This document shows, piece by piece, positions 1 to 43,330 of a stretch of DNA of 43,330 nt. The DNA comes from a virus. The DNA lies in IMG/VR virus record IMGVR_UViG_3300010332_000003, positions 1 through 43,330 of that record. One strand, given 5' to 3'. Made by a program: the position numbers and the translations under genes. The notes beneath the pieces are model-generated. The model saw only the letters and a list, made by a program, of their open reading frames with translations, ran no database searches and was not told the DNA's origin. Position 1 is the stretch's first letter, and each line of letters opens with the position of its first letter.

Positions 1-2
1 CG

Positions 3-245
3 CCAGGAGGCAAGACAGTAACCTTACCAGACCCGCCAGAAGCGGGGAGGAAGTTACTTATTGTGCACAAGAAATGGGATGGCGATTTGACTATTAATTG
101 CAACTCTGCTATTAGCACAGCAGGAGAAAACCAAATTACTTCAGACAAAGACGGCTCGTGTATAGAGCTGGTGGCGATAGAGTATGGCGGGGTTCGCCGT
201 TGGCGTGTCGTCGGGAGAGATGGAATGAACCTCGGCACGCAGTAA
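3..245 (+). CDS. C-terminal end of a tail-fibre-like structural protein (5' partial)
   Basis: The frame is open from the left edge with no start codon, so only the last 80 or so residues are present. They read as a beta-rich tail domain beginning PGGKTVTLPDPPEAGR, followed by short hydrophobic strands. The pattern of a Thr-Leu-Pro strand, an acidic/Gly turn, and alternating strands is common at the C-terminal tips of phage fibres and baseplate proteins. The neighbours fit: a jelly-roll protein and lysis genes follow, so this is the distal end of a tail module whose beginning lies outside the window. Fibre assignment is inference; any repeated beta-sandwich virion protein would look similar. 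Confidence 0.5.
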   Translation, partial: PGGKTVTLPDPPEAGRKLLIVHKKWDGDLTINCNSAISTAGENQITSDKDGSCIELVAIEYGGVRRWRVVGRDGMNLGTQ

Positions 246-257
246 TGGAGAGAATAA

Positions 258-512
258 ATGCGAGAGCTACTAAAACAGCTTCGGGAAGGGAAGCTGAAGC
301 CGATAAAGAAGGTTACAGTAGGTACTGTTGCGTGCAGCCTTGTCTACCAAGGGAGGCAGGTGAGATGCTACCGAGGAGAGGACTGGAAGGCTGCTGTCAA
401 CACCGACGATGACGAGAAAGCACTGAAAAGTCTACAGAAGCAGATAGAACATGCTAAGGAGGCGCGGAATGACACTCTTCCGCTCCAGTATCGAAGCGGC
501 AAACTTCTCTGA
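258..512 (+). CDS. Small hypothetical protein (84 aa)
   Basis: Short, charged protein starting MRELLKQLREGKLKP, with a central segment (about residues 19-45) that alternates hydrophobic and polar residues, then a helical Lys/Glu-rich part around residues 50-70. It lies 12 nt after the fibre-like gene and overlaps the next gene by 44 nt, so it is part of the same transcript. No family is recognised. It may be a fibre accessory or chaperone, judged only by position. Confidence 0.5.
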   Translation: MRELLKQLREGKLKPIKKVTVGTVACSLVYQGRQVRCYRGEDWKAAVNTDDDEKALKSLQKQIEHAKEARNDTLPLQYRSGKLL

Positions 513-1128
513 TTGGGACGGCTGGTGGGCTGATGACGGTATCTTCATGGAGAGGACGAAAGACGCAGCCTACCCGCACAGAGGCGCTTATGGTTTGCGT
601 GTTACCTGCTATACGAATTATAGATGCGGATATCTGTGGCAGGAGCTGAACAAGGAAATAGCCCCACAGGAAACAATCTACTTCTCGTTCGCTCTACGGT
701 TTCCTGAAAATCCAGAGCACATCGTCCGTCTCCTCGAGTTTAAAGATGACAATTGGAGTTGGTCGTATACTCTCTACTTGCTCCCCGAAGGGAAGCTGTG
801 GCATCTTGCGATGAATGACGGCGGCTCAGCTACAGGCAAAGTTGTAGATGCAGTAATAACTGGAGAGCCACACTGGATAAATATCGCTGTATGGAGAGCG
901 TCGGCAGATGGAGCGGAAGATGGCGGATGTCGCGCTTGGATTGATGGAGTGTCAGAGACAGACTATCTTGATAATCTCTCCAACTATGGAGCAGTAGATT
1001 TGATAGAGGAGCTTAAGTTCGGAGTTACCGCTTACTCCTGCCCAGGCTTTGTAGTAGATTTAGATGAGTTGTATGTAGGCGGTAAGCCGGTCAGACCGCC
1101 CTTGCCTGTTGGTAAGGTATGGAAGTAA
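469..1128 (+). CDS. Jelly-roll (LamG/concanavalin-like) virion protein
   Basis: A 219-residue beta-rich protein. The start at 469 is chosen because AAGGAGG lies 6 nt upstream; an earlier ATG at 451 has no such signal. The layout resembles LamG/concanavalin-type jelly rolls: an N-terminal FSDWDGWW segment, RGAYGLRVTC (strand, Gly turn), YFSFALRFPENPEHI, HWINIAVWRA (the usual 'W..v.v.r' strand) and an ending of LDELYVGG that matches the family habit of an 'iDdv.v.' last strand. Such domains bind sugars. Its place between a fibre-like gene and the lysis genes suggests a receptor-binding or fibre-associated role. The fold is read by eye; ligand unknown. Confidence 0.55.
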   Translation: MTLFRSSIEAANFSDWDGWWADDGIFMERTKDAAYPHRGAYGLRVTCYTNYRCGYLWQELNKEIAPQETIYFSFALRFPENPEHIVRLLEFKDDNWSWSYTLYLLPEGKLWHLAMNDGGSATGKVVDAVITGEPHWINIAVWRASADGAEDGGCRAWIDGVSETDYLDNLSNYGAVDLIEELKFGVTAYSCPGFVVDLDELYVGGKPVRPPLPVGKVWK

Positions 1129-1139
1129 GGAGAGAGGAG

Positions 1140-1379
1140 ATGAAGAAACTTTTAACCATTTTAATCCTCTGTTTGTTCCTGTCCGGGTGCACGATAGTCG
1201 CCTCGCCTGAGTGGAAGTCTGCAATCCACCAGCATGCGACGATCACTAAGATCCTGGCGGACAGGGCAGAGGAAGGTAAGTTGTCGAAAGAACAGATGGT
1301 GGATGCTCTGAAGAGTAATGCAAAATTTCTGAAGGCGCTTGACGATGCGGTGCACGGGAGGAAGCCAAATGGAAGTTAA
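1140..1379 (+). CDS. Small membrane-anchored lipoprotein (lysis-region)
   Basis: A 79-residue protein with a classic lipoprotein signal peptide: MKK, a run of Leu/Ile, then the lipobox LSGC at residues 14-17, so Cys17 would be the lipid-carrying first residue of the mature form. The mature part is a short charged helix. The start at 1140 follows AAGGAGAGAGGAG; the upstream in-frame ATG at 1119 lies inside the previous gene. It directly precedes holin-type genes, so an outer-membrane spanin-like or lysis-accessory role is possible, but no inner-membrane spanin partner is evident. Confidence 0.6.
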   Translation: MKKLLTILILCLFLSGCTIVASPEWKSAIHQHATITKILADRAEEGKLSKEQMVDALKSNAKFLKALDDAVHGRKPNGS

Positions 1380-1695
1380 CTGGGATAAGTTAGCGGAGAG
1401 GCTTAAAGGGGAAGTCAAGTACTTCATTATAACTCACAAGAAGGAGTTGGAGAAGCTATCAGTAGAAGCAATGCTGCAGATCCTCGAAGCCGCGCAGGCA
1501 GGACAAGAGAGGGAAGTAATGCGCATCTACTGGACGAGCTGCGGCAATGACAGGCTCCTGGAGTTACTGGAGAAGAGCGCAGAAGAAGCCGAGAAGCTTG
1601 CTATCGAGGAGTATAGAAGGAGAAATATGGCGAAGACCGCTGCGGCAGCGATGGCTTCCCTCGTAGTGCAAGCCGTCGCGGCAGCGGTTGTTTAA
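1369..1695 (+). CDS. Hypothetical helical protein in the lysis cluster
   Basis: A 108-residue protein starting MEVNWDKLAERLKG, with GGGAGG just upstream; it overlaps the lipoprotein gene by 11 nt. It is mostly amphipathic helix (Glu/Lys/Ala-rich) and ends in an Ala/Val-rich hydrophobic segment (about residues 92-108, TAAAAMASLVVQAVAAAVV) that could insert into a membrane or pack in a bundle. It sits immediately before the holin-like genes, so a membrane-related lysis role is possible. No family recognised. Confidence 0.5.
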   Translation: MEVNWDKLAERLKGEVKYFIITHKKELEKLSVEAMLQILEAAQAGQEREVMRIYWTSCGNDRLLELLEKSAEEAEKLAIEEYRRRNMAKTAAAAMASLVVQAVAAAVV

Positions 1696-1707
1696 GGAGT
1701 GAAGAAG

Positions 1708-1923
1708 ATGGAATGGTACAGGAAACCTACAGTTAAGATCATTACCAGAGTAATCCTTTACGGGTTGTCTGCTTTGTGCGCTAAGTTAGGCGTTTCCGCG
1801 GCACAGGCACAGGATGCTGCGACGGCGATTGCCGAAGGCGTCGCTTCTCTCCTGTTCCTGTTCATTGGTGCTTTGATCGATAAATGGCATCACAGGAGGG
1901 ACACCAATGCGGGAAACGATTAA
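1708..1923 (+). CDS. Putative holin (two transmembrane segments)
   Basis: A 71-residue protein with the layout of small phage holins: a short basic N-terminus (MEWYRKPTVK), a first hydrophobic segment (about residues 9-27), a short polar Ala/Gln turn, a second hydrophobic segment (about residues 42-58, GVASLLFLFIGALI) and a basic tail DKWHHRRD. Holins oligomerise in the inner membrane and open it at the programmed time of lysis. The ATG at 1708 is favoured over a GTG at 1699 because AAGGAG ends 8 nt before it. The next gene is an XhlA-like protein, a usual holin partner. Confidence 0.6.
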   Translation: MEWYRKPTVKIITRVILYGLSALCAKLGVSAAQAQDAATAIAEGVASLLFLFIGALIDKWHHRRDTNAGND

Positions 1924-2074
1924 GGATAAGCTGGTCAGGATAGAAACAAAGCTCGACTTCGTGGAGCAGCTTCTTAAAAATCATCTGAAGCATCACTGGA
2001 TGGTGGAGCTTGCGCTTCTCGGAGCGATAGTGACCTTTGTCCTGAGCAAAGGCTGGAAATGGCTCGTGAGATAG
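1907..2074 (+). CDS. XhlA-like holin-associated membrane protein (55 aa)
   Basis: A short gene, MRETIKDKLVRIETKLDFVE..., ending in GWKWLVR. A charged coiled-coil-like N-terminal half with an 'R-I-E-x-K-L' heptad is followed by a His-rich linker (HLKHHW) and one transmembrane helix (VELALLGAIVTFVL). This is the layout of the haemolysin XhlA family, which works with a holin to disrupt the membrane. It overlaps the holin-like gene by 17 nt and the terminase gene by 16 nt, and CAGGAGG lies about 7 nt upstream of its ATG. Assignment rests on layout and context. Confidence 0.55.
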   Translation: MRETIKDKLVRIETKLDFVEQLLKNHLKHHWMVELALLGAIVTFVLSKGWKWLVR

Positions 2075-3402
2075 TCTATAAGTACCTCCCTAAGCAGCTG
2101 GAGTTTATGCAGCTGTGTGACAGGATCCCGTTTCCCGCGTATATTGGCGGGTACGGGTCTGGGAAGACGCATGTCTTGGTCTTGCAGATATTAAGGGAGG
2201 CGCAAAGACCGAGCCTAGGCCTGGTAGGAGCTCCGACATACCGTCTTCTGATGGACACAACGCAGAGGAAGTTCTTCGAGTTGTGTCCGCCGGAGTGGAT
2301 AAAGAGCTTCATAAAGTCGGAGAACAAGGTTATAATGCAGAACGGTACGGAGATCCTGTTCCGTACCCTCGACGCTCCGGGAAGGCTAACAAATTTGGAG
2401 TTAAGTTGGTTCGCTTTGGACGAGGTCGGAGAGGTAGACTTAGACGTCTACAGGATGCTCCAGGGAAGGCTTAGGAGACCGAATAGGTCTCACCACGGCT
2501 TCTGTGTCGGGAACCCAGCAGGACCCACGCATTGGACATACCACTATTTCGTCGAGTTAGCGAAGGAGTATCCGGACAGGTATGGTCTCGTCCAGGCATC
2601 TTCCTACGAGAATACCTTCCTGGATGAGGAATACCTAAAGGATATGGAGCTATCCTACGAAGTTGGCTCCTTATACTACAGACGCTTCGTCCTGGGAGAA
2701 TTCGTCACATTCACTGGAGCGTACTGGGCGAACTTCGACCTGAGACCTTACGAGAGAGGCGGCATGGTCCTGAAAGACAAGAGCTGCATAGGCCAGGTAC
2801 TGCAAGGACCTCCAGCAGCCTGGCACTTCGGGAAGGTCATAGACTTCGGCTATGAGCATCCTTTCGTGTGTATGTGGTATGCTACGGATGGCTACTCCAT
2901 AGTATTTTTCGACGAATATTACGAGAAGCAGAAAATAATTCGTGAACACTGCAAGAACATTTATGATAAAGAGGAGGAGCACATAAGATTAGGCTACCCG
3001 CGCCCTGCATTCGCAATAACAGACCACGACGCGCAAGCGAGGGCGGAGATAGCCAACGCACAGGACGGAGATAAGCATATTGGCTTCTCCTGCATCCCTG
3101 CGGAGAAGAAGGTAATGGAGAGTATCCTGTTAGTGCAAACGCTTATCTCCCAGCGGAGATTTTACATTACAGAAGAGTGCAAGCACGCGAGATTGGAGAT
3201 ACCGTCATATAGAGCGAAGCCGGACGTACAAAAGGAGCAGCCTGTGAAGGAGAATGATGATACGTGCGACTGCGTCCGGATGGCTTGTTGGATGGAGATG
3301 CGGCAAACTCCTGAGGTGCCGAGAGTGACTGAGCCTCAGTTCGTAAGAGAAGAAGAGCCGGAGATAGTCGACTTCGATGATTTGATAGAGATACCGCGAT
3401 GA
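2059..3402 (+). CDS. terL: Terminase large subunit
   Basis: The DNA-packaging motor and nuclease, 447 residues, normal length for the family. The ATPase half has a Walker A motif GGYGSGKT (residues 30-37) and Walker B plus catalytic acid WFALDEVGE (D121, E122). The nuclease half shows the expected spaced acids: VIDFGYEHP (near residue 264), AITDHDAQ (near 318) and a late Asp in DTCDCVRMACW. It acts at the portal vertex, cutting concatemeric DNA and pumping it into proheads. It is followed directly by the portal gene (4-nt overlap). No small terminase lies upstream; a candidate is found far away on the minus strand at the right end. Confidence 0.93.
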   Translation: MAREIVYKYLPKQLEFMQLCDRIPFPAYIGGYGSGKTHVLVLQILREAQRPSLGLVGAPTYRLLMDTTQRKFFELCPPEWIKSFIKSENKVIMQNGTEILFRTLDAPGRLTNLELSWFALDEVGEVDLDVYRMLQGRLRRPNRSHHGFCVGNPAGPTHWTYHYFVELAKEYPDRYGLVQASSYENTFLDEEYLKDMELSYEVGSLYYRRFVLGEFVTFTGAYWANFDLRPYERGGMVLKDKSCIGQVLQGPPAAWHFGKVIDFGYEHPFVCMWYATDGYSIVFFDEYYEKQKIIREHCKNIYDKEEEHIRLGYPRPAFAITDHDAQARAEIANAQDGDKHIGFSCIPAEKKVMESILLVQTLISQRRFYITEECKHARLEIPSYRAKPDVQKEQPVKENDDTCDCVRMACWMEMRQTPEVPRVTEPQFVREEEPEIVDFDDLIEIPR

Positions 3403-4820
3403 ACAAGAAGCATCCAGTCCTGGACAATTATGACAAGGTCCGTCAAGAATTTCTAACGAGGACCATTGTAGGAGAGACGCCGAGCAGGCCTATAACGGAC
3501 CCGCACGGCTTCTACCTGCAGAACCCGAACTTCCTCTTTGAGCGGTATGCAGGTGTCGACAAGCTCTTCCATACTCTAGTAAAGAATGTTGTAGAGGACC
3601 CGGACTTCGCCCTCAAGAAGGATCCAAAGGTCTACGAAAGGATGCTCCGGGATCCTCAAATCTATTACTGCTTGGGAGTTCGGAAGAGCGCGGTATCTTC
3701 CCTGGAATGGCACATAGCTCCTCCTGAAGGGATGGAGCAGGATGAAATGGCACGGCGGATCGCCAACGAATGCAACAAGAGACTGAAGAGAGCACCTCGT
3801 TTTGAGGAGTTGATCGATAATATCATGGACGCTCTCCTACCGGGAGTGTCTGTGAATGAGATAGTCTGGACCTACGACAAGGATAAGGATCTCTACATCG
3901 TGAAAGACCACTTCCCGGTGAACAAGGATAGAATCCTCTTCGACAAAGACGGGAGACTAAAACTAAAGCAGCCGGGGAAGTGGCAAGGTGAATATGTTCC
4001 GCCTTACAAATTCATTGTACATGTAGTGAACCTTGCGGACGGCTCCTGGCAGAAGCCTCACACTATCGGATACTCCTACTACGGAAGAGGCTTAGCTGAC
4101 ACTCCGCTCTACCACTACTTCTACTTCAAGATGATGGCTCTAAGATATTACATGAAAGCGATGGAGCGGAATGCGTCTCCTGTGAAGATCTTCTACTCCG
4201 GAGCGCAAAACACCTTGATGGCTAAGAAGATGGCTTCTATCCTGACCGCTTTGCAAAATGACTCCGTGGTAGGAATACCTGGGAAGAAAGGAGACATGGC
4301 TGTCGATATCCTGAGGCTTGTAGGACAGCCTGCTCTCTTCACCAGCTTTATAGAGTATATTGATAAGCTGATTACCAGGACAATCCTGTTCCAAGAGCTG
4401 ATGACAGAGATGCCTGCTGTCGGCTCGTATGCCGCCGCGCGCGTGCATGCTTCCGTTTTCGCAAGAATAAGCGCGCTGGATAGAAAAAAGGTAGAAGAGA
4501 CTCTCACCAGGACCTTGGTAAGGTGGGATATACAGCTCAACTATCCGCAGCTGAAGGAAGACTACTACCCCAGGTTCCGGTTTAAGGAGAGCGCGACGTT
4601 AGACACCGCGGCTTTCTTACAGACAGTTCAGATGGCACTGGATTTAGGCTTGGATGTAAGCGAAGCGCAGGTAAGGGCGGCTACTGGATTGCGTGCGCCT
4701 GGTCCTGGCGAGAAGTCAATGCTGGATCTTGTGAAAGATGCCCGGAAGAAGCTCGAAGAAGAGGAAGGAATACGACCCGAAGTACATCAGAGAGTACCTG
4801 AAGGAGCTGAGACAGCATAA
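3399..4820 (+). CDS. Portal protein, DUF935 / Mu gp29 type
   Basis: A 473-residue portal protein that forms the dodecameric DNA gate at one capsid vertex. The DUF935 (Mu gp29-like) signature is seen as DPQIYYCLGVRKSAVSSLEW near the start (about residues 85-105), ALLPGVSVNEIVW (about 144-156), the Pro/Val-rich HFPVNKDRI, and the late YAAARVHASVF helix that usually contacts the crown/wing. It overlaps terL by 4 nt. In Mu the next head gene is the gp30/SPP1 gp7-like minor head protein; none is recognised here, and a set of unusual basic proteins takes that place. Confidence 0.88.
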   Translation: MNKKHPVLDNYDKVRQEFLTRTIVGETPSRPITDPHGFYLQNPNFLFERYAGVDKLFHTLVKNVVEDPDFALKKDPKVYERMLRDPQIYYCLGVRKSAVSSLEWHIAPPEGMEQDEMARRIANECNKRLKRAPRFEELIDNIMDALLPGVSVNEIVWTYDKDKDLYIVKDHFPVNKDRILFDKDGRLKLKQPGKWQGEYVPPYKFIVHVVNLADGSWQKPHTIGYSYYGRGLADTPLYHYFYFKMMALRYYMKAMERNASPVKIFYSGAQNTLMAKKMASILTALQNDSVVGIPGKKGDMAVDILRLVGQPALFTSFIEYIDKLITRTILFQELMTEMPAVGSYAAARVHASVFARISALDRKKVEETLTRTLVRWDIQLNYPQLKEDYYPRFRFKESATLDTAAFLQTVQMALDLGLDVSEAQVRAATGLRAPGPGEKSMLDLVKDARKKLEEEEGIRPEVHQRVPEGAETA

Positions 4821-5157
4821 AGTTCCCTTCCAGGTACAGATGCAGTTCCTCTCCCGTATCTACGGCGGGAAAGGCGGCTATACCTCCGAGGAGCTGTACA
4901 GGATTGCTACAGGCAAGAAGCCGAAAGGCGGATACTACATATACCCTTTGGTGAAGAATGCTCCGCCGGAGGTGAATAGAATACTGCAGGAGACATATAG
5001 ACGGCACAGAAAGAAACACGAGAAGCTGATAAGAGAAGGGAAGATGACCCCTCAGGAGTCCAAGAAGATAGCTGCAATAGCTGCGTGGAATGCTGTGAGA
5101 AGAAGAGGCTATAGAAGGGTCATGAAGCTAGTCCCTGTATGGACAAGGAGTAAATAA
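4738..5157 (+). CDS. Basic hypothetical protein overlapping the portal gene
   Basis: A 139-residue Lys/Arg-rich protein that starts inside the portal gene and overlaps it by 83 nt in another frame, unusually long here. Residues 10-45 (KEYDPKYIREYLKELRQHKVP) form a helix, then a Gly-rich loop (GGKGGYTSEELYRI), and a C-terminal helical part MTPQESKKIAAIAAWNAVRRR. The last part loosely recalls the ChaB-type AW..V..rY helix, not enough to assign. A later ATG at 4840 would avoid the overlap but lacks a better SD. Likely a minor head component. Confidence 0.55.
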   Translation: MPGRSSKKRKEYDPKYIREYLKELRQHKVPFQVQMQFLSRIYGGKGGYTSEELYRIATGKKPKGGYYIYPLVKNAPPEVNRILQETYRRHRKKHEKLIREGKMTPQESKKIAAIAAWNAVRRRGYRRVMKLVPVWTRSK

Positions 5158-6305
5158 TGAGTATAGCAAAAGGAATAGGCTTGATGGCAAAAGGAGCAGC
5201 AGTAACTGGCGCTGCAGCGGCAAAAACTGCCGGGAAGCTGGCTGCTCTGAATGTTCCTTTAGGTACTCTTCTTGGGCTCTACTTAGCCCCCAAGCTGTGG
5301 AAGAAGCAGAAATATGCTGCGCGCGGCTCTGTATGGAGACAGTTGGAAGCTGCTGCTATAAAAGCGTGGAGACGCAGTCATCGTCTTGCCGAGAAACGCC
5401 TCCCTGTTGGGATGGTAGTTCCTCCTACATTAGCAGGCGCATACCTTGGGAGAAAGATTATGGGGAAGAAATACTCGCTGGAAGGAGTTAAGAGATCAGC
5501 GAAGTATCTAGGCAAGGAGATAGCGGAAGCGGCTCTTATAAAAGCCCCTTTGGCGGGTCTCGCGACCTGGTTCTGGATAAAGCTCTTAGGGAAGATACCT
5601 GACGTACAGGTCGACACAGAGGAGATTGGGAGAAAGCCCCTCGGCGCCTACATGGCGATGATGGACACGATAGAGAAGTATGGAGCTACTTTCTCTCCGG
5701 CTTTCCTAAAGGAGTTGCAGCAGAGACTGTCCCAAGCCATTAACAGGACCGCGCTGAGAAGTGCAAGAGCCCTCCTTCTCTTCACCTTAGGGTATGTCGC
5801 AGGAATTAGGTCAAGGAAATACATTTTGCCGGACCAGAGGATTTATGTGGAGCCGCCGAGAGAATATTCTCTCCCCGCTGCTCTGAAGCTGGGATGGAAA
5901 TATCTTGGACCAGCTGTCAATTTAGCGGAAGCCGGTTATCTCACGAAGTCTCTGGTGAAGAGGGAGAGGTGGTTCCCACAGGAGCAGTATCAGTTAGGAA
6001 CAGCGCTGAGGTTCCTCAAAAGCCCTAAGTTCCTATCGACGTGGAGCAAGGTAGGAAAGCACGCAGGGACAGCAGCCAATGTTCTCTTCGCAGGGCAGAT
6101 GATTTCAGAGTTCATGCCCAGGAAGCGGCCGCAGTACTACCCGCAGCAGTATTCCTGGAACAAAGCATGGAAGATCAAGATAACACCGAAGCAGAGAGCA
6201 GCGATAGCTGCTGCGGTTGCTGCTGCGTTGACCGCAGGTCCCGCAGGCTACATCCTAGGCTCCAAGAGATTGAAGAGAAAGGTGAAGGAGGCTATCGGTG
6301 AGTAG
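5157..6305 (+). CDS. Basic multi-segment head-module protein A with repeated [KRE]-Y-[SA]-L motifs
   Basis: A 382-residue, very basic Ala/Gly/Lys-rich protein, first of a coupled cassette (starts 1 nt inside the previous stop). It is built from alternating glycine-rich hydrophobic helices and basic amphipathic helices. A short motif recurs at the joints: KQKYAARG (Y53), GKKYSLEG (Y106), SRKYILPD (Y222), PREYSLPA (Y237), EQYQLGT (Y278), QQYSWNK (Y332). Several follow a Pro-x-x-AGxxxGRK helix, for example TLAGAYLGRKIMGKKYSL (91-108). No known family recognised. The layout suggests a precursor cut by the capsid protease, or packaged internal/ejected membrane-active proteins; both are inference. 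Confidence 0.7.
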   Translation: MSIAKGIGLMAKGAAVTGAAAAKTAGKLAALNVPLGTLLGLYLAPKLWKKQKYAARGSVWRQLEAAAIKAWRRSHRLAEKRLPVGMVVPPTLAGAYLGRKIMGKKYSLEGVKRSAKYLGKEIAEAALIKAPLAGLATWFWIKLLGKIPDVQVDTEEIGRKPLGAYMAMMDTIEKYGATFSPAFLKELQQRLSQAINRTALRSARALLLFTLGYVAGIRSRKYILPDQRIYVEPPREYSLPAALKLGWKYLGPAVNLAEAGYLTKSLVKRERWFPQEQYQLGTALRFLKSPKFLSTWSKVGKHAGTAANVLFAGQMISEFMPRKRPQYYPQQYSWNKAWKIKITPKQRAAIAAAVAAALTAGPAGYILGSKRLKRKVKEAIGE

Positions 6306-7110
6306 TGCAATTATAAAAGTTGTTAGACCAAAGTCAGCATACCGCAAGAAGCTAGCGGATGCTTTGCGGGCACTTCGCCCTATGCATAGATTTGTGAAGG
6401 AAAACTTACCATATCCTTGGATCATAGCGCAAGGAGCTGTCCGCACGGTTCCGTTTGCAGCTCTCGGGTACGTTGCAGGAAAGCGCGGGAGAAGAAGAAG
6501 AACGCAACACTATTCTCGCGCTGCTTCGACTTTAAAAGCTTGGGAGCGCGGGCGGCGAATGTACAGGGATATGATATGGAGGTCCCGTCTCGCGCGCGTC
6601 GTGCTCCACCCGCTTTTCACCTTGTTAGCACCTTCTGCTTCCGTCGCCATAGGCGCACGCATAGGTGCCCGGAAGGAAAAATATGCACTGAAACCGTCGA
6701 GAAAGTGGGCAAAGCGAATACTCGCTATAGAAATAGGCAGAACGAAAGGCAAAATCCTACCTCTGCTGAGAGACCCTGCATACAGGAGAAGGATAGCACA
6801 GGAACTGAGATGGCTACGCCACGAAAAGAGGTGGGTGCTGAATAAACGAGGGAAAATTATATCAGCTTTGACCCCTCCCGCCGCTTTCGTCAGCGGGGTA
6901 GCTCTCGGCGCACTTACGACAAAAACAAAGAAGTATGCGGCGCCTTTCACAAAAGAAATAAATACTATACGCGGGCTAGGTATCAACCTCAGACTAGCAC
7001 AAAAGAAGATAATCCCTCGTGGCTTCAAGATAGCTCTCGCGTCGGCGGTACCCCTATATATCGCTGGAGCAGTAGTGGGACGAAAAATAAGGAGAAAGAA
7101 GCATGCATAG
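6298..7110 (+). CDS. Basic head-module protein B with [KRE]-Y-[SA] motifs
   Basis: A 270-residue protein of the same composition and plan as its neighbours, starting at GTG 6298 with AAGGTGAAGGAG upstream and overlapping the previous gene by 8 nt. Motif copies: TQHYSRAA (Y72), KEKYALKP (Y129), TKKYAAPF (Y213). Each comes right after a small-residue hydrophobic stretch: FAALGYVAGKRGRRRR (53-68), SASVAIGARIGARK (113-126), FVSGVALGALT (197-207). It ends with LYIAGAVVGRKIRRKK, the same Pro/Ala/Gly-x-GRK unit seen in protein A and in the protease-scaffold. Predicted to bind DNA or membranes through its charge; function unknown. Confidence 0.65.
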   Translation: MSSAIIKVVRPKSAYRKKLADALRALRPMHRFVKENLPYPWIIAQGAVRTVPFAALGYVAGKRGRRRRTQHYSRAASTLKAWERGRRMYRDMIWRSRLARVVLHPLFTLLAPSASVAIGARIGARKEKYALKPSRKWAKRILAIEIGRTKGKILPLLRDPAYRRRIAQELRWLRHEKRWVLNKRGKIISALTPPAAFVSGVALGALTTKTKKYAAPFTKEINTIRGLGINLRLAQKKIIPRGFKIALASAVPLYIAGAVVGRKIRRKKHA

Positions 7111-7807
7111 ATACGCACTACCAGTATTAGCGAGAACTACAGCATTAGCAAGAGTGCCGCGTCTAACAAGACGCGTTCCCTGGACAAGACGTCTATGGGC
7201 TACCTTACGGAAACCGAAAGTGGCTCTCCCGCTAGCAGCGGGTGCAGGATTCATAGCGGGCAGAGCTTCAAAGGAATATGCTCTACGGTATGCTAAGCTC
7301 CCGAAATTTATAGCGAGAAGACTGCGTAGACGACTGGCGAAAAAGCTGATCAAGAAAGCCGGAAAAGAAGCTGCCGCTGCAGCTGCGAAAGGTCTGATTA
7401 CAGGTGCAGGCGTCTACGGCGGTTACAGGGTCGCTAAGCGCCTTGCAGAGAGAAGACAGTATGCTCTCTCGTCAGGTATATGGGAAGGTCTTCCCTACGT
7501 GAGGAAAAAGGGACCTATAGCCTCCCTCATTCCTATGCCCAAATACCTCGAAAGAGTCCTAGATCCTGAGGCGCAGAAGTGCTACTCCTTGAAGAAAAAA
7601 GACATCCTCAAAGTCCTGGGGATAATTGCTCCTTCTGCAGTAGCTGGAGCTGCTGGCGGATACCTCGCAGGAAGAAGACGGGAGAGACTGCGGATCGGAA
7701 GGAAGATATTGAGAGAGGCCGGCATAGATCTTCCAGAGGGAGCCCTTGGACAGCAGCCGCGCTTCGGAAGAACAATTCTCGAAAGTCTCATAGGTGAAGA
7801 AGAATGA
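7103..7807 (+). CDS. Basic head-module protein C with [KRE]-Y-[SA]-L motifs
   Basis: A 234-residue protein, third in the cassette (8-nt overlap). It carries four motif copies: MHRYALPV at the very N-terminus (Y4), SKEYALRY (Y59), RRQYALSS (Y120) and QKCYSLKK (Y161). Glycine-rich hydrophobic helices are at about residues 41-54 (ALPLAAGAGFIAGR), 91-110 and 174-190 (IAPSAVAGAAGGYLAGR). The C-terminus turns acidic (ESLIGEEE). Having a motif at residue 4 fits the idea that motif positions mark ends of mature segments. No family recognised. Confidence 0.65.
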   Translation: MHRYALPVLARTTALARVPRLTRRVPWTRRLWATLRKPKVALPLAAGAGFIAGRASKEYALRYAKLPKFIARRLRRRLAKKLIKKAGKEAAAAAAKGLITGAGVYGGYRVAKRLAERRQYALSSGIWEGLPYVRKKGPIASLIPMPKYLERVLDPEAQKCYSLKKKDILKVLGIIAPSAVAGAAGGYLAGRRRERLRIGRKILREAGIDLPEGALGQQPRFGRTILESLIGEEE

Positions 7808-8454
7808 CAGAAAAGGAACTAAGCCAAGCCGCCAGAAGGATATTGAGAAGGGCGTTAGCAAGACACGCTAAGTTCGGACCTACGCCCGAAGGAAGGGAAG
7901 CTGCCAGGCGTCTCTTCCGGGAGTGGAAAAGAGCTGGATGGGGTTTCTGGGCTATTCGGGATGCTGCTCGTCGCGAATCTCGGAGAGCTGCTGGGAAATT
8001 CCTGAAAGCGACAAGAGAAGCTGCAGAGAGGGCGGCCAAAGCAAGGAGAAAAGCCATGCTTGGCGCGGCGGCAGTCTTCGTGCCGTCTGCTGCAGCTGGA
8101 GCAGCTACGGAAAAGTATCGGTTAACTCCCTTCTGGAAGGCGCAGGTAAGGAGAGCTTTAAAGAAGCTCGGTAGGAAACCGACAGGAGAGGAATTGAGGA
8201 GGCTGATAAGAGAAGCAAGACGCTTGCAGAAACAGGCAGCACGCGAGGTCAAGGAAGCTGCTGGACCGCTCCGCAGAGCATTCCGCACAATGCACGCGGA
8301 GAGGTTGGCCGAAGAAGCGGCTAGGTCCGCGGAGTCCTTGGAGCGGAGTGCCAGGAGATGGAAAAAGGTAATTCCTCTGGCCGCTCCAGCAGGTTTTGGA
8401 GGCGGCTATCTGGTAGCATCGCAGACGAGCAATGACAGAGGAGTGCTGAAATGA
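7804..8454 (+). CDS. Basic helical head-module protein D
   Basis: A 216-residue Ala/Arg-rich protein, almost entirely helical, overlapping its neighbours by 4 nt on each side. It has one clear motif copy, TEKYRLTPF (Y105), again directly after a small-residue hydrophobic segment (MLGAAAVFVPSAAAGAA, 85-101). A second Gly-rich segment, PLAAPAGFGGGYLV, sits near the C-terminus. The Arg/Glu-rich helices at residues 5-85 and 115-185 could form coiled coils or coat DNA. Function unknown; cassette membership is clear from composition and layout. Confidence 0.65.
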   Translation: MTEKELSQAARRILRRALARHAKFGPTPEGREAARRLFREWKRAGWGFWAIRDAARRESRRAAGKFLKATREAAERAAKARRKAMLGAAAVFVPSAAAGAATEKYRLTPFWKAQVRRALKKLGRKPTGEELRRLIREARRLQKQAAREVKEAAGPLRRAFRTMHAERLAEEAARSAESLERSARRWKKVIPLAAPAGFGGGYLVASQTSNDRGVLK

Positions 8455-9053
8455 GACCCTTCCGAAGATTTCGCTTATGGCTAAAAGGCGCAGGCGCGAT
8501 GCGCAAGAAGCCCATACGCGAGGCGGTTATGAGCGCCACGAAAGGCTTCACAGGAGCTGCAAGACCTCCTGCAATGAGAGCGGCGCGTCTAACCGCAAGA
8601 CGTCTCCTTGCACAGAGGAGAAGGAGGTTGCTGAGAAGAGTAGGTGTAGGCGTAGGCGTCCTCGGAGCAACAACAGCAGCAGCCAAAATGAAAGGAAGGA
8701 CCTTGTTCCCAGAACCGCCGAGCGTAGAGGCAATGGAACGCGGGTACGGACCTTACTACGAGAACCAGGAAAGGGTAGAGATGTACCCTTTCGTAAGCGA
8801 AGCTCAGAGACGCTGGATGTGGCTGCATCACCCAGAGATGGCGAAGAGATGGGAAGAGCACACACCTAAAGGGAAGAAACTGCCGGAAAGGAAACATCCT
8901 GTGAAGTGGGTGTGCCCAAGATGCGGCCATACGACCATGGCACTAAAGCAGCCCACTTGCAGCAAATGCGGAGTGAAGATGAAAGAAGTCCTGAAAGTGC
9001 AGCACGAGATAGTTGAGAAAGCTATCTCCTATGGAATAGCGAGGAGAGTATGA
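8451..9053 (+). CDS. Head-module protein E: basic N-terminus, SEAQRRWMW motif and zinc ribbon
   Basis: A 200-residue protein. Residues 1-65 are Arg/Ala-rich like its neighbours and end in a glycine-zipper helix (VGVGVGVLGATTAAA). Residues 115-142 hold SEAQRRWMWLHHPEMAKRW followed by a Lys/Pro stretch, a motif that recurs in many phage proteins of unknown role. The C-terminal 50 residues contain a four-cysteine zinc ribbon, CPRCGH ... CSKCG. No YSL copy is seen, though RVEMYPFVSEA resembles the context. It joins the basic cassette to metal-binding nucleic-acid modules. The role is unknown. Confidence 0.65.
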   Translation: MRPFRRFRLWLKGAGAMRKKPIREAVMSATKGFTGAARPPAMRAARLTARRLLAQRRRRLLRRVGVGVGVLGATTAAAKMKGRTLFPEPPSVEAMERGYGPYYENQERVEMYPFVSEAQRRWMWLHHPEMAKRWEEHTPKGKKLPERKHPVKWVCPRCGHTTMALKQPTCSKCGVKMKEVLKVQHEIVEKAISYGIARRV

Positions 9054-10573
9054 AAGTCAAGATACCAAAACCACCAGAGCTAGACCCGGAATGGAAGAGA
9101 CTGTACCTCTCCTCTCTCCAGGTTTTGAGCGGGCGGGATGCTGACGACCCTGAAGCGAAGAAAGCGATCAAGCTCCTACGAGAGCTCGACGCTGCGCTGT
9201 TCAGGACAGGGAGAGGCGGGTGCTGGATACCTGAGCCTGTCGACGGGAGGTATCCGGAGATAGATACTACAAAAATGAGTCTCAGCACCCTGAGCAGGGC
9301 GATAAGGAAGAAAGCGGAGAACAGGGAGAGGGAGTGGAAGCACCTCAGACAGTACCAGTACGAAGATGTTGACACAGAGAAACTCAAAGGCTATTTTGCG
9401 ATGCTACTGCGGCAGCTAAAGTTAGCGCGGCAAGGAAGAGGGAGGGAAAGTATAGACATAAGAAAGAAACTCTTCGCGGTAGCGGATGAATTGGAGAAGA
9501 GAGGAGTGCAAGTGGATATTCCAGAAGCTGTTCCTATGAGGTACTCCCTCACACTGCCGAAGGACTGGCCAGACGCGTACGCGGAGGCATTGAGGAGGTT
9601 CGCGACAGCTACCAGTCCTGTGGAGAAGTCGAAGGCTGCCGGTGATTTGGCAATCCTCTCGCACGTCGCAAGGATGTGCGGAAGAGGAAAGCCGTGGTAT
9701 CCGAAGAGCACGGATGTGACAATAGACCCGGACAAAATCTCTTTGCAGAAGATAAAGCGAGCCGTCAGGGCGAATACTTCGCCGAAGATAAGAGCCAGAA
9801 CCTGGCGCTCTATCCTACGAGAAATTTCCCCTGGTACTGAGCTGTGGCGGGAAGCTGCTCCTGAGACAGCTCAGTACGAGAAGGAGATTGAGATACCGAA
9901 AGGCTTCGGCAAGATACCTCCTGGCTGGAACGCAAGGAGATTGTACATAGAACTGAAGAAGATGGGTCTGTCGGACATAGACGCTCTCGCACAAGCGCTG
10001 ACGGTAGCTCCCTGGACACCCGGGCGGACATCGCGGTACCTGGGCGTTGTCACTCCAGCGGAGCTTAAGAAGAAGCTCACAGGACGCCACAGACCCACGC
10101 TAAAGGATGTATCGCCGGAGGAATGGGAGATGGTGGGATTCCAACCTCTGAAGAGATACGAAATTCTGTGCTACGCGGAAGGCGAAGAAGCCGGCCGGGA
10201 GTGGATAAAAGCGCATCCTATCTACTCTCGGTGGAGGTATTTTTGGAACAGACTGAAGAGGAAGCTAGGTCTGATAAAGAAATCCCTCCAAATGGAAGCT
10301 CTACCAGCGATAAAGAGGCAGATGGCTATCCAGACCCTTGCAGCTCTGCAAGGAGAATTGCCGATGCCGTCTCTGATGGTAGGACATACTCCTGTGACGA
10401 GACAAGGCTTCTTCGACTTCCTGCAAAGCTATCCGAATGTACAGCTAAGAGCAATGCGCAAGAAACTGCTGCAGAGAGCGGCAGTAGAGAAGGACCCGGC
10501 TGTTCAGAAGGAGCTGAAGAAACAGGCAGCACGAATAGAAGCGGAGCTAACTTTGAGAGGAGCTCCGCTATAA
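9050..10573 (+). CDS. 507-residue head-module protein with an internal duplication
   Basis: A large helical protein, 4-nt overlap with the cassette. Two units are homologous: residues about 11-105 and 168-262 share a GRGxxW signature (54-59 and 211-216), then K-[MI]-SL-x3-[ SI]-x-RA-[IV]-R (75-86 and 229-240) and an R-x-W-x3-LR end (W96 and W252), a constant offset of 154-157 residues. The second unit begins immediately after VPMRYSL (Y165), the motif of the upstream cassette. The rest is helical and basic, ending TLRGAPL. No family recognised. It occupies the place of a Mu gp30-like minor head protein, so an internal or minor capsid role is likely. Confidence 0.65.
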   Translation: MKVKIPKPPELDPEWKRLYLSSLQVLSGRDADDPEAKKAIKLLRELDAALFRTGRGGCWIPEPVDGRYPEIDTTKMSLSTLSRAIRKKAENREREWKHLRQYQYEDVDTEKLKGYFAMLLRQLKLARQGRGRESIDIRKKLFAVADELEKRGVQVDIPEAVPMRYSLTLPKDWPDAYAEALRRFATATSPVEKSKAAGDLAILSHVARMCGRGKPWYPKSTDVTIDPDKISLQKIKRAVRANTSPKIRARTWRSILREISPGTELWREAAPETAQYEKEIEIPKGFGKIPPGWNARRLYIELKKMGLSDIDALAQALTVAPWTPGRTSRYLGVVTPAELKKKLTGRHRPTLKDVSPEEWEMVGFQPLKRYEILCYAEGEEAGREWIKAHPIYSRWRYFWNRLKRKLGLIKKSLQMEALPAIKRQMAIQTLAALQGELPMPSLMVGHTPVTRQGFFDFLQSYPNVQLRAMRKKLLQRAAVEKDPAVQKELKKQAARIEAELTLRGAPL

Positions 10574-10578
10574 AATCC

Positions 10579-10607
10579 TTGAACCCTGCTTCCGAAACAT
10601 TTATATT
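10579..10607 (+). promoter_or_regulatory. Sigma70-type promoter upstream of the protease/scaffold gene
   Basis: TTGAAC (10579-10584), a 17-bp spacer and TATATT (10602-10607). Transcription would start near 10614, just before the SD AGGAGG at 10616-10621 and the ATG at 10628. The first nine bases, TTGAACCCT, and the spacer length are the same as in the promoter at 25681. It lies in the only real gap of the head module and would allow extra transcription of protease/scaffold, decoration and capsid genes, which are needed in large amounts. Confidence 0.6.
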
Positions 10608-10627
10608 CGAGGGCAGGAGGAAGGGAA

Positions 10628-12544
10628 ATGAAGTTCAAGATTGAACCTGAAGACGGCGGGTACTTCTTCACGATAAAGGAAGTACCCATCTTCAAGACGC
10701 ATACTGATAGAGGCTATATTTGTGACGACCAGTGGATGCGGGATGCTATCCGCAACCACCAGAAGGACAAGGAGAATGACTGGCTTCCTGTTGTCATCAT
10801 TGGGCACAACAGGAAGCACCTAGGAGAGAAAGAAGCTATCGGTTTCGTTGACAACCTGAAGTATGACGAGAAAAAAGGAATTCTGTATGCTGATCTGGTA
10901 CACATCCCCGCGGAGTACAAAGAGAAGATACTCAAGAACGCTTATCCAAGTCGCTCCGTGGAGGTGTTGCCAAAGTCGCGTAGGATACTGGCGGTAGCGC
11001 TTCTTGGAGGAACTGCTCCTCACTTTGCGCTGCCCCAGATGAGGTATAGTCACAAGGAGAAGTCGGTGTGGATACCTTATGAGGAGAGTGATGAGATGGA
11101 AAACAAAGAGGAATTTGACGAAAGGACGGCAACTATTGCGTACGAAGCGGCACGTCAAGCTGTAGAGGACGCTCTCGCAGAAGATGAGGGAGTGGAAGTC
11201 TACGAGCTGACGCCGGACGAAGCGTACGAGCTGTACGAAGAATACGGCGACGAGCTGGAATTCTTCGAAGATCCTGTTACAGGCGAAGTATACACTATCG
11301 GCGAGGACGGTGTATACTATGCCTGGCCGCGTGCAGTCTGGTCAGCTATTAAACGTGCTGCGAGAGCAACAGGACGAGGAATTTCCCGAGGAGCAAAAGC
11401 CGTAGGACGAGGCGTCGCGGCAGCTGGAAGAGGAATAGGACGAGGAGCTGCCTGGACCGGCCGTAAAATCGGCGGAGGTGCTGCAGCTGCCGGTAGAGGC
11501 GTTGCAGCTGCTGGCCGCGCAGCAGGAAGAGGAGTAGGCCGGGCGACACTCAGAGTTGCTGGCGTTCATCCTGCTTTTTGGGATTTCCTCTCTACAAAAC
11601 AGAAAGCAGCTATTCTAGGAACAGTAGGCGCGCTAGCAGGTTCTGTCCCTGCTTCTTACATCGCCGGAAGGTATGTAGGAAGGAAAAAGGGACTATCGAG
11701 AAGTCGCGGTATCGGAAGAGTAGCGCGTGCTATTGGCTTAGGCGCAGCAACACTCGCGGCCCCTATCCCAACAGCAGCATTCCTCGCCGGAAGGATGAGA
11801 GGCGCTGCAGAGAGAAGACAGCGGCATGAGTTAGACGAGATTCCGGAATACTACGAAGAAGACTATCCGGAATTCTACCTCGACATGGAGACCGGTCAGG
11901 TCCTCGACTATGACGGAAATGAGGTAGGTGTCGTGGTCCCTACCGCGCCGGATTCTCCAGAAGACTTGCCCTCGTCTCCTAAACCTGTGAATCCTAACCT
12001 CAAGATAAACCCTGAGGATGTAGGGGAAGAGGCTGACGAGGAGACAGGCCTGGAGAACCCGGTAGGCGAGCCGGAGACTGACCTGATTGAGGAACTGGAG
12101 CCGCGTGAAACGGCCGAAGGAATTGAGGCCAGTGAGCTCTTTGAGGATCCTGTGAATTATGAGTTACAACGCAAGGTTGAGAAGCTCGAGAGAGCCAACG
12201 AGCTCCAGAAAGCGGCTCGCCGACGCGAACATTACGAAAGCTACTTGAAGGAGAAGAAAGCACAAGGCTATCCTGTTGGCGACATCGAGGCGACAGTGGA
12301 TTACCTCATGTCGCTCACAGAAGAGCAAGCAGAACAATACATGCAGCTGCTTGAGAGACAGCCTCGTATTCCTCTCGGGAAGACGCCCGATAGGGTACAG
12401 TCTTACGAGATTGGTGAAGCGATAGAAGAAGCCGAGTCTGACTACGAGAGAAACAAAGAGGTGTACGAGGCTATGGGCGTAACGCCTGAAGATCTGCAAG
12501 CAGCTGCGTGGGTTAGAAACGGACCTAGCTTTAGGAGCGCATAA
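10628..12544 (+). CDS. Capsid maturation protease fused to scaffold (Mu gpI-like), with a basic Gly/Arg insert
   Basis: A 638-residue protein. Residues 1-140 look like a Mu gpI-type prohead protease: LPVVIIGHNRKH (His60), AIGFVDNLKYDEKKGILYADL, YPSRSVEVLP (Ser108/Ser110 region) and LAVALLGGTAPHFAL. Residues about 160-230 are acidic. Residues about 235-375 are very different: Arg/Gly/Ala repeats (GRGVAAAGRGIGRGAAWTGR and similar), then AG-x3-GRK helices like those of the 5157-9053 cassette. An acidic linker and a C-terminal coiled-coil region (about 515-600) follow, as in phage scaffolds. The protease also contains QMRYSHKE (Y140), close to the cassette motif. It should assemble inside the prohead, then cut itself and partners. 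Confidence 0.75.
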   Translation: MKFKIEPEDGGYFFTIKEVPIFKTHTDRGYICDDQWMRDAIRNHQKDKENDWLPVVIIGHNRKHLGEKEAIGFVDNLKYDEKKGILYADLVHIPAEYKEKILKNAYPSRSVEVLPKSRRILAVALLGGTAPHFALPQMRYSHKEKSVWIPYEESDEMENKEEFDERTATIAYEAARQAVEDALAEDEGVEVYELTPDEAYELYEEYGDELEFFEDPVTGEVYTIGEDGVYYAWPRAVWSAIKRAARATGRGISRGAKAVGRGVAAAGRGIGRGAAWTGRKIGGGAAAAGRGVAAAGRAAGRGVGRATLRVAGVHPAFWDFLSTKQKAAILGTVGALAGSVPASYIAGRYVGRKKGLSRSRGIGRVARAIGLGAATLAAPIPTAAFLAGRMRGAAERRQRHELDEIPEYYEEDYPEFYLDMETGQVLDYDGNEVGVVVPTAPDSPEDLPSSPKPVNPNLKINPEDVGEEADEETGLENPVGEPETDLIEELEPRETAEGIEASELFEDPVNYELQRKVEKLERANELQKAARRREHYESYLKEKKAQGYPVGDIEATVDYLMSLTEEQAEQYMQLLERQPRIPLGKTPDRVQSYEIGEAIEEAESDYERNKEVYEAMGVTPEDLQAAAWVRNGPSFRSA

Positions 12545-12969
12545 TGCTTACCGGAAACATAGGCTCAACGCTCACCGCTAAGTGCGGCAACATCCAGACC
12601 TACAAGGTCGGCTCCCAGCACATCTGGCGTGGAGCCACCGTAGCCGTACACTTAGATGACGGCTTAGCCTACCCGGCTACGGACAGCGACGAAGGTCATC
12701 CTGTCGTCGTAGGCGTGGCACTGGAGGAAGGGAAGCCGGGAGGGGAGGTCAGAGCAAGGAACGACCTCAAGTACAAGAGGTCAGCGGCCAATCCCTCCCA
12801 GAACTGGGTAGGCAAGTTAGCTTGCGTAGCGGACGATGAGTCCGTACAGCTTCCGTCGACGGCTGTCGCTAAGATAGTCGTCGGCAGGATAACCGAAGTT
12901 GAAGAAGACGGCGTATATGTAGACTTCCAAGACAGACCTGCAAGGGTCGCTACGAGCGATTACGATTAA
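12544..12969 (+). CDS. Head decoration-like protein 1
   Basis: A 141-residue beta-rich protein. The pattern IWRGATVAVHLDDGLAYPA, then VVVGVALEEGKPGGEVRARN, then a strand-rich end resembles DUF2190/decoration-type proteins found beside Mu-like capsid genes, which cap capsid surfaces and stabilise heads. Its stop overlaps nothing but its start is 1 nt inside the scaffold stop. The next gene looks like a diverged copy. Assignment from pattern and position between scaffold and major capsid. Confidence 0.6.
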   Translation: MLTGNIGSTLTAKCGNIQTYKVGSQHIWRGATVAVHLDDGLAYPATDSDEGHPVVVGVALEEGKPGGEVRARNDLKYKRSAANPSQNWVGKLACVADDESVQLPSTAVAKIVVGRITEVEEDGVYVDFQDRPARVATSDYD

Positions 12970-12981
12970 GGAGAGTAGAAG

Positions 12982-13419
12982 ATGGCTGGTGGAAACAAAG
13001 AGGTTAGTGTAAAGCTAAAAGGCGACATTGTCGCTCTTCCTGTGGCTGCCGACGAAGAAATCTTCAGAGGTACATGCGTCTGCATCAACACAGACGGCTA
13101 CGCGGTAGCAGGAGATGACGCAGCAGGCCTCGTCTTCGCCGGTATCGCTGAAGAGCACGTCAAAAATGACGGAGATGCTGGAGATAAGTGGATCCGCGTC
13201 CGCACACGCGGTGACTTCGAGATGCTGCTCGAGGAAGAAAAGACTGTACCGTCCATGAACGGTGTCGCGGTCTACCTTGCAACGAAACAGACCGCAACAG
13301 CCGACGAGACGGTCAATACTGCTGACAAGACGGACAACGACGTCTTGATCGGCTATGTCGTGGAGCACATCTCCACTACGAAGGTGCGAGTTCGTGTCAA
13401 CACATTCACGCATGAATAA
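12982..13419 (+). CDS. Head decoration-like protein 2
   Basis: A 145-residue beta-rich protein similar in layout to the preceding gene: EIFRGTCVCINTDGYAVAG, then AGLVFAGIAEEHVKN, IRVRTRGDFEMLL, and a C-terminal VIGYV-type strand pair. The 'G-x-x-v-x-v ... GyA ... FaGiA.e.v ... vrtrG' pattern is typical of capsid-stabilising DUF2190-like proteins. SD AAGGAG lies 8 nt before a GTAGAAG-ATG start. Two different decoration proteins may sit on different symmetry axes. Paralogy with the previous gene is likely but distant. Confidence 0.6.
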   Translation: MAGGNKEVSVKLKGDIVALPVAADEEIFRGTCVCINTDGYAVAGDDAAGLVFAGIAEEHVKNDGDAGDKWIRVRTRGDFEMLLEEEKTVPSMNGVAVYLATKQTATADETVNTADKTDNDVLIGYVVEHISTTKVRVRVNTFTHE

Positions 13420-13434
13420 TAGGGAGGTAGGAAG

Positions 13435-14490
13435 ATGATAGCATTTGACATGAATGTTATAGAACGTGGCGTGCGCGGAATCTTCGCTCGTGAGTTCATC
13501 ACGAGACAGAGAAAAGCGAAGTACCCGCTGTTCTGCACTATCGTCGACAGCGACAAGAAGGAAGAAAAGTATAATGCCATTTCAACCCTTCCGACGCTGT
13601 CGGAGATGAAAGACGAGAGGAAGCTCGCGGGCTTCTCAGAGTACACCTACACCATCACCAACAAGGTGTACGCAACTGGGATCAGGGTCCCGCGGACGCT
13701 GTTCGAATTTGACCAAACAGGACAGCTCCGTACCCTGGTTCAATCTCTGGGGGCTCGCGTAGCTAACTTCCCGGACAAGCTGATCTGGGCTCTGATAGCA
13801 AGCAACGACACTTGCTATGACGGCTCGAAGTTCTTCTCAACAACCCATGACCTCGGGAACCATGTGGAGCAGTCCAACATCGTAGAAGGACTGTTGACCA
13901 ACTCCTTGCTATCCGCAAGCACGAAAGAGGACAGGGATAATGCTATTGCAGCAGCACAGATCTCTGTCAACAAAGCTATCGCGCGGATGGCGGAGTTTGA
14001 AGACGACAGAGGAGAGCCTTGGCACGACGACATAGAGCCTGAGAGCTTGATCATCCTCTGTCATCCGGAAGCAAGGTTCTTCATCCGTTCGGCCGTCGAG
14101 GCTGCTCAGATCAACGCGACCGGAAACTTGATGCTGAAGCAGGTTGGGAAGGTCCTGGCTATCAACCGTCCAGAGATCTTCAAAGATTCTGGCGGCACGG
14201 TCAGGAAGGGAACGTTCTACCTGCTGAAGGTGGATACTCCGATACAGCCGTTTATCTTCCAACGCTTCGGTCCGAAGGTCAACTTCCCGGATGTAATTCC
14301 GGAAGAGGACAAGGCTGCACTCCAAGCTCTCCAGGCTGTAGAGGTACAAACGATCATGCGGACGGGCTCCGACATTGACGCTATGACCTTCTTCAACGAC
14401 GAGTTCTTCTTCGGAGCACGCGTCATCTACAGCGCTGGGTTTGGAATGTGGCAGAACGCTGTACGGGTGGACGCTAACGACGCAGAATGA
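13435..14490 (+). CDS. Major capsid protein, Mu gpT-like
   Basis: A 351-residue HK97-fold major capsid protein of the Mu gpT family. Visible family features: a mixed N-terminal arm, EEKYNAISTLPTLSEMKDER (the 'y..l...P.m.ew.g.R' segment), YTITNKVYATGIRVPRTLFE, a long helix LVQSLGARVANFPDKLIWAL, and TCYDGSKFFSTTHDLG, the most conserved part. It forms the capsid shell. SD GGGAGGTAGG precedes the ATG. Gene order protease/scaffold, decoration, capsid, DUF1320 is that of Mu-type heads, though the tail is not Mu-like. Confidence 0.85.
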   Translation: MIAFDMNVIERGVRGIFAREFITRQRKAKYPLFCTIVDSDKKEEKYNAISTLPTLSEMKDERKLAGFSEYTYTITNKVYATGIRVPRTLFEFDQTGQLRTLVQSLGARVANFPDKLIWALIASNDTCYDGSKFFSTTHDLGNHVEQSNIVEGLLTNSLLSASTKEDRDNAIAAAQISVNKAIARMAEFEDDRGEPWHDDIEPESLIILCHPEARFFIRSAVEAAQINATGNLMLKQVGKVLAINRPEIFKDSGGTVRKGTFYLLKVDTPIQPFIFQRFGPKVNFPDVIPEEDKAALQALQAVEVQTIMRTGSDIDAMTFFNDEFFFGARVIYSAGFGMWQNAVRVDANDAE

Positions 14491-14927
14491 TCACAATAGA
14501 TGACATAATGAAAAGGTACGACTCCTCGTACGTTAGAAGCCTCGCGGAAGACGAGGGAGACACTGGCGAGGAGTGGCAGGACAGAATTAATGCGCTTATC
14601 GCGTCAGCGGAGGCTGAGGTAAAGAACATGCTCAGTCTCCAGTACTCCGAAGAGGAGTTGGAAAACAACGACGCGATAAAGGCGATCTGCGTCGCACTGA
14701 CAATGTATGCGCTGGAAGGGAGACGAGCTGGCAGGCATACACAAGCCGTTACGAATGACTACAACCAGGCGAGAGCGCAGCTACAGATGCTCCGCGAAGG
14801 AGAGATGAAGCTTCACAACGTGCCGCAGCTCCTCCCTTCCGTCTCTCCGGAGGAGCCTGGTCACGACTACTTAGGGTCAGGCTTCTTCGACGGGCTACCA
14901 GGAGTTGACGAGGAATGGCAGACATAA
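14487..14927 (+). CDS. Head-tail connector, DUF1320 / Mu gp36-like
   Basis: A 146-residue protein with the DUF1320 layout: an N-terminal ITIDDIMKRYD, an all-helical core with DRINALIASAEAEVKNML, AIKAICVALTMYALEGRR (typical 'alt.yrly.rr'), and a long Pro/Gly-rich tail. Family members form the ring below the portal. It overlaps the capsid gene by 4 nt and the tail gene by 13 nt. Confidence 0.72.
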   Translation: MITIDDIMKRYDSSYVRSLAEDEGDTGEEWQDRINALIASAEAEVKNMLSLQYSEEELENNDAIKAICVALTMYALEGRRAGRHTQAVTNDYNQARAQLQMLREGEMKLHNVPQLLPSVSPEEPGHDYLGSGFFDGLPGVDEEWQT

Positions 14928-15376
14928 TAGTACCAGGACCGTGTACCATTCACTGGGCAGGAAATGACCTAGGCGCAACGAAGTCTGGGATTGTCATCCG
15001 GGCTACCGTCACCTGGGAGCCTATAACATACGATGGCACAGGAGGCGTCCCTGCGGATTTCCTCCTGACAGCTAAAGAGTGCACAGTGGAAACGGTCCTG
15101 GTGGAGCCGGACAAGATAAAAGCAGCCGCTCCCTGGATAGACAAGCTTCTGAAATTTGATCTTCCAGGACGGCTAGGCTCTGACGAAGCTGGGAAGCTGG
15201 AAATATACCACCGCGGAGACGCAAATCCCTCCTGGGTAGCGGACAAAACCATACCCAGGATAAGCAGCAACATAATGCTCAGCTCAACGCAGGAATTTCA
15301 GCTAGGTGTCTCCTTCCTCGTCATCCCGCAATGGGTAGACGACCACTGGGAGCTATTTTCTAAGGTAGGCGTGTGA
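14915..15376 (+). CDS. Tail tube-like protein 1
   Basis: A 153-residue beta-sandwich protein beginning IVPGPCTIHWAGNDLG and containing ITYDGTGGVPADFLL, the Gly/Pro/Asp turn common to siphovirus tail tube proteins, followed by a strand with ECTVETVLVEPDK. It is paralogous to the next gene, which shares the VPGPC start, the D-L-G turn, W-x-P-I-[TS]-YD and a FLxIPxW ... WELFS ending. Rings of this protein would stack to form the tube. Which of the pair is the main tube subunit cannot be told. Confidence 0.65.
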   Translation: MADIIVPGPCTIHWAGNDLGATKSGIVIRATVTWEPITYDGTGGVPADFLLTAKECTVETVLVEPDKIKAAAPWIDKLLKFDLPGRLGSDEAGKLEIYHRGDANPSWVADKTIPRISSNIMLSSTQEFQLGVSFLVIPQWVDDHWELFSKVGV

Positions 15377-15837
15377 TGTTTCACGTACCAGGACCGTGTA
15401 AAGTAGAGTGGAACGATCTTGATCTGGGAGTATGCCGAGCAGGTGTTACTATAACACCTGCGTCGCAATGGTCTCCTATCTCCTACGACTTAGGAGGGAA
15501 CAGTCCTTTAGACTTTATTTTCGCAGGGAAGGCGGCTACTTGCCATCTCGAAGCGCTGGAGCCTGCGAAACTAGATGCTATGTGGGATGCTATAGGCGGC
15601 TTATTCGCTATGGAGCCAGGGACACTGGCTAGCGAAGTGGGGAAGGTTTTGAAGATCACAGAAAGGGACGGCTCCGTATGGCAGGCGGACTGCTCCGTGC
15701 CACAGGATCCTGGACAACTGGTACTGGTATCTACTTCGGAAATCATAGTGCCAGTCGCCTTCCTTATCATACCGAAGTGGCAAAACAATAGATGGGAATT
15801 ATTCTCTACTGTTCCGAGTTACTTGGAGACCGCATGA
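15376..15837 (+). CDS. Tail tube-like protein 2 (paralog)
   Basis: A 153-residue paralog of the preceding gene: FHVPGPCKVEWNDLDLG, WSPISYDLGGNSPLDFI, ATCHLEALEPAKLDAMW, then FLIIPKWQNNRWELFS at the end, where the first copy has FLVIPQWVDDHWELFS. The ATG at 15376 overlaps the previous stop by 1 nt; a GTG at 15373 is an alternative start. The duplicate may be a minor tube, tube-terminus or decorating subunit. Confidence 0.62.
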   Translation: MFHVPGPCKVEWNDLDLGVCRAGVTITPASQWSPISYDLGGNSPLDFIFAGKAATCHLEALEPAKLDAMWDAIGGLFAMEPGTLASEVGKVLKITERDGSVWQADCSVPQDPGQLVLVSTSEIIVPVAFLIIPKWQNNRWELFSTVPSYLETA

Positions 15838-16157
15838 TGTTGGACCTGGATGCTGTAAATATACCGCCGTTCAAGGTAAAGTTCCGAGGAGAGGTATATG
15901 AATACGACGCCTTAGAGCTTCTCTATGAAGCACAGAAGCTCGACGGACTAGGACCAAAAGAGGTCGCAGAAGCAGTGACGCGGATGCTGAAGCTCCCAGC
16001 TCCTCTCACTCCGGCACAGGCGTTCGCCGTAGGGAAGGAGCTGCAGGAGTTTTTGAAGCAGCACGAGGATAAACTAAAAAAAGTTTTCGGAGCGCAGCTC
16101 TCCTGGCATACTATTACGGGATCAAACCAGGAGAGCTCAGCGCAAAAGAAAGAGTAG
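15834..16157 (+). CDS. Tail assembly chaperone, short (gpG-like) form
   Basis: A 107-residue protein whose start at 15834 overlaps the previous stop (ATGA) and follows TTGGAG. It begins VNIPPFKVKFRGEVYEYDAL, a beta hairpin, then helices with EVAEAVTRMLKL and LQEFLKQHEDKLKKVFG, the layout of the G domain of tail assembly chaperones. These coat the tape measure during tail assembly and are absent from virions. The frame runs over a slippery site at 16076-16082; normal decoding ends at 16157, while a -1 slip makes the longer form. Confidence 0.7.
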   Translation: MMLDLDAVNIPPFKVKFRGEVYEYDALELLYEAQKLDGLGPKEVAEAVTRMLKLPAPLTPAQAFAVGKELQEFLKQHEDKLKKVFGAQLSWHTITGSNQESSAQKKE

Positions 16158-16285
16158 GACTGTTGTTGAATATCGACATGATAAGAGAGCTTCAGGTATC
16201 TACACTGCTCGAAGCTTTTGTTAGGGCGTTAGAAAATGTTATTGGACTACGACAAGCTGTTCGACGCTCTGAGGAAGCTGGTTAA
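15834..16285 (+). CDS. Tail assembly chaperone, -1 frameshifted (gpGT-like) form
   Basis: A join of 15834-16082 with 16082-16285 gives a 150-residue fusion. After slipping, the -1 frame is open for 67 codons and reads AALLAYYYGIKPGELSAKER followed by VGLLLNIDMIRELQ, which is just what T domains of siphovirus chaperones look like ('yyg.kP.e...l...e...l'). The normal frame over the same bases gives a low-complexity tail, so the -1 frame is clearly the meaningful one. The extension overlaps the next gene by 50 nt. The lambda G/GT pair works the same way. Confidence 0.8.
16076..16082 (+). promoter_or_regulatory. Programmed -1 ribosomal frameshift slippery site
   Basis: A AAA AAA heptamer (X XXY YYZ form) in the frame of the chaperone gene: the zero frame reads CTA AAA AAA GTT and the slipped frame continues AGT TTT CGG. 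Runs of seven A are strong -1 slip sites in bacteria because lysyl-tRNAs re-pair fully. The reading frame reached by slipping encodes the expected T domain, which is strong support for function. Confidence 0.8.
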
Positions 16286-17579
16286 GTGGCATAACTGGAT
16301 AAACTTCCTGCAAACAGAGGAGGTAAATGCTTGGCGGACGCTTCCGAAGATGAAAGAAGAAACAGGTGTAGAGGGAGATGTGTCCGCAAACCTCCTTGAT
16401 GAAATAGATTCTCTGCTGGAAGGGTATGAAGAAGATTTACACGCCACGCACGATGCTCTGCTGGATAGCCTCGCGGCGGTTATGGAGATTGACGGGCAAA
16501 CGATCCGGAAACGGACGCTGGAGATAGCTCCTGACGATGTGGATGGAGAAACCGTAAAGGCGGACCCGGACAATGTAGGGGACGGCTCTTTAGTATTCAG
16601 ACAGGAGGAAGAGGAGAATTTAAAGGAGGACTGGATCAGGATAGTATGCACATCTCCCGGCGTTTTTCAGGCGACGTCTGCTAATGTAAGCGAGACGCTC
16701 TCCACTGCATATGAAAATATGCTAACTAATGGTACGTTTGATTCTTGGACGGATGATGAGTTGGATAATTGGACATTGAAGGAAGGAGAGTATGGAGTAA
16801 ACCTCCAGAAGTCGACGGACGCTCACCGCGGAGATGCTTGCATAGACTCTATAACAGGGAGCTGGCGTTTAGTCCAGGAAGTCTCCATGGCCGCGGACAA
16901 GAGGTATGTTGTGGGTATATGGCTAAAGAAGGAAGAAGGAGCTACCGGACATCTCTACCTGGAATTAGTGGATGAAAACCTAAACAAGATAGCGGACGAC
17001 TACCTGGACATAGACGTGAGCTCCCTCAGCACCGGCTGGACCCTCCACTTCTTCACGTCTAAAGCCCCGACCAACCTTGCTACTGCTGCGTACCTGAGCA
17101 TCAGGCTGGCGAACCAAGGGGGAGCTCACGTCTACCTTGATACATGCCAGATGGCGGAAATGATCCTCGTAAACGGAATATACTTCGCTTTGCTCGAGGG
17201 GAGCAAAGGATTTGGGATAGGAGACAAATTCGGAGGAAATGTAGGGGATGGCGTCTGTATACAGGCGAAGAGGTATACGAAGCATACAGCGACAGAGGAT
17301 TCCAATGATTATGAATTGGTATTCTCCGGGAATGTCGCAGGAGATTTCCCTGTAGGAAGATATATACAGCATCCTGATGAGAAGACTTGGCACAGAATAA
17401 CAAACGTTGAAGCTGGTCCTGTCACTACAGTAACGGTAACTCCTGCGTGCACCGGAAGCTGGGAGAATAAGGAAGTTTGTGCTGTAGAGGAAGGCTTCAT
17501 ACAGAAGTTCTTGGTAGAACAGTATGGGAAGACACTTCCCTCTTCACACACGCCGACGCAGGAGGATCCTGAATGGTAA
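16236..17579 (+). CDS. Virion protein with a carbohydrate-binding (CBM-like) jelly-roll domain
   Basis: A 447-residue protein. Residues 1-130 are acidic and helical (coiled-coil-like LDEIDSLLEGYEEDLHATHD). Residues about 165-310 read as a CBM4/9-like jelly roll: MLTNGTFDSWTDDELDNW, then RGDACIDSITGSW, LVQEVSMAADKRYVVGIW, and YLDTCQMAEM. The C-terminal part is beta-rich, with GDFPVGRYIQHPDEKTWHRI. It lies between the chaperone and the tape measure, where sugar-binding domains are not usual. It may decorate the tail tube or act as a side fibre. Domain assignment is by eye. Confidence 0.6.
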   Translation: MLLDYDKLFDALRKLVKWHNWINFLQTEEVNAWRTLPKMKEETGVEGDVSANLLDEIDSLLEGYEEDLHATHDALLDSLAAVMEIDGQTIRKRTLEIAPDDVDGETVKADPDNVGDGSLVFRQEEEENLKEDWIRIVCTSPGVFQATSANVSETLSTAYENMLTNGTFDSWTDDELDNWTLKEGEYGVNLQKSTDAHRGDACIDSITGSWRLVQEVSMAADKRYVVGIWLKKEEGATGHLYLELVDENLNKIADDYLDIDVSSLSTGWTLHFFTSKAPTNLATAAYLSIRLANQGGAHVYLDTCQMAEMILVNGIYFALLEGSKGFGIGDKFGGNVGDGVCIQAKRYTKHTATEDSNDYELVFSGNVAGDFPVGRYIQHPDEKTWHRITNVEAGPVTTVTVTPACTGSWENKEVCAVEEGFIQKFLVEQYGKTLPSSHTPTQEDPEW

Positions 17580-18010
17580 ACATAATGAACAAGATAGTAG
17601 ATATCTTGAAGCAGAATATAAAGGATGCGAAGATATACCTCTCGCCTTCTCCTATCGTGTATCCTACGATGGAGAAGTACGAGATACAGGTTGTAGACAG
17701 AGGCTCCAGTGTTCTGGATCATAATGGCTGTGTCGTAAGAGTAGCTTTTACAGTAGGCGTCGCTCTGTTCACACGTCTTCCCAAGGACGCAGGAGGAAGA
17801 TACGACAGGATACTGTCAGACACGACGGAAAGTATCCTGGAGAAAGAGAAGAAGGTCATTACATGTCTGGATGGGGAATATCTCGATGATATGCTGGCGC
17901 GTCCTCTCGTATACATGCAGGAGAGCGCTGTACAGGAGACAGGACCAGGATTTCTCCTCAAGGTAGTAGAGTTCACAGGCGGGGTAAATAGAGACTTCGG
18001 AGGTGAATAA
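17573..18010 (+). CDS. Tail terminator/completion-like protein
   Basis: A 145-residue protein with an N-terminal helix (MNKIVDILKQNIKDAKIYL), mixed strands (PTMEKYEIQVVDR, VVRVAFTVGVALF) and a helix ESILEKEKKVI, the alpha/beta plan of tail terminators (gpU-like), which cap the tube and join it to the head. GGAGG lies upstream of ATG 17573; an internal ATG at 17585 is possible. It overlaps its neighbours by 7 nt and 1 nt. Family assignment is tentative. Confidence 0.45.
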   Translation: MVNIMNKIVDILKQNIKDAKIYLSPSPIVYPTMEKYEIQVVDRGSSVLDHNGCVVRVAFTVGVALFTRLPKDAGGRYDRILSDTTESILEKEKKVITCLDGEYLDDMLARPLVYMQESAVQETGPGFLLKVVEFTGGVNRDFGGE

Positions 18011-19131
18011 TGCCGTACCCTGATATGCCATACGGGCGGATGGAAAGGGCAATGATCTGGCAGTCCCTTTCCGCTGCCGCGTCTGCTGCCATTCCTAGCG
18101 GATGGGCTATGCTCAGCGGCGCGTCTGCTGGGCTGGGCGTAGGAAGCATCTTCGGCCCGTTCGCAGGGATGGCTGGAGCTGTCGCAGGAGCTGGTGTAGG
18201 CGCTCTCATTGCTGTCTCCCAGAGGCTCGTAGAGGTAGGGAAACAGTTAGTAGAGAAGACTATTACACTGACCAATACCTTCAGCGACGTGTCGCCTGCT
18301 TTCGCCCAGATGAGCCTGGAGCAAAGGAGACTAACCACGGAGATAAGAAAGAAGTGGGCGGAGGAATTGGAGCCTACTGCTCGTGCTTGGCATGAGCGAG
18401 CGATGGAGTTCAGGAGGAGACAAGCGGAGATAGAAATAAGGTGGCACCGAGCTGTAGGGAGGCTTATAGATGACCTCAAGAATGTAGGATGGCACCTCGC
18501 TGACTTCGGACAGAGGGTAGAGGAAGTAGGCGTCAGGGTAGCAGAATATTTCGGAAATGTATATAGACAGCTAAGACGTCTGTGGACATGGAACAGGACG
18601 CAAAGAGAGTGGGCGGAGGTCCCGGGTCCTCTAGGAGAGCGCGCGAGAGAGATTTGGACAAAGGAGCGGCTCTTCTGGGAAGCATTCCGCGAGAAGTACC
18701 CAGACCTCGCTAAGACGTTGCGCGCCACTCTGATATTCGCAACGGAGACAGAGGGGTTACGAGGACTCAGGATGCTCAGCCGAGCACAGCGCGAGAAGCT
18801 TGTAAAAGAACTCGAGGAGGAAAGGCTTGTAGGATATGTAGACACTTCTCTTATTCGTAGAGCAGGAAGCCCAGAGGAGATAATCGCGGCTATCCTCGAG
18901 GAGGTAAAGAGGAGAGAACGACAGGAAGAAAGGAGAGAAGGAGTAGGCGTCCCTCCGGTGCGTCCGCAGGTACATGTGAATACACAGGTGAATGTAAAAG
19001 CGGATCCAGAGGCGATATCCAGGGCAGTCCAGGACATACACGGTAGAGTAATGGACGCCCTGGATGAGGTAAGAAGAAACCTGGATATGGAAGCTTATAT
19101 CTTGAGGAAGAATACAGAGTGGACAGTGTAA
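18010..19131 (+). CDS. Tape measure protein (short)
   Basis: A 373-residue protein with the features of a small tape measure: an N-terminal small-residue hydrophobic region (about residues 18-70, with GASAGLGVGSIFGPFAGMAG) that could insert in the host membrane, then long charged helices (RRRQAEIEIRWHRAVGRLID and similar) and a C-terminal VNTQVNVKADPEAISRAVQD, the beta-then-helix end often seen in these proteins. At about 0.15 nm per residue the tail would be roughly 55 nm long. Its place after the chaperone and before tail-tip genes fits. A 354-codon open frame on the opposite strand is a shadow. Confidence 0.7.
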   Translation: MPYPDMPYGRMERAMIWQSLSAAASAAIPSGWAMLSGASAGLGVGSIFGPFAGMAGAVAGAGVGALIAVSQRLVEVGKQLVEKTITLTNTFSDVSPAFAQMSLEQRRLTTEIRKKWAEELEPTARAWHERAMEFRRRQAEIEIRWHRAVGRLIDDLKNVGWHLADFGQRVEEVGVRVAEYFGNVYRQLRRLWTWNRTQREWAEVPGPLGERAREIWTKERLFWEAFREKYPDLAKTLRATLIFATETEGLRGLRMLSRAQREKLVKELEEERLVGYVDTSLIRRAGSPEEIIAAILEEVKRRERQEERREGVGVPPVRPQVHVNTQVNVKADPEAISRAVQDIHGRVMDALDEVRRNLDMEAYILRKNTEWTV

Positions 19132-20717
19132 CGTACAGGGTATATGAAGACGGAAAGTATTATGAGTGGCAGTTTACTTACCCGACTGTCACGATAGCGG
19201 CAACTCCTGTGCTATCAGGAGTAGGACACAGGAAGTTGCGGTATACGCATTATGTGCTTACGGTAAGATCATACATCTTCGCTACGACGGAAGAGGAGTT
19301 ATGGAAGCGGATACAGGAAGCAGAGAAGGTACTGAAGAAGAACAGGGGAAGGTTCGAATACGTAGATCCTAGTGGTGGAGAGATCTTTACAGCGGGACCG
19401 GACGAGGATATAGGATGGGGTCCTGTTGTAACGCATCTCGCGATAGAAAGGTTCTGGGCAAACAAAGCGGCTCTTATCACCTGGCAACTGGAGACGGATA
19501 GAAAGGAGGAAGAGAGGGAGTATGATCTGGTATACACAGTGTCAACGGACATAGATGCTTCTGGCTTCGCTACGCGGACGGTTACCGGCACCCTGCGGAT
19601 ATGGACACAACCAGGAGACAAGGTGAAGGATGCGGATGAGTGGAGAAGGGTTGCGTACGAGAGCTGTCCTATCCCGAAAGGATGGAGGCGGATTAGACAG
19701 AGCTACAGGATGGGAGAAGACGGTACTACTCTGGCTTTCGTGCTGGTGGATAGACACGAATCCTACCCGCTTCCGGAAGGCTTTTCAGATGGTAATGTAA
19801 CGATATCTGTCAGTATGCAGGGAGAGACGCTGCGAGGTACGATACCGGATGTTCCCGGAGAGATATCCATAGACGGGTATCTCAGATTGGCAGCGGACAC
19901 TATACTGCAGAGGGAGTATAAAATTGGAGACCTGTTAGGCTGGATACCTAAGAAGGTGATGGCTGGGTATCCAGCGGACACTGGAGTTTCGAAGTCGGTA
20001 TACCTTCTGAGAGCTAATGTAAGTTTTAGCGTGCATGACCACACTCTCAGGTTTGGCTTCAGATTTGGCTTAACGTCTGCGGCTTTAAAGGAGAAGTTAG
20101 GGGAGTTGAAATACGCTTCCGCTCTCGAGGAGACGGAATTTGTCTTTAATGAAGTAGCGAGGTGTGCGCGGAGATATATCCTGGAGCTGAGGAAGAGAGC
20201 GGATAAAGGAGTTGTCGGGTATTACTATGGAGGACCTATAGGCTGGTGCAAAGCGGCACCGGACCTGATAAATGAGGGGAAGAAAGCTGGAAGAGGACAA
20301 GGAGAATGGAGAAAGGAAGGAGGAGCTCCCGGAGGAAAAGAGGAGAAGGAAAAGGAAGTGGATATTGTAAGCTGGAAGGTATGTCACTGGTATAGGGAAG
20401 ATAGGAGAGTAGTAGTAATACCGTGTGTAGGCGGAGGCGCCGTGACACAGAAAGTAGGAGAGCCTATACTGTACCTCTTCGTAGAAGGAGAGGCGGTAGG
20501 AACAAAGGAGCATCCGAAACTGTTTGATTTGCCGTATGCGGAGCAGGATGCGGACAAGGAGGCGGAAGCGGAGGGAGCTGTAATATTGGAGAAGGAAGTG
20601 AAGTATCACTCTCCGACTCCTGCAGGATACAGGACGGAGTGGAAGTACAAGATTTTGGTAAGGAAACCGTCTGGGCTGTATGCTCCTACGGAGATGAAGA
20701 AGTATGCTAAGCATTAG
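19119..20717 (+). CDS. Distal tail / tail-tip protein
   Basis: A 532-residue beta-rich protein starting at GTG 19119, 13 nt inside the tape measure gene. The segment WGPVVTHLAIERFWANKAAL with ITWQLET and later IGDLLGWIPKKV is typical of siphovirus distal tail or baseplate hub-ring proteins. A Gly/Lys/Glu-rich linker (about residues 390-415, KEGGAPGGKEEKEKE) divides it into two parts. Gene order tape measure, this gene, hub protein matches the usual Dit then Tal order. Exact family not recognised. Confidence 0.6.
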   Translation: MDSVTYRVYEDGKYYEWQFTYPTVTIAATPVLSGVGHRKLRYTHYVLTVRSYIFATTEEELWKRIQEAEKVLKKNRGRFEYVDPSGGEIFTAGPDEDIGWGPVVTHLAIERFWANKAALITWQLETDRKEEEREYDLVYTVSTDIDASGFATRTVTGTLRIWTQPGDKVKDADEWRRVAYESCPIPKGWRRIRQSYRMGEDGTTLAFVLVDRHESYPLPEGFSDGNVTISVSMQGETLRGTIPDVPGEISIDGYLRLAADTILQREYKIGDLLGWIPKKVMAGYPADTGVSKSVYLLRANVSFSVHDHTLRFGFRFGLTSAALKEKLGELKYASALEETEFVFNEVARCARRYILELRKRADKGVVGYYYGGPIGWCKAAPDLINEGKKAGRGQGEWRKEGGAPGGKEEKEKEVDIVSWKVCHWYREDRRVVVIPCVGGGAVTQKVGEPILYLFVEGEAVGTKEHPKLFDLPYAEQDADKEAEAEGAVILEKEVKYHSPTPAGYRTEWKYKILVRKPSGLYAPTEMKKYAKH

Positions 20718-21849
20718 GTATAAAGGAATACCTTTGGTAGACGGCTTTTTCCGTTCAAGATGCGGAGCTCTCCCGGCTTACGGGAGGTTTAGGGCAAATA
20801 ATATTGATTTCTTCGGAGAAGCCGGGGACTTAGAGATAGGAGGCCTGGTGATCAAGGATGTCTACGTTTACCAGGCCGAGGAAGTTTTGCCCGGTCTGTG
20901 GGATGTTGTTTTCGTAGATAAGAGGGTGCAGTGGTGGAAGCCTTGCGACAAGAATTACAATATGTATAAGCCGGACAGGATACCGGATGGCGATGATTAT
21001 AAGACGGAGGCGGATTATACTTGGCAGGAGGTGATACAAGACTTACTGCAACAGGTAGGGGAGGATGTTGATGTGGAGGTGAGCTTGCAGTATAGACCTA
21101 GGAATATACTCGCTTTGGGCAGACCTATCTACGATGTCTTAGACGAGGTTATGTATAGCCTGGGTCTGGCTCTGGTGGTGGACATGGAAGGGAATGTAAA
21201 GGTGAAGGAGATGGGCGGAGGGCATATACCTGACGGCTTGCCAGTCGTCAGAGGCGGGGAGGTTAGAGTGAATGAGGTATGCGGATATGGAGCCAGGGTT
21301 GGTAAGGATGGTAGTCCATGGATCAGGACGCAGGGGGACGGGAAATTGATATGGAGCAAGGCTGCTGTTAAAGGGGAGGCTTTACAGAAAGTTGCAGCGG
21401 ACATGCGGATGAGGAGAGGAGGATATAAGGTAAAGTTAGCGGGGATCTGGGATCTGATAAAATTAGGCTTCGTGGATGTCACTTGGACGATCACGGAGAG
21501 AGGAGCATTTACACAGGGACAGGACTGGGCGGATTTAAGGAAGGTAGAGGTTCCTAATGGGTTGTTCAATTACGGGAGTTTTGTGCTACCGCCTCGGTGC
21601 TTCCCTGTGAAGGTTGTAAAGGATGACGGGGAGAATGGAGATGGGAATAATCCTTGTACATTTAAGTATACAGTGAAGAGCCTGGATGGTGATATCTTGG
21701 GGCAGAACATGACGCCGGAGAGAAGGCGGACTAATGGAGTAGTAAAGGATCCTGGAACTGAAGAGCATATTGGGATAGCATATTATAAGGATGGGCAATT
21801 ACATTTGTTAGATGCTAACGAGGTACCGGATACTACGACTTGTGAGTGA
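20704..21849 (+). CDS. Tail hub (Tal/gp44-like) protein
   Basis: A 381-residue protein overlapping the previous gene by 14 nt. It has the traits of tail-hub proteins: TWQEVIQDLLQQVGEDVDVE (the 'W..v...ll.qv' unit of LysM-like/hub domains), PIYDVLDEVMYSLGLALVVD with a metal-like GNVKVKEM hairpin, then a long strand-rich part with VCGYGARVGK. The C-terminus (IGIAYYKDGQLHLLDANEVP) looks like a separate small beta domain. It would form the closed end of the tail tube. Confidence 0.6.
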   Translation: MLSIRYKGIPLVDGFFRSRCGALPAYGRFRANNIDFFGEAGDLEIGGLVIKDVYVYQAEEVLPGLWDVVFVDKRVQWWKPCDKNYNMYKPDRIPDGDDYKTEADYTWQEVIQDLLQQVGEDVDVEVSLQYRPRNILALGRPIYDVLDEVMYSLGLALVVDMEGNVKVKEMGGGHIPDGLPVVRGGEVRVNEVCGYGARVGKDGSPWIRTQGDGKLIWSKAAVKGEALQKVAADMRMRRGGYKVKLAGIWDLIKLGFVDVTWTITERGAFTQGQDWADLRKVEVPNGLFNYGSFVLPPRCFPVKVVKDDGENGDGNNPCTFKYTVKSLDGDILGQNMTPERRRTNGVVKDPGTEEHIGIAYYKDGQLHLLDANEVPDTTTCE

Positions 21850-22355
21850 TGGCTGGCGAAGTACAGTTATGGAGTGGTAAAGTATTATTGGTAGATGGCA
21901 AAGTAGCTATCGATCCGAAATGCTGTTGTGGTGTCTGTCCCTGTGAAGCTTGTGGTGGAGAGCAGCCGGATGCAGTGGTTAGCGTCGGCACAGGCGGCAG
22001 CTGCAACACAGACTGCTGCACAGGAGCTGAAGGTACCTATGAGTTCGTATCGTTCAGCGCGGCGAGCTGTTGTTGGAGATGGAGCAAGCCGGGCAGTACA
22101 GAATGCCCTGGTTACGGCTGGTTAGAGTGGAAGCTCCGTATTAGGTGGACAGGCTCGTGGGAGGTAACTATAGAAGGATGGTCCGAGACGGACGAGCTCG
22201 TGTGCGTCTTTAGCACAGACGACGCGGAAGGTATCTCTTGTAACTCGTCTTCGGGACATCTGGATGGACAATGTCAGGTGCCTGGGTTAGACAGATCTGG
22301 TGTCGGCTATGTCGACTGTTCAGGGTGTATAGCTACGGTAGATTTAGGAGGCTGA
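21849..22355 (+). CDS. Cysteine-rich tail-tip protein
   Basis: A 168-residue protein with 17 cysteines. Residues about 24-36 read KCCCGVCPCEACGG, then SCNTDCC, ASCCW and, at the end, VDCSGC. The middle (WLEWKLRIRWTGSWEVTIEG) forms a beta sandwich. Closely spaced Cys could bind zinc or an Fe-S cluster, or form disulfides after release. The ATG at 21849 overlaps the hub stop by 1 nt; a GTG at 21846 is an alternative. Tip proteins with metal-binding centres are known in other phages; here that is inference. Confidence 0.6.
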   Translation: MAGEVQLWSGKVLLVDGKVAIDPKCCCGVCPCEACGGEQPDAVVSVGTGGSCNTDCCTGAEGTYEFVSFSAASCCWRWSKPGSTECPGYGWLEWKLRIRWTGSWEVTIEGWSETDELVCVFSTDDAEGISCNSSSGHLDGQCQVPGLDRSGVGYVDCSGCIATVDLGG

Positions 22356-22358
22356 GGG

Positions 22359-22568
22359 ATGATAATACTGACGTTGAAGAAGAAACACAGGATAGACGAG
22401 AATGAATTGGCTAGGGCGATTGCTATAAGGGAAGGTAAGAAGGAGCAGGTGAATATAGCGCAGATAAAAGAGGTTTTGAAGATTGCTCTGGATATCCTGG
22501 GAGAGGAGTTTGAAGGTAACCCTAAAGGTGTGATAGAATTGTTAAGGAGACACTACCATGGGGATTAA
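22359..22568 (+). CDS. Small hypothetical protein (69 aa)
   Basis: Starts MIILTLKKKHRIDENE; a short strand, then helices ELARAIAIREGKK and AQIKEVLKIALDILGEEFEG. It begins 4 nt after the Cys-rich gene and follows TTAGGAGG. Helical, charged, no signal peptide. It is the last but one gene of the late transcript and is unrecognised; many siphoviruses have such a small gene after the tail tip. Confidence 0.5.
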   Translation: MIILTLKKKHRIDENELARAIAIREGKKEQVNIAQIKEVLKIALDILGEEFEGNPKGVIELLRRHYHGD

Positions 22569-22752
22569 GGAAAAGGTTGATGAAGTTGCTGTGATTGTGG
22601 ACCAGGACGGCAAAGTAGTAGCGGAGTTTCGGGGCTTTGGAGCTGTAGAGGATGCTCGTGCTTTCCTGAACCAGACGGCTAAGATCGATAGGCTACGAGG
22701 AGCCGTGATAGAGACAGGGGAGAAAGCTCGCAAGATGCTGGAGAAGAAGTAA
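22558..22752 (+). CDS. Small hypothetical protein (64 aa)
   Basis: Starts MGIKEKVDEVAVIVDQDGKV. A strand-turn-strand (VAVIVDQDGKVVAEFRGFG) is followed by a helix (AVEDARAFLNQTAKIDRL), a small ferredoxin-like alpha/beta shape. It overlaps the previous gene by 11 nt and is the last gene before the control region; its stop codon is directly followed by the first iteron. Confidence 0.5.
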   Translation: MGIKEKVDEVAVIVDQDGKVVAEFRGFGAVEDARAFLNQTAKIDRLRGAVIETGEKARKMLEKK

Positions 22753-23119
22753 CCTTACGGATCCTTACGCTTATTGGAAAAGTCCTTCCAGTTTTTGAAG
22801 ACGCCTCGGTCCATTTCATAGACAGGAGATTTCAAAAAAGGGACTGGAATGCGTAAGCTGTTGCAGGATAAGGAGTTATAGCCTTACGCTTCCTTACGGA
22901 TTCTTACCTCACGTGTTTTCTGTAAGTCTTTGTAGGACAAGGAGTTATAGAAACCTTACGGATCCTTACGCTTTAATGTAACTTTTTAATGAATTTTGGC
23001 TTGAAAACATATAGAGATTATGCAAACCGGTAAGGATCGGTAAGGATTTTGTAAAGCTTTGTAAAACAAGGAGTTATAGAAAAAGCGTGAGGTAAGGATA
23101 GGTAAGGAAGCGTAAGGTT
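22753..23119 (+). repeat. Phased 10-bp iterons with orientation switch (candidate replication origin)
   Basis: Units of CCTTACGGAT (variants CCTTACGCTT, TCTTACCTCA) are set in blocks with a strict 10-bp period, so all lie on one face of the helix: two from 22753, three from 22882, two from 22954; then in the opposite orientation GGTAAGGATC-type units, two from 23029 and three from 23090. The three-unit blocks (22882-22913 and 23086-23117) are inverted copies matching at 29 of 32 positions. Such arrays bind initiator or partition proteins. The site has no gene and precedes the early genes. Confidence 0.75.
22786..22849 (+). other. Imperfect hairpin after the last late gene
   Basis: TTCCAGTTTTTGAA (22786-22799) can pair with TTCAAAAAAGGGACTGGAA (22831-22849) with a small bulge (GGG). 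The loop is about 31 nt. It is not followed by a T tract. It sits between the first two iteron blocks and may be a late-transcript terminator, or part of the origin structure. Confidence 0.35.
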
Positions 23120-23148
23120 ATAAGGCTTTGTAGGATAAGGAGTTACAG
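22861..23148 (+). repeat. Four direct copies of a 21-25 bp repeat ending AAGGAGTTATAG
   Basis: Copies at 22861-22881, 22928-22950, 23056-23079 and 23125-23148 share GYTTTGTAGGAYAAGGAGTTA followed by YAG, with the first and third more diverged. The AAGGAG core begins at 22870, 22939, 23068 and 23137, giving spacings of 69, 129 and 69 bp. They alternate with the iteron blocks. Although AAGGAG looks like an SD, no open frame follows any copy, so they are more likely protein-binding or strand-opening sites of the origin. Confidence 0.7.
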
Positions 23149-23197
23149 TCTGGGGTTTTGCCGGTCCCCGGAGGGGAGAGGCGGATAGGAGGGGGCG

Positions 23198-23259
23198 AGA
23201 TTTTGGCAAAATCTATATCAAAGAATTTTCAGAAGCGGGCGAGATTTTGGTGAAATCTC
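23198..23259 (+). promoter_or_regulatory. Pair of similar palindromes (operator-like)
   Basis: Two direct copies of GGGCGAGATTTTGG carry palindromes: AGATTTT-GGC-AAAATCT (23198-23214) and GAGATTT-TGGTG-AAATCTC (23241-23259). Centres are 44 bp apart, about four helical turns. They lie just upstream of an A/T-rich tract (23260-23320) with TATAAAGTAATAT at 23307-23319 that could hold the early promoter. A dimeric repressor or activator could bind both and loop or stack. The -35 box of such a promoter is not clear. Confidence 0.5.
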
Positions 23260-23320
23260 AACCGGTTTTTTCAAAAAATTTTTAAAAACCTTTTAAAAAA
23301 CGCGGATATAAAGTAATATC
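23260..23320 (+). other. A/T-rich tract (DNA-unwinding or UP-element candidate)
   Basis: This stretch contains the longest A and T runs in the window (TTTTTTCAAAAAATTTTT, CCTTTTAAAAAA) followed by GGATATAAAGTAATATC. It separates the palindromes from the hairpin leader. It may be the melting element of the origin or an A-tract upstream element of the early promoter. No gene is present. Confidence 0.4.
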
Positions 23321-23328
23321 AGAAGGAA

Positions 23329-23395
23329 GAGGCGATCCAGTTAGTTTTCCGCTCCCGCTAACTGGATCGCCTCGGGTATTTTATATGGGAGCGGA
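23329..23395 (+). promoter_or_regulatory. 16-bp hairpin with loop-to-leader pairing (pseudoknot 1)
   Basis: The arms 23329-23344 and 23358-23373 pair perfectly (16 bp). The 13-nt loop TTTTCCGCTCCCG contains TCCGCTCCC (23348-23356), fully complementary to GGGAGCGGA at 23387-23395, 13 nt after the stem and 6 nt before the SD AAGGAG (23402-23407) of the next gene. Forming this 9-bp second helix gives a pseudoknot beside the ribosome site. The same plan recurs at 23964-24022. Confidence 0.65.
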
Positions 23396-23414
23396 GAAAT
23401 TAAGGAGTCTCATC

Positions 23415-23600
23415 ATGATCGACGAAGCAAGGTTAGAGAAACTGCTGGACAAGGTTGAACTGTTCTTGGATCGGCAAAACCGCCTGCTAGAACGGTTGGA
23501 ACCGTTCTTTGTAAAGTGGGCGGAGACAGTCGAAGAGATGCTAGAAGAAGAGAAGCATCTCTTCGACCGAAGTGTGGAAGAGGAGGAGCTGGCTGAGTAA
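23415..23600 (+). CDS. Small helical protein, first early gene (61 aa)
   Basis: A charged helical protein: MIDEARLEKLLDKVELFLDR, then RLLERLEPFFVKWAE and an acidic end EEEELAE. Heptad Leu/Val spacing suggests a coiled coil and a dimer. The start at 23415 is chosen because AAGGAG is 7 nt upstream; the in-frame ATG at 23385 lies in the pseudoknot pairing region. Its stop codon sits in the tetraloop of the next hairpin. Unrecognised; as the first gene after the origin it could be an early regulator or host-takeover protein. Confidence 0.6.
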   Translation: MIDEARLEKLLDKVELFLDRQNRLLERLEPFFVKWAETVEEMLEEEKHLFDRSVEEEELAE

Positions 23601-23614
23601 TCAGCCAGCTCCTC
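23583..23614 (+). promoter_or_regulatory. 14-bp intergenic hairpin with GTAA tetraloop enclosing a stop codon
   Basis: Perfect 14-bp stem (23583-23596 with 23601-23614) closed by a GUAA (GNRA-type) loop. The stop codon TAA of the upstream gene lies inside the loop. No T tract follows, so it is not a standard terminator; it may protect or process the mRNA, or couple termination with the next gene, whose SD TTGGAGG starts about 10 nt later. Confidence 0.6.
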
Positions 23615-23637
23615 TAATGTATATTGGAGGTGAAAAA

Positions 23638-23973
23638 ATGTTAGCATTAGAGAAAAGTGCGAGAGTGAAGGTATTAATTGACATCTTAGCTACGAGAGCG
23701 CATTTCCCTCTGGACAAGGATCTCTTGAAGGTTCAAGGCTTCCTGGCTGAGAAGGGGGAGGAGTTAATGGAAGCAGCCAGGAAGCCGGATGTAAAAGGAG
23801 TTCTTAAACTGGGGAAGGAGCTTCTGGATTTCCTTCCTCAGTTAGAGAAATGGAAGAAGGACAGGATTTGGGAAGAAGTGGTCTTTCATTTACAACAGGA
23901 GCTGGTAGATCTCCAGCGCATACCAAGAAGCTGGATATACCACTACCCGCTGAATGTCGTATACGGAGATTAG
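23638..23973 (+). CDS. Hypothetical early protein (111 aa)
   Basis: A helical protein: MLALEKSARVKVLIDILATR, then GFLAEKGEELMEAARKP, VLKLGKELLDFLPQL, and a C-terminus WIYHYPLNVVYGD that is less charged. SD GGAGGTG lies 7 nt before ATG 23638. Strong structures flank it: a 14-bp hairpin before, and pseudoknot 2 whose 5' arm contains its own stop codon. Function unknown. Confidence 0.6.
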   Translation: MLALEKSARVKVLIDILATRAHFPLDKDLLKVQGFLAEKGEELMEAARKPDVKGVLKLGKELLDFLPQLEKWKKDRIWEEVVFHLQQELVDLQRIPRSWIYHYPLNVVYGD

Positions 23974-24022
23974 CTGCTTGTCCGTCCCTGGCAGCTAATC
24001 TCCGTGGTATATACAGGGACGG
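23964..24022 (+). promoter_or_regulatory. 14-bp hairpin with loop-to-leader pairing (pseudoknot 2)
   Basis: Arms 23964-23977 and 23991-24004 pair perfectly (14 bp); GTATA (23959-23963) and TATAC (24010-24014) can extend the stem. The 13-nt loop TTGTCCGTCCCTG contains CCGTCCCTG (23982-23990), complementary over 9 bp to CAGGGACGG (24014-24022), 9 nt after the stem and just before the SD GGAAGGAG. Loop length, pairing length and position match pseudoknot 1, while most stem bases differ, so the structure is kept with different sequence. Confidence 0.65.
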
Positions 24023-24037
24023 GGAAGGAGAGCAAAG

Positions 24038-24352
24038 ATGGATGAGAGGTTGAAGAGAACAGCAGTGCTTGTGGGAGACCTGTGTGCTTTCTCGTCTGAC
24101 GATAGTGCAGCAGAAGCAATAGTTGCTGGATTGCGGAGTGAGAAAGATGCGCTTGTTGCAGCTGCAGAAGAGCTTCTGCGCGGACAGAAAGAGAAAGCAA
24201 ATACCGTGATAGAGAAGGCGCGTAAGATTTCAGTTCTCGGCGCAGCTCTTGCAGAGCTGCAAGAGGGAGACGATACGATCGCGCATGTAGAGCAAGCGTT
24301 AGAGCTTGAGCTGAATAAACTGCGTTCTTGGGCATATAGGGAAAGAGTTTAG
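24038..24352 (+). CDS. Hypothetical early protein (104 aa), paralog of 25040-25324
   Basis: All-helical: MDERLKRTAVLVGDLCAF, AEELLRGQKEKANTVIEK, VLGAALAELQEGDDT. It aligns with the product of 25040-25324 over most of its length (ER-[VL]-KR, V-x-[QD]-LC, an AAAEE-x2-RG or similar middle, VL-x2-AL, and a final E-x2-K-[LI] ), so the two are probably diverged copies. SD GGAAGGAG. Its role is unknown. Confidence 0.55.
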   Translation: MDERLKRTAVLVGDLCAFSSDDSAAEAIVAGLRSEKDALVAAAEELLRGQKEKANTVIEKARKISVLGAALAELQEGDDTIAHVEQALELELNKLRSWAYRERV

Positions 24353-24358
24353 TTTTTC

Positions 24359-24424
24359 GGGGAGCGGTATATGTCGTATATTGAAGTGACATATACCGCT
24401 CCCCTTAGTTATCTATTTTTTGTT
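24359..24424 (+). promoter_or_regulatory. 17-bp intergenic hairpin plus conserved 19-nt tail (copy 1)
   Basis: Arms 24359-24375 and 24388-24404 pair perfectly (17 bp) with a 12-nt loop. The stem contains GCGGTATATGTC. It is followed by TAGTTATCTATTTTTTGTT (24406-24424), identical to the tail of the hairpin at 24962. The T run lies 10 nt from the stem, too far for a standard terminator. The next SD GGAAGGAG comes directly after. The repeat suggests a control element for two early genes. Confidence 0.55.
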
Positions 24425-24439
24425 GGAAGGAGATGTGAA

Positions 24440-24685
24440 ATGCTTGACAGGTATATAGCTCCAGTGTTAGAGGATATCCGGGATGAAAGCATTCCTGTTG
24501 AAAAACGGTACGTATATGCTGTACTCCTGGAGAGCTTCTCTAAGGAGCACAGCCAAGACAAAGAGTTGCAGGTCCGTATCAGCGGTCTCAGGAATGTCTT
24601 GAACAGGATGAGGGAAGATACTGGTCGTGTGAACCTTATAAGTGCGTGGATAGAGAAGAGAGTAAAGGAGATTCAAAATGGCTGA
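24440..24685 (+). CDS. Hypothetical early protein (81 aa)
   Basis: Helical: MLDRYIAPVLEDIRDESIPV, YVYAVLLESFSKEHSQD, and VNLISAWIEKRVKEIQNG. The ATG at 24440 follows GGAAGGAG by 7 nt; an upstream in-frame ATG at 24371 lies in the hairpin and is rejected. It overlaps the next gene by 8 nt. Unrecognised. Confidence 0.55.
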   Translation: MLDRYIAPVLEDIRDESIPVEKRYVYAVLLESFSKEHSQDKELQVRISGLRNVLNRMREDTGRVNLISAWIEKRVKEIQNG

Positions 24686-24956
24686 GCCAAAACAAATTTT
24701 CGGGTTGAAGCCGGATATTGTCGCAGCATTACCTAGGGAAGGTTACACTTATATCGTCACTTTCAAAGTACGGGGGGATAAGAGTGGCGATTTCGTTGTA
24801 TATGACACATTTCATGCCGCCTCCAAGGAAGAGGCTTTAGAGAAAGTTTCGGAGGCGGTAGTATATTTGATGTCGCAAGACTCTACGTACAATGTTTGCA
24901 TCAAGCGGGTGACTGCCTGGGAGATAGACAGAGCCCGCTTGATGCTCGGTAAATGA
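24678..24956 (+). CDS. Hypothetical early protein with a small alpha/beta domain (92 aa)
   Basis: Residues about 20-65 read YTYIVTFKVRGDKSGDF, a strand pair, then FHAASKEEALEKVSEAV, a helix starting with the A-S-x-x-E-A-L pattern. This strand-strand-helix unit occurs in several other genes here (31765, 41015, 41350) and in many phage proteins. The end (VCIKRVTAWEIDRARLMLGK) adds a strand and helix. It is probably a small binding or regulatory protein; function unknown. Confidence 0.55.
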   Translation: MAEPKQIFGLKPDIVAALPREGYTYIVTFKVRGDKSGDFVVYDTFHAASKEEALEKVSEAVVYLMSQDSTYNVCIKRVTAWEIDRARLMLGK

Positions 24957-24961
24957 GTACA

Positions 24962-25017
24962 TGGGCGGTATATGTCCTGTGTGGCATATACCGCCCACTA
25001 GTTATCTATTTTTTGTT
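24962..25017 (+). promoter_or_regulatory. Intergenic hairpin plus conserved 19-nt tail (copy 2)
   Basis: Arms 24962-24974 and 24985-24997 pair perfectly (13 bp, 15 with a T-G and a C-G inside) and contain GGCGGTATATG, shared with copy 1. The tail TAGTTATCTATTTTTTGTT (24999-25017) is identical to copy 1. The loop piece TCCTGT (24975-24980) can pair with ACAGGA (25035-25040) at the start codon of the next gene, a weaker version of the pseudoknots seen upstream. Confidence 0.55.
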
Positions 25018-25039
25018 CCCTGTAGGGAGGAGAGACAGG

Positions 25040-25324
25040 ATGCTGTTACAGGAGAGAGTCAAGCGTATAGGATCGATAGTTGACCAGTTATGTTCCTTGC
25101 TACCAGACTTCTATACCTTTGTGCGGCTGAAGCAACTGCTTCAACACGAATACGACGGTCTGAAGAGAGCAGCTGCTGAGGAAGAGCGTGGGAAGGTATA
25201 TTCGCATGCGAAGGGTATGGAAGTATTAGCTTCGGCGCTCTCGTACTTTGCAGCGAGGGAGAAAGACGAAGCAGCTTGTTTCGTGGTGGATGCTCTTCGC
25301 GTCGAGATTTCGAAGATCTTTTGA
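25040..25324 (+). CDS. Hypothetical early protein (94 aa), paralog of 24038-24352
   Basis: Helical: MLLQERVKRIGSIVDQLC, AAAEEERGKVYSHAKGMEVL and ACFVVDALRVEISKIF. It is a likely diverged copy of the product of 24038-24352. The start at 25040 follows AGGGAGGAG; the longer in-frame start at 24953 would run through the hairpin and is rejected. Function unknown. Confidence 0.55.
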   Translation: MLLQERVKRIGSIVDQLCSLLPDFYTFVRLKQLLQHEYDGLKRAAAEEERGKVYSHAKGMEVLASALSYFAAREKDEAACFVVDALRVEISKIF

Positions 25325-25330
25325 GGAAAG

Positions 25331-25684
25331 ATGGAGAGACACATCACCTGGGAAGAGGTGAGGGAGAGGTGTCGAGACATACATAAGTGGATACGACAGC
25401 ATCTTCCTACACCGTGTAAGGTATATGGGATCCCGAGAGGCGGATCCTGGGTTGCTCTTATGTTGTTTGCTATGGGAGGAGTGCAGCTATGTTGTGAGAA
25501 GGAAGCAGACTTGATAGTAGATGAGATCGCAGACACGGGTAAGACCCTGTCCAAGTATAGGTATAGATTGACAGCGGTCATGTACAGCAGGAAGGATTGC
25601 AAAGTTGCAACCTTCTCCGCGGAAGAGGTTGGACCAGAGTGGTTAGTCTTTCCATGGGAAAGGGAGAGGAAACTTTTCTGTTGA
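25331..25684 (+). CDS. Phosphoribosyltransferase-family protein
   Basis: A 117-residue type I phosphoribosyltransferase-like protein. The PRPP-binding loop is LIVDEIADTGKTL (residues 61-73), matching the family pattern of hydrophobics, two acids and T/S-G-x-T. VYGIPRGGSW (31-40) is the conserved 'g..rGG' loop that binds pyrophosphate, and VGPEWLVFPWE near the end matches the 'w..fPwe' end of xanthine/hypoxanthine enzymes. It is shorter than cellular enzymes (about 150-180 residues). It may salvage a purine or deazapurine base; substrate cannot be told from sequence. It ends 4 nt into the promoter at 25681. Confidence 0.75.
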   Translation: MERHITWEEVRERCRDIHKWIRQHLPTPCKVYGIPRGGSWVALMLFAMGGVQLCCEKEADLIVDEIADTGKTLSKYRYRLTAVMYSRKDCKVATFSAEEVGPEWLVFPWERERKLFC

Positions 25685-25709
25685 ACCCTTTTTGAGACAG
25701 GAGTATAAT
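25681..25709 (+). promoter_or_regulatory. Sigma70-type promoter, near-leaderless start
   Basis: TTGAAC (25681-25686), 17-bp spacer, perfect TATAAT (25704-25709). The transcript should begin about 25715-25718, at or next to the ATG of the next gene (25718), so that gene may be translated from a leaderless mRNA. GACAGGAG lies in the spacer and would only serve readthrough transcripts. TTGAACCCT and the spacer length are shared with the promoter at 10579. Confidence 0.75.
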
Positions 25710-25717
25710 AGCGCGCA

Positions 25718-25882
25718 ATGAAAAAGGGAAGAGGTTGGTTCGGTAAATACCTCCCCCAGATGATAGCGGCAGCGGCGGTTACTTTCCTGACAGAGATGGT
25801 GAAGCTTTTGAGTGAGTACGTGAAGAAGAAAGGAGGTGAGGATGTAGAGAAGAAAGATGATGAAGCCGGTGTAGATGAGTAG
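25718..25882 (+). CDS. Small amphipathic/membrane-associated protein (54 aa)
   Basis: MKKGRGWFGKYLPQMIAAAA, then VTFLTEMVKLLSEYVKKK and a very acidic/charged tail (GGEDVEKKDDEAGVDE). A basic aromatic N-terminus, a hydrophobic helix of about 15-20 residues and a charged tail suggest membrane association. It lies right under the strongest promoter seen here, so it is probably made in quantity early. Unrecognised. Confidence 0.6.
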   Translation: MKKGRGWFGKYLPQMIAAAAVTFLTEMVKLLSEYVKKKGGEDVEKKDDEAGVDE

Positions 25883-25891
25883 TCAGTAGTT

Positions 25892-25912
25892 GGTGGTTGG
25901 TTGGTCGTTGGG
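25892..25912 (+). other. G/T-rich leader with two-layer G-quadruplex potential
   Basis: GGTGGTTGGTTGG (25892-25904), followed by a GGG (25910-25912), gives four or five closely spaced GG runs, the pattern of two-layer quadruplexes. It is part of a low-complexity G/T stretch between 25883 and 25925 that precedes the SD AAGGAG of the next gene. It may be a structured leader or a simple-sequence spacer. Confidence 0.35.
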
Positions 25913-25936
25913 TGTTAGTTAGTAAGGAGATTTAAG

Positions 25937-26296
25937 ATGCCAGATCCCAAAGCTGTTGCTAAGGAAGCTGATAAGGCTGCTGCCGAAAAGAAGAAAAAGA
26001 ATGTACAGTTGGTCTCCCCCCAAGTGAGACTTCCTGAGCCTCTGCGTCAACCGTTAGTGCAGAGAGCTCAGGAGACAGGCGTCTCCACTTCGCGGCTTGC
26101 GGCTCGTCTCCTTGCAGATAAGCTTCTCGAGGAGAAGCGGATCAGCAAGGAGGCTTACGATGCCGCTATTCAGCAGCTCGAACGACCTGCTCGCGTCTCG
26201 AAAGCTGCCGAGCAGATCCAAGAGCTGCAAAAGAAGCTCGCGGAGCTGGAGAAGCAAAACGAAGAGTTGCGGCAGCGGCTCGCCAGCAAGAAGTAA
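25937..26296 (+). CDS. Ribbon-helix-helix-like DNA-binding protein with C-terminal coiled coil
   Basis: A 119-residue protein. Lys/Ala-rich N-terminus (1-22); then VQLVSPQVRLPEPLRQPLV with AQETGVSTSRLAARLL (about 23-65), a beta strand and two helices as in CopG/Arc-type ribbon-helix-helix regulators; and a Leu-heptad coiled coil QELQKKLAELEKQNEELRQR (about 97-116). It is ended by a strong terminator. It may be the regulator that binds the palindromes or iterons, but this is inference. Confidence 0.6.
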   Translation: MPDPKAVAKEADKAAAEKKKKNVQLVSPQVRLPEPLRQPLVQRAQETGVSTSRLAARLLADKLLEEKRISKEAYDAAIQQLERPARVSKAAEQIQELQKKLAELEKQNEELRQRLASKK

Positions 26297-26307
26297 ACTG
26301 TATGTCA

Positions 26308-26347
26308 GGGAGAGGGAGCATCGAGCTCCCTCTCCCTTTTCTTTTTT
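26308..26347 (+). terminator. Rho-independent terminator upstream of queC
   Basis: Perfect 12-bp stem (26308-26319 with 26325-26336), ATCGA loop, then TTTTCTTTTTT (26337-26347). It should end transcripts from the 25681 promoter after the DNA-binding gene. The SD of queC (AGGAGAAGGGAG) begins within a few bases of the T tract and no promoter fits between, so queC needs readthrough or antitermination. Confidence 0.85.
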
Positions 26348-26359
26348 AGGAGAAGGGAG

Positions 26360-27007
26360 ATGATAGAAGTACCAGAAGAGGGTAAGTATGTAGTTCTGCT
26401 CTCCGGAGGTTTAGATTCGACAACTCTCCTATACTACCTCAGATCTCTCAACTACAGAGTACATGCTCTGATCGTCTCGTATGGTCAAATGCATTTCAAG
26501 GAGACGCTCATAGCTTCTCTCCTCTGCAAAAATCTAAATCAGCCTTACACCCTTTTGAGAGTGTCAGGGTTGAAGACATGGACGAAAGTAGTAGAAGGAG
26601 AGTATACCCCGGAGAACACAAAGGCGATGACAGTACCTTTCCGCAATAGTATATTTCTGCTGCACGCAGCGAACCTAGCTGTGTCGTTAGGATGGAGACA
26701 TGTAGCATACGCAGCACACAAAGGAGATGCTCCATATCCTGATTGCACTGCAGAGTATGTATATGCGATGAAGACTCTCCTGGAGCTTGCTCATCACGAA
26801 CCTATCACATTAGAAGCTCCCTTCTTAGGTGCGACGAAGGGAGAGATAGTTCAACTAGGAGCAAAACTGGGAGTTCCTCTTGAGAGGACGTGGAGCTGTT
26901 ACAAAGGAGGAGATAAGCACTGTGGTAAATGCCCGACATGCCTGGAGAGGAAGAAAGCATTCGAGGAAGCTGGCATTGACGACTTGACGGAGTATGAGCA
27001 TGTTTGA
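26360..27007 (+). CDS. queC: 7-cyano-7-deazaguanine (preQ0) synthase
   Basis: A 215-residue QueC. It turns 7-carboxy-7-deazaguanine into preQ0 using ATP and ammonia. The ATP pyrophosphatase loop SGGLDS is at residues 15-20, followed by the family YGQMH (41-45). The zinc site is four cysteines, 180, 188, 191 and 194 (SCYKGGDKHCGKCPTC), and the family end 'eR..aF..ag..D' is present (ERKKAFEEAGIDD). The other preQ0 genes are 8-10 kb away (queD, queE, folE). It overlaps the next gene by 8 nt. A second, altered QueC lies at 39418. Confidence 0.93.
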   Translation: MIEVPEEGKYVVLLSGGLDSTTLLYYLRSLNYRVHALIVSYGQMHFKETLIASLLCKNLNQPYTLLRVSGLKTWTKVVEGEYTPENTKAMTVPFRNSIFLLHAANLAVSLGWRHVAYAAHKGDAPYPDCTAEYVYAMKTLLELAHHEPITLEAPFLGATKGEIVQLGAKLGVPLERTWSCYKGGDKHCGKCPTCLERKKAFEEAGIDDLTEYEHV

Positions 27008-27332
27008 GTATCGCATCGGGAAAGAGAGTACATTTAACCCTCTCCCGGCTAGTTCCTGGAGAGATGCATGGGACCGTATAGAGTCTGATTTGGTCTCTCT
27101 GCTGAAACAGGATCCCCGTAGAGTCGTTGCCGGGGATCTTTCTTCTTTAAGACCGCTGGAGAGATGCGATGTTAAATGTCTGCGCTACGACGAGTATGCG
27201 CAACGCTCTTTGAACACGGCAGGTTCTGTATTCACTGTCGTGGTTTTGAGAAACAAGAAGACAGGGGAGAAAAGACGCCGCTACTACGAGGTAAGGAGAG
27301 GTAGCAATGTGGCCGGTGGCATTTTGGTGTGA
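27000..27332 (+). CDS. Tandem paralog family, member 1
   Basis: A 110-residue protein, MFEYRIGKESTFNPLPASSW, then RDAWDRIESDLVSLL and a C-terminal strand pair with RRRYYEVRR. ATG 27000 has a well-placed GGAG; ATG 26994 is too close to it. It is the first of four adjacent genes with one plan: strand, N/x-PLP-x-[SR]-[SW] loop, DAW-x-[RK]-IE helix, central strand and helix, and a final beta hairpin. No known family recognised. Confidence 0.6.
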   Translation: MFEYRIGKESTFNPLPASSWRDAWDRIESDLVSLLKQDPRRVVAGDLSSLRPLERCDVKCLRYDEYAQRSLNTAGSVFTVVVLRNKKTGEKRRRYYEVRRGSNVAGGILV

Positions 27333-27666
27333 AGTTGAGGACCTCGGGATACGCAGCGCTCTTCCATCCGTGAGGTCCTTCGAAAGCGCGTGGCGGAGAG
27401 TTCGCGAGGAGATACTTCCGCGGCTCGAGGGTTTTACGTACGTAGACGAGCAGACGCTAGTAGGGAAACCGGTAAACGTCCGCAGGTGGAGAGTCAAGGA
27501 TCTTACGCGACATGAGTACGAGGACATGAAGAAGAAGGTAGGCGAGATGAACCGGCTGGCCGCTTTGGGGAAGGCTCCCTTTAGGTTTCCTGTAGAGGTT
27601 TGTGTACGGAATGAGGAGACGGGCGATGAGGAGTACGACTGGTGTCTTTTGGAGGAAGAGAAGTGA
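27307..27666 (+). CDS. Tandem paralog family, member 2
   Basis: A 119-residue member: MWPVAFWCEVEDLGIRSALP, FESAWRRVREEILPRLEGF, VNVRRWRVKDLTRHEYEDM, and a final hairpin FPVEVCVRNEETGDEEYDW. It matches member 4 best in the 'AW.k.e.E.LP.L' helix and in the 'W..e....eE...' segment. It overlaps member 1 by 26 nt; SD AAGGAGAGG. Confidence 0.6.
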   Translation: MWPVAFWCEVEDLGIRSALPSVRSFESAWRRVREEILPRLEGFTYVDEQTLVGKPVNVRRWRVKDLTRHEYEDMKKKVGEMNRLAALGKAPFRFPVEVCVRNEETGDEEYDWCLLEEEK

Positions 27667-27977
27667 GTAAGGTTGAAGTGTCTATCGAAGGGAGCAAGTT
27701 TGTTCCTCTCCCTAAAGTAGAAACGGTTGACGATGCTATATGGCGTTTGCATGCTTCTCTTATCTCTTTCTTGCGGAAGCACAAGATGCTTCTCCCGCCG
27801 AAGCTACGTAAATTCTTAAGTAGGGTTAAGCATCGCTGGATGGTTGTGATTTATGACGAGCGTGAGTGTGCTGACTGGAGGAGAGAGCGAGACAAGGAGC
27901 ATAGCTTCCGAGTTCTGACTACTATCCGCGGAAACGGGGAAGAGAAGAAGGTATGTTGGCATATACTGACTGAATAG
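27663..27977 (+). CDS. Tandem paralog family, member 3
   Basis: A 104-residue member starting at GTG 27663 with GGAGGAAG upstream (4-nt overlap with member 2). Visible: VEVSIEGSKFVPLPKV, then DDAIWRLHASLISFLRKH, HRWMVVIYDERECADWR, and FRVLTTIRGNGEEKKVCW. It is the most diverged copy but keeps the PLP loop and the final hairpin with a charged turn. Confidence 0.55.
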   Translation: MSKVEVSIEGSKFVPLPKVETVDDAIWRLHASLISFLRKHKMLLPPKLRKFLSRVKHRWMVVIYDERECADWRRERDKEHSFRVLTTIRGNGEEKKVCWHILTE

Positions 27978-27987
27978 GAGAGGTAAG

Positions 27988-28302
27988 ATGGAGTTCAGGT
28001 TCTACGTAGAGAACGGCCCGCAGAATCACCCTCTTCCTGCGCGTTCTTGGGTAGATGCTTGGCAAAAGATAGAAACAGAGGTTTTGCCCAAGCTTAAATT
28101 CCACGAGATAGATACTTCGACAAAGCCGTGGAAGATCGAGAGGGTGTCCAAAGAGGAGTGGGAGGAAGCAGAAGGAGATATGGTGAAGAGAATGCGTTCT
28201 TCTTCACAGTCCGGAGTTCTTTGGACAAGTACGGTTCCTGTTTTCGTATCTCTGCGTAAGGGAGACGAAGAGCAGACAAGGTACTACATTTTGAGGGTGT
28301 AG
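27988..28302 (+). CDS. Tandem paralog family, member 4
   Basis: A 104-residue member: MEFRFYVENGPQNHPLPARSW, where the PLPA-x-SW matches member 1 nearly exactly, then VDAWQKIETEVLPKLKF, WKIERVSKEEWEEAEGD and a final VPVFVSLRKGDEEQTRYY. SD TAGGAGAGG. The four-gene array between queC and the lysozyme probably arose by repeated duplication; such small phage arrays often counter host defences, but nothing here proves that. Confidence 0.6.
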   Translation: MEFRFYVENGPQNHPLPARSWVDAWQKIETEVLPKLKFHEIDTSTKPWKIERVSKEEWEEAEGDMVKRMRSSSQSGVLWTSTVPVFVSLRKGDEEQTRYYILRV

Positions 28303-28304
28303 AG

Positions 28305-28745
28305 ATGAAACTACTCCTAAAGCCTGTGTTGTATATTCCTCTCTTAGTTGCTATATGCATACCTAAATCCGAAGACGATATATTGCTAGATGCTTTGGAG
28401 CAGGTGGAGAGCGGAGGAGACATTGGAGCTGTTGGTGACAGAGGAAGAGCTCTGGGTCCTCTCCAGCTCCACAAGAGTTTTTGGTTAGATGCGCTGCAAT
28501 ATGCAGGGAAGAAGAATGAAGGAGAGTGGAAGTACATAGACAATGTTTGGAGCAGAAGTAAATCAAGACAGATTGTGAAGTGGTATTGGAAGAAGTATAA
28601 ATGTAAGACCAGGTTAGAGAAGGTGTGCGCCTTCCATTGGGGACCGAAAGGAGCTCAGTATGCCCGCAAAGTTGAATATTATTACCGCAGATGTAAGATG
28701 TCCGCTGTGCGGAGGAGAAAAGGTAAATACGAAGGTAGGAGATGA
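28305..28745 (+). CDS. Lysozyme/transglycosylase-like endolysin with N-terminal signal or anchor
   Basis: A 146-residue lysin. Residues 2-19 form a hydrophobic helix (LLLKPVLYIPLLVAICI), which could be a Sec signal or a signal-arrest-release anchor. The lysozyme-fold core reads LEQVESGGDIGAVGDRGRAL (Glu35 as catalytic acid), then GPLQLHKSFWLDAL, SRQIVKWYWKKY and FHWGPKGAQYARKVEYY, the layout of phage SLT-like enzymes that cut peptidoglycan glycan strands. It lies far from the holin-like genes (1708-2074), among early-type genes. Confidence 0.75.
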   Translation: MKLLLKPVLYIPLLVAICIPKSEDDILLDALEQVESGGDIGAVGDRGRALGPLQLHKSFWLDALQYAGKKNEGEWKYIDNVWSRSKSRQIVKWYWKKYKCKTRLEKVCAFHWGPKGAQYARKVEYYYRRCKMSAVRRRKGKYEGRR

Positions 28746-28896
28746 TCACGGCTGGTGGTGGAAATGCTATGACTGCTTGTGCTACTTCCTTGCACAGCCG
28801 TCAGAAGTAGATGGGGAGTACTATATTGAAATTCCCAAGAAAGGTACGCGAAAGATGACACCCGAAGAGATTAGGAGGATGTTACCGTGGACATAG
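28660..28896 (+). CDS. Small zinc-ribbon protein (78 aa)
   Basis: MPAKLNIITADVRCPLCGGEKV, with CPLCG and CYDC forming a four-cysteine ribbon (residues 14-39), then an acidic strand region and MTPEEIRRMLPW helix. It overlaps the lysozyme gene by 86 nt in another frame; AAGGAG stands 8 nt before its ATG, supporting this start. It may bind nucleic acid or a polymerase. Unrecognised. Confidence 0.6.
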   Translation: MPAKLNIITADVRCPLCGGEKVNTKVGDDHGWWWKCYDCLCYFLAQPSEVDGEYYIEIPKKGTRKMTPEEIRRMLPWT

Positions 28897-29330
28897 ACAT
28901 TGTTGGTTCTGGCGGGGATATTACGGTCTTTGCTACTCCTCGAGAAGCGTACTTTGTGAGGAGTGAAAATGGCTGCAGAGCCGTCCAATTCTCCTTTACA
29001 GAAGAGGAGCTTGCTGAGATAGACCACAACTGGGATGTCGTCGTTGCTTCTACTGTTAAAGCCGTCAAGCTCTTCGGTTTCCCTCCTGGAGAGAAGAAAG
29101 AAGTTCCCAAGATTGAGTCCGGGAGGTTAGTGCTTACCGGAGTCACCTTGGAGAAGGAAGAGATACCGGACGAAGACAATATCTTCGTCATTGTCTCTGA
29201 AGCGGAGAGGACTGTGCTGCTCCTCAAGAGCGAGAAGGATTATTTCGTCCGAGCTCGCGCTGAGAGGGATTTTGGTCCGAAGGAATGGGGAGATGTCGCG
29301 AAATATATACTAGTGGGAGGAATGCTATGA
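28887..29330 (+). CDS. Hypothetical protein (147 aa)
   Basis: Begins at GTG 28887 (SD TTAGGAGG). Alternating strands: DIDIVGSGGDITVFATPREA, VQFSFTEEELAEIDHNW, LVLTGVTLEKEEIPDEDNIF, and YFVRARAERDFGPKEWGD. It is an acidic, beta-rich protein without signal or cysteines pattern. Overlaps neighbours by 10 nt and 4 nt. Function unknown. Confidence 0.55.
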   Translation: MDIDIVGSGGDITVFATPREAYFVRSENGCRAVQFSFTEEELAEIDHNWDVVVASTVKAVKLFGFPPGEKKEVPKIESGRLVLTGVTLEKEEIPDEDNIFVIVSEAERTVLLLKSEKDYFVRARAERDFGPKEWGDVAKYILVGGML

Positions 29331-29635
29331 AAGACATTAGAGAAGTTGTTCAGGAGAAGATCCTGGAGATACTGACACGAAAGGGTATATATCTCTTAGA
29401 TCTTGAGAGCTTGAACCATACAGGATACACTTATGTAGGAGAACCGTGTGACGAGCCTTTCCGCAAGAGACACTACTACATCTATACACCGGATGGCTGG
29501 CAGGAGTTTGAGTCTGCCAGCACGAAACCTTCTCGTGCGCTCAAAGGAAGGCTCGTTATTGTCTATCACGAAGATACCTACCCAGACGGGAACGTGAGCA
29601 GGAGAATGACGATAGGATACGCAGATGTTAATTAG
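29327..29635 (+). CDS. Hypothetical protein (102 aa)
   Basis: MKDIREVVQEKILEILTRKG, then HYYIYTPDGWQEFESAST and RLVIVYHEDTYPDGNV. GGGAGG lies 6 nt before ATG 29327; the in-frame ATG at 29285 is inside the previous gene. A helix followed by a beta meander. It overlaps the helicase gene by 11 nt, so it may be a helicase partner by position only. Confidence 0.55.
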   Translation: MKDIREVVQEKILEILTRKGIYLLDLESLNHTGYTYVGEPCDEPFRKRHYYIYTPDGWQEFESASTKPSRALKGRLVIVYHEDTYPDGNVSRRMTIGYADVN

Positions 29636-30959
29636 AAGTAAACCTTTGTATTCCTTCCAAGAGAAGGTAATAGACTTTGCGAAAGGAAGGGAGAGGGTCG
29701 GTATCTTTACTCCTTTCGGTTCCGGGAAGTCCTTTCTGGCGCTTCAGTGGCTAAGCACCCTGCCTGATCCTCTCCCTTCCATTGTCCTCTGTCCGCAGGG
29801 TTTGGTGCCGCAATGGGGAGCGGAGATTGAGAAGCACACAGACGCTTCTTATGTATGCGTAGATGGTTCATACGAGAAGAGAAAAAGTTTGCTGAAGAAG
29901 GATGCAGATATTTATGTCGTTGGGTATGATGCTGTCAGGAGCCGCCTCTACGAGGACCTTCAAGCCTTCTGCCCGAAGATAAAAGCCGTGATCGCAGATG
30001 AGAGCACGAGGTTGAAGGAGAGGAGGACCTTGAGGTGGAGAAGATGGTATAGCCTCCTGAAGCATACTAAGTACAGGGCTCTCCTGACAGGCTCCTGCTG
30101 GGAAGAGCACCCCGAAGAGATTTTCGGACAGATGCTCTTCCTGGATGACGGAGAGACCTTCTCCAAGAGTTTCATGCGCTTCCGCTACGAATTCTTTGTA
30201 CCAGGACCTCCGTGGGCTCCTTATAAGTGGGAGCTCCAGAGGACGGCTCCTCAGCGTATGGCTGCGAGGATGAAGAACTGCATATACATCAAGGAGGAAG
30301 AGTTGTACAAGGAATTGCCCGAGAAAGAGTACCTGCGGATAGAGTTAGAGATGCCGATGGAGCAATACCGTCAATTAAGGGATGAGTATAGAACTTCTCT
30401 GGAAGGAGTAGAGATAGATGTTATGACCGCTGTCGAGAGAGTAATGAAGCTACATGAGCTGGCATGTGGTTTCGTATATGACCAGGGGAGAGGAGTAGAC
30501 ATACACACGATAAAGGAAGACTGGATAGTTGACAACCTTTCAGTTCTCCCCAAGCCTCTCCTCATCTGGTCGCATTTCAAATATCCTCTTCAACGCCTGA
30601 TGAGTAAATTGCCAGTTCCTTATTCGACACAAGATACATTGCAAGATTTCCTGGATGGCAAGACAGATATACTCCTCTTGTCTGAAGACAGGGGAGGTCA
30701 AGGATTAAATCTTCAGAGAGCGAGAGCAGCTATCTTCATGAACTCTTCTTTCAAAGCTGCTCAAAGGAAAAATGCGGAGGCGAGATGTTACAGGATAGGA
30801 ACGAAGTATCCTGTGCTGTATATTGATTTGGTCTGCAAAGGTACTATTGATGAATACGTCTTGGACGTGATTGAGAAGAAGCAGAGTATAATTGACGTTC
30901 TGCTAAAACACTTGGAGATAGCGGGAGCGGGCTCTGGCAGGTCTCCCTCCGCCTGCTAA
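29625..30959 (+). CDS. SNF2-type DNA helicase/translocase
   Basis: A 444-residue superfamily 2 ATPase. Motif I is FTPFGSGKSFLAL (GSGKS 32-36), motif II is VIADESTRLK (D125, E126), motif III-like ALLTGSCWEE, motif V DILLLSEDRGGQGLNLQ, and motif VI RCYRIGTKYPV. The single Q motif FQEKVIDFA is at the N-terminus. It resembles small phage SNF2 helicases that act in replication or recombination. The coding end also forms the 5' arm of an RNA structure (30919-30999). Confidence 0.85.
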   Translation: MLIRSKPLYSFQEKVIDFAKGRERVGIFTPFGSGKSFLALQWLSTLPDPLPSIVLCPQGLVPQWGAEIEKHTDASYVCVDGSYEKRKSLLKKDADIYVVGYDAVRSRLYEDLQAFCPKIKAVIADESTRLKERRTLRWRRWYSLLKHTKYRALLTGSCWEEHPEEIFGQMLFLDDGETFSKSFMRFRYEFFVPGPPWAPYKWELQRTAPQRMAARMKNCIYIKEEELYKELPEKEYLRIELEMPMEQYRQLRDEYRTSLEGVEIDVMTAVERVMKLHELACGFVYDQGRGVDIHTIKEDWIVDNLSVLPKPLLIWSHFKYPLQRLMSKLPVPYSTQDTLQDFLDGKTDILLLSEDRGGQGLNLQRARAAIFMNSSFKAAQRKNAEARCYRIGTKYPVLYIDLVCKGTIDEYVLDVIEKKQSIIDVLLKHLEIAGAGSGRSPSAC

Positions 30960-30999
30960 AATGCACGTCTCCCCCCGCGTGCGCTTCCCGCTCCCGCTA
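30919..30999 (+). ncRNA. Three-way-junction RNA element with twin C-rich loops
   Basis: A 13-bp G/C-rich outer helix (30919-30931 with 30987-30999) encloses two 5-bp hairpins: GCAGG/CCTGC (30937-30941 with 30952-30956) and GCACG/CGTGC (30963-30967 with 30978-30982). Their 10-nt loops are TCTCCCTCCG and TCTCCCCCCG, nearly identical, while one stem pair is swapped G-C to C-G. The element spans the helicase stop codon and ends just before SD AAGGGAG of the next gene. The loops are complementary to SD-like GGGAGA, so it may control translation. Confidence 0.6.
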
Positions 31000-31012
31000 A
31001 GGGAGTATGGAG

Positions 31013-31447
31013 ATGTATCACTTTTCGAAAGTACCGCCGGAGATTATATTGAAGGAAGGGCTGAGCAGGAAGAGCAAAGGGCTGACGAAGGCGGGAAGCT
31101 GGGCGATAGAAGAAGGATGGCTTCCCGAGAATGTAATCTTCCTGTCCAGAGATCCGCCTCTTCCTCTTGATGGTTATGTCTATCGTGTAAATGTGAAAGG
31201 ATTAGACCTCCTTCCAGACTATCCTGCGTTGGTAGATTTAGGAGCTTTTGTCTGGGAAGAGTATATGTATTGGCCTGAAGGAGAGGTTCCTGAACGGCTG
31301 CGCGATAGGCATGATCCGTACTGGGGTGTCTACTACAAGCACATTACAGCAGAAGACACCCTTGCGCTGACCGGAACGGCAGCTGTTGAGGGACCTATCT
31401 TTCCTTGGAGGATTGTGTATGAAAGTGGTAAAGATAGTAATCAATGA
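31013..31447 (+). CDS. ADP-ribosyltransferase-fold-like protein (KptA/DarT-like)
   Basis: A 144-residue protein. MYHFSKVPPEIILKEGL recalls the 'l.Hgt....i...GL' opening of KptA/Tpt1 and DarT-type ADP-ribosyltransferases (His3). ENVIFLSRDP matches the 'vhLs.d' strand and YVYRVNVKGLDLLPD the 'vl.vd...l..d' strand; WEEYMYWPEGEVPERL could supply the late Glu region. The start at 31013 fits the SD AAGGGAG; ATG 31007 is too close. If active it could modify a nucleic acid or host protein using NAD. Fold assignment is by motif order only. Confidence 0.5.
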   Translation: MYHFSKVPPEIILKEGLSRKSKGLTKAGSWAIEEGWLPENVIFLSRDPPLPLDGYVYRVNVKGLDLLPDYPALVDLGAFVWEEYMYWPEGEVPERLRDRHDPYWGVYYKHITAEDTLALTGTAAVEGPIFPWRIVYESGKDSNQ

Positions 31448-31763
31448 GGAGCACAGGCTTTTGAAGTGTCAGCATGAGGTATTAGAGAAGACATTCGGAA
31501 GAGCCTGGTATGAGTATATTCAGATCCCAGCTGGCGGGATGACTGCGAAAGAGCAAGTGGAATTAGCTGGGAGAATGTGGGAAGAAGAGTGCGATGTAGT
31601 TGTAGTATCGCCAGCTCCTGTCTTGCTGACGGAGTTGGTGAAGGTGAAAAAGAAGAAAGGGAAACTCTATGTTTTCGTGAATGATAAGAGAGAAAAGATT
31701 GAGAAGGATGGCAGAATCCTTCTCAAACTACCAGCAGATGGATGGTACTTATGGGAGGTGTAA
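31419..31763 (+). CDS. Hypothetical protein (114 aa)
   Basis: MKVVKIVINEEHRLLKCQHE, then GGMTAKEQVELAGRMWEEE and CDVVVVSPAPVLLTELVKV, which reads like a small Rossmann-like or alpha/beta fold, and a final hairpin ILLKLPADGWYLWEV. SD TTGGAGG precedes ATG 31419 by 8 nt. It overlaps the previous gene by 29 nt. The end of the gene holds an 11-bp perfect hairpin (31699-31726). Function unknown. Confidence 0.55.
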   Translation: MKVVKIVINEEHRLLKCQHEVLEKTFGRAWYEYIQIPAGGMTAKEQVELAGRMWEEECDVVVVSPAPVLLTELVKVKKKKGKLYVFVNDKREKIEKDGRILLKLPADGWYLWEV

Positions 31764-31764
31764 G

Positions 31765-32091
31765 ATGACATATTACGTAGCTATCAAGAGGTACGGACGA
31801 AATCCGTGGGATACATCCTTAGATAAATTTACGGTAGACGCTTCCACGGCTCTCATTGCTGCTATGAAAGCAGCTGATATAAAAGTACCCGGAGGAGAGG
31901 ACCCTCTGCAGTATATTGAGAGAACTTCCCTGAATGTAGATTACGAGATACCGCATCGTGTTGGTTTTGCGTATGAAGAATTTTCGGTAGGAGCCGGACG
32001 GACAAAGGAAGAAGCGATGGCTATGCTGACGCAGGTAGATACTCCTGGAGATGATGATGATGAATGGGAGGAGTTAGAGGATGCTTCTTGA
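31765..32091 (+). CDS. Hypothetical protein with YYV/ASxxAL small domain (108 aa)
   Basis: MTYYVAIKRYGRNPWDTSLD, then FTVDASTALIAAMKAADIK, and later FSVGAGRTKEEAMAMLTQV, followed by an acidic tail DDDDEWEELED. The strand, then A-S-x2-A-L helix, then G-R-T-K-E-E-A helix pattern matches the products of 41015 and 41350. GGGAGG lies upstream of ATG 31765. Unknown function. Confidence 0.55.
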   Translation: MTYYVAIKRYGRNPWDTSLDKFTVDASTALIAAMKAADIKVPGGEDPLQYIERTSLNVDYEIPHRVGFAYEEFSVGAGRTKEEAMAMLTQVDTPGDDDDEWEELEDAS

Positions 32092-32458
32092 AAAACTCCG
32101 GCGTTACAGAGACTTCTTGCACGAGGAGTTTCGTAAGCAGAGTATGGGTATATGGAATGATTTGACATGTATAACTCACAAAGCTTCCCTTGACGATTGT
32201 GTTACTATCTTAGAGCAGTTATATGAGATTGCTGGGCTGGGAGCGGAGAATGCGAGAAGAGCAGCCAAGGCGCGTATATACCAAGAAATGGAGAGCGTAA
32301 AGGACATGGTAGAGAAAGTTCTCCAGAGCGCCGAGAGTATGCATCCGTGGGAGCTCGAGAAGATAGTACATTCTCTGATAATAGTGAAAGCCATTAGCAA
32401 TGGTGGAGACCCGAAGAAAGCAGTGAAAGCTTTTGAGAAGAAATTGAGGAGGCTGTGA
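32081..32458 (+). CDS. Hypothetical helical protein, paralog 1 of a tandem pair (125 aa)
   Basis: MLLEKLRRYRDFLHEEF, ASLDDCVTILEQLYEIAGL, VLQSAESMHPWELEKIVHSL, and AISNGGDPKKAVKAFEKKL. It is clearly homologous to the next gene: both have AS-L-x-D-x-[VI]-T-[IV]-LE-x-L-[YF]-EIAG and an E-[LR]-x-[KR]-IV then AIS-x3-DP repeat. All-helical. No known family. Confidence 0.6.
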   Translation: MLLEKLRRYRDFLHEEFRKQSMGIWNDLTCITHKASLDDCVTILEQLYEIAGLGAENARRAAKARIYQEMESVKDMVEKVLQSAESMHPWELEKIVHSLIIVKAISNGGDPKKAVKAFEKKLRRL

Positions 32459-32459
32459 G

Positions 32460-32861
32460 ATGCAAGAGTTCAAACCTATCCTTGAGAAGATCAGAGAGTA
32501 CAGCCAGCGCGTACATAGAGAGTTTGATCTCCTTAAACATGGTCTCTGGCCATCAGTAGAAGAGGCTCAGAAGAGAGCTTCTCTCCGAGACTTCATCACC
32601 GTCCTGGAGTGTTTGTTTGAGATAGCTGGAATACCAGCTGCAGATCAAGTGTCTATAGAAAAGACCCTGAAGGAGAGCGTAGCGAGGGAAATAGAAGGTA
32701 TCGGAGATGCTGTAAATGCTGCTCTCCTGCGCGCAGAGGATATGGAAGCTTGGCGGCTGGAGAGAATAGTCCGTCTCCTGTTGACTATAAGAGCTATTAG
32801 CGATAGAAGAGATCCCGAAGAGGAAGTGAATGCTTTCCTGAGGAGGCTCGAAGAGATATGA
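32460..32861 (+). CDS. Hypothetical helical protein, paralog 2 of a tandem pair (133 aa)
   Basis: MQEFKPILEKIREYSQRVHR, ASLRDFITVLECLFEIAGI, AEDMEAWRLERIVRLLLTI, RAISDRRDPEEEVNAFLRR. It matches the preceding gene along its length and starts directly after that gene's stop. The pair may form a heterodimer. Function unknown. Confidence 0.6.
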   Translation: MQEFKPILEKIREYSQRVHREFDLLKHGLWPSVEEAQKRASLRDFITVLECLFEIAGIPAADQVSIEKTLKESVAREIEGIGDAVNAALLRAEDMEAWRLERIVRLLLTIRAISDRRDPEEEVNAFLRRLEEI

Positions 32862-33247
32862 AGCCACTACCTCCTACGAGACAGGGTCTGACGAGAAGAG
32901 AGATTATATGTGGCAATAAAGTATTCATTACCGTAAACTTCTTTGAGAACGGTGAGCCGTGTGAAGTTTTCGCGACTGTAGCGAAGATAGGTTCTACCCT
33001 GCAAGGTTTCGTAAATGTTGTCTGTATATTAGTCTCTGCTCTCCTGAGGAACGGAGTTCCCTGGAGCGAAGTGCGGGAGAAGCTACGCCTACACCACTTC
33101 GTTCCTTCTGACGACAAAGACTCGAGCATAGTACACGGCATAGCACGCGTTGTGGACGAGCTGATCGGGGAGTGGAAGAATTTTCTTGCAGATAGGAAGA
33201 AGGAGGAGTATAATAAGAATGGAAATGAAGAGCATAACGCACAGTAG
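32858..33247 (+). CDS. Stand-alone TSCPD-domain protein
   Basis: A 129-residue protein whose residues about 12-105 match the TSCPD domain found at the C-terminus of B12-dependent (class II) ribonucleotide reductases: KVFITVNFFENGEPCEVFAT, VAKIGSTLQGFVNVVCILVS, ALLRNGVPWSEVREKL and HHFVPSD. No reductase catalytic domain is present in the window. Stand-alone TSCPD proteins occur in some phages; their role is not settled. It lies among DNA metabolism genes, so a nucleotide link is likely. It overlaps the nuclease gene by 29 nt. Confidence 0.75.
   Translation: MKPLPPTRQGLTRREIICGNKVFITVNFFENGEPCEVFATVAKIGSTLQGFVNVVCILVSALLRNGVPWSEVREKLRLHHFVPSDDKDSSIVHGIARVVDELIGEWKNFLADRKKEEYNKNGNEEHNAQ
33186..33214 (+). 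promoter_or_regulatory. Possible promoter within the TSCPD gene end
   Basis: TTGCAG (33186-33191), 17-bp spacer, perfect TATAAT (33209-33214). The ATGs at 33219 and 33225 lie just after it, so the transcript would be leaderless or start inside the first codons, like the case at 25718. The -35 is weak and the TATAAT also sits in coding sequence, so it may be chance. Confidence 0.35.
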
Positions 33248-34130
33248 CAAGGAATGCTTCCTGGAGTGCCCGTACAGATATTTCTTGGAGTATATCAGAC
33301 TGCTTACTCCCTCTGCAGCTGCAGCTCCCTACCTTACTTGGGGACAGCTTGTGCATGCTGCTTTGGGTTGGATGTCCGAGAGAGAAACAATGGACACTGA
33401 AGGTGCAGTGGAGGCGTTGCGAGAGTACTTCGAAGAACATCCTGAGGGGGTACAGATAGATCTGGTAGATGCTATGCTATACTCCCTGGACAAAGTTCTA
33501 AAGGGGTGGCAGCTGAAATGGGCAGAGAAAGACAAGGACCTGGAGACTGTTATGTCCGAGGTTCCTTTTGAGATGCCCCTTCCCTCAGGCTATGTCTTTA
33601 AAGGGAAGATTGACAGGATCGTCAAGGATAAGAAAACCGGAAAGTTGCTTCTGTGGGAGTGGAAGACACCTTCTCGTGTGATATGGCAGAACTATCTTCT
33701 TGGCGGACAGGGTTTAGGTTATGTCCTGGGAGCGAGAGAAGCTCTCGGCTTTGATGTAGACACTATTCAGTATGATTTCCTTTTGAAACCGGCGAATAAG
33801 AGACAGTATGAGACGGAAGTAGATTATTGGGAGAGGATAGGAGAATCCGTCCTCCTGTCCTATGACAAGTATTTCTTCCGTCCAGATCCTTTGACATACA
33901 GAGAAGAGGAGATACGACGCTACAAGGTTGAGTTAGATGACATTACGCAGATGATAGAGTTCTGCCGCAGAGAAGGTATCTTCCCGAAACACCACGCAGC
34001 AAACCGCTTCGGGAAGTGCGCGTTTGAAAGAGTGTGTTTGTACGGAGATGAGAACGGATATTTCGTGAGAGAGAATTTTCACCCTGAACTGGAGAGCATC
34101 CATGTTAAACCAGGAACCGACGAAGATTGA
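33219..34130 (+). CDS. PD-(D/E)XK nuclease (RecB/Cas4-like)
   Basis: A 303-residue nuclease. The active-site pattern is GKIDRIVKDKKTGKLLLWEW followed by KT (Asp, then E-x-K about 15 residues later). THSSKECFLECPYRYFLEYI near the N-terminus is the Cas4/AddB-like opening, and GKCAFERVCLYG near the end provides more cysteines, so a four-cysteine Fe-S cluster (two Cys from each end) is likely. An earlier His in QLVHAALG fits the family. It precedes a Sak4-like recombinase, so it probably resects DNA ends for recombination. An ATG at 33225 is an alternative start. Confidence 0.8.
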   Translation: MEMKSITHSSKECFLECPYRYFLEYIRLLTPSAAAAPYLTWGQLVHAALGWMSERETMDTEGAVEALREYFEEHPEGVQIDLVDAMLYSLDKVLKGWQLKWAEKDKDLETVMSEVPFEMPLPSGYVFKGKIDRIVKDKKTGKLLLWEWKTPSRVIWQNYLLGGQGLGYVLGAREALGFDVDTIQYDFLLKPANKRQYETEVDYWERIGESVLLSYDKYFFRPDPLTYREEEIRRYKVELDDITQMIEFCRREGIFPKHHAANRFGKCAFERVCLYGDENGYFVRENFHPELESIHVKPGTDED

Positions 34131-34893
34131 AACAGACCCGAGAAAGTACATGACCTTAGTCTATGGGATTGCAGGGGTAGGAAAGACTACCTTCTGCTCC
34201 CAGATACCAGATCACTACTTCCTTATAACAGAACCCGGTACTGAAGGCGTGGAGGTGTACGGCTCCGTAGTACAGAGCTGGGAAGACTTCTTGCGTCTCG
34301 GCGAAGAGCTGATAAAAGCGAAGCAGGAAGACTTCGCAGGACAGAGGCGCATAGAAGTCATCGTCATAGACACATACGAAGCCTTGTATAAGATGGCAGG
34401 TGAGTGGATCTGCATGCATGAAACCTTCCTTGTGAGGGGCCGTGCACAACACTTCAACAAGATTGAAGATGTTCCTTGGGCACTTGGATATAGACGTACA
34501 TCGGAGCTCGTATTAGAGAAGCTACTGAAGCTGAAGAGGATGGGTTACGGTATATTCCTCACCTCACACGCTAAAGAAAGGACTGTTACATGGAGAGGTG
34601 AGGAGGTATCTCACTTCGGTCCTAATTTATCACAAGCCTCTGCAGAGGCGCTAGTAAATGCGTGTGGTGCGGTTGGTTTCTTCACGATGGAACAGGAGGT
34701 GGAACGGACAGAGGAGAAGAAGATTGTACGCGAGAGTAGATGGATGTATTGGCAGCCGCAGTTCATGCGTGTTGCCAAGCATCGCCTAGCCGGGTTCCCA
34801 GAGAAGTTGCCGCTGCCGCTAAATGGTTGGGAAGTATATGTGAATGCGTTTAAGGAAACCCTTAGTAAGGAGAGAGGAGATGCCGCAAGGTAA
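34102..34893 (+). CDS. Sak4-like RecA-fold recombinase
   Basis: A 263-residue P-loop ATPase of the AAA_24/Sak4 type. Walker A is GIAGVGKTT (22-30), Walker B is EVIVIDTYEAL (Asp90). FLTSHAKER, and HFGPNLSQASAEALVNACGA near the middle, are typical of the family. Sak4 proteins anneal or exchange single strands in phage recombination and replication. The following gene encodes a DUF669-like partner; the preceding one a nuclease. It overlaps the nuclease gene by 29 nt. Confidence 0.8.
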   Translation: MLNQEPTKIETDPRKYMTLVYGIAGVGKTTFCSQIPDHYFLITEPGTEGVEVYGSVVQSWEDFLRLGEELIKAKQEDFAGQRRIEVIVIDTYEALYKMAGEWICMHETFLVRGRAQHFNKIEDVPWALGYRRTSELVLEKLLKLKRMGYGIFLTSHAKERTVTWRGEEVSHFGPNLSQASAEALVNACGAVGFFTMEQEVERTEEKKIVRESRWMYWQPQFMRVAKHRLAGFPEKLPLPLNGWEVYVNAFKETLSKERGDAAR

Positions 34894-35341
34894 CCAGGAC
34901 GAAGTATTAGAGTCGCTGGCGCAGGATTTTCCAAAAGAGAAGCTGCAGCAAGTGGCTGCACGCACAGGTCCAGGTCAGCTCCCGCCTGGGCAGGTAGTGT
35001 TGAAGGTCCGGAACGCCTATCTGGGGAGATCGCAGATGGGCAACCGGATGATTACCATCGAGTGTGAAGTAGTGTCGCACTCCGCAGGAGAAGAGTACAA
35101 GGGAGCGACCTACTTCATACCGCGCGTGGTCGAAAACGAGGACGGTTGGGCATACTTCAACGGTATGCTCGTGAACCTCGGCTTCGACCCTGTCGTAGAT
35201 ATTAAGACGCAGTTGCTTCCCACGCTGGATGCTCTCAAGGGTATCCAGTTCCGCGCTAACCTGACGGAGAACCAGCAGGAAGGTATGCCGCCCAACTGCT
35301 GGATTAACGCAGGCGCGCGGATCGAAGGCGGTAGATTCTGA
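34880..35341 (+). CDS. DUF669-like single-strand-binding protein
   Basis: A 153-residue protein starting at ATG 34880 after AAGGAGAGGAG. The N-terminal 45 residues are polar and Pro/Gly-rich; the rest is OB-like: VVLKVRNAYLGRSQMGNRMI, TYFIPRVVENEDGWAYFNGM, LDALKGIQFRANLTENQQEG, then NCWINAGARI. The 'l.G..f.a.l......g...n.in.' pattern matches DUF669, commonly next to Sak4 in phages. It likely coats single strands and loads the recombinase. Confidence 0.7.
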   Translation: MPQGNQDEVLESLAQDFPKEKLQQVAARTGPGQLPPGQVVLKVRNAYLGRSQMGNRMITIECEVVSHSAGEEYKGATYFIPRVVENEDGWAYFNGMLVNLGFDPVVDIKTQLLPTLDALKGIQFRANLTENQQEGMPPNCWINAGARIEGGRF

Positions 35342-35351
35342 GCCTGACGCG

Positions 35352-35383
35352 GAGGCGGAGTACTCTTCGGAGTACTCCGCCTC
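35352..35383 (+). promoter_or_regulatory. 14-bp hairpin with UUCG tetraloop upstream of queD
   Basis: Perfect 14-bp stem (35352-35365 with 35370-35383) closed by C(UUCG)G, an extra-stable loop. There is no T tract, so full termination is unlikely. It lies 15 nt before the queD start (SD TTGGAG at 35386-35391). It may block processing or decay from upstream, or set the level of the preQ0 genes. Confidence 0.65.
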
Positions 35384-35398
35384 TATTGGAGAAAAGAA

Positions 35399-35752
35399 AT
35401 GAGGTTCTATTGTAAAGTTACGGGTACATTTGATGCTGCACACTCCATAAAAGGATATGAAGGGAAGTGCGGACAGCTACATGGTCACACCTGGAAGGTA
35501 ACCGTATATGTAGAAGAGAATGCGGAGATCGTATGCGAGAACGGCTATGACGTAGACCTTTCGCAGCTGAAGGCGGATCTGAGAGAAGTCCTCGAAGAGA
35601 TGGATCACCGGGATCTAAATTACCTCTTTAGTAAACCGACAGCGGAGAACATAGCAAGGCGAGTATTTCGAGCACTGTACCGCAAATATAATATATTCAA
35701 GGTAGAAGTAGAAGAGACCCCAGGAAGCGGAGTGATCTTCACCAATGATTAA
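35399..35752 (+). CDS. queD: 6-carboxytetrahydropterin synthase
   Basis: A 117-residue QueD of normal length. It converts dihydroneopterin triphosphate into 6-carboxy-tetrahydropterin. Metal and catalytic features: FDAAHSIKGYEGKCGQLHGH has the zinc His residues (AAH, HGH) and the catalytic Cys of GKC; DHRDLN and PTAENIAR are family motifs; the end VEVEETPGSG is typical. It overlaps queE by 8 nt and lies in the row queD-queE-folE-dpdA. Confidence 0.95.
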   Translation: MRFYCKVTGTFDAAHSIKGYEGKCGQLHGHTWKVTVYVEENAEIVCENGYDVDLSQLKADLREVLEEMDHRDLNYLFSKPTAENIARRVFRALYRKYNIFKVEVEETPGSGVIFTND

Positions 35753-36314
35753 GATGCATGAAATCTTCACGAGCGTACAGTTTGAAGGGAGTAAATACGG
35801 AACGCCTTCCCAGTTCTATAGGTTCTGGGGATGCAACCTGAAGTGCGAGGATTGCGACACTCCACAAGAGGAGTGGGATTGGTTTCCCTTCGAGCCGGAG
35901 TGGGCACGTCCGCGGTGGAAGCATGTCGTCATCACAGGAGGAGAGCCGACTATACAGGCGGACGGTTTGCTTGCATTAGTCAAAGTTCTGCTGAAGAACG
36001 GGCACAGCGTACAGGTAGAAACAAACGGAACTCACCCACGAATACTCGAGCTACTTCCTGACGAAGTCTTCATCACGGTCTCTCCGAAAAAGGGATCGAG
36101 AGGAGATGCTATAACCTTGGCAGATGAGGTGAAGATCGTTCCTGGCATGAGCCCTGAGACTTTCATCGAACAGGCTCTGGAGAAAGACAAACCCGTCTTC
36201 ATACAGCCAAATGCGATGCACGAGGACGGGTTAGAGGAAGCTATACAGTATATCAAGAAGTACCCGGACGCAAGGTTGAGTATACAGGTACATAAGTTAT
36301 TAGGATGGAGGTGA
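35745..36314 (+). CDS. queE: 7-carboxy-7-deazaguanine synthase (radical SAM)
   Basis: A 189-residue radical SAM enzyme. It rearranges 6-carboxytetrahydropterin into 7-carboxy-7-deazaguanine. HEIFTSVQFEGSKYGTPSQF is the family opening; the cluster motif C-x3-C-x2-C is in FWGCNLKCEDCDTP; SAM contacts are in HVVITGGEPTIQ and VETNGT; and the end IQVHKLLGWR is a QueE signature. It is on the short side for the family, as in other phage forms. Confidence 0.94.
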   Translation: MIKMHEIFTSVQFEGSKYGTPSQFYRFWGCNLKCEDCDTPQEEWDWFPFEPEWARPRWKHVVITGGEPTIQADGLLALVKVLLKNGHSVQVETNGTHPRILELLPDEVFITVSPKKGSRGDAITLADEVKIVPGMSPETFIEQALEKDKPVFIQPNAMHEDGLEEAIQYIKKYPDARLSIQVHKLLGWR

Positions 36315-36316
36315 CC

Positions 36317-36904
36317 ATGGACGGCAAAGATATCCTCAATAAGTGGAACAACATTCCGCTAGGCGATGTCATGATTGGAGCGGGAGAGGATCTTGAAGCC
36401 GATGACGTTTTGAAGACGCCGGACAGGTTCCTCTCCGCTTTGCAGGAGATGATCGCAGGCTATGAGCAAGACCCTCTGGAGATAGCCACTTCGGCTGTCT
36501 TTCCCTTCGAAGAAGGGTCACCGTATGTAGTTGTGCGGGATATAGACTTCATGTCTATATGCCGCCATCATCTGCTGCCCATCATCGGGGTAGCTCACGT
36601 AGGATACAAGGTGAATGAGAGCGTGATAGGACTATCAAAAATCCCGAGAGTGGTTGAAGCGTGGGCACGTAGATTGCAGGTACAGGAGAAGATGACCGAG
36701 GAGATCGCAGACACAATAGACCAGGCGATAAACCCGGAAGGTCTCCTGGTCGTAGTAGAAGGAAGACACCTGTGCTGCACAGGAAGAGGAATAAAGAAGA
36801 CCCACGCTACAATGGTCACAGCAGCAGAAAGAGGTGAAGTCGATAGCTTTTTAAGGAGGCTCGTCTGTGGATGTATGTCTAATCGTTCCTCCCGCTCATA
36901 TTGA
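36317..36904 (+). CDS. folE: GTP cyclohydrolase I
   Basis: A 195-residue FolE. It opens GTP to dihydroneopterin triphosphate, the first step of preQ0 synthesis. Features: KTPDRFLSALQEM, the zinc Cys/His in IDFMSICRHHLLP, VIGLSKIPRVVEAWARRLQV, and the second zinc Cys in VEGRHLCCTGRGIKK. It is not QueF: the sequence keeps the FolE GLSK/R-x-[VA] helix and the two Cys and His of the zinc site. The ATG at 36317 follows GGAGG; one at 36305 is less well placed. Overlaps dpdA by 38 nt. Confidence 0.93.
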   Translation: MDGKDILNKWNNIPLGDVMIGAGEDLEADDVLKTPDRFLSALQEMIAGYEQDPLEIATSAVFPFEEGSPYVVVRDIDFMSICRHHLLPIIGVAHVGYKVNESVIGLSKIPRVVEAWARRLQVQEKMTEEIADTIDQAINPEGLLVVVEGRHLCCTGRGIKKTHATMVTAAERGEVDSFLRRLVCGCMSNRSSRSY

Positions 36905-37664
36905 GGTCACGCGAGCGTTCCAGGGTAGATTTTGTATAGGAAGCGTGGCTCTCCGAAATCGCAGGTACAGGGATTTCTTCCGGTACGCTGCGAGAGAGGA
37001 GGGTCTTATTGTCATCCTGGACAATGGAGAGTATGAAGGAGAGAGGCTATCGGACGATGACTTGCTCCGCTTGGCAGACTACATTGATGCTTCTCTCGTC
37101 GTCGCACCTGACAGGATCGGCTGTCCAGCATGGGAGAATTTGAAGATGCAGCTTGCATTTCAAAGGAAGTGTCAGCGTCCGACAATGTTTGTAGGACAGC
37201 TCAACCCTGAAGGCGGCGAAGAGGAGAGAAGAGCTTTCTTCGAAACCTTCCAGATAGCACTGGACGCATTCCCGGCAGTGTCCATAGGGCCGAAGGCGGT
37301 TTCGTGGCTCTACGGGAAGGATCCGGTCAGAGATGACTCTAACAGATGTAAATGTCAGTTCGACTTCTGGCTGCGGCAGATACCGCACAGCAACTATGTA
37401 CACTTCTTGGGTTTAGACGATGAGTATATGTGGCTTCAGTACTGGAAGACACCTAATTCAGTAGATACAGCGTCTCTCTTCTGGCAGGTGATGGAAGCCT
37501 CCGTCGAGGAATTGCCATATCTCTTTGACGAAGAAGGCTTCCACTCCCGCCGGAGGAGACCAGAAAATTATTTCGAGAAGGAATATGAGATGACGACGGT
37601 GAAGAGAAGAGCGCTGGAGAGGCTCTTCTCTTTAGTTCATCACTACGCACTTGGAGAAGAGTGA
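36867..37664 (+). CDS. dpdA: DNA-guanine transglycosylase-like protein
   Basis: A 265-residue member of the tRNA-guanine transglycosylase superfamily in the phage DpdA size class, much shorter than TGT (about 370). It exchanges guanine in DNA for a 7-deazaguanine base. Motifs: ILDNGEYEG (50-58), VVAPDRIG (78-85), FVGQLNP (108-114), VSIGPKAV (138-145), YVHFLGLDD (177-185) and NSVDTAS (197-203). The acids in DNG and PD are the likely catalytic pair. It starts at GTG 36867 with SD TTAAGGAGG. It lies after folE and before the DNA polymerase. Confidence 0.88.
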   Translation: MDVCLIVPPAHIEVTRAFQGRFCIGSVALRNRRYRDFFRYAAREEGLIVILDNGEYEGERLSDDDLLRLADYIDASLVVAPDRIGCPAWENLKMQLAFQRKCQRPTMFVGQLNPEGGEEERRAFFETFQIALDAFPAVSIGPKAVSWLYGKDPVRDDSNRCKCQFDFWLRQIPHSNYVHFLGLDDEYMWLQYWKTPNSVDTASLFWQVMEASVEELPYLFDEEGFHSRRRRPENYFEKEYEMTTVKRRALERLFSLVHHYALGEE

Positions 37665-39421
37665 TGCAGGTACTGGATCTCAGCGAATACCCTGCCGAGA
37701 TGATAAATAGGAAAGACCTGCCTGTCGCGATAGACACAGAGACGGCAGGGACGAACTATGTTCCGTACTACTTCTCCTGGGCTGCGAAGGATCTAGGAGC
37801 AGGAGGCGGTCCTTTCCTCTCCCCGAAGGGAGGTCCTTTCATAAAGAAGTTGGCAGAGTCTTCTCGCCCGAAGATTTTTCATAACTGCAAGTTTGATATA
37901 AGGGTCTTGGCTCAGTTAGGTATTGAAGTAAAAGGAGAGATACACGATACCTCTTTGATGCATGCTCTCCTAGATGAGCATCACATAGAAGCTCATAGGT
38001 TGAAAGCTCTCGCCAGGGAGATTTTAGGGCGTCCGCGTTTGGACGAATATGAGTTACATGAAGAGCAGAGAAAGTACCCTAAGGAGGAGATGAACCTGCA
38101 TGTACCTCAGACCCTCCTTCACAAGTATGCGGTCGCGGACGCACAGGACACATTAGACCTCTTCTACGTCTTCAAACCGCAGCTCATAGAGGAAGGTCTG
38201 TGGGATCTCTACAGAGATGAGGTTGCAGCCGCTCTCGTCTATTTAGAGATTGAGGATAGAGGCGTCCTCGTGGACATGAACGCTCTGGACAGTGCATGGA
38301 AGGAGATCATCCACGCGCAGAACATAATCCAGGCGAAGGTGTGGGAGCTGTTTGGACAGGAATTTAAATTGTCTTCTCCGCGACAAGTAGGAGAAGTGAT
38401 GGGTCGCATCTTTGCTCTTACGGAAAGGACGCCGACAGGTCAGTGGCGCGTCTCAAAGCAAGTGCTGGAGAAGTATATCGACGATCCAAGGGTCCAGTAC
38501 TACTTCGCCTGGAAGTTTTTGGATGCGGCAAGAGCGAAGTTGGAGAATTATGCCAGGTGCATGCACGAAGACGGGAGGCTGCATCCTTCCTACAGACAGA
38601 CGACAACGACAGGAAGGACCGCATGCTCCGAACCTAACTTGCAGAACATACCTAAGCAGCGAGGGAGAATTACAGAGGTAGAAGTAGGAGATCCGGAGCT
38701 AGCGAAGATGTGTAGAGAAGCTTTCCGCTCTACGCGGAGGGTGTTCGTAGCTCCGGAAGGCGCTACTCTCTACTCCTTCGACTACTCTCAGATAGAGTAC
38801 AGAGTAGCAGTCCACTACACTGGAAGTAAGAGGTTGATTGAAGCTTTAAGGAGAGGCGAAGATGTTCACTCCATGATCTGCCAACTGGTGTTTGGCAAGG
38901 TAGATCCGCGTACACGCCACATCACGAAGATGATAAACTACGGCTGCTTATACGGGATGGGAATGGGTACACTAAAGCAAAAGGTCCTGCAAGGAGAGCC
39001 GGGCGTAGATGCGGAATACACCATGCGGTTGTACAGACAGAAATCACCTGAGCTGCTACAGCTGCAGAGAGAAGCTACGTTGGTAGCTCAGCGGAGAGGT
39101 TATGTGAAGGATGTTTTTGGGAGGAAGTACAGGTACGATCCTGATAGACCCTACGCAATGGTCGCCTGGCTCTGTCAAGGAACAGCAGCCAACATCAAGA
39201 AGTATGCTATAAGGCGTGTCCATGAGATCCTGAAAGGGAGGAGAAGCGGGATCATCATGGACATACACGACGAGATCGTGTTGGAAGTATATCCGGAGGA
39301 CGAACACCTCTTACCGAAGATAAAGGAAGCGATGGAGGACTTCCCTCAATTCTCTGTCCCTATCACTGTGGACGCAGCAAAAGGACCAAATCTGCTGGAC
39401 ATGGAAGGGGTTGAGCTATGA
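37664..39421 (+). CDS. DNA polymerase, family A, with 3'-5' exonuclease
   Basis: A 585-residue replicative polymerase. The exonuclease has AIDTETAG (Exo I, Asp/Glu), FHNCKFDIRVL (Exo II) and KYAVADAQDTLDLF (Exo III, Y-x3-D). The polymerase has TGRTACSEPNLQNIPKQ, motif A YSFDYSQIEYRVAV, motif B ITKMINYGCLYGMG and motif C IMDIHDEIVLEV. No 5' nuclease domain. All catalytic residues are present, so it should proofread. The motif B position usually governing sugar choice is Tyr/Cys-containing NYGCLYG, as in other phage enzymes. It sits between dpdA and the second queC-like gene. Confidence 0.93.
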   Translation: MQVLDLSEYPAEMINRKDLPVAIDTETAGTNYVPYYFSWAAKDLGAGGGPFLSPKGGPFIKKLAESSRPKIFHNCKFDIRVLAQLGIEVKGEIHDTSLMHALLDEHHIEAHRLKALAREILGRPRLDEYELHEEQRKYPKEEMNLHVPQTLLHKYAVADAQDTLDLFYVFKPQLIEEGLWDLYRDEVAAALVYLEIEDRGVLVDMNALDSAWKEIIHAQNIIQAKVWELFGQEFKLSSPRQVGEVMGRIFALTERTPTGQWRVSKQVLEKYIDDPRVQYYFAWKFLDAARAKLENYARCMHEDGRLHPSYRQTTTTGRTACSEPNLQNIPKQRGRITEVEVGDPELAKMCREAFRSTRRVFVAPEGATLYSFDYSQIEYRVAVHYTGSKRLIEALRRGEDVHSMICQLVFGKVDPRTRHITKMINYGCLYGMGMGTLKQKVLQGEPGVDAEYTMRLYRQKSPELLQLQREATLVAQRRGYVKDVFGRKYRYDPDRPYAMVAWLCQGTAANIKKYAIRRVHEILKGRRSGIIMDIHDEIVLEVYPEDEHLLPKIKEAMEDFPQFSVPITVDAAKGPNLLDMEGVEL

Positions 39422-40023
39422 TTATGGTTGCGTGCAGCGGCGGGATGAAGAGCGCGTTAATGATAGAGTACGCGAAGCGGGAGAAGAAAAAGGTTCTCCT
39501 CGCGTACATTAGAAGAAGGATCCCCGCAGAGAGGAAGGAATTAAGGTGCGTACATGAGTTGGCTGCTCATCACGGATTGGACCTCATAATCCGAGAACTT
39601 CCTGCCAGGGAGAGGAATGTAATGCTGGGGCCTCTCCTGTATTGGTATCTCCTGTACATCGCCGAGATGTATAAATGCAGGGAGCTGTGGATAGGAGTAT
39701 CCGCAGAAGATACTGGACCGGAAGCAGAAGAGGGTTTCTTCCGTTTGATGTCTGCGATGCTGGAGAAGGTGCAGCCGATGTATGATGAATTCGGTCTCTT
39801 CAGAGGAGACCGATTGGACATCCAGACACCTCTTCTGCAGCTGACGCACGAACAGGTAGTTATACTGGGAGAGAAGTTTGGTGTACCATGGACACTAACT
39901 ACATCCTGTTTGAGAGGAGGGCGGTTCGACTGTGGAGAGTGCGAAGGCTGTGCTCGTAGGAGAACCGCCTTCTTCTTTGCGGAGGTGGAGGACCCGACGC
40001 TCTATGCGAAGACTAGCAATTGA
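39418..40023 (+). CDS. Divergent second QueC-like ATP-pyrophosphatase-fold enzyme
   Basis: A 201-residue QueC relative. The zinc site is preserved exactly: Cys 164, 172, 175 and 178 in SCLRGGRFDCGECEGC, with spacing identical to the other QueC, followed by ARRRTAF. But the ATP loop is SGGMKS (7-12), with Lys in place of the almost invariant Asp, and the YGQ(R/M)H substrate segment is replaced by YIRRRIPAER. It may have gained a new step, perhaps acting on preQ0 or on a base after insertion, or it may have lost catalysis. It overlaps the polymerase by 4 nt. Confidence 0.75.
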   Translation: MIMVACSGGMKSALMIEYAKREKKKVLLAYIRRRIPAERKELRCVHELAAHHGLDLIIRELPARERNVMLGPLLYWYLLYIAEMYKCRELWIGVSAEDTGPEAEEGFFRLMSAMLEKVQPMYDEFGLFRGDRLDIQTPLLQLTHEQVVILGEKFGVPWTLTTSCLRGGRFDCGECEGCARRRTAFFFAEVEDPTLYAKTSN

Positions 40024-40450
40024 CCCGTCGATAAATACCGTAGGATGGGCCGTGGAAGAAGACACTATACGCTTCGGCACCATCAAGGTGAAGGGAGTAG
40101 ATATTCCTGAGAGAATAAAGCGGATAGTACAGCTTTTAGATGAGAAGGTAGAAGGACGCTTCGATGAGATCCTCATCGAGATGCCTGGTCCATTTGGCTC
40201 CTACAAGAGCTTAGGGTCCTTCTCCAGTACAAGCCTCTTTAAATTGAGTTTTGCAACAGGCGCTATCGTCCTATGGGCAACTGGGAGGTCTGACAATGTG
40301 AAGTTGGTACCTGTAGCGACGTGGAAAGGGCAATTGCCGAAGCACGTAGTATATGAGAGGATTAAGAGGGATTACCCGGATGTAAAGAGCGATCACGAAG
40401 CGGATGCTATAGGTATCCTTCTGTGGAGGAGAAGAAATGAAGAAAGATGA
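40004..40450 (+). CDS. RuvC-like Holliday junction resolvase
   Basis: A 148-residue RNase H-fold nuclease. Acidic sites: RLAIDPSINTVGWAV (first Asp with the 'DPs...tGwa' strand), EILIEMPGPFGS (Glu), and SDHEADAIGILLW (the late D-x2-DA). The middle VPVATWKGQLPKHVV matches the RuvC 'p...K....G.g.A.K..V' segment. It would cut branched replication intermediates before packaging. The ATG at 40004 is chosen; the longer frame lies in the upstream gene. Confidence 0.78.
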   Translation: MRRLAIDPSINTVGWAVEEDTIRFGTIKVKGVDIPERIKRIVQLLDEKVEGRFDEILIEMPGPFGSYKSLGSFSSTSLFKLSFATGAIVLWATGRSDNVKLVPVATWKGQLPKHVVYERIKRDYPDVKSDHEADAIGILLWRRRNEER

Positions 40451-40748
40451 CGTGAAAGAAATCATGCAGAGTCTCTTTGACGAGTGTCTGCAAACCCTGG
40501 AAGAGAAGAGCAAAGATTACGGTTCACACTTCGACCTTCTTACAAACTTCAAGGAGATAGCCAGAGCGGAAGACGAGAAACCGCTCAGAATAATTTCTAT
40601 CATGGGGTCGAAGCAGCTAAATACTATCAGGAACTTCACCAAGGGAAGGACCTTGGTGACCGAGCCTTTGAGGAAGAGGATTGTAGATGCGATAAACTAC
40701 TTATGTCTCCTTTACTGCATGGCGAAGGAGGAAGGCTATGACGTTTAA
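40437..40748 (+). CDS. DUF1599/MazG-like helical protein (nucleotide-modification associated)
   Basis: A 103-residue all-helical protein: FDECLQTLEEKSKDYGSHFD, NFKEIARAEDEKPL, SIMGSKQLNTIRNFTK and IVDAINYLCLLYCMAKEEG. The 'K..DYG....l..nF..ia ... K..ri.n ... D.iNYl.l' pattern matches DUF1599, a MazG-like family often next to phage nucleotide-modification genes. It may hydrolyse or bind a nucleoside triphosphate. It overlaps its neighbours by 14 nt and 11 nt. Confidence 0.68.
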   Translation: MKKDDVKEIMQSLFDECLQTLEEKSKDYGSHFDLLTNFKEIARAEDEKPLRIISIMGSKQLNTIRNFTKGRTLVTEPLRKRIVDAINYLCLLYCMAKEEGYDV

Positions 40749-41004
40749 AGAGTGGCTGACAGACACGAGTACATGGAGCTCTAAGCTCCTCATTGGAGTT
40801 GTAGCAGTGTGTGCAGCATTCGCCTGTCCTTTCGGAGTAGCTCTCCTTGCTCTCTCGTGGTTCCTCTTTTACAGAGGGAACCCGGAGAAGGAGAGGAAGC
40901 TTAAGAACGTTGTAGTCGCAGGGTGTAAATTGATAGCGATGCTGATACTCCTTCTCGCATTGCTGCAGGCGATACTACCGTCTCTGATCGTACACTTAGT
41001 GTAG
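40738..41004 (+). CDS. Small membrane protein with two or three hydrophobic helices (88 aa)
   Basis: Hydrophobic segments at about residues 15-45 (LLIGVVAVCAAFACPFGVAL, LALSWFLFY) and 63-87 (LIAMLILLLALLQAILPSLI), separated by a basic loop RGNPEKERKLK. It is probably an inner-membrane protein. No catalytic motif. As a lone membrane gene among replication genes it could block superinfection, which is inference. Confidence 0.6.
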   Translation: MTFKEWLTDTSTWSSKLLIGVVAVCAAFACPFGVALLALSWFLFYRGNPEKERKLKNVVVAGCKLIAMLILLLALLQAILPSLIVHLV

Positions 41005-41014
41005 GAGACAAGGG

Positions 41015-41353
41015 ATGAAGAGTTACTACGTTCTCTTTTGTCCGGGTCTTAGCCGCGTTAATATACCAGCCCAAATCATGGAAGGTCCTATCTCAGCTCC
41101 TTCCCCGGAGCACGCCCTCGCAGTCGCGACTGTTGCTCGCGCCTTGAAGAGAGACGATCCGGACAGGATAATGAAGCTTACTCGGAGAGGAGCGCTACAA
41201 CGGGTATCGCGGGAGTATTTTGGTGCGAAGGAGATTGTCCGGGAGAGAGGCGGACTGCTCTGGCGGAATGTTAACCTGTTCGCAGCTGTAGCTACTTCCC
41301 CTGCAAAAGCTACGGCTCTTTATCTAAAACACGTAGAAGGAGACAAGGAATGA
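41015..41353 (+). CDS. SYYV-domain protein, single unit (112 aa)
   Basis: MKSYYVLFCPGLSRVN, then GPISAPSPEHALAVATVA, LTRRGALQRVSREYFG and AAVATSPAKATALYLK. The order is strand, then an APSP-x-HAL helix, a middle helix, then a strand with ATSP-x-[KR]-ATAL. The next gene has a close copy of the whole unit. Unknown function. Confidence 0.6.
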   Translation: MKSYYVLFCPGLSRVNIPAQIMEGPISAPSPEHALAVATVARALKRDDPDRIMKLTRRGALQRVSREYFGAKEIVRERGGLLWRNVNLFAAVATSPAKATALYLKHVEGDKE

Positions 41354-42054
41354 AGAGCTATTACGTTCTTTACTACCTTATAGGGAGATCCTATTTTGAG
41401 CGTTTCTGGGAAGACGCTCGCAGCATGGACGGTCCTATCGAAGCGCCTTCTCCTGTACATGCTCTTGCGCTGGTAGTTCTCCCAAGGTATTGCGAGAAAG
41501 ACGACACCCCAGAAAAACTAAAAACTATGACTGACTGGGGTGTTTTGCGGAGGATCAAGAGATGCTGGGGAGAGCCATACACGCTCGAGCGTAGAGGAGA
41601 TACATTGTTCTGGTATGGCGAGAACCTGAAAGCAGCTGTAGCTACTTCTCCTTCGAGGGCTACAGCTCTCTTCTTGAGAGGAGAAAATAGAAAGAGGAAG
41701 GTTATGTACTGGGTGGTTTTCAAGAAGTACGAGGATAGCTCTGACTATGACAGACCGACAGGGTGGTACTATCTCACCAGAGAAGCGGTCACTCCTCTCG
41801 AAGCTCTGGCTCGCGCGTATTACTGGGATGATATGATGGCGCACTGCAATAGGATATTCTCGGAAGAGTGCATGCGGAAGTACTTCCGAGACATCATGGA
41901 AATCAGAATTTTCAAAGAGACAACGAGAACCCTGTGCGGAGCGGATATACCTCACGTTTTCGGAGTCGCGCCTACAAGAGAAGAGGCGATAAGGCTTTGC
42001 CGAGAAGCGTCAAGAAGGGAAGGAAGAGATGACACGAAGGGAGATAGAGTGTGA
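41350..42054 (+). CDS. SYYV-domain protein, double unit (234 aa)
   Basis: Residues 1-115 are a paralog of the previous gene (MKSYYVLYYLIGRSYF, GPIEAPSPVHALALVV, AAVATSPSRATALFLR). Residues about 118-225 look like a further diverged unit: MYWVVFKKYEDSSDYDRPT, EAVTPLEALARAYYW, and HVFGVAPTREEAIRLCREA. So the domain occurs three times in two genes. The end is charged. Function unknown. Confidence 0.6.
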   Translation: MKSYYVLYYLIGRSYFERFWEDARSMDGPIEAPSPVHALALVVLPRYCEKDDTPEKLKTMTDWGVLRRIKRCWGEPYTLERRGDTLFWYGENLKAAVATSPSRATALFLRGENRKRKVMYWVVFKKYEDSSDYDRPTGWYYLTREAVTPLEALARAYYWDDMMAHCNRIFSEECMRKYFRDIMEIRIFKETTRTLCGADIPHVFGVAPTREEAIRLCREASRREGRDDTKGDRV

Positions 42055-42565
42055 GTTTGCCCAGGAATGCGGAGCAGAGGCGGGTCCTGTCTTAGGAGCA
42101 GGTCCGACGGATGCTCGCATAGCCCTCATCGGGAGAAATCCTGGGAGGATGGAGATTGTAAATGGTCTTCCTTTCGTCGGACCTGCAGGCCGGAAGTTAG
42201 ATGAAGCTCTGAAGATAGCCGGTCTCGATAGGAAGACACTGTATATTACGAATGTCGCGAAGTGCATGTTTCCGGGAGACGCGCCTCCGTCGAAGAGTTG
42301 CATAAAGAGATGCGTTGAAAAGTACTTGCTAAAGGAGCTGGAGAGCTTGAAGAACCTGGAACTAATTATTACCTTGGGGAACGAAGCTCTTCAGCTATTC
42401 CTTCCGACCGCAAGGATAGGCTCTTTCCACGGTATATTTTTCGACGCAGAGAGGTTTTGGAAAGTAAAAGTTTTTACGAGCTTCCATCCGAGTGCTGCTC
42501 TGAGGTCTGCGAAATATGATGAGTTGTTTCTCCAGGACTGGCGTCAGCTGGCTCGAGCTTTATAA
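42029..42565 (+). CDS. Uracil-DNA glycosylase superfamily protein (family 4/5-like)
   Basis: A 178-residue glycosylase-fold protein. IALIGRNPGRMEIVNGLPFV with GPAGRKLDEAL is the active-site opening of family 4/5 enzymes (G-x-N/P-G-x-x-E ... G-x-PFVG-x-AG). TLYITNVAKCMFPGD and LELIITLGNEAL follow, and KVFTSFHPSAALRS carries the final HPS motif. Cys at about residues 8 and 14 and in SCIKRCVEK could hold an Fe-S cluster, but the spacing is not standard. It may remove uracil or another base. Its 3' end overlaps a minus-strand gene by 92 nt. Confidence 0.8.
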   Translation: MTRREIECEFAQECGAEAGPVLGAGPTDARIALIGRNPGRMEIVNGLPFVGPAGRKLDEALKIAGLDRKTLYITNVAKCMFPGDAPPSKSCIKRCVEKYLLKELESLKNLELIITLGNEALQLFLPTARIGSFHGIFFDAERFWKVKVFTSFHPSAALRSAKYDELFLQDWRQLARAL

Positions 42566-42776
42566 CAGGGAGCTCTCTAACGGTAGAGTCGAGGGAGATC
42601 TCCTTGGGGAGGAGCGGCATGACTATTTTTCGAAAGAAACTTATGGGGTCCTCCCGGAGGCTCTGCTCGAAAGCTGTCGCAAAGCAAGCTATGTTCTCGC
42701 TCTTAGCAAGGACTCTATCCAGTGCTTGGAGGACAGCTCTTCGTCCGTCAACGTACTTAACTTCTTTCTGATCCAT
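42474..42776 (-). CDS. Minus-strand hypothetical protein, possible small terminase subunit (100 aa)
   Basis: The start at 42776 (minus strand) follows AAGGGAGAG at a good distance. The product MDQKEVKYVDGRRAVLQALD, then FATAFEQSLREDPISFFRK and VMPLLPKEISLD. The 'f..al..sL..DP..Ff.k.v.pllPke' helix is common in small-terminase-like phage proteins. The C-terminal 30 residues are polar. It overlaps the UDG gene tail to tail by 92 nt and the next minus gene by 88 nt. TerS assignment is tentative and its distance from terL is unusual. Confidence 0.5.
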   Translation of the reverse strand: MDQKEVKYVDGRRAVLQALDRVLAKSENIACFATAFEQSLREDPISFFRKIVMPLLPKEISLDSTVRELPVIKLEPADASPGETTHHISQTSEQHSDGSS

Positions 42777-43159
42777 TTCGCTCTCTCCCTTATTGCTATT
42801 AACTCTCCCTCGGTGAAAGGCTCTTCCCTTGTCTGGCTCATCACGCCTTCCTCTATACGAGGGAGAGGAAGACCTAATAAGATGGCTGTGCGTAAAACTG
42901 ATGCGGGGATGGACAGCCACCACCTCTCTGCAGCAGCATTGAATAATGCTACTTCGCCTTTGCTTTCTAACTGTAAATTCGTCCGGAATGCTGGCCAGTC
43001 AACGCTAACTTGTCCTACCTTCACTTCTTTCACCAGCAACCCGGACAGCATCGCGTCATGCCACAAGCTGTTCTCCGGGATGACTCTCCCTCGAACTTTT
43101 AGCGGCTTGGGCGTTAAATCTCTGAGCCACAGCGGTAAAGCGCACCATATTCGTAGCAT
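42689..43159 (-). CDS. Minus-strand hypothetical protein (156 aa)
   Basis: The product starts MLRIWCALPLWLRDLTPKP and ends in a charged helical part with EEPFTEGELIAIRERAKWIR. AGA/AGG and purine-rich codons on this strand match the other genes, so this strand is the coding one; the 235-codon plus-strand frame over the same bases is Ser-rich and unlike phage proteins. On the minus strand TATAAA stands 6 nt before the ATG, so it may be read from a leaderless transcript. No SD is visible. Function unknown; it may act with the next minus gene. Confidence 0.55.
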   Translation of the reverse strand: MLRIWCALPLWLRDLTPKPLKVRGRVIPENSLWHDAMLSGLLVKEVKVGQVSVDWPAFRTNLQLESKGEVALFNAAAERWWLSIPASVLRTAILLGLPLPRIEEGVMSQTREEPFTEGELIAIRERAKWIRKKLSTLTDEELSSKHWIESLLRART

Positions 43160-43165
43160 GATATC

Positions 43166-43171
43166 TTTATA
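43166..43171 (-). promoter_or_regulatory. Possible -10 box for the minus-strand gene pair
   Basis: Minus-strand TATAAA followed by GATATC and the ATG at 43159. A 4/6 match to a -35 box (CTTACA) lies 18 bp upstream. The expected start of transcription coincides with the ATG, as at 25718. The lack of an SD before this ATG supports leaderless reading, but the evidence is modest. Confidence 0.35.
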
Positions 43172-43206
43172 CAGGTTTGTAGAAGAAGGTGTAAGGAGAA
43201 AAGAAG

Positions 43207-43329
43207 ATGGAGACAGTATTTAAGGTGATGTGTGTTGCGATCACTATATTTTACAGCTTGCTTTCCCTCTTACTCCTACTTTTCCTTGGGTATCTCCTTG
43301 GAGGCGGGAAGGATGCTGGAAGGTCTTGA
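43207..43329 (+). CDS. Tiny single-pass membrane protein (40 aa)
   Basis: METVFKVMCVAITIFYSL and then a run LLSLLLLLFLGYLLGGG with a short tail KDAGRS. One transmembrane helix. SD AAGGAG is 8 nt before ATG 43207. It runs in the plus direction, divergent from the minus-strand pair, so a promoter pair may lie between 43160 and 43206. Function unknown. Confidence 0.55.
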   Translation: METVFKVMCVAITIFYSLLSLLLLLFLGYLLGGGKDAGRS

Positions 43330-43330
43330 G

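Follow-up and report, generated by a model that had tools for sequence, protein, structure and literature searches.

The locus analysed here raises the question of what a cassette of very basic genes with short hydrophobic segments does in a phage head operon, and what is marked by the short tyrosine motif that recurs in the products. The window, that is, the whole stretch of 43,330 nucleotides, has a portal gene upstream of the cassette (Portal_Mu, PF06074, E 1.8e-67) and a Mu-like_gpT capsid protein (PF10124, E 1.3e-34), in the order portal, cassette, protease/scaffold, and capsid; judged from the sequence, its source is an uncultivated Mu-type phage with the cassette placed between the portal and capsid protease genes. 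Positions 5157 to 9053 hold five overlapping plus-strand genes, A to E, with 16 short hydrophobic segments and net charges of +30 to +55 (Table 1). The overlaps along A to F are, in order, 8, 8, 4, 4, and 4 nt, and the preceding 139-aa open reading frame (ORF) overlaps gene A by 1 nt. The initial annotation had proposed four or five consecutive coupled genes for very basic proteins; there are five, and all are very basic.

Table 1. Genes of the cassette and its surroundings, and tyrosine motif sites, in window coordinates
Feature	Position	Strand	Remarks
139-aa ORF (O domain)	4738..5157	+	separate gene in the window; fused into long cassette proteins in both relatives
gene A	5157..6305	+	382 aa; net +44; 6 hydrophobic segments; 6 loose Y-motif sites
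gene B	6298..7110	+	270 aa; net +55; 4 hydrophobic segments; 3 sites
gene C	7103..7807	+	234 aa; net +36; 3 hydrophobic segments; 5 sites
gene D	7804..8454	+	216 aa; net +34; 2 hydrophobic segments; 1 site
gene E	8451..9053	+	200 aa; net +30; 1 hydrophobic segment; no site; SEAQRRW domain; zinc-ribbon-like C terminus
gene F	9050..10573	+	507 aa; net +33; no hydrophobic segment; apparent domain repeat
gene G	10628..12544	+	638 aa; N-terminal head maturation protease; basic/hydrophobic insert; acidic scaffold-like C terminus
KYAA (A53)	5310..5321	+	motif site
KYSL (A106)	5469..5480	+	motif site
KYIL (A222)	5817..5828	+	motif site
EYSL (A237)	5862..5873	+	motif site
QYQL (A278)	5985..5996	+	motif site
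QYSW (A332)	6147..6158	+	motif site
HYSR (B72)	6508..6519	+	motif site
KYAL (B129)	6679..6690	+	motif site
KYAA (B213)	6931..6942	+	motif site
RYAL (C4)	7109..7120	+	motif site
EYAL (C59)	7274..7285	+	motif site
RYAK (C63)	7286..7297	+	motif site
QYAL (C120)	7457..7468	+	motif site
CYSL (C161)	7580..7591	+	motif site
KYRL (D105)	8113..8124	+	motif site
RYSL (F165)	9539..9550	+	directly before apparent second copy of the F domain
RYSH (G140)	11042..11053	+	directly after conserved end of the protease domain

The hydrophobic segments, short and moderate (15-residue means of 1.14 to 2.09), are flanked in A to E by loops and ends that are all net positive, an arrangement that is odd for a single multi-span protein and natural for separate single-span peptides. 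The cassette had been called membrane-like; this fits A to E, all of which have hydrophobic segments, but not F, which has none and resembles a repeated soluble domain, nor the 139-aa ORF, which is maybe ChaB-like, nor the zinc-ribbon-like end of E. Hydrophobic segments combined with basic loops would suit phage-made membrane proteins outside the virion, with a function at the host envelope or as membrane anchors for proheads during assembly; such a role is very unlikely, given that the genes sit in the head operon at a position that holds a head morphogenesis gene in another Mu-type phage, and that the scaffold protein of a relative (L010) contains the module array described below.

The recurring motif exceeded chance by a wide margin in A to E. 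[KRE]Y[SA]L was present five times (0.26 expected), [KREQ]Y[SA]L six times (0.27 expected), and [KREQ]Y.L nine times (1.36 expected), with none of 2000 composition shuffles as high in any of the three cases, and plain Y.L was weakly enriched (11 versus 4.75; 11/2000 shuffles). All six example sites named at the outset (e.g., GKKYSL and KEKYAL) were found; the accompanying figure of at least 12 copies holds for a less strict pattern, [KREQHC]Y[SA] or [KREQ]Y.L, which has 15 sites in A to E, but not for [KRE]Y[SA]L, with its five. The spacing between some neighbouring sites is just 4 or 15 residues. Among the 30 other ORFs of the window (7989 aa), [KREQ]Y[SA]L was absent (0 versus 0.84 expected), and Y[SA]L was found 5 times versus 3.60 (153/500). 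Codons vary between the motif sites, so the motif is not a DNA repeat, and a DNA-level repeat was likewise ruled out as its source by TRF, which finds one 18-nt two-copy row in the window. Because the motif was first noticed in this window, these statistics are post hoc, and the fair test is provided by the held-out relatives.

Two such relatives, L002 and L010, were recovered. A viral scan with the terminase gave L002 plus two distant loci, in both of which the cassette was not seen; a capsid alignment scan recovered L002 once more and added L010 and two distant phages; further viral scans gave the L002 contig as the sole relative; and no relatives emerged from viral scans with gene A alone or the portal alone or from genome-contig scans. 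The comparisons below draw on L002 and L010 and not on L007, a Salinibacter phage that was also listed. In both relatives the cassette is divided differently, with the same Mu-type portal and protease on either side, and cassette size ranges from 5.4 kb (A to F in the window) to about 6.6 kb (relatives). The 139-aa ORF is 50% identical to La 255-387 and 56% identical to Ma 11-139. Two terminal stretches in the relatives are net negative (the C-terminal end of La, -3; the N-terminal end of Mb, -1).

In the pooled cassettes of both relatives, Y[SA]L was found 13 times versus 2.11 expected (p 3.7e-7), comprising 8 versus 1.05 in La to Lc (0/2000) and 5 versus 1.08 in Ma to Md (13/2000). Among the 20 X[SA]L patterns in the relatives, Y alone was clearly enriched, the next pattern standing at p 0.06. 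In a scan of X.Z patterns, Y.L ranked just 23rd of 400, so the Tyr signal needs the intervening Ser/Ala; per-position enrichment around all Tyr residues was weak. Of 14 other head/tail ORFs on the L002 contig, one had Y[SA]L (1 versus 1.91), as QYSL in the capsid protein. In L010, seven head/tail ORFs outside the cassette had somewhat more Y[SA]L than expected (3 versus 0.79; 36/1000) and no [KREQ]Y[SA]L. The shuffles, the other-ORF controls, and the held-out relatives together rule out chance or composition as the source of the motif, whose enrichment in A to E is thereby repeated in two phages outside the data in which it was noticed.

The 688-aa scaffold protein of L010 (Mf) is an array of seven hydrophobic modules, each consisting of an amphipathic stretch, a hydrophobic helix, and usually an Arg/Lys run, followed by YALD. 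Of its eight YALD sites, six come after the Arg/Lys run behind a module, one after PRE behind a module, and one in an acidic linker. For four of the 21 module pairs, those that were compared in register, dS ranged from 0.95 to 1.27 and dN from 0.09 to 0.53; because of their shared descent, the array copies are not independent. Summed over its repeats, Mf reached 33.8 bits for DUF6338 (cut-off, 26.5) and 24.4 for CD1375 (cut-off, 22.5), but no single stretch passed; these matches, and some further families below the cut-off, were taken as repeat effects.

The position of the sites was then compared with that of the segments. A Y motif follows 9 of the 16 hydrophobic segments of the window at 4 to 25 aa (random 4.33; 34/3000), and 12 of the 16 are followed by a motif or by the C terminus of their own protein (random 5.90; 5/3000). 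The corresponding test was not significant in the relatives (5/13, 330/3000; 3/9, 1301/3000). The proposal that the motif mostly follows a hydrophobic helix is thus borne out in the window but not in the relatives, and a general rule that every motif follows a helix was rejected. By eye, the AG-x3-G-[RK] helix shape proposed with it is present at several segments but not all. Over the three phages, Tyr sites lie always outside hydrophobic segments, and they separate 20 of 28 neighbouring segment pairs (random 13.0; 0/3000), with weak signals in each relative (L002, 7/10, 84/3000; L010, 4/7, 859/3000); Y[SA]L alone separates 12 of 28 (random 7.9; 22/3000). Cutting A to D in silico at the looser sites gave 19 fragments, 11 with one segment, 2 with two, and 6 without; cutting gene B at its three sites left exactly one segment in every fragment. 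Furthermore, at all three edges where the O domain is fused in the relatives, a Y motif (RYAL, QYFL, or KYAY) lies no more than 3 residues away, and in a systematic edge test the strict motif was within 5 aa of two of six edges (random 0.23; 347/20000).

These positions bear on two alternatives in which the proteins stay whole. The Tyr motif might be a binding or encapsulation signal docking whole, uncut basic core proteins, which coat or condense DNA, on the shell, scaffold, or protease. Tyr and Leu are frequent in docking motifs, the copies per protein are many and adjoin basic runs, the motif occurs within the L002 and L010 scaffold proteins too, and a few Y[SA]L lie in other L010 head proteins; this alternative is nonetheless considered unlikely, as the sites mark the gaps between hydrophobic segments, the ends of modules, and some domain edges, and docking does not call for a motif that separates helices. 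Alternatively, the motif might be a structural cap or linker in the helix-turn architecture of unprocessed multi-helix DNA- and membrane-associated ejection proteins, with a role like that of the P22 and T7 ejection proteins, which would agree with the short, moderate segments and the fairly regular segment-to-motif distance in the window. Tyr plus Ser/Ala plus Leu, however, exceeds the specificity that a cap requires, and the loops of A to E are all positive, which makes such an architecture quite improbable.

A candidate enzyme for cutting at these sites lies downstream of the cassette, after F: the N terminus of G matched a head maturation protease family (PHROG 3894, E 9.5e-9). PHROGs 3894 and 976 were matched by the proteases of the window and L010, and PHROG 976 by that of L002; a capsid-type protease adjoins the cassette in all three. 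For a model of the protease domain, VIA-align placed T4 gp21 at the top (Z 5.7 on 108 residues, short of the Z 8 caution line, with an unrelated row less than 1 unit behind at Z 5.0), and 13 of 50 rows were herpes proteases. Against BFVD the same model matched a phage capsid maturation protease (prob 1.00, E 1.2e-4), and Foldseek alone gave no match under 0.001 in the PDB. The protease domain of G may therefore resemble T4 gp21 and the herpes capsid proteases, as far as a weak model indicates; the relation to Mu gpI draws on gene position and the PHROG head maturation protease families. H60 and S110 of G are conserved. At G140 the Ser of RYSH is not conserved, the relatives having YG and YE instead, and the insert of G has no Y sites in the window and has them in L002 and L010.

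Homology gave few further clues, in agreement with the initial annotation, which recognized no family. A to D and F had no Pfam match under E 0.05 and nothing stronger than E 0.014 among PHROGs, and nine proteins (A, B, C, F, G, the 139-aa ORF, La, Ma, and Mf) had no tblastn match among 50,697 phage records. The NCBIfam comparison covered F, E, G, the 139-aa ORF, and four L017 proteins. Gene E had weak zinc-ribbon-like matches below cut-offs and PHROG 1375 at 9.7e-4, and La, which has an HExxH region, had a weak SprT-like match (E 0.037). In addition, the model of the 139-aa ORF weakly matched ChaB 1sg7, which led the 48 chains (Z 5.8, rmsd 2.6, 59/75 aligned; next, 4.6), with no ChaB match in Pfam and no match of any kind under 0.001 in BFVD; its C-terminal half perhaps has a ChaB-like fold. 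Phage_Mu_F (PF04233) was found in 0 of 3 records, which may be fragments, and in 4 of 14 control genomes. The accessible portions of the open-licence literature gave no description of a comparable cassette.

The reading preferred here is that A to D, probably joined by E and by portions of F and G, would be precursors built as chains of modules, many of them of 50 to 85 residues, a typical module comprising a basic amphipathic stretch, a small-residue hydrophobic helix, and an Arg/Lys run, with the site [KREQ]-Y-[SA]-L as the joint. The head maturation protease encoded by G would cut these sites inside the prohead, most simply at the Tyr-Ser/Ala bond; SPN3US gp245 likewise favours Ser at P1', according to the portion of the study consulted (PMC10052503). 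Acidic scaffold pieces would exit the head, and basic single-helix peptides would remain on the DNA, travel in with it, insert into the host membrane, and aid DNA entry or otherwise condition the host. Cutting at the Tyr sites is probable on the sequence evidence, packaging of the peptides in the head has about an even chance, and membrane action on ejection is possible but somewhat doubtful. Taken together, the view that protease-cut precursors yield short basic single-helix peptides packaged with DNA stands roughly in balance. The initial annotation's proposal of prohead-cut precursors for such peptides is in part supported. Tentatively, and with more doubt, the polyproteins might supply a dozen or more distinct basic single-helix membrane peptides, released by the capsid protease, borne in the head with the DNA, and assembled in the host membrane as an entry kit. 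We know of no description of a virion-borne peptide kit for genome entry in tailed phages, and none was found.

Trimming of head proteins is an established function of prohead proteases; for most phages, little is understood of how small head proteins help DNA across the inner membrane. The cassette shows a helix-plus-Arg module multiplied and shuffled, with one short site between the modules. If the precursor reading is true, the motif would be a tag for spotting peptides packaged in the heads of other uncultivated phages, and the gp21-like protease fold would have a Tyr-type specificity.

Among known systems, the T4 gp21 protease processes the internal proteins IPI to IPIII, at the site L/I-X-E; to our knowledge, strings of single-helix basic modules do not occur in systems of the T4/SPN3US kind. 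In SPN3US, as far as the part of the report consulted describes, gp245 cuts the head proteins gp45, gp47, gp53, and gp54 at A-X-E, unlike the Tyr motif here, and 13 of 14 cuts remove N-terminal propeptides and leave one large mature protein (PMC10052503). The cassette resembles these systems in that a protease of apparent gp21/herpes type (weak model) is encoded in the same operon, and in that the several short recognition sites of some T4/SPN3US head proteins have a counterpart in the recurrent enriched motif; the head protease itself is also cut in those systems. No sequence relation of A to D and F to their internal proteins was found in Pfam, PHROGs, or the tblastn set. The Mu head genes encode portal gp29, MuF gp30, protease/scaffold gpI/gpZ, and gpT. 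The Portal_Mu and gpT matches and the portal, cassette, protease/scaffold, capsid order are like the Mu head module; unlike Mu, the cassette occupies the MuF place, Phage_Mu_F being unmatched in the window, L002, and L010. Polyvalent proteins are long and multidomain, many of them in portal-terminase phages, are thought to be packaged and delivered, and are compared to polyproteins by their own authors, in the portion consulted (Iyer et al. 2017, PMC5512222). They carry enzyme domains and embedded peptidases, whereas the cassette has mostly basic helical modules. P22 gp7, gp16, and gp20 and T7 gp14 to gp16 are head proteins that enter the envelope and have glycine-rich hydrophobic segments; they are few, large, and without motif-joined modules, and no PHROG or Pfam match links the cassette to them. 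A peptide kit would parallel the membrane-active peptides of animal virus maturation. In adenovirus, the viral protease frees basic DNA-bound and membrane-active peptides from core and pVI precursors within the particle; with no relation claimed to that unrelated virus, the cassette would work alike if the precursor reading is right.

The initial annotation had described a run of overlapping basic genes with a recurring tyrosine motif between the portal and protease genes, and both elements were borne out. Among the + strand cassette genes A to F, genes A to E overlapped by 4 to 8 nt and encoded proteins with net charges of +30 to +55, containing 16 hydrophobic segments of 15 residues. In its strict form, [KREQ]Y[SA]L, the motif occurred 6 times in A to E versus 0.27 in composition shuffles (0/2000), and a looser class of candidate cut sites, [KREQHC]Y[SA] or [KREQ]Y.L, had 15 members; the codons used were not the same from site to site. 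The strict motif was absent from 30 other window ORFs (7989 aa; 0.84 expected).

Features of the window (a viral sequence record, 43,330 bases long) and of its two relatives
Feature	Record	Position	Remark
Terminase	window	2059-3402	Terminase_3 match
Portal	window	3399-4820	Portal_Mu, E 1.8e-67
139-aa ORF	window	4738-5157	between portal and gene A
Genes A-F	window	5157-10573	cassette
G	window	10628-12544	head maturation protease, PHROG 3894, E 9.5e-9
Two small proteins	window	between G and capsid gene	second, Phage_cement_2 match
Capsid protein	window	13435-14490	Mu-like gpT
153- and 154-aa proteins	window	14915-15376, 15373-15837	adjoining genes, alike by eye
Tape-measure-like protein	window	18010-19131	373 aa, PHROG 25241, E 2.5e-4
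7-Deazaguanine pathway genes	window	26360-27007, 35399-36904, 39418-40023	
SNF2-type helicase	window	29625-30959	444 aa
La start	L002	6093-6800	zinc-ribbon-like region and HEVAH sequence
Protease, next stretch, scaffold	L017	8134-9100	separate frames

The head module was common to the window and two contigs, L002 (55.6 kb; portal 49% and terminase 58% identical to the window's) and L010/L017 (46.8 kb; 65% identity between its capsid protein and the window's), which served as a held-out test, the motif having been defined from the window alone beforehand. The L002 cassette encoded La (1080 aa, +118), Lb (545 aa, +47), and Lc (576 aa, +38), and that of L010 encoded Ma (1099 aa, +91), Mb (167, +18), Mc (133, +11), and Md (794, +46), with the protease Me and the scaffold Mf as further head proteins. 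Y[SA]L was found 8 times in La to Lc versus 1.05 in shuffles (0/2000) and 5 times in Ma to Md versus 1.08 (13/2000), or 13 versus 2.11 when pooled (p 3.7e-7). Of the 20 X[SA]L patterns, Y alone stood out (next p 0.06), and plain Y.L was unremarkable in the relatives (21 versus 13.8, rank 23/400). Fourteen other L002 head/tail ORFs held a single Y[SA]L (1.91 expected), a QYSL in the capsid protein (strict count, 1 versus 0.34), and seven such ORFs of L010 held three (0.79 expected, 36/1000) and no strict motif. By these counts, the strict motif was almost limited to cassette proteins, and Y[SA]L in L010 less so.

Edge cases gave support, not proof, for a putative boundary function of the motif. 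The 139-aa ORF aligned to La 255-387 (E 1e-43), which is preceded by RYAL (252) and followed by QYFL (389), and to Ma 11-139 (9e-49), which is followed by KYAY (142). In a systematic test of six natural-terminus edges, [KREQ]Y[SA] lay within 5 aa of two (random 0.23, 347/20000), and Tyr lay within 3 aa of five. Further cases were noted by eye, post hoc: RYSL preceded an apparent second domain copy in F; the natural C terminus of B, KKHA, aligned with KKYS of A (A 28-107 with B 188-270, E 0.008); the C terminus of Ma aligned beside GRYSL of its paralogue Mb (E 3.6e-8); and the segment common to La and Lc started with YA[RK]F in both. In the L002 protease/scaffold protein, EYSL (209) and EYALD (323) flanked a basic hydrophobic insert; these sites were absent from G.

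Cutting at the looser sites would yield fragments of 53, 53, 116, 15, 41, 54, and 50 residues from A, 72, 57, 84, and 57 from B, 4, 55, 4, 57, 41, and 73 from C, and 105 and 111 from D. Among these 19 predicted fragments, 11 held one hydrophobic segment, two held two, and six held none, and every fragment of B and D held exactly one. Across the three phages, a site separated neighboring hydrophobic segments in 20 of 28 pairs (random 13.0, 0/3000; Mf, G, and the L002 protease/scaffold protein left out), with no significance in L010 alone, and no site fell inside a segment. The 688-aa Mf contained seven hydrophobic segments, and YALD occurred in it eight times (residues 68, 123, 154, 220, 284, 342, 409, and 470), the copy at 154 lying within an acidic linker; excluding the 31-residue linker interval, spacings were 55, 66, 64, 58, 67, and 61 residues. 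A typical unit ran from PGMWQQLKAMAKAHPWKTG through a GLGLAGLPLGTALLINYL-like helix and RRRRR to GYALDD. In ungapped comparisons, 4 of 21 module pairs were at least 55% identical (dS 0.95-1.27, dN 0.09-0.53); the other 17, out of register or too different, were dropped from the dN/dS analysis.

The protease domain was 58% identical to the window's in each relative, with H60, S110, and E112 invariant. Its model was modest (mean pLDDT 62), and Foldseek gave no PDB match below 0.001. The top VIA-align row was T4 gp21 (Z 5.7 over 108 residues, rmsd 4.3); an unrelated protein came next at Z 5.0, and 13 of the 50 rows were herpes proteases. BFVD gave a capsid maturation protease (probability 1.00, E 1.2e-4). 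Because all Z scores were below 8, a gp21/herpes-type fold is supported, not proven. The protease-to-scaffold region was a single ORF in the window and L002; the frame breaks in L017 reflect either sequencing errors or a frameshift.

Phage_Mu_F had no match in the three records, which may be incomplete. The portal-protease interval of Ochrobactrum phage POA1180 held only one annotated head morphogenesis gene. Judged by gene position, a comparable arrangement seems to exist at two distant loci, L012 and L013, which have one 444- to 451-aa gene and one 152- to 156-aa gene there. The short tape-measure-like protein suggests a short tail. The 153-/154-aa gene pair is perhaps a duplicated tail tube gene, the first member alone having a weak Ig-domain PHROG match. 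The 7-deazaguanine genes, with QueC and FolE over NCBIfam cut-offs and QueD-like, QueE-like, and second QueC-like genes below them, probably serve DNA base modification. The best PADLOC matches of the SNF2-type helicase were the DpdE and ZorD helicase regions, and the HEVAH region of La had a weak SprT-like match (E 0.037).

In the proposed mechanism, G would cut between Y and [SA] in [KREQ]-Y-[SA]-L, releasing small basic peptides, of which many would carry a single hydrophobic helix; acidic scaffold pieces might then exit, and the basic peptides might remain on the DNA. Every loop and end of A to E was net positive; one protein spanning the membrane several times would therefore violate the positive-inside rule of membrane topology, and separate single-span peptides would not. 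Searches of nine cassette proteins against phage records gave no homologue, no curated family fit A to D or F, and no description of strings of single-helix modules with a Tyr-type site was found in the portion of the literature searched. SPN3US gp245 is reported to prefer Ser after the cut, at sites that are otherwise A-X-E (PMC10052503); a Ser after the proposed cassette cut would fit that preference. The cassette may be likened in its working to protease-processed internal proteins, and we call it a variant of such head proteins, with putative cutting and membrane action.

Follow-up and report, generated by a model that had tools for sequence, protein, structure and literature searches.

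Why should two leaders of one phage genome carry the same elaborate base-pairing plan in different letters, and what might that plan do for the genes behind it? The question was raised by the window, the whole 43-kb virus record analyzed here (43,330 nucleotides of IMGVR_UViG_3300010332_000003), which encodes TerL, portal, capsid, DNA polymerase A, an SNF2 helicase, a PD-(D/E)XK nuclease, QueC, and uracil-DNA glycosylase. Phage leader pseudoknots and 5' stem stabilizers are already known; new here is a variant with an added helix, in two copies in one genome. Two sequence-diverged knots in one early operon provide a compact test of pseudoknots as phage leader modules, and the same pair also tests why these early genes follow strong stems. 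The two pseudoknots look like real, selected structures, and their mechanism can only be inferred.

A sequence-only reading of this DNA had described look-alike stems, each with a 13-nt loop of which 9 nt pair downstream, and a rescan confirmed this design at both sites. The stems, which had been given as 14–16 bp with copy 2 starting at 23964, were indeed perfect, with lengths of 16 bp in copy 1 (arms 23329–23344/23358–23373) and 15 bp in copy 2 (arms 23963–23977/23991–24005), and they gain U-G pairs at the ends (Table 1). In the loop of copy 1, TTTTCCGCTCCCG, nt 4–12 (TCCGCTCCC) are complementary to 23387–23395, and this pairing can be extended to 12 bp with one G-U, S2 then reaching 23398. 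In the loop of copy 2, TTGTCCGTCCCTG, nt 5–13 are complementary to 24014–24022. The claimed agreement in pairing length and position held for the 9 nt in each copy, but the two 9-nt segments are one nt out of register, and the S2 common to both is 8 bp (loop nt 5–12). In this common register, S1 has 17 pairs including the loop-closing U·G, L1 has 3 nt, and there is no L2. L3 opens with GGUAU in both copies and is 13 nt long in copy 1 and 8 nt (8–9) in copy 2; by our estimate, the latter would be near the steric limit for spanning about 17 pairs. The fold had also been said to end directly before an SD. Copy 2 nearly abuts its SD, but that of copy 1 lies 6 nt past the 9-nt segment; from the last pair of the 8-bp S2 to the start of the SD there are 8 nt in copy 1 (23394 to 23402) and 3 nt in copy 2 (24022 to 24025). 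The proposed loop consensus TTxTCCGxxCCxG amounted to exact agreement at 9 of 13 positions, with a permutation p of 0.016. In each copy 8–9 bp of loop pairing lie outside the loop's own hairpin, as in an H-type pseudoknot, and both sites are predicted to follow the same H-type plan on the coding strand, in 5' leaders of early-gene mRNA.

Table 1. Predicted features of the early region (window coordinates)
Feature	Position	Strand	Remarks
Promoter-like block AACGCGGATATAAAGTAATATCAGAAGGA	23299..23327	+	about 23/28 positions shared with the relative (L039 2725–2753)
-10-like TAATAT	23314..23319	+	inside the promoter-like block
Copy 1, stem S1 and 13-nt loop	23329..23373	+	16 bp Watson-Crick and loop-closing U-G
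Copy 1, S2 5' strand (inside loop)	23349..23356	+	CCGCTCCC
Copy 1, S2 3' strand	23387..23394	+	GGGAGCGG
SD AAGGAG, gene A	23402..23407	+	
Gene A	23415..23600	+	61 aa, acidic, no known family
14-bp stem, GTAA loop	23583..23614	+	spans the gene A stop codon, 23 nt 5' of the gene B ATG
Gene B	23638..23973	+	111 aa; stop codon inside the copy 2 5' arm
Copy 2, stem S1 and 13-nt loop	23962..24006	+	15 bp Watson-Crick and two U-G
Copy 2, S2 5' strand (inside loop)	23982..23989	+	CCGTCCCT
Copy 2, S2 3' strand	24015..24022	+	AGGGACGG; 9 bp if 24014 is included
SD AAGGAG, gene C	24025..24030	+	
Gene C	24038..24352	+	104 aa, no family match; paralog of gene F
17-bp stem (19 with G-U) before gene D	24359..24404	+	no pseudoknot pairing
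13–14-bp stem before gene F	24962..24997	+	GCGGTATATGTC and tail AGTTATCTATTTTTTGTT in common with the 24359 stem

Structures of this kind were rare in randomized DNA. The window contained 10 stems of at least 12 bp against 0.05 per 43 kb in 40 dinucleotide shuffles, none of which gave a stem of at least 10 bp with a 6-nt match between loop and downstream sequence, and the summed helix energies were -45.8 kcal/mol for copy 1 and -42.9 kcal/mol for copy 2 against -22.7 for the best of 12 shuffled genomes; these shuffle figures are not a probability, and the two tested sequences are themselves the source of the structure. The next-best structure within the window reached -24.3 kcal/mol, and across 628 kb of sequence from other phages the closest score was -41.0, with an S2 of just 6 bp. 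The loops were also specific: each can pair 9 nt with the segment that follows its own stem, but no more than 6 with the leader of any other predicted gene.

When the copies were aligned with the helices ungapped, 14 of 25 pairs differed on both sides and none was broken, a pattern of compensatory change that comes from just two sequences of one genome. The wobble pairs flanking the perfect stems favored the + strand (8, versus 2 on the - strand), a modest sign of selection on the sense RNA. All predicted genes nearby run rightward, and no convincing - strand gene was found near the copies among the predicted open reading frames. The earlier proposal that different letters with the same pairing plan argue for selection on structure was thus well supported, by the compensatory pairs and by the sense-strand wobbles.

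Just upstream of the early genes lies a 94-nt, 80% inverted repeat (22876–22969/23030–23123) with GTAAGGAT iteron-like units. Inside and around it, at 22866–23151, are direct repeats of the TTTGTAGGAYAAGGAGTTATAG type, four in number and spaced 69/129/69, and this repeat region is likely a replication origin. Perfect inverted repeats of 12–14 bp also occur within the coding sequences of genes A, B, and E (23529–23567, 23737–23786, and 24898–24945), where a leader function does not explain them. These intragenic repeats and the 94-nt repeat would suit a DNA-level feature near the origin, such as a cruciform, single-strand initiation hairpins, or template-switching inverted repeats. We regard this as very unlikely for the two copies: a mutation bias would not be expected to yield one plan twice over with 14 compensatory differences, the wobble ends favor sense RNA, and the positions are tied to SDs.

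Further copies were sought in related DNA. TerL was the only query that recovered a true relative, IMGVR_UViG_3300032069_000014 (55.6 kb), which is syntenic with the window and shares 57% identity in TerL, 52% in the portal protein, and about 51% in the polymerase. No close relative came from searches with the tail, capsid, portal, or helicase proteins, DNA polymerase and QueC led to distant records only, and blastn against phages gave no match. The two copies were also combined into a covariance model, which detected nothing convincing either in the other loci searched (678 kb including the window) or in 12 complete records. A DNA pattern of loop, L3, and S2 returned four chance hits, all without stems, and a 6-nt loop match in another locus (L021) lay in a terminator-like hairpin that follows a RecA-like gene; this match was within chance.

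The relative and the window have the same gene order: tail genes, a repeat-rich non-coding stretch, small early genes, and the helicase. Just 5' of the first early gene both carry the block ACGCGG..TA.A.AG.TAATA..AGAAGGA, surrounded by non-coding DNA that is otherwise unalignable between them. On the strength of these two genomes we read the promoter-like block as a putative early promoter, with transcription expected to start at about 23325–23328. Copy 1 begins 2 nt past the block, directly behind it, so that the early transcript probably starts at copy 1 or no more than a few nt away; the assignment of the structures to leaders of early genes is likely on the same ground. No equivalent block was found 5' of copy 2. 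The relative has an 8-bp plain hairpin at the end of the shared block, and the pseudoknot is absent from this corresponding site.

Strong stems are not confined to the two copies. Of 10 short intergenic gaps in the window, 8 contain stems of 12–17 bp, located 8–42 nt 5' of the next ATG, and three gaps in the early region of the relative carry stems of 11–16 Watson-Crick pairs unrelated in sequence to those of the window. Since both genomes carry such stems in unrelated letters, the stem before the SD appears to be kept while its sequence changes, a wider architecture to which both pseudoknots belong. The leaders of genes D (24359–24424) and F (24962–25017) form a related pair, with stem letters in common and an identical tail, and genes C and F (25040–25324) are paralogous to each other (shuffle z 12.6). 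From these relationships the early genes look like cassettes, each with its own structured leader, of which the pseudoknots would be the most elaborate form. The relative, which lacks the pseudoknot but carries other stems at the corresponding places, suggests a broader role in mRNA architecture. A 6-nt loop pairing in the 24962 leader was judged to be chance. Separately, the octamer GGGAGCGG is present at 9 sites where 2 would be expected (23387, 24360, 30923, 30988, and five others), often in stems before SDs.

What the leaders do was considered from their position. The existence, non-randomness, compensatory differences, position, and shared architecture of both pseudoknots were all computed, whereas the transcript start, formation in vivo, and a protective role are our inferences. 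The reading that we favor, with somewhat less than even confidence, is cis-acting protection of the mRNA end combined with insulation of the SD, where the ribosome footprint begins. S1 (17 pairs) and S2 (8–9 pairs) would probably form a single stacked rod of about 25 pairs. From what is generally known of initiation, this rod would end at the upstream edge of the footprint of the initiating ribosome, leaving the SD and the start codon outside the fold. Copy 1 would shield the transcript 5' end from 5'-end-dependent or 5'-to-3' decay, and copy 2 would do likewise for the gene C portion of the message once the mRNA has been cut or degraded within gene B; both would prevent the SD from base-pairing with G-rich stretches of the leader. 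Protection and insulation are favored because they fit the position, the sequence variability, and the other stems in the same role.

Stabilization of mRNA by 5'-terminal stem-loops is established in Escherichia coli and Bacillus subtilis, according to references 92–95 and 109 of PMC3997798. The stem-loops of ompA, papA, and aprE likewise place a strong structure near the 5' end, 5' of an open SD; these are plain hairpins, whereas the phage leaders add a helix between loop and leader. They are the nearest precedent for the preferred mechanism, by analogy with which stabilization by the phage leaders is putative. The position near a 5' end rests, for copy 1, on the block that ends just before it, a site deduced from two genomes, and copy 2 has no such block. 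Protection leaves the exact loop pairing and the partly shared loop letters unexplained, because a plain stem would suffice.

The structures had also been proposed to be a switch or protein-binding leader controlling translation. An early-gene leader is likely, as noted, but no modeled alternative fold hid the SD selectively: its accessibility was 0.34 with S2 absent, 0.36 with S2 formed, and 0.39 with the S1 5' arm occupied in copy 1, and 0.66, 0.80, and 0.60, respectively, in copy 2. Because accessibility was nearly unchanged between states, a simple SD-masking switch is not favored. We consider a ligand-sensing switch or an RNA thermometer masking the SD highly improbable; riboswitches do include pseudoknots and the phage has QueC and other queuosine-type genes, but the stem letters are not conserved, and Rfam covariance models (preQ1 and other riboswitch and leader families) gave no match at the gathering score, with hits of E<=5 far below threshold.

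The main rival to mRNA protection is a protein-binding operator, in which a phage or host protein would bind UUxU, CCG at the S2 end, and GGUAU in both leaders and repress genes A and C together. The loop and L3 letters are partly shared, so that a common binding factor is conceivable: the loops are more alike than S1, in which only 6 of 17 pairs agree, and GGUAU recurs at the start of L3. There is also a precedent in T4, whose gp32 acts on its own leader pseudoknot 67 nt 5' of the start codon. The gene 32 operator of T4, T2, and RB69 is, like both copies, an H-type pseudoknot in a phage mRNA leader 5' of the SD, and it is the nearest functional precedent. It is a single copy, however, and is followed by an A+U-rich binding track, whereas here a fold with an S1 of 17 pairs reaches to or near the SD and occurs twice, before unrelated small genes; these genes, A and C, are not recognizable as encoding a single-stranded DNA-binding protein, both being without family match. 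With just two copies of marginal loop likeness, no candidate binder among the window proteins, and no pseudoknot in the relative, we hold the operator to be possible but rather unlikely.

About equally doubtful, in our view, is a duplicated leader whose stem drifts freely while loop, L3, and geometry are kept, the knot being read by a trans-acting factor or stalling a 5'-to-3' exonuclease as viral xrRNAs do. A factor that recognized the knot would imply a small post-transcriptional regulon of early genes.

Cleavage offers another reading, in which the rod of about 25 pairs would be cut by an RNase III-type enzyme and the early mRNAs separated. The T7 early region provides the same setting of structured sites in a leader and between early genes, and the window has many long near-perfect stems. 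The T7 sites are without the pseudoknot plan, however, and the same scan found no stem of at least 12 perfect bp in the T7 early region, so that the motif type differs; moreover, the other window stems are just 12–17 bp and cutting does not require a pseudoknot. Such processing is therefore unlikely. Still less likely is an element of the nascent RNA that would act on RNA polymerase, by put-like antitermination or by attenuation, and let it pass the terminator-like stems downstream. Two copies in the early operon with such stems after them (24359, 24962, and 26307) would suit it, but the 24359 and 24962 stems have no U-tract at their base, and an end of the pseudoknot at or near the SD in both copies would be needless for it. 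Neither are the copies themselves intrinsic terminators: their stems are followed by GGGTATTTTATAT and GTATATAC rather than by a U-tract, and a terminator scan of the window did not list them. A frameshift pseudoknot was rejected, as copy 1 has no upstream gene and no slippery site was seen before copy 2.

Two further phage systems resemble the leaders in layout. The SAS/ESAS elements of Cluster K mycobacteriophages include 17-bp inverted repeats with a 4–13-bp spacer just 5' of start sites, and the ESAS arms have a common consensus with RNA pairing unsupported, so that the authors favor DNA-binding proteins (PMC3203893). As here, inverted repeats precede non-structural phage genes with wide gaps, which makes these elements the nearest in layout; here, in contrast, the arms have different sequences but pair exactly, and there is a second helix. 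The 13-bp GGGATAGGAGCCC that the Cluster K elements share at starts was absent, on inspection by eye, around the gene A and gene C starts. Thermus phage P23-45 likewise has many small genes with strong stems between them, but most of its intergenic hairpins are terminators with a U-tract, and the starts after them have no clear SD. Its gp62 leader (L043, 34346 down to 34282) contains a 15-bp stem with a possible 6-nt loop pairing right before the SD; this candidate knot was rejected, its loop pairing being within chance and P74-26 keeping the hairpin but not the knot.

Other parts of the two genomes showed features of their own. In the window, 26360–27007 and 35399–37664 contain QueC, identified by Pfam, and QueD-, QueE-, FolE-, and DpdA-like genes, assigned by sequence, which are syntenic in the relative; this gene set suggests 7-deazaguanine DNA modification in the phage. 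In the relative (L039 2324–2583 and L040 8315–8400), a 116-nt repeat with an 18–19-bp inverted repeat (ATTCTATGATCTCTAGAT) occurs twice, and the inverted repeat recurs a third time far downstream; these may be origin or replication signals. An early gene of the relative (L039 3225–3776) contains about 17 tandem 18-nt repeats, which encode hexapeptide-type repeats.

Follow-up and report, generated by a model that had tools for sequence, protein, structure and literature searches.

A strongly folded three-way-junction RNA between a helicase gene and the next Shine-Dalgarno sequence of a probably heat-loving phage

Main finding

The virus record IMGVR_UViG_3300010332_000003, of which a stretch of 43,330 nt was analysed (hereafter the window), carries on its + strand, at 30919-30999, a predicted three-way junction composed of a closing helix, P1, and two hairpins. 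The junction fold is real, strong and unusual-looking. The helix and the two near-identical hairpins occupy the tail of a helicase gene, its stop codon and the following gap, and they end at the next Shine-Dalgarno sequence (SD). We tentatively favour the reading that the junction is a cis-acting intercistronic mRNA structure which sets the translation of the gene placed after the helicase, most likely belonging to a general type of control structure that is already known. As several other gaps of this genome are also strongly folded, we regard it as a striking example of a familiar type of control and not as a new system. The details that would be new, namely a junction with twin loops and a possible negative coupling between neighbouring genes, are unproven, and so is the junction when taken as an isolated element without relatives.

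The features discussed are the following:

29625-30959, + strand: SNF2-type DNA helicase gene (phrog_62), assigned by homology
30919-30931, + strand: 5' arm of the closing helix P1, in the helicase reading frame (codons 432-436)
30937-30956, + strand: hairpin 1, unit GCAGGTCTCCCTCCGCCTGC with loop CTCCCTCC at 30943-30950, from the predicted fold and the alignment of the units
30957-30959, + strand: TAA stop of the helicase gene, at the base of hairpin 1 on its 3' side, from the sequence
30963-30982, + strand: hairpin 2, unit GCACGTCTCCCCCCGCGTGC with loop CTCCCCCC at 30969-30976, from the predicted fold and the alignment of the units
30984-31012, + strand: putative alternative hairpin pairing 30990-30995 with 31001-31006 and 30984-30987 with 31009-31012 (predicted, -14.3 kcal/mol)
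30987-30999, + strand: 3' arm of P1, from the predicted fold
31000-31005, + strand: SD AGGGAG of the next gene, from the sequence
31013-31447, + strand: downstream gene encoding 144 aa, without a recognisable family (alternative ATG at 31007)

Predicted fold and the twin hairpins

The outer helix P1 (30919-30931 paired with 30987-30999) has 13 bp, all of them perfect, with a purine-rich 5' arm and a pyrimidine-rich 3' arm. The predicted energy of the junction is -46.4 kcal/mol (z -6.39) and none of 200 dinucleotide shuffles was equally good, which bears out the 13-bp helix closing two hairpins that had been proposed in the preliminary description. Among the other 81-nt windows, stepped every 9 bases, the lowest value was -44.7. 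When helix length alone was scored the junction came top on the + strand with a score of 25, and the best scores in two of 20 Markov-resampled windows were 24 and 23, that is, within two points; the helix-length evidence is weaker than the energy evidence.

The predicted fold gives hairpin 1 eight pairs and hairpin 2 six to seven, both capped by all-pyrimidine loops of 8 nt, CUCCCUCC and CUCCCCCC, on a U-G closing pair. The preliminary description had stems of 5 bp and loops of 10 nt, so that its two hairpins were recovered and their sizes were not. It was right about the differences between the 20-nt units, which are identical at 17 of 20 positions and differ in one loop base (U/C) and in one stem pair that changes from G-C to C-G with pairing kept. 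This 'compensating' change is a single event between two copies and has a chance of about 3% by hand estimate. When the inner 55 nt of the junction were Markov-shuffled 20,000 times, a likeness of at least 17/20 arose in three cases, and one other comparably close pair of 20-mers was found in the whole window (23186/23230). The likeness ends at the hairpin borders and the copies are offset by 26 bases; since this is not a multiple of three, the twin units are not a codon-level repeat.

Flanking genes

All eight helicase alignments to viral relatives stop at residues 419-433, and the phrog_62 match reaches residue 429, whereas the 5' arm of P1 and hairpin 1 encode residues 432-444. The helicase tail is therefore unconserved and the element lies just past the conserved protein. 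Its reported position over the helicase stop codon and directly before an SD was confirmed: the TAA stands at the foot of hairpin 1, P1 ends at 30999 and AGGGAG begins at the next base, followed at seven-base spacing by the ATG at 31013.

The 144-aa product of the downstream gene had no Pfam, PHROG or significant PDB-sequence match, its single NCBIfam match was sub-threshold and irrelevant, and its predicted structure was uninformative (pLDDT 31.6). Searches of phage records, viral contigs and genome contigs gave no close relative of this protein. Lacking a family, a PDB match and a close relative, it gives no support to the ADP-ribosyltransferase-like label previously attached to it. The gene right after it (31386-31763) has a weak NUDIX match (E 0.0057, below the cut-off).

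Possible control of the downstream SD

When the 5' arm of P1 was masked in silico, the 3' arm paired with GGGAGT (31001-31006) and GGAG (31009-31012), and SD accessibility dropped, to 0.17 at 37 C (0.54 unmasked) and to 0.20 at 75 C (0.77 unmasked). The alternative hairpin so predicted sequesters the SD and is mutually exclusive with P1. By predicted energy P1 is favoured by about 12 kcal/mol, and the OFF state would thus be reached only when the 5' arm is occupied. The phage is probably heat-loving, a growth temperature of about 71 C being suggested by the protein composition of 35 ORFs through a composition-temperature formula. At 70 C, lengthening the RNA context raised the accessibility of this SD from 0.17 to 0.90, the largest gain among 67 starts (the next best being 0.30); at 37 C the same start ranked sixth. 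These starts were chosen by an SD rule, with five altered by hand. Of 500 permuted P1 helices, 12% at 37 C and 8.4% at 70 C did at least as well, which makes the SD switch suggestive only, a lead to follow. The ability of the arm to pair with the SD may simply follow from the position of a G-rich helix next to a purine-rich SD.

The proposed mechanism runs as follows. In the formed junction, P1 would lock away the C-rich 3' arm and leave the SD free (ON). A ribosome on the helicase tail would hold the 5' arm, and the freed 3' arm could then pair with GGGAG and GGAG before the AUG (OFF). As the OFF state would depend on occupancy of the 5' arm, dense translation of the helicase would delay or lower that of the next gene. 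Masking only the footprint of a terminating ribosome, whose approximate extent we assumed to be 30940-30972, left P1 formed in silico, so the effect would need a following ribosome. The twin pyrimidine loops may be only stem caps, or may stabilise the junction by contacting a protein or another RNA. Control of the downstream gene, as the preliminary description had it, is thus reasonable as an influence at the RNA level with some in silico support, while the ADP-ribosyltransferase identity given to that gene is unsupported.

The close packing of phage genes usually lets ribosomes run on from one gene into the next. If the switch were real, it would be a clear example of a gene whose translation damps that of its neighbour. 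In a bolder version, the anti-SD strand set free by ribosomes on the helicase tail would switch off the gene that follows, and a dimeric protein or a partner RNA, drawn in by the twin loops, would lock the ON state at about 70 C. This would amount to a new class of phage riboregulator, and we consider it quite improbable.

Structured gaps elsewhere in the genome

Folding was compared at 16 hand-chosen gene junctions, a set that omits the long gaps before the starts at 2059, 14628, 16380, 21888 and 23415, three of which starts were judged wrong. All eight tested gaps of 37-87 nt were strongly structured (z -2.84 to -6.68). The seven gaps of 2-15 nt gave z from -1.52 to 1.39, and the one gap of 252 nt gave 1.21. 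For the background, 150 windows of 100 nt were placed at random within 450-22300 and 26400-43200, where most of the sequence is coding, and their mean z was -0.67 (sd 1.40, lowest -4.72); with this spread a single z of about -3 is unexceptional and eight out of eight is exceptional. The strong folding of the other tested gaps of 37-87 nt makes the junction part of a genome-wide habit of structured intercistronic spacers. Strong folds in every gap of this size tested, pseudoknot and junction included, would make the phage a compact model of RNA control in a thermophilic virus.

Two H-type pseudoknots were observed. The one at 23329-23397, with a 17-bp stem, follows an origin-like region; up to 12 bp form between its loop TTTTCCGCTCCC and GGGAGCGGAGAA, a segment a short way 5' of the SD that serves the gene at 23415. 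The other, at 23963-24023, has a 16-bp stem and lies in a 64-nt gap, where its loop TCCGTCCCTG forms 10 bp with CAGGGACGGG, immediately 5' of the SD that serves the gene at 24038. Pseudoknot candidates occurred once each in three of 20 resampled windows, none longer than 7 bp. The 13-mer CCGCTCCCGCTAA, which lies in the 3' arm of the junction and the following A, occurs in the first pseudoknot as well and may reflect shared modules or chance.

Terminator-like hairpins with U-runs are located at 24359, 24962 and 26307. Those at 24359-24423 and 24962-25016 have common CGGTATATG arms and an identical tail, TAGTTATCTATTTTTTGTT, and are probably duplicated terminators. The third (26307-26377) is placed 5' of a QueC-like gene whose SD ranked second in context effect at 37 C and at 70 C alike. 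A 15-bp hairpin with a UUCG loop (35351-35384) stands between a stop codon and the queD SD. The genes for QueC-like (26360-27007), QueD (35399-35752), FolE (36317-36904) and a second QueC-like protein (39418-40023) probably belong to a 7-deazaguanine DNA modification pathway. The origin-like noncoding region at 22748-23300 holds four 36-nt repeats and CTTACGGATCCTTACG iterons in both orientations, followed by an AT-rich stretch. Within it, at 23187-23258, near-duplicate hairpin-forming 28-mers are 86% alike, with a T-A pair becoming T-G so that pairing is possible; this region folded with a z of only -1.75.

Search for relatives

Phage records, viral contigs and genome contigs yielded no relative close enough for a covariation test, and conservation of the junction is thus unsupported. 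A search at the DNA level returned no relatives, and viral contigs gave none for the capsid or the portal. In phage records the capsid matches listed (12 of 150) showed 22.5-26.8% identity and the portal matches listed (12 of 129) showed 22.9-27.7%. Helicase relatives (eight of ten candidate stretches, 25-28% identity) had no like element, and for polymerase relatives (12 of 18 stretches) the best segment reached at most 31%.

Pattern scans of viral and genomic sequences detected no second twin junction. The two viral matches to the twin-loop pattern (L002 and L003) were low-complexity or repeat sequence without a like junction. The single-hairpin pattern gave 79 matches from scattered taxa, five viral and 74 genomic, and in 38 of them the variable pair was complementary; the matches were taken as chance, none having a neighbouring unit above 15/20. 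The five contigs matching the terminator-tail pattern were all unrelated. Scanning loci L004-L023 for junctions and pseudoknots yielded one unrelated three-way shape (L006) and no long pseudoknot.

Alternative explanations

Intercistronic hairpins in other phages protect 3' ends or mark cleavage sites. The junction could likewise act on mRNA stability, processing or partial termination, as 3'-end protection or a cleavage site with no switch, and we hold this to be a real though doubtful possibility. It would suit a structure that is one of several at stop codons in this phage, and the purine-rich 5' and pyrimidine-rich 3' arms are as in terminators; moreover, U-runs follow three other structures, so that some gaps do look like terminators. 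The junction, unlike the hairpins at 24359, 24962 and 26307, has no U-run after 30999, where the SD follows at once, and it was not listed in a terminator scan of 22700-36000 that allowed loops of 3-8 only. For such a function a simple hairpin would suffice, which leaves the near-duplicate hairpins unexplained.

That likeness, together with the stem swap that keeps pairing and the loops predicted to be unpaired at 37 and 75 C, is what a protein operator might look like, with a dimeric RNA-binding protein of phage or host sitting on the twin pyrimidine loops to repress or activate. T4 gp32 and gp43, whose operators lie on leader structures, offer precedents (PMC535899, PMC3014915). We nevertheless judge this unlikely: there is no candidate protein, the twin junction did not recur in the pattern scans and the loops do not overlap the SD. 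It is very unlikely that the C-rich loops act as antisense to SDs in cis or in trans, in the manner of the staphylococcal small RNAs whose UCCC loops are reported to bind SDs (PMC3861533). The pyrimidine loops match purine-rich SDs at large, and the CUCCCU of loop 1 is complementary to the adjoining AGGGAG; to that extent the complementarity to GGGAGA-like SDs claimed for the loops stands, and the specific anti-SD role is unsupported. Six-base matches at the 67 starts were no better than with shuffled loops (9 against a mean of 6.9 for loop 1, 2 against 5.2 for loop 2), whereas the 16S end matched at 31 in the same test. Without such a preference neither trans-acting antisense nor loop-SD pairing is favoured, and it would be geometrically awkward for a loop to reach the SD without a linker to P1. 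Least probable of all is a DNA element, in which a cruciform or single-strand hairpin would serve replication or be bound by protein. The region does fold as single-stranded DNA (z -5.17), but the origin-like repeats are elsewhere, at 22748-23300, and a position that runs from stop codon to SD suits an RNA.

Comparison with known systems

Rfam release 15 (4227 models) gave no match in the window, the best E in 30850-31060 being 4.4, far below gathering, and the literature consulted on junctions, pseudoknots, hairpins, UCCC loops and structured phage RNA contained no description of the junction element. In three-way-junction riboswitches that act on translation, such as the adenine add riboswitch, two hairpins are closed by a P1 whose formation competes with pairing of the SD, an architecture which the predicted folds of our element resemble. 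It differs from the add riboswitch in having no Rfam match, loops that are not mutually complementary and a P1 of 13 bp; moreover, by predicted energy its ON state would need no ligand.

With the Staphylococcus UCCC-loop small RNAs described in PMC3861533 the junction shares an unpaired UCCC in its hairpin loops, and it differs from them in its cis position and in showing no preference for a target SD among the 67 starts. The leader pseudoknot of T4/RB69 gene 32, described in PMC535899, is an intercistronic operator RNA 5' of the SD that overlaps the upstream frame in T4. The junction is likewise an intercistronic phage RNA 5' of an SD and overlaps the upstream frame, and the two pseudoknots of our phage resemble that of gene 32 in position. 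Unlike the gene 32 pseudoknot so described, the element is a three-way junction, with no UUAAA repeats between it and the start. In the early transcripts of T4 genes e, soc, 49 and I-TevI the SD is sequestered in a context-dependent manner, according to PMC3014915. The predicted SD-hiding pairing of our phage similarly varies with transcript context, although in the reverse sense to gene e as described there, since the longer RNA context frees the phage SD in silico.

Follow-up and report, generated by a model that had tools for sequence, protein, structure and literature searches.

A divergent QueC paralogue beside the polymerase gene of uncultivated phages has lost the aspartate of its ATP loop

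Canonical QueC, which makes preQ0 from CDG with ATP (cluster 1 of PF06508 in the available part of PMC13329287; PDB 3BL5, 2PG3), is one of four described systems close to the protein reported here. According to the same part of that source, alanine at Y35, R99, Y131 or Y189 abolishes the function of E. coli QueC. The other three are Cap9 of type IV CBASS (cluster 9; PDB 9NTO), QatC of the qatABCD defence (cluster 2) and Gat-QueC, the archaeosine synthase of phages and archaea. In the available part of PMC13279940, the Tyr and Asp of the YPDC motif recognise the base in QueC and Cap9, and QatC loop residues S156, D160 and S161 coordinate the β- and γ-phosphates of ATP.

Here we describe QueC2, a divergent QueC-family protein encoded in a 43,330-base IMG/VR virus record. 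This whole stretch, called the window below, also encodes a canonical QueC, called QueC1. The genes discussed are the following.

25331-25684, + strand: phosphoribosyltransferase-like protein, upstream of QueC1
26360-27007, + strand: QueC1, canonical QueC by Pfam and TIGR00364, with SGGLDS, YGQMHFKE, VPFRN, YPDC and SCY
35399-35752, + strand: QueD, by profile searches
35745-36314, + strand: QueE (radical SAM), by profile searches
36305-36904, + strand: FolE (GTP cyclohydrolase I), by profile searches
36867-37664, + strand: DpdA-like (TGT-like) protein, 265 aa, tentative label
37661-39421, + strand: polA, family A DNA polymerase, by Pfam
39418-40023, + strand: QueC2, divergent QueC-family protein, 201 aa, one intact open frame
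40004-40450, + strand: RuvC-like resolvase, overlapping the 3′ end of QueC2 (start from the translation; profile searches used 40010-40447)
42029-42565, + strand: uracil-DNA glycosylase superfamily protein (UDG), also found downstream of QueC2 in the two relatives

The QueC2 frame begins MIMVACSGGMKSALMIEY, and SCLRGGRFDCGECEGCARRR lies near its C-terminal end; QueC1 has SGGLDS and SCYKGGDKHCGKCPTC. The QueC2 start codon and the polA stop codon share the letters ATGA (39418-39421), and an AGGGG stretch is found 7 nt 5′ of this start. Directly 5′ of QueC2 are the DpdA-like gene and then polA, as the earlier note had placed them; the position holds, and the name dpdA is less secure. The structure model of the DpdA-like protein is poor (pLDDT 52.8), and all 50 PDB matches listed for it are TGTs at Z 6.8-7.2. 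Invariant residues of the DpdA-like proteins include the Asp of LDNG and the Asp of SVDTA. Pfam TGT matched the protein in none of the three records compared below, its profile had no significant match among six known DpdA/TGT proteins of phages, and searching the PDB by sequence yielded nothing useful. The DpdA label of this gene is therefore used tentatively.

QueC2 belongs to the QueC family and differs from canonical QueC. Its homology to QueC is far beyond chance because the Pfam model (PF06508) gives E = 1.4e-20 and 74.1 bits (E = 6.1e-52 for QueC1), and the gathering cut-off of 22 bits is exceeded by QueC2 of the window and of both relatives (70.0 bits in L023, 65.8 bits in L102). At the TIGR00364 equivalog cut-off of 150.3 bits, QueC1 passes with 156.1 bits, whereas QueC2 fails with 45.7. 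The earlier note's view of a second QueC-family protein distinct from canonical QueC is thereby upheld. Its SGGMKS loop and its zinc-cysteine spacing identical to that of QueC1 (Cys-x7-Cys-x2-Cys-x2-Cys in both proteins) can both be read in the translations.

The other three systems differ from QueC2 in motifs and neighbours. Cap9 has a similar length, but retains SGGxDS and YxDC, and it adjoins a CD-NTase (locus L193), whereas QueC2 lost the loop Asp and YPDC and adjoins polA and RuvC. Gat-QueC provides the best tblastn matches of window QueC2 in the phage collection (1e-15), but it keeps SGGxDS and YPDN, and QueC2 is without its amidotransferase domain; one relative (L023) has both proteins. 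An N-terminal class II glutamine amidotransferase (GAT) domain, fused or separate, was not found in the window. QatC is like QueC2 in having a QueC fold with a remodelled base site, as its Tyr and Asp are replaced (PMC13279940, available part). On the other hand, QatC is about 400 aa long with extensions and keeps SGGxDS, while QueC2 is 201 aa long and lost the loop Asp. The PADLOC QatC model did not match window QueC2, and no qatA, qatB or qatD was seen among the window genes scanned.

Relatives were found by alignment-based scans of viral_contigs. Two further QueC2 genes lie on uncultivated virus contigs, L023 (17.3 kb, loop SGGLKS) and L102 (55.6 kb, loop TGGICS), whose polymerases are 43% and 51% identical to window polA. 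The order in L023 is AAA protein, two genes, QueE, FolE, DpdA-like, polA, CsrA-like, QueC2 and RuvC-like, followed by one gene, a ligase-like gene (by eye), UDG and then Gat-QueC with SGGLDS. In L102 it is QueD, QueE (with an intein-like insert), FolE, PRTase, a small gene, DpdA-like, another small gene, polA and QueC2, followed by a DnaJ-like zinc protein, RuvC-like, UDG and then canonical QueC. Thus QueC2 sits between polA and the RuvC-like gene in all three records, and the common order is DpdA-like, zero or one gene, polA, zero or one gene, QueC2, zero to two genes and RuvC, with UDG further on.

Each of the three records has two QueC-family ORFs in the family search, some of them appearing as two matches within one frame. 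One is QueC2, and the other, located elsewhere, is plain QueC in the window and L102 and Gat-QueC in L023. Window QueC2 shares only 28% and 26% identity with the other two QueC2, and its best BLAST scores are with Gat-QueC and canonical QueC, not with them; it was grouped with them by gene order, shared losses and the tree. Features proposed for the subfamily are found in 3/3: loss of the loop Asp, Glu at the YPDC Asp, four cysteines, the place between polA and RuvC, and a second QueC-family gene elsewhere. QueC2 is a real, conserved and unusual new subfamily of the known QueC family, with three members, all from uncultivated contigs.

Other scans of viral_contigs were less productive. Single-sequence scans with window QueC2 or the DpdA-like protein found no relative, the first polymerase scan gave 12 distant loci, all without QueC, and scans with the DpdA-like pair and the three-polymerase alignment recovered only contigs already known. 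With the QueC2 alignment, L023, L102 and seven other loci were obtained, and loop Asp loss was seen in none of the seven (the L192 loop was unread by the motif pattern). When 50,697 phage records were searched by tblastn, window QueC2 matched 175 of them and L102 QueC2 matched 97. Because each record was matched at one place, no described phage in this collection has a second such QueC-family copy at tblastn sensitivity. A report of a second or dead phage QueC was likewise not found in the open-licence literature searched.

Three sites of QueC2 are central to the comparison with the rest of the family.

39436-39453, + strand: PP-loop SGGMKS, residues 7-12, with Lys11 at the Asp position
39721-39723, + strand: Glu102, at the place of the YPDC Asp by alignment
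39907-39951, + strand: zinc-cysteine motif C164-x7-C172-x2-C175-x2-C178, by translation and alignment

The comparison set contained 167 distinct QueC-family ORFs after collapsing identical ones (164 others and the three QueC2), with duplicate loci of the two related contigs omitted. Residues of QueC2 are given below in the order window, L023, L102. The loop Asp is D in 162 of the 163 others with a letter there (one N), and K, K, C in QueC2. One of the two patterns of the viral scan required [DK]S in the loop, which skews the loop counts of L021-L100 in favour of D or K. In the genome scan, whose patterns lay outside the loop, D was found everywhere except N in L135 and a truncated ORF, L157; the motif pattern misread the loop of L183. 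At the YPDC Tyr, 160 of the 164 others have Y and the remaining 4 have F, and QueC2 has G, R, L. Lys165 (E. coli numbering) is K in 163 others and R in one, compared with H, D, I, and Tyr189 (E. coli numbering) is Y in 163 others and L in one, compared with L, L, E. In the window protein the last of these is residue 165, a Leu where E. coli QueC has its essential Tyr.

In an alignment of 50 rows, which left out L130 (stop codon in the reference sequence) and L152, the Tyr of YxQxHxxE is present in 46/47 others and is R, H, H in QueC2; the Arg of VPxRN, also present in 46/47 others, is R, K, K. Among YxQxHxxE, VPxRN, YPDC and Tyr189, window QueC2 retains only the RN of VPxRN (K, L in L023, L102), and it is shorter than canonical QueC before this RN motif. 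As Y35, Y131 and Y189 equivalents are changed in all three QueC2, three of the four positions essential in E. coli QueC are gone. The YPDC Asp, on the other hand, is D in 164/164 others and E in 3/3 QueC2. Shared with canonical QueC are the two glycines and last Ser of the loop (the whole SGG in the window), Arg181, Phe185 and all four cysteines, so that the canonical zinc motif C(x)7-8CxxCxxC is present in 3/3.

The canonical SGGxDS loop is thus absent from every QueC2, and none has the normal Asp, a finding that would have spoken against the earlier note's proposal. Because the relatives also lack it, the loop change of the window is not a sequencing quirk. The earlier note had singled out an Asp to Lys change: the loss of Asp is conserved, but Lys11 itself is not, as L102 has Cys there, and Lys11 was dropped as a key residue. 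Such an inconstant replacing residue fits relaxed constraint as well as new function. QueC2 may be the first lineage of the QueC family to lack this Asp.

That QueC2 makes preQ0 with ATP is very unlikely, given the replacement of the phosphate-loop Asp and the missing base-stacking Tyr, and we regard the loss of this activity as highly probable. K, K or C would be unable to hold Mg2+ as the Asp does. A function different from preQ0 synthesis, which the earlier note had proposed, is likely. Of the steps it had named, activating a deazaguanine, taken as an ATP-dependent step, is unlikely, since QueC2 has lost the phosphate-loop Asp and three of the residues that E. coli QueC requires.

The fold, nevertheless, is predicted to be intact. 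An AlphaFold2 model of QueC2 is a confident QueC fold (pLDDT 92.9, pTM 0.89). Among PDB structures the model is most similar to Cap9 (Z 21.7, rmsd 2.2, 175 aligned) and to QueC (Z 20.7, rmsd 2.4, 179 aligned; Z 19.0 for the second canonical structure), which we treat as tied because they are about one Z unit apart, and QatC is next (Z 15.8). A profile of the three QueC2 matched Cap9 at 6e-11 and B. subtilis QueC at 3e-7 in the PDB. In reverse, each QueC2 scored best with the profile of cellular canonical QueC (105.8-108.6 bits), followed by phage QueC (93.4-102.7), Gat-QueC (55.1-93.0) and Cap9 (29.6-48.1 bits, with a profile of two sequences).

Two trees were built. The first used 62 of 108 non-redundant rows; for the second, five Gat rows were dropped and four rows added (Cap9 twice and two plasmid QueC-like proteins). 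The three QueC2 form one clade in both, with support of 92/95 in the first and 96/98* in the second, and Gat-QueC is separate from this clade (99/98* and 100/100*, respectively). Cap9 groups apart from QueC2 in the second tree. Branches are long, that of window QueC2 very long in both trees, and the AU test did not reject either alternative grouping (p 0.28 for QueC2 joined to Cap9, p 0.40 for QueC2 joined to Gat-QueC).

What the sequences establish is the set of losses in all three phages, the fold as modelled and the conserved place between polA and RuvC. A continuing job for QueC2 is suggested by its constant Glu, its retained fold and its conserved position next to polA and the DpdA-like gene. 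Because the same kind of copy occupies the same place in two distant phages, this is probably a separate role in DNA modification or replication. As QueC2 occurs with plain QueC and with Gat-QueC, its role should be independent of which base is made and shared by phages with different bases, which points to a step after the base has been synthesised.

We tentatively favour, at somewhat under an even chance, QueC2 as a phage-specific QueC paralogue that kept the PP-loop ATPase fold and the zinc-cysteine cluster, lost the ATP machinery for CDG to preQ0, and serves the DpdA/polymerase module as a base-binding partner, either non-catalytic or at least independent of ATP. QueC2 would bind 7-deazaguanine (or guanine) through the conserved Glu that replaces the base-reading Asp. 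The Asp to Glu change in 3/3 is compatible with retained base recognition; base binding by Glu102 is our reading of the alignment, in which the stacking Tyr is gone. QueC2 could then hold, hand over or sense the base made by the separate QueC or Gat-QueC of the phage, together with the neighbouring DpdA-like transglycosylase and polymerase, a partnership to which gene order points.

With its fold and zinc site kept and its gene fixed beside polA in distant phages, QueC2 suggests that 7-deazaguanine DNA modification in phages has a component so far unrecognised. In this pathway it is a question how the base gets from synthesis to DNA, and QueC2 is a candidate link. Hutinet et al. inferred that preQ0 from phage 9g Gat-QueC is channelled to DpdA (PMC6884629, available part). 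A dead QueC that binds the base and meets a DpdA-like enzyme would suit such a hand-over, which is a guess that we would put a little short of evens. In general terms, a QueC-fold protein that once made a base with the help of ATP may have given up ATP-pyrophosphatase chemistry and become a base-binding component of a module for phage DNA modification and replication. The protein might be an escort, a sensor or an ATP-independent modifier of 7-deazaguanine for DpdA or the polymerase, a picture we rate at somewhat under an even chance.

QueC2 could instead be a subunit that, itself without catalytic activity, regulates or stabilises QueC1 (or Gat-QueC) by pairing with it, much like the regulatory partner of the first QueC that the earlier note had suggested. 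Dead paralogues regulating active ones are a known pattern, QueC2 shares the QueC fold, and a canonical or Gat-type partner is present in each phage. However, about 12.4 kb separate the QueC2 gene from QueC1 in the window, and in L102 and L023 too it is set apart from its counterpart. One conserved interface of QueC2 is also less likely because the partners differ, and we consider this pairing unlikely.

Slightly less probable still is a new enzyme, one that amidates the preQ0 nitrile, free or in DNA, to archaeosine (G+) independently of ATP, or performs another late base step. Other known synthases make G+ from preQ0 without ATP. In the window and L102, the only match to QueF was one below cut-off inside FolE, and no glutamine amidotransferase domain was found, so a G+ step there would need another enzyme. 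Gat-QueC, in which a QueC domain forms part of a G+ synthase (PMC6884629, available part), also speaks for amidation. On the other hand, the profile scores of QueC2 are nearer canonical QueC than Gat-QueC, and a new conserved nucleophile is not evident among the three QueC2. Amidation, which the earlier note had offered, is further weakened by L023, where Gat-QueC alongside QueC2 should already do that step.

The position in a replication module in 3/3, beside polA, RuvC and UDG, would also suit a reader of modified DNA or a replication accessory that recognises 7-deazaguanine in DNA. The three QueC2 are neutral to mildly basic (pI 6.9, 8.4, 6.9), but strong positive charge is absent and a DNA-binding feature was not identified in them, which makes this reading rather improbable. 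Long branches and a kept fold might be expected of a fast-diverging preQ0 synthase, still active or redundant, or of a decaying copy. We give this little credence, since the frame is intact and in the same place in three phages with polymerases 43-51% identical to that of the window, and four cysteines and the Asp to Glu change are found in 3/3 as consistently as the catalytic losses. Least probable is that QueC2, as a dead QueC, acts as a Cap9/QatC-type decoy and keeps type IV CBASS or Qat defence from deazaguanylating proteins: Cap9 is the best solved profile match, tied with QueC by fold, QueC2 is of similar length, and a Cys-Glu in the zinc motif is common to Cap9 and L102 QueC2, but QueC2 resides in a conserved replication module rather than a variable locus, does not join Cap9 in the tree (even if the AU test does not reject it) and is scored far higher by canonical QueC profiles than by the two-sequence Cap9 profile.

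Two other ideas were set aside. QueC2 as the QueC half of a Gat-QueC without its amidotransferase, suggested by BLAST, was dropped on the profile comparison and the trees, with the AU p of 0.40 noted above. SGGMKS was also considered as a Walker-A-like motif and rejected on inspection by eye, since it lacks the Gly that should precede the Lys.

In line with the favoured reading, the third-codon-position G+C of QueC2 (0.60) matches those of polA (0.58) and the DpdA-like gene (0.57), not that of QueC1 (0.46).

The DpdA-like protein falls into one family in the window and in L023 and L102, two uncultivated virus contigs that carry the divergent QueC-family protein (QueC2) at the same place, between polA and a RuvC-like gene.

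Window 36867-37664, L023 3105-3920, L102 4815-5636: DpdA-like protein (phrog_20335 in all three)

For this protein, no Pfam TGT match was obtained in any of the three records, and when its structure was modeled, with poor quality, TGTs were the sole resemblance among the matches listed. The DpdA-like proteins possibly constitute a new short DpdA subfamily.

The canonical QueC (QueC1, window 26360-27007) has a third-codon-position G+C of 0.46, lower than the 0.56-0.60 of the genes from QueE to QueC2, and may be a later arrival. Near the deazaguanine genes, a phosphoribosyltransferase-like gene was found in two of the three phages; the same PRPP-type motif pattern detected none in the 17-kb L105 contig. 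In L102, an insert that resembles an intein and contains LAGLIDADG domains splits QueE.

Window 25331-25684, L102 4056-4571: phosphoribosyltransferase-like genes (PRPP-type motif)
L102 1926-3485: QueE with the insert

The surroundings of QueC2 also hold other genes. A CsrA-like regulator gene separates polA from QueC2 in L023. In L102, QueC2 is followed, ahead of the RuvC-like gene, by a gene whose product has DnaJ-like zinc repeats. Downstream of the RuvC-like gene, all three phages encode a UDG-superfamily protein whose first motif contains GRNPG, beside a guanine-modifying pathway.

L023 5774-5998: CsrA-like regulator (Pfam CsrA, 7e-7)
L102 8606-9460: DnaJ-like zinc-repeat protein (matched only weakly in Pfam)
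Window 42029-42565, L023 8661-9233, L102 10145-10747: UDG-superfamily protein

A cellular QueC-like protein from a Phycisphaerae MAG has a long branch in the tree, and is another candidate for a repurposed QueC.

L135 7977-8684: cellular QueC-like protein (SGGLNS and YPDN, without VPxRN)

On two Rhizobiaceae plasmids (L194 and L195), QueC-like genes are flanked by a PfkB-type kinase, a gene annotated as DNA lyase and TIR-domain genes, a neighborhood that looks like a defense-type one.
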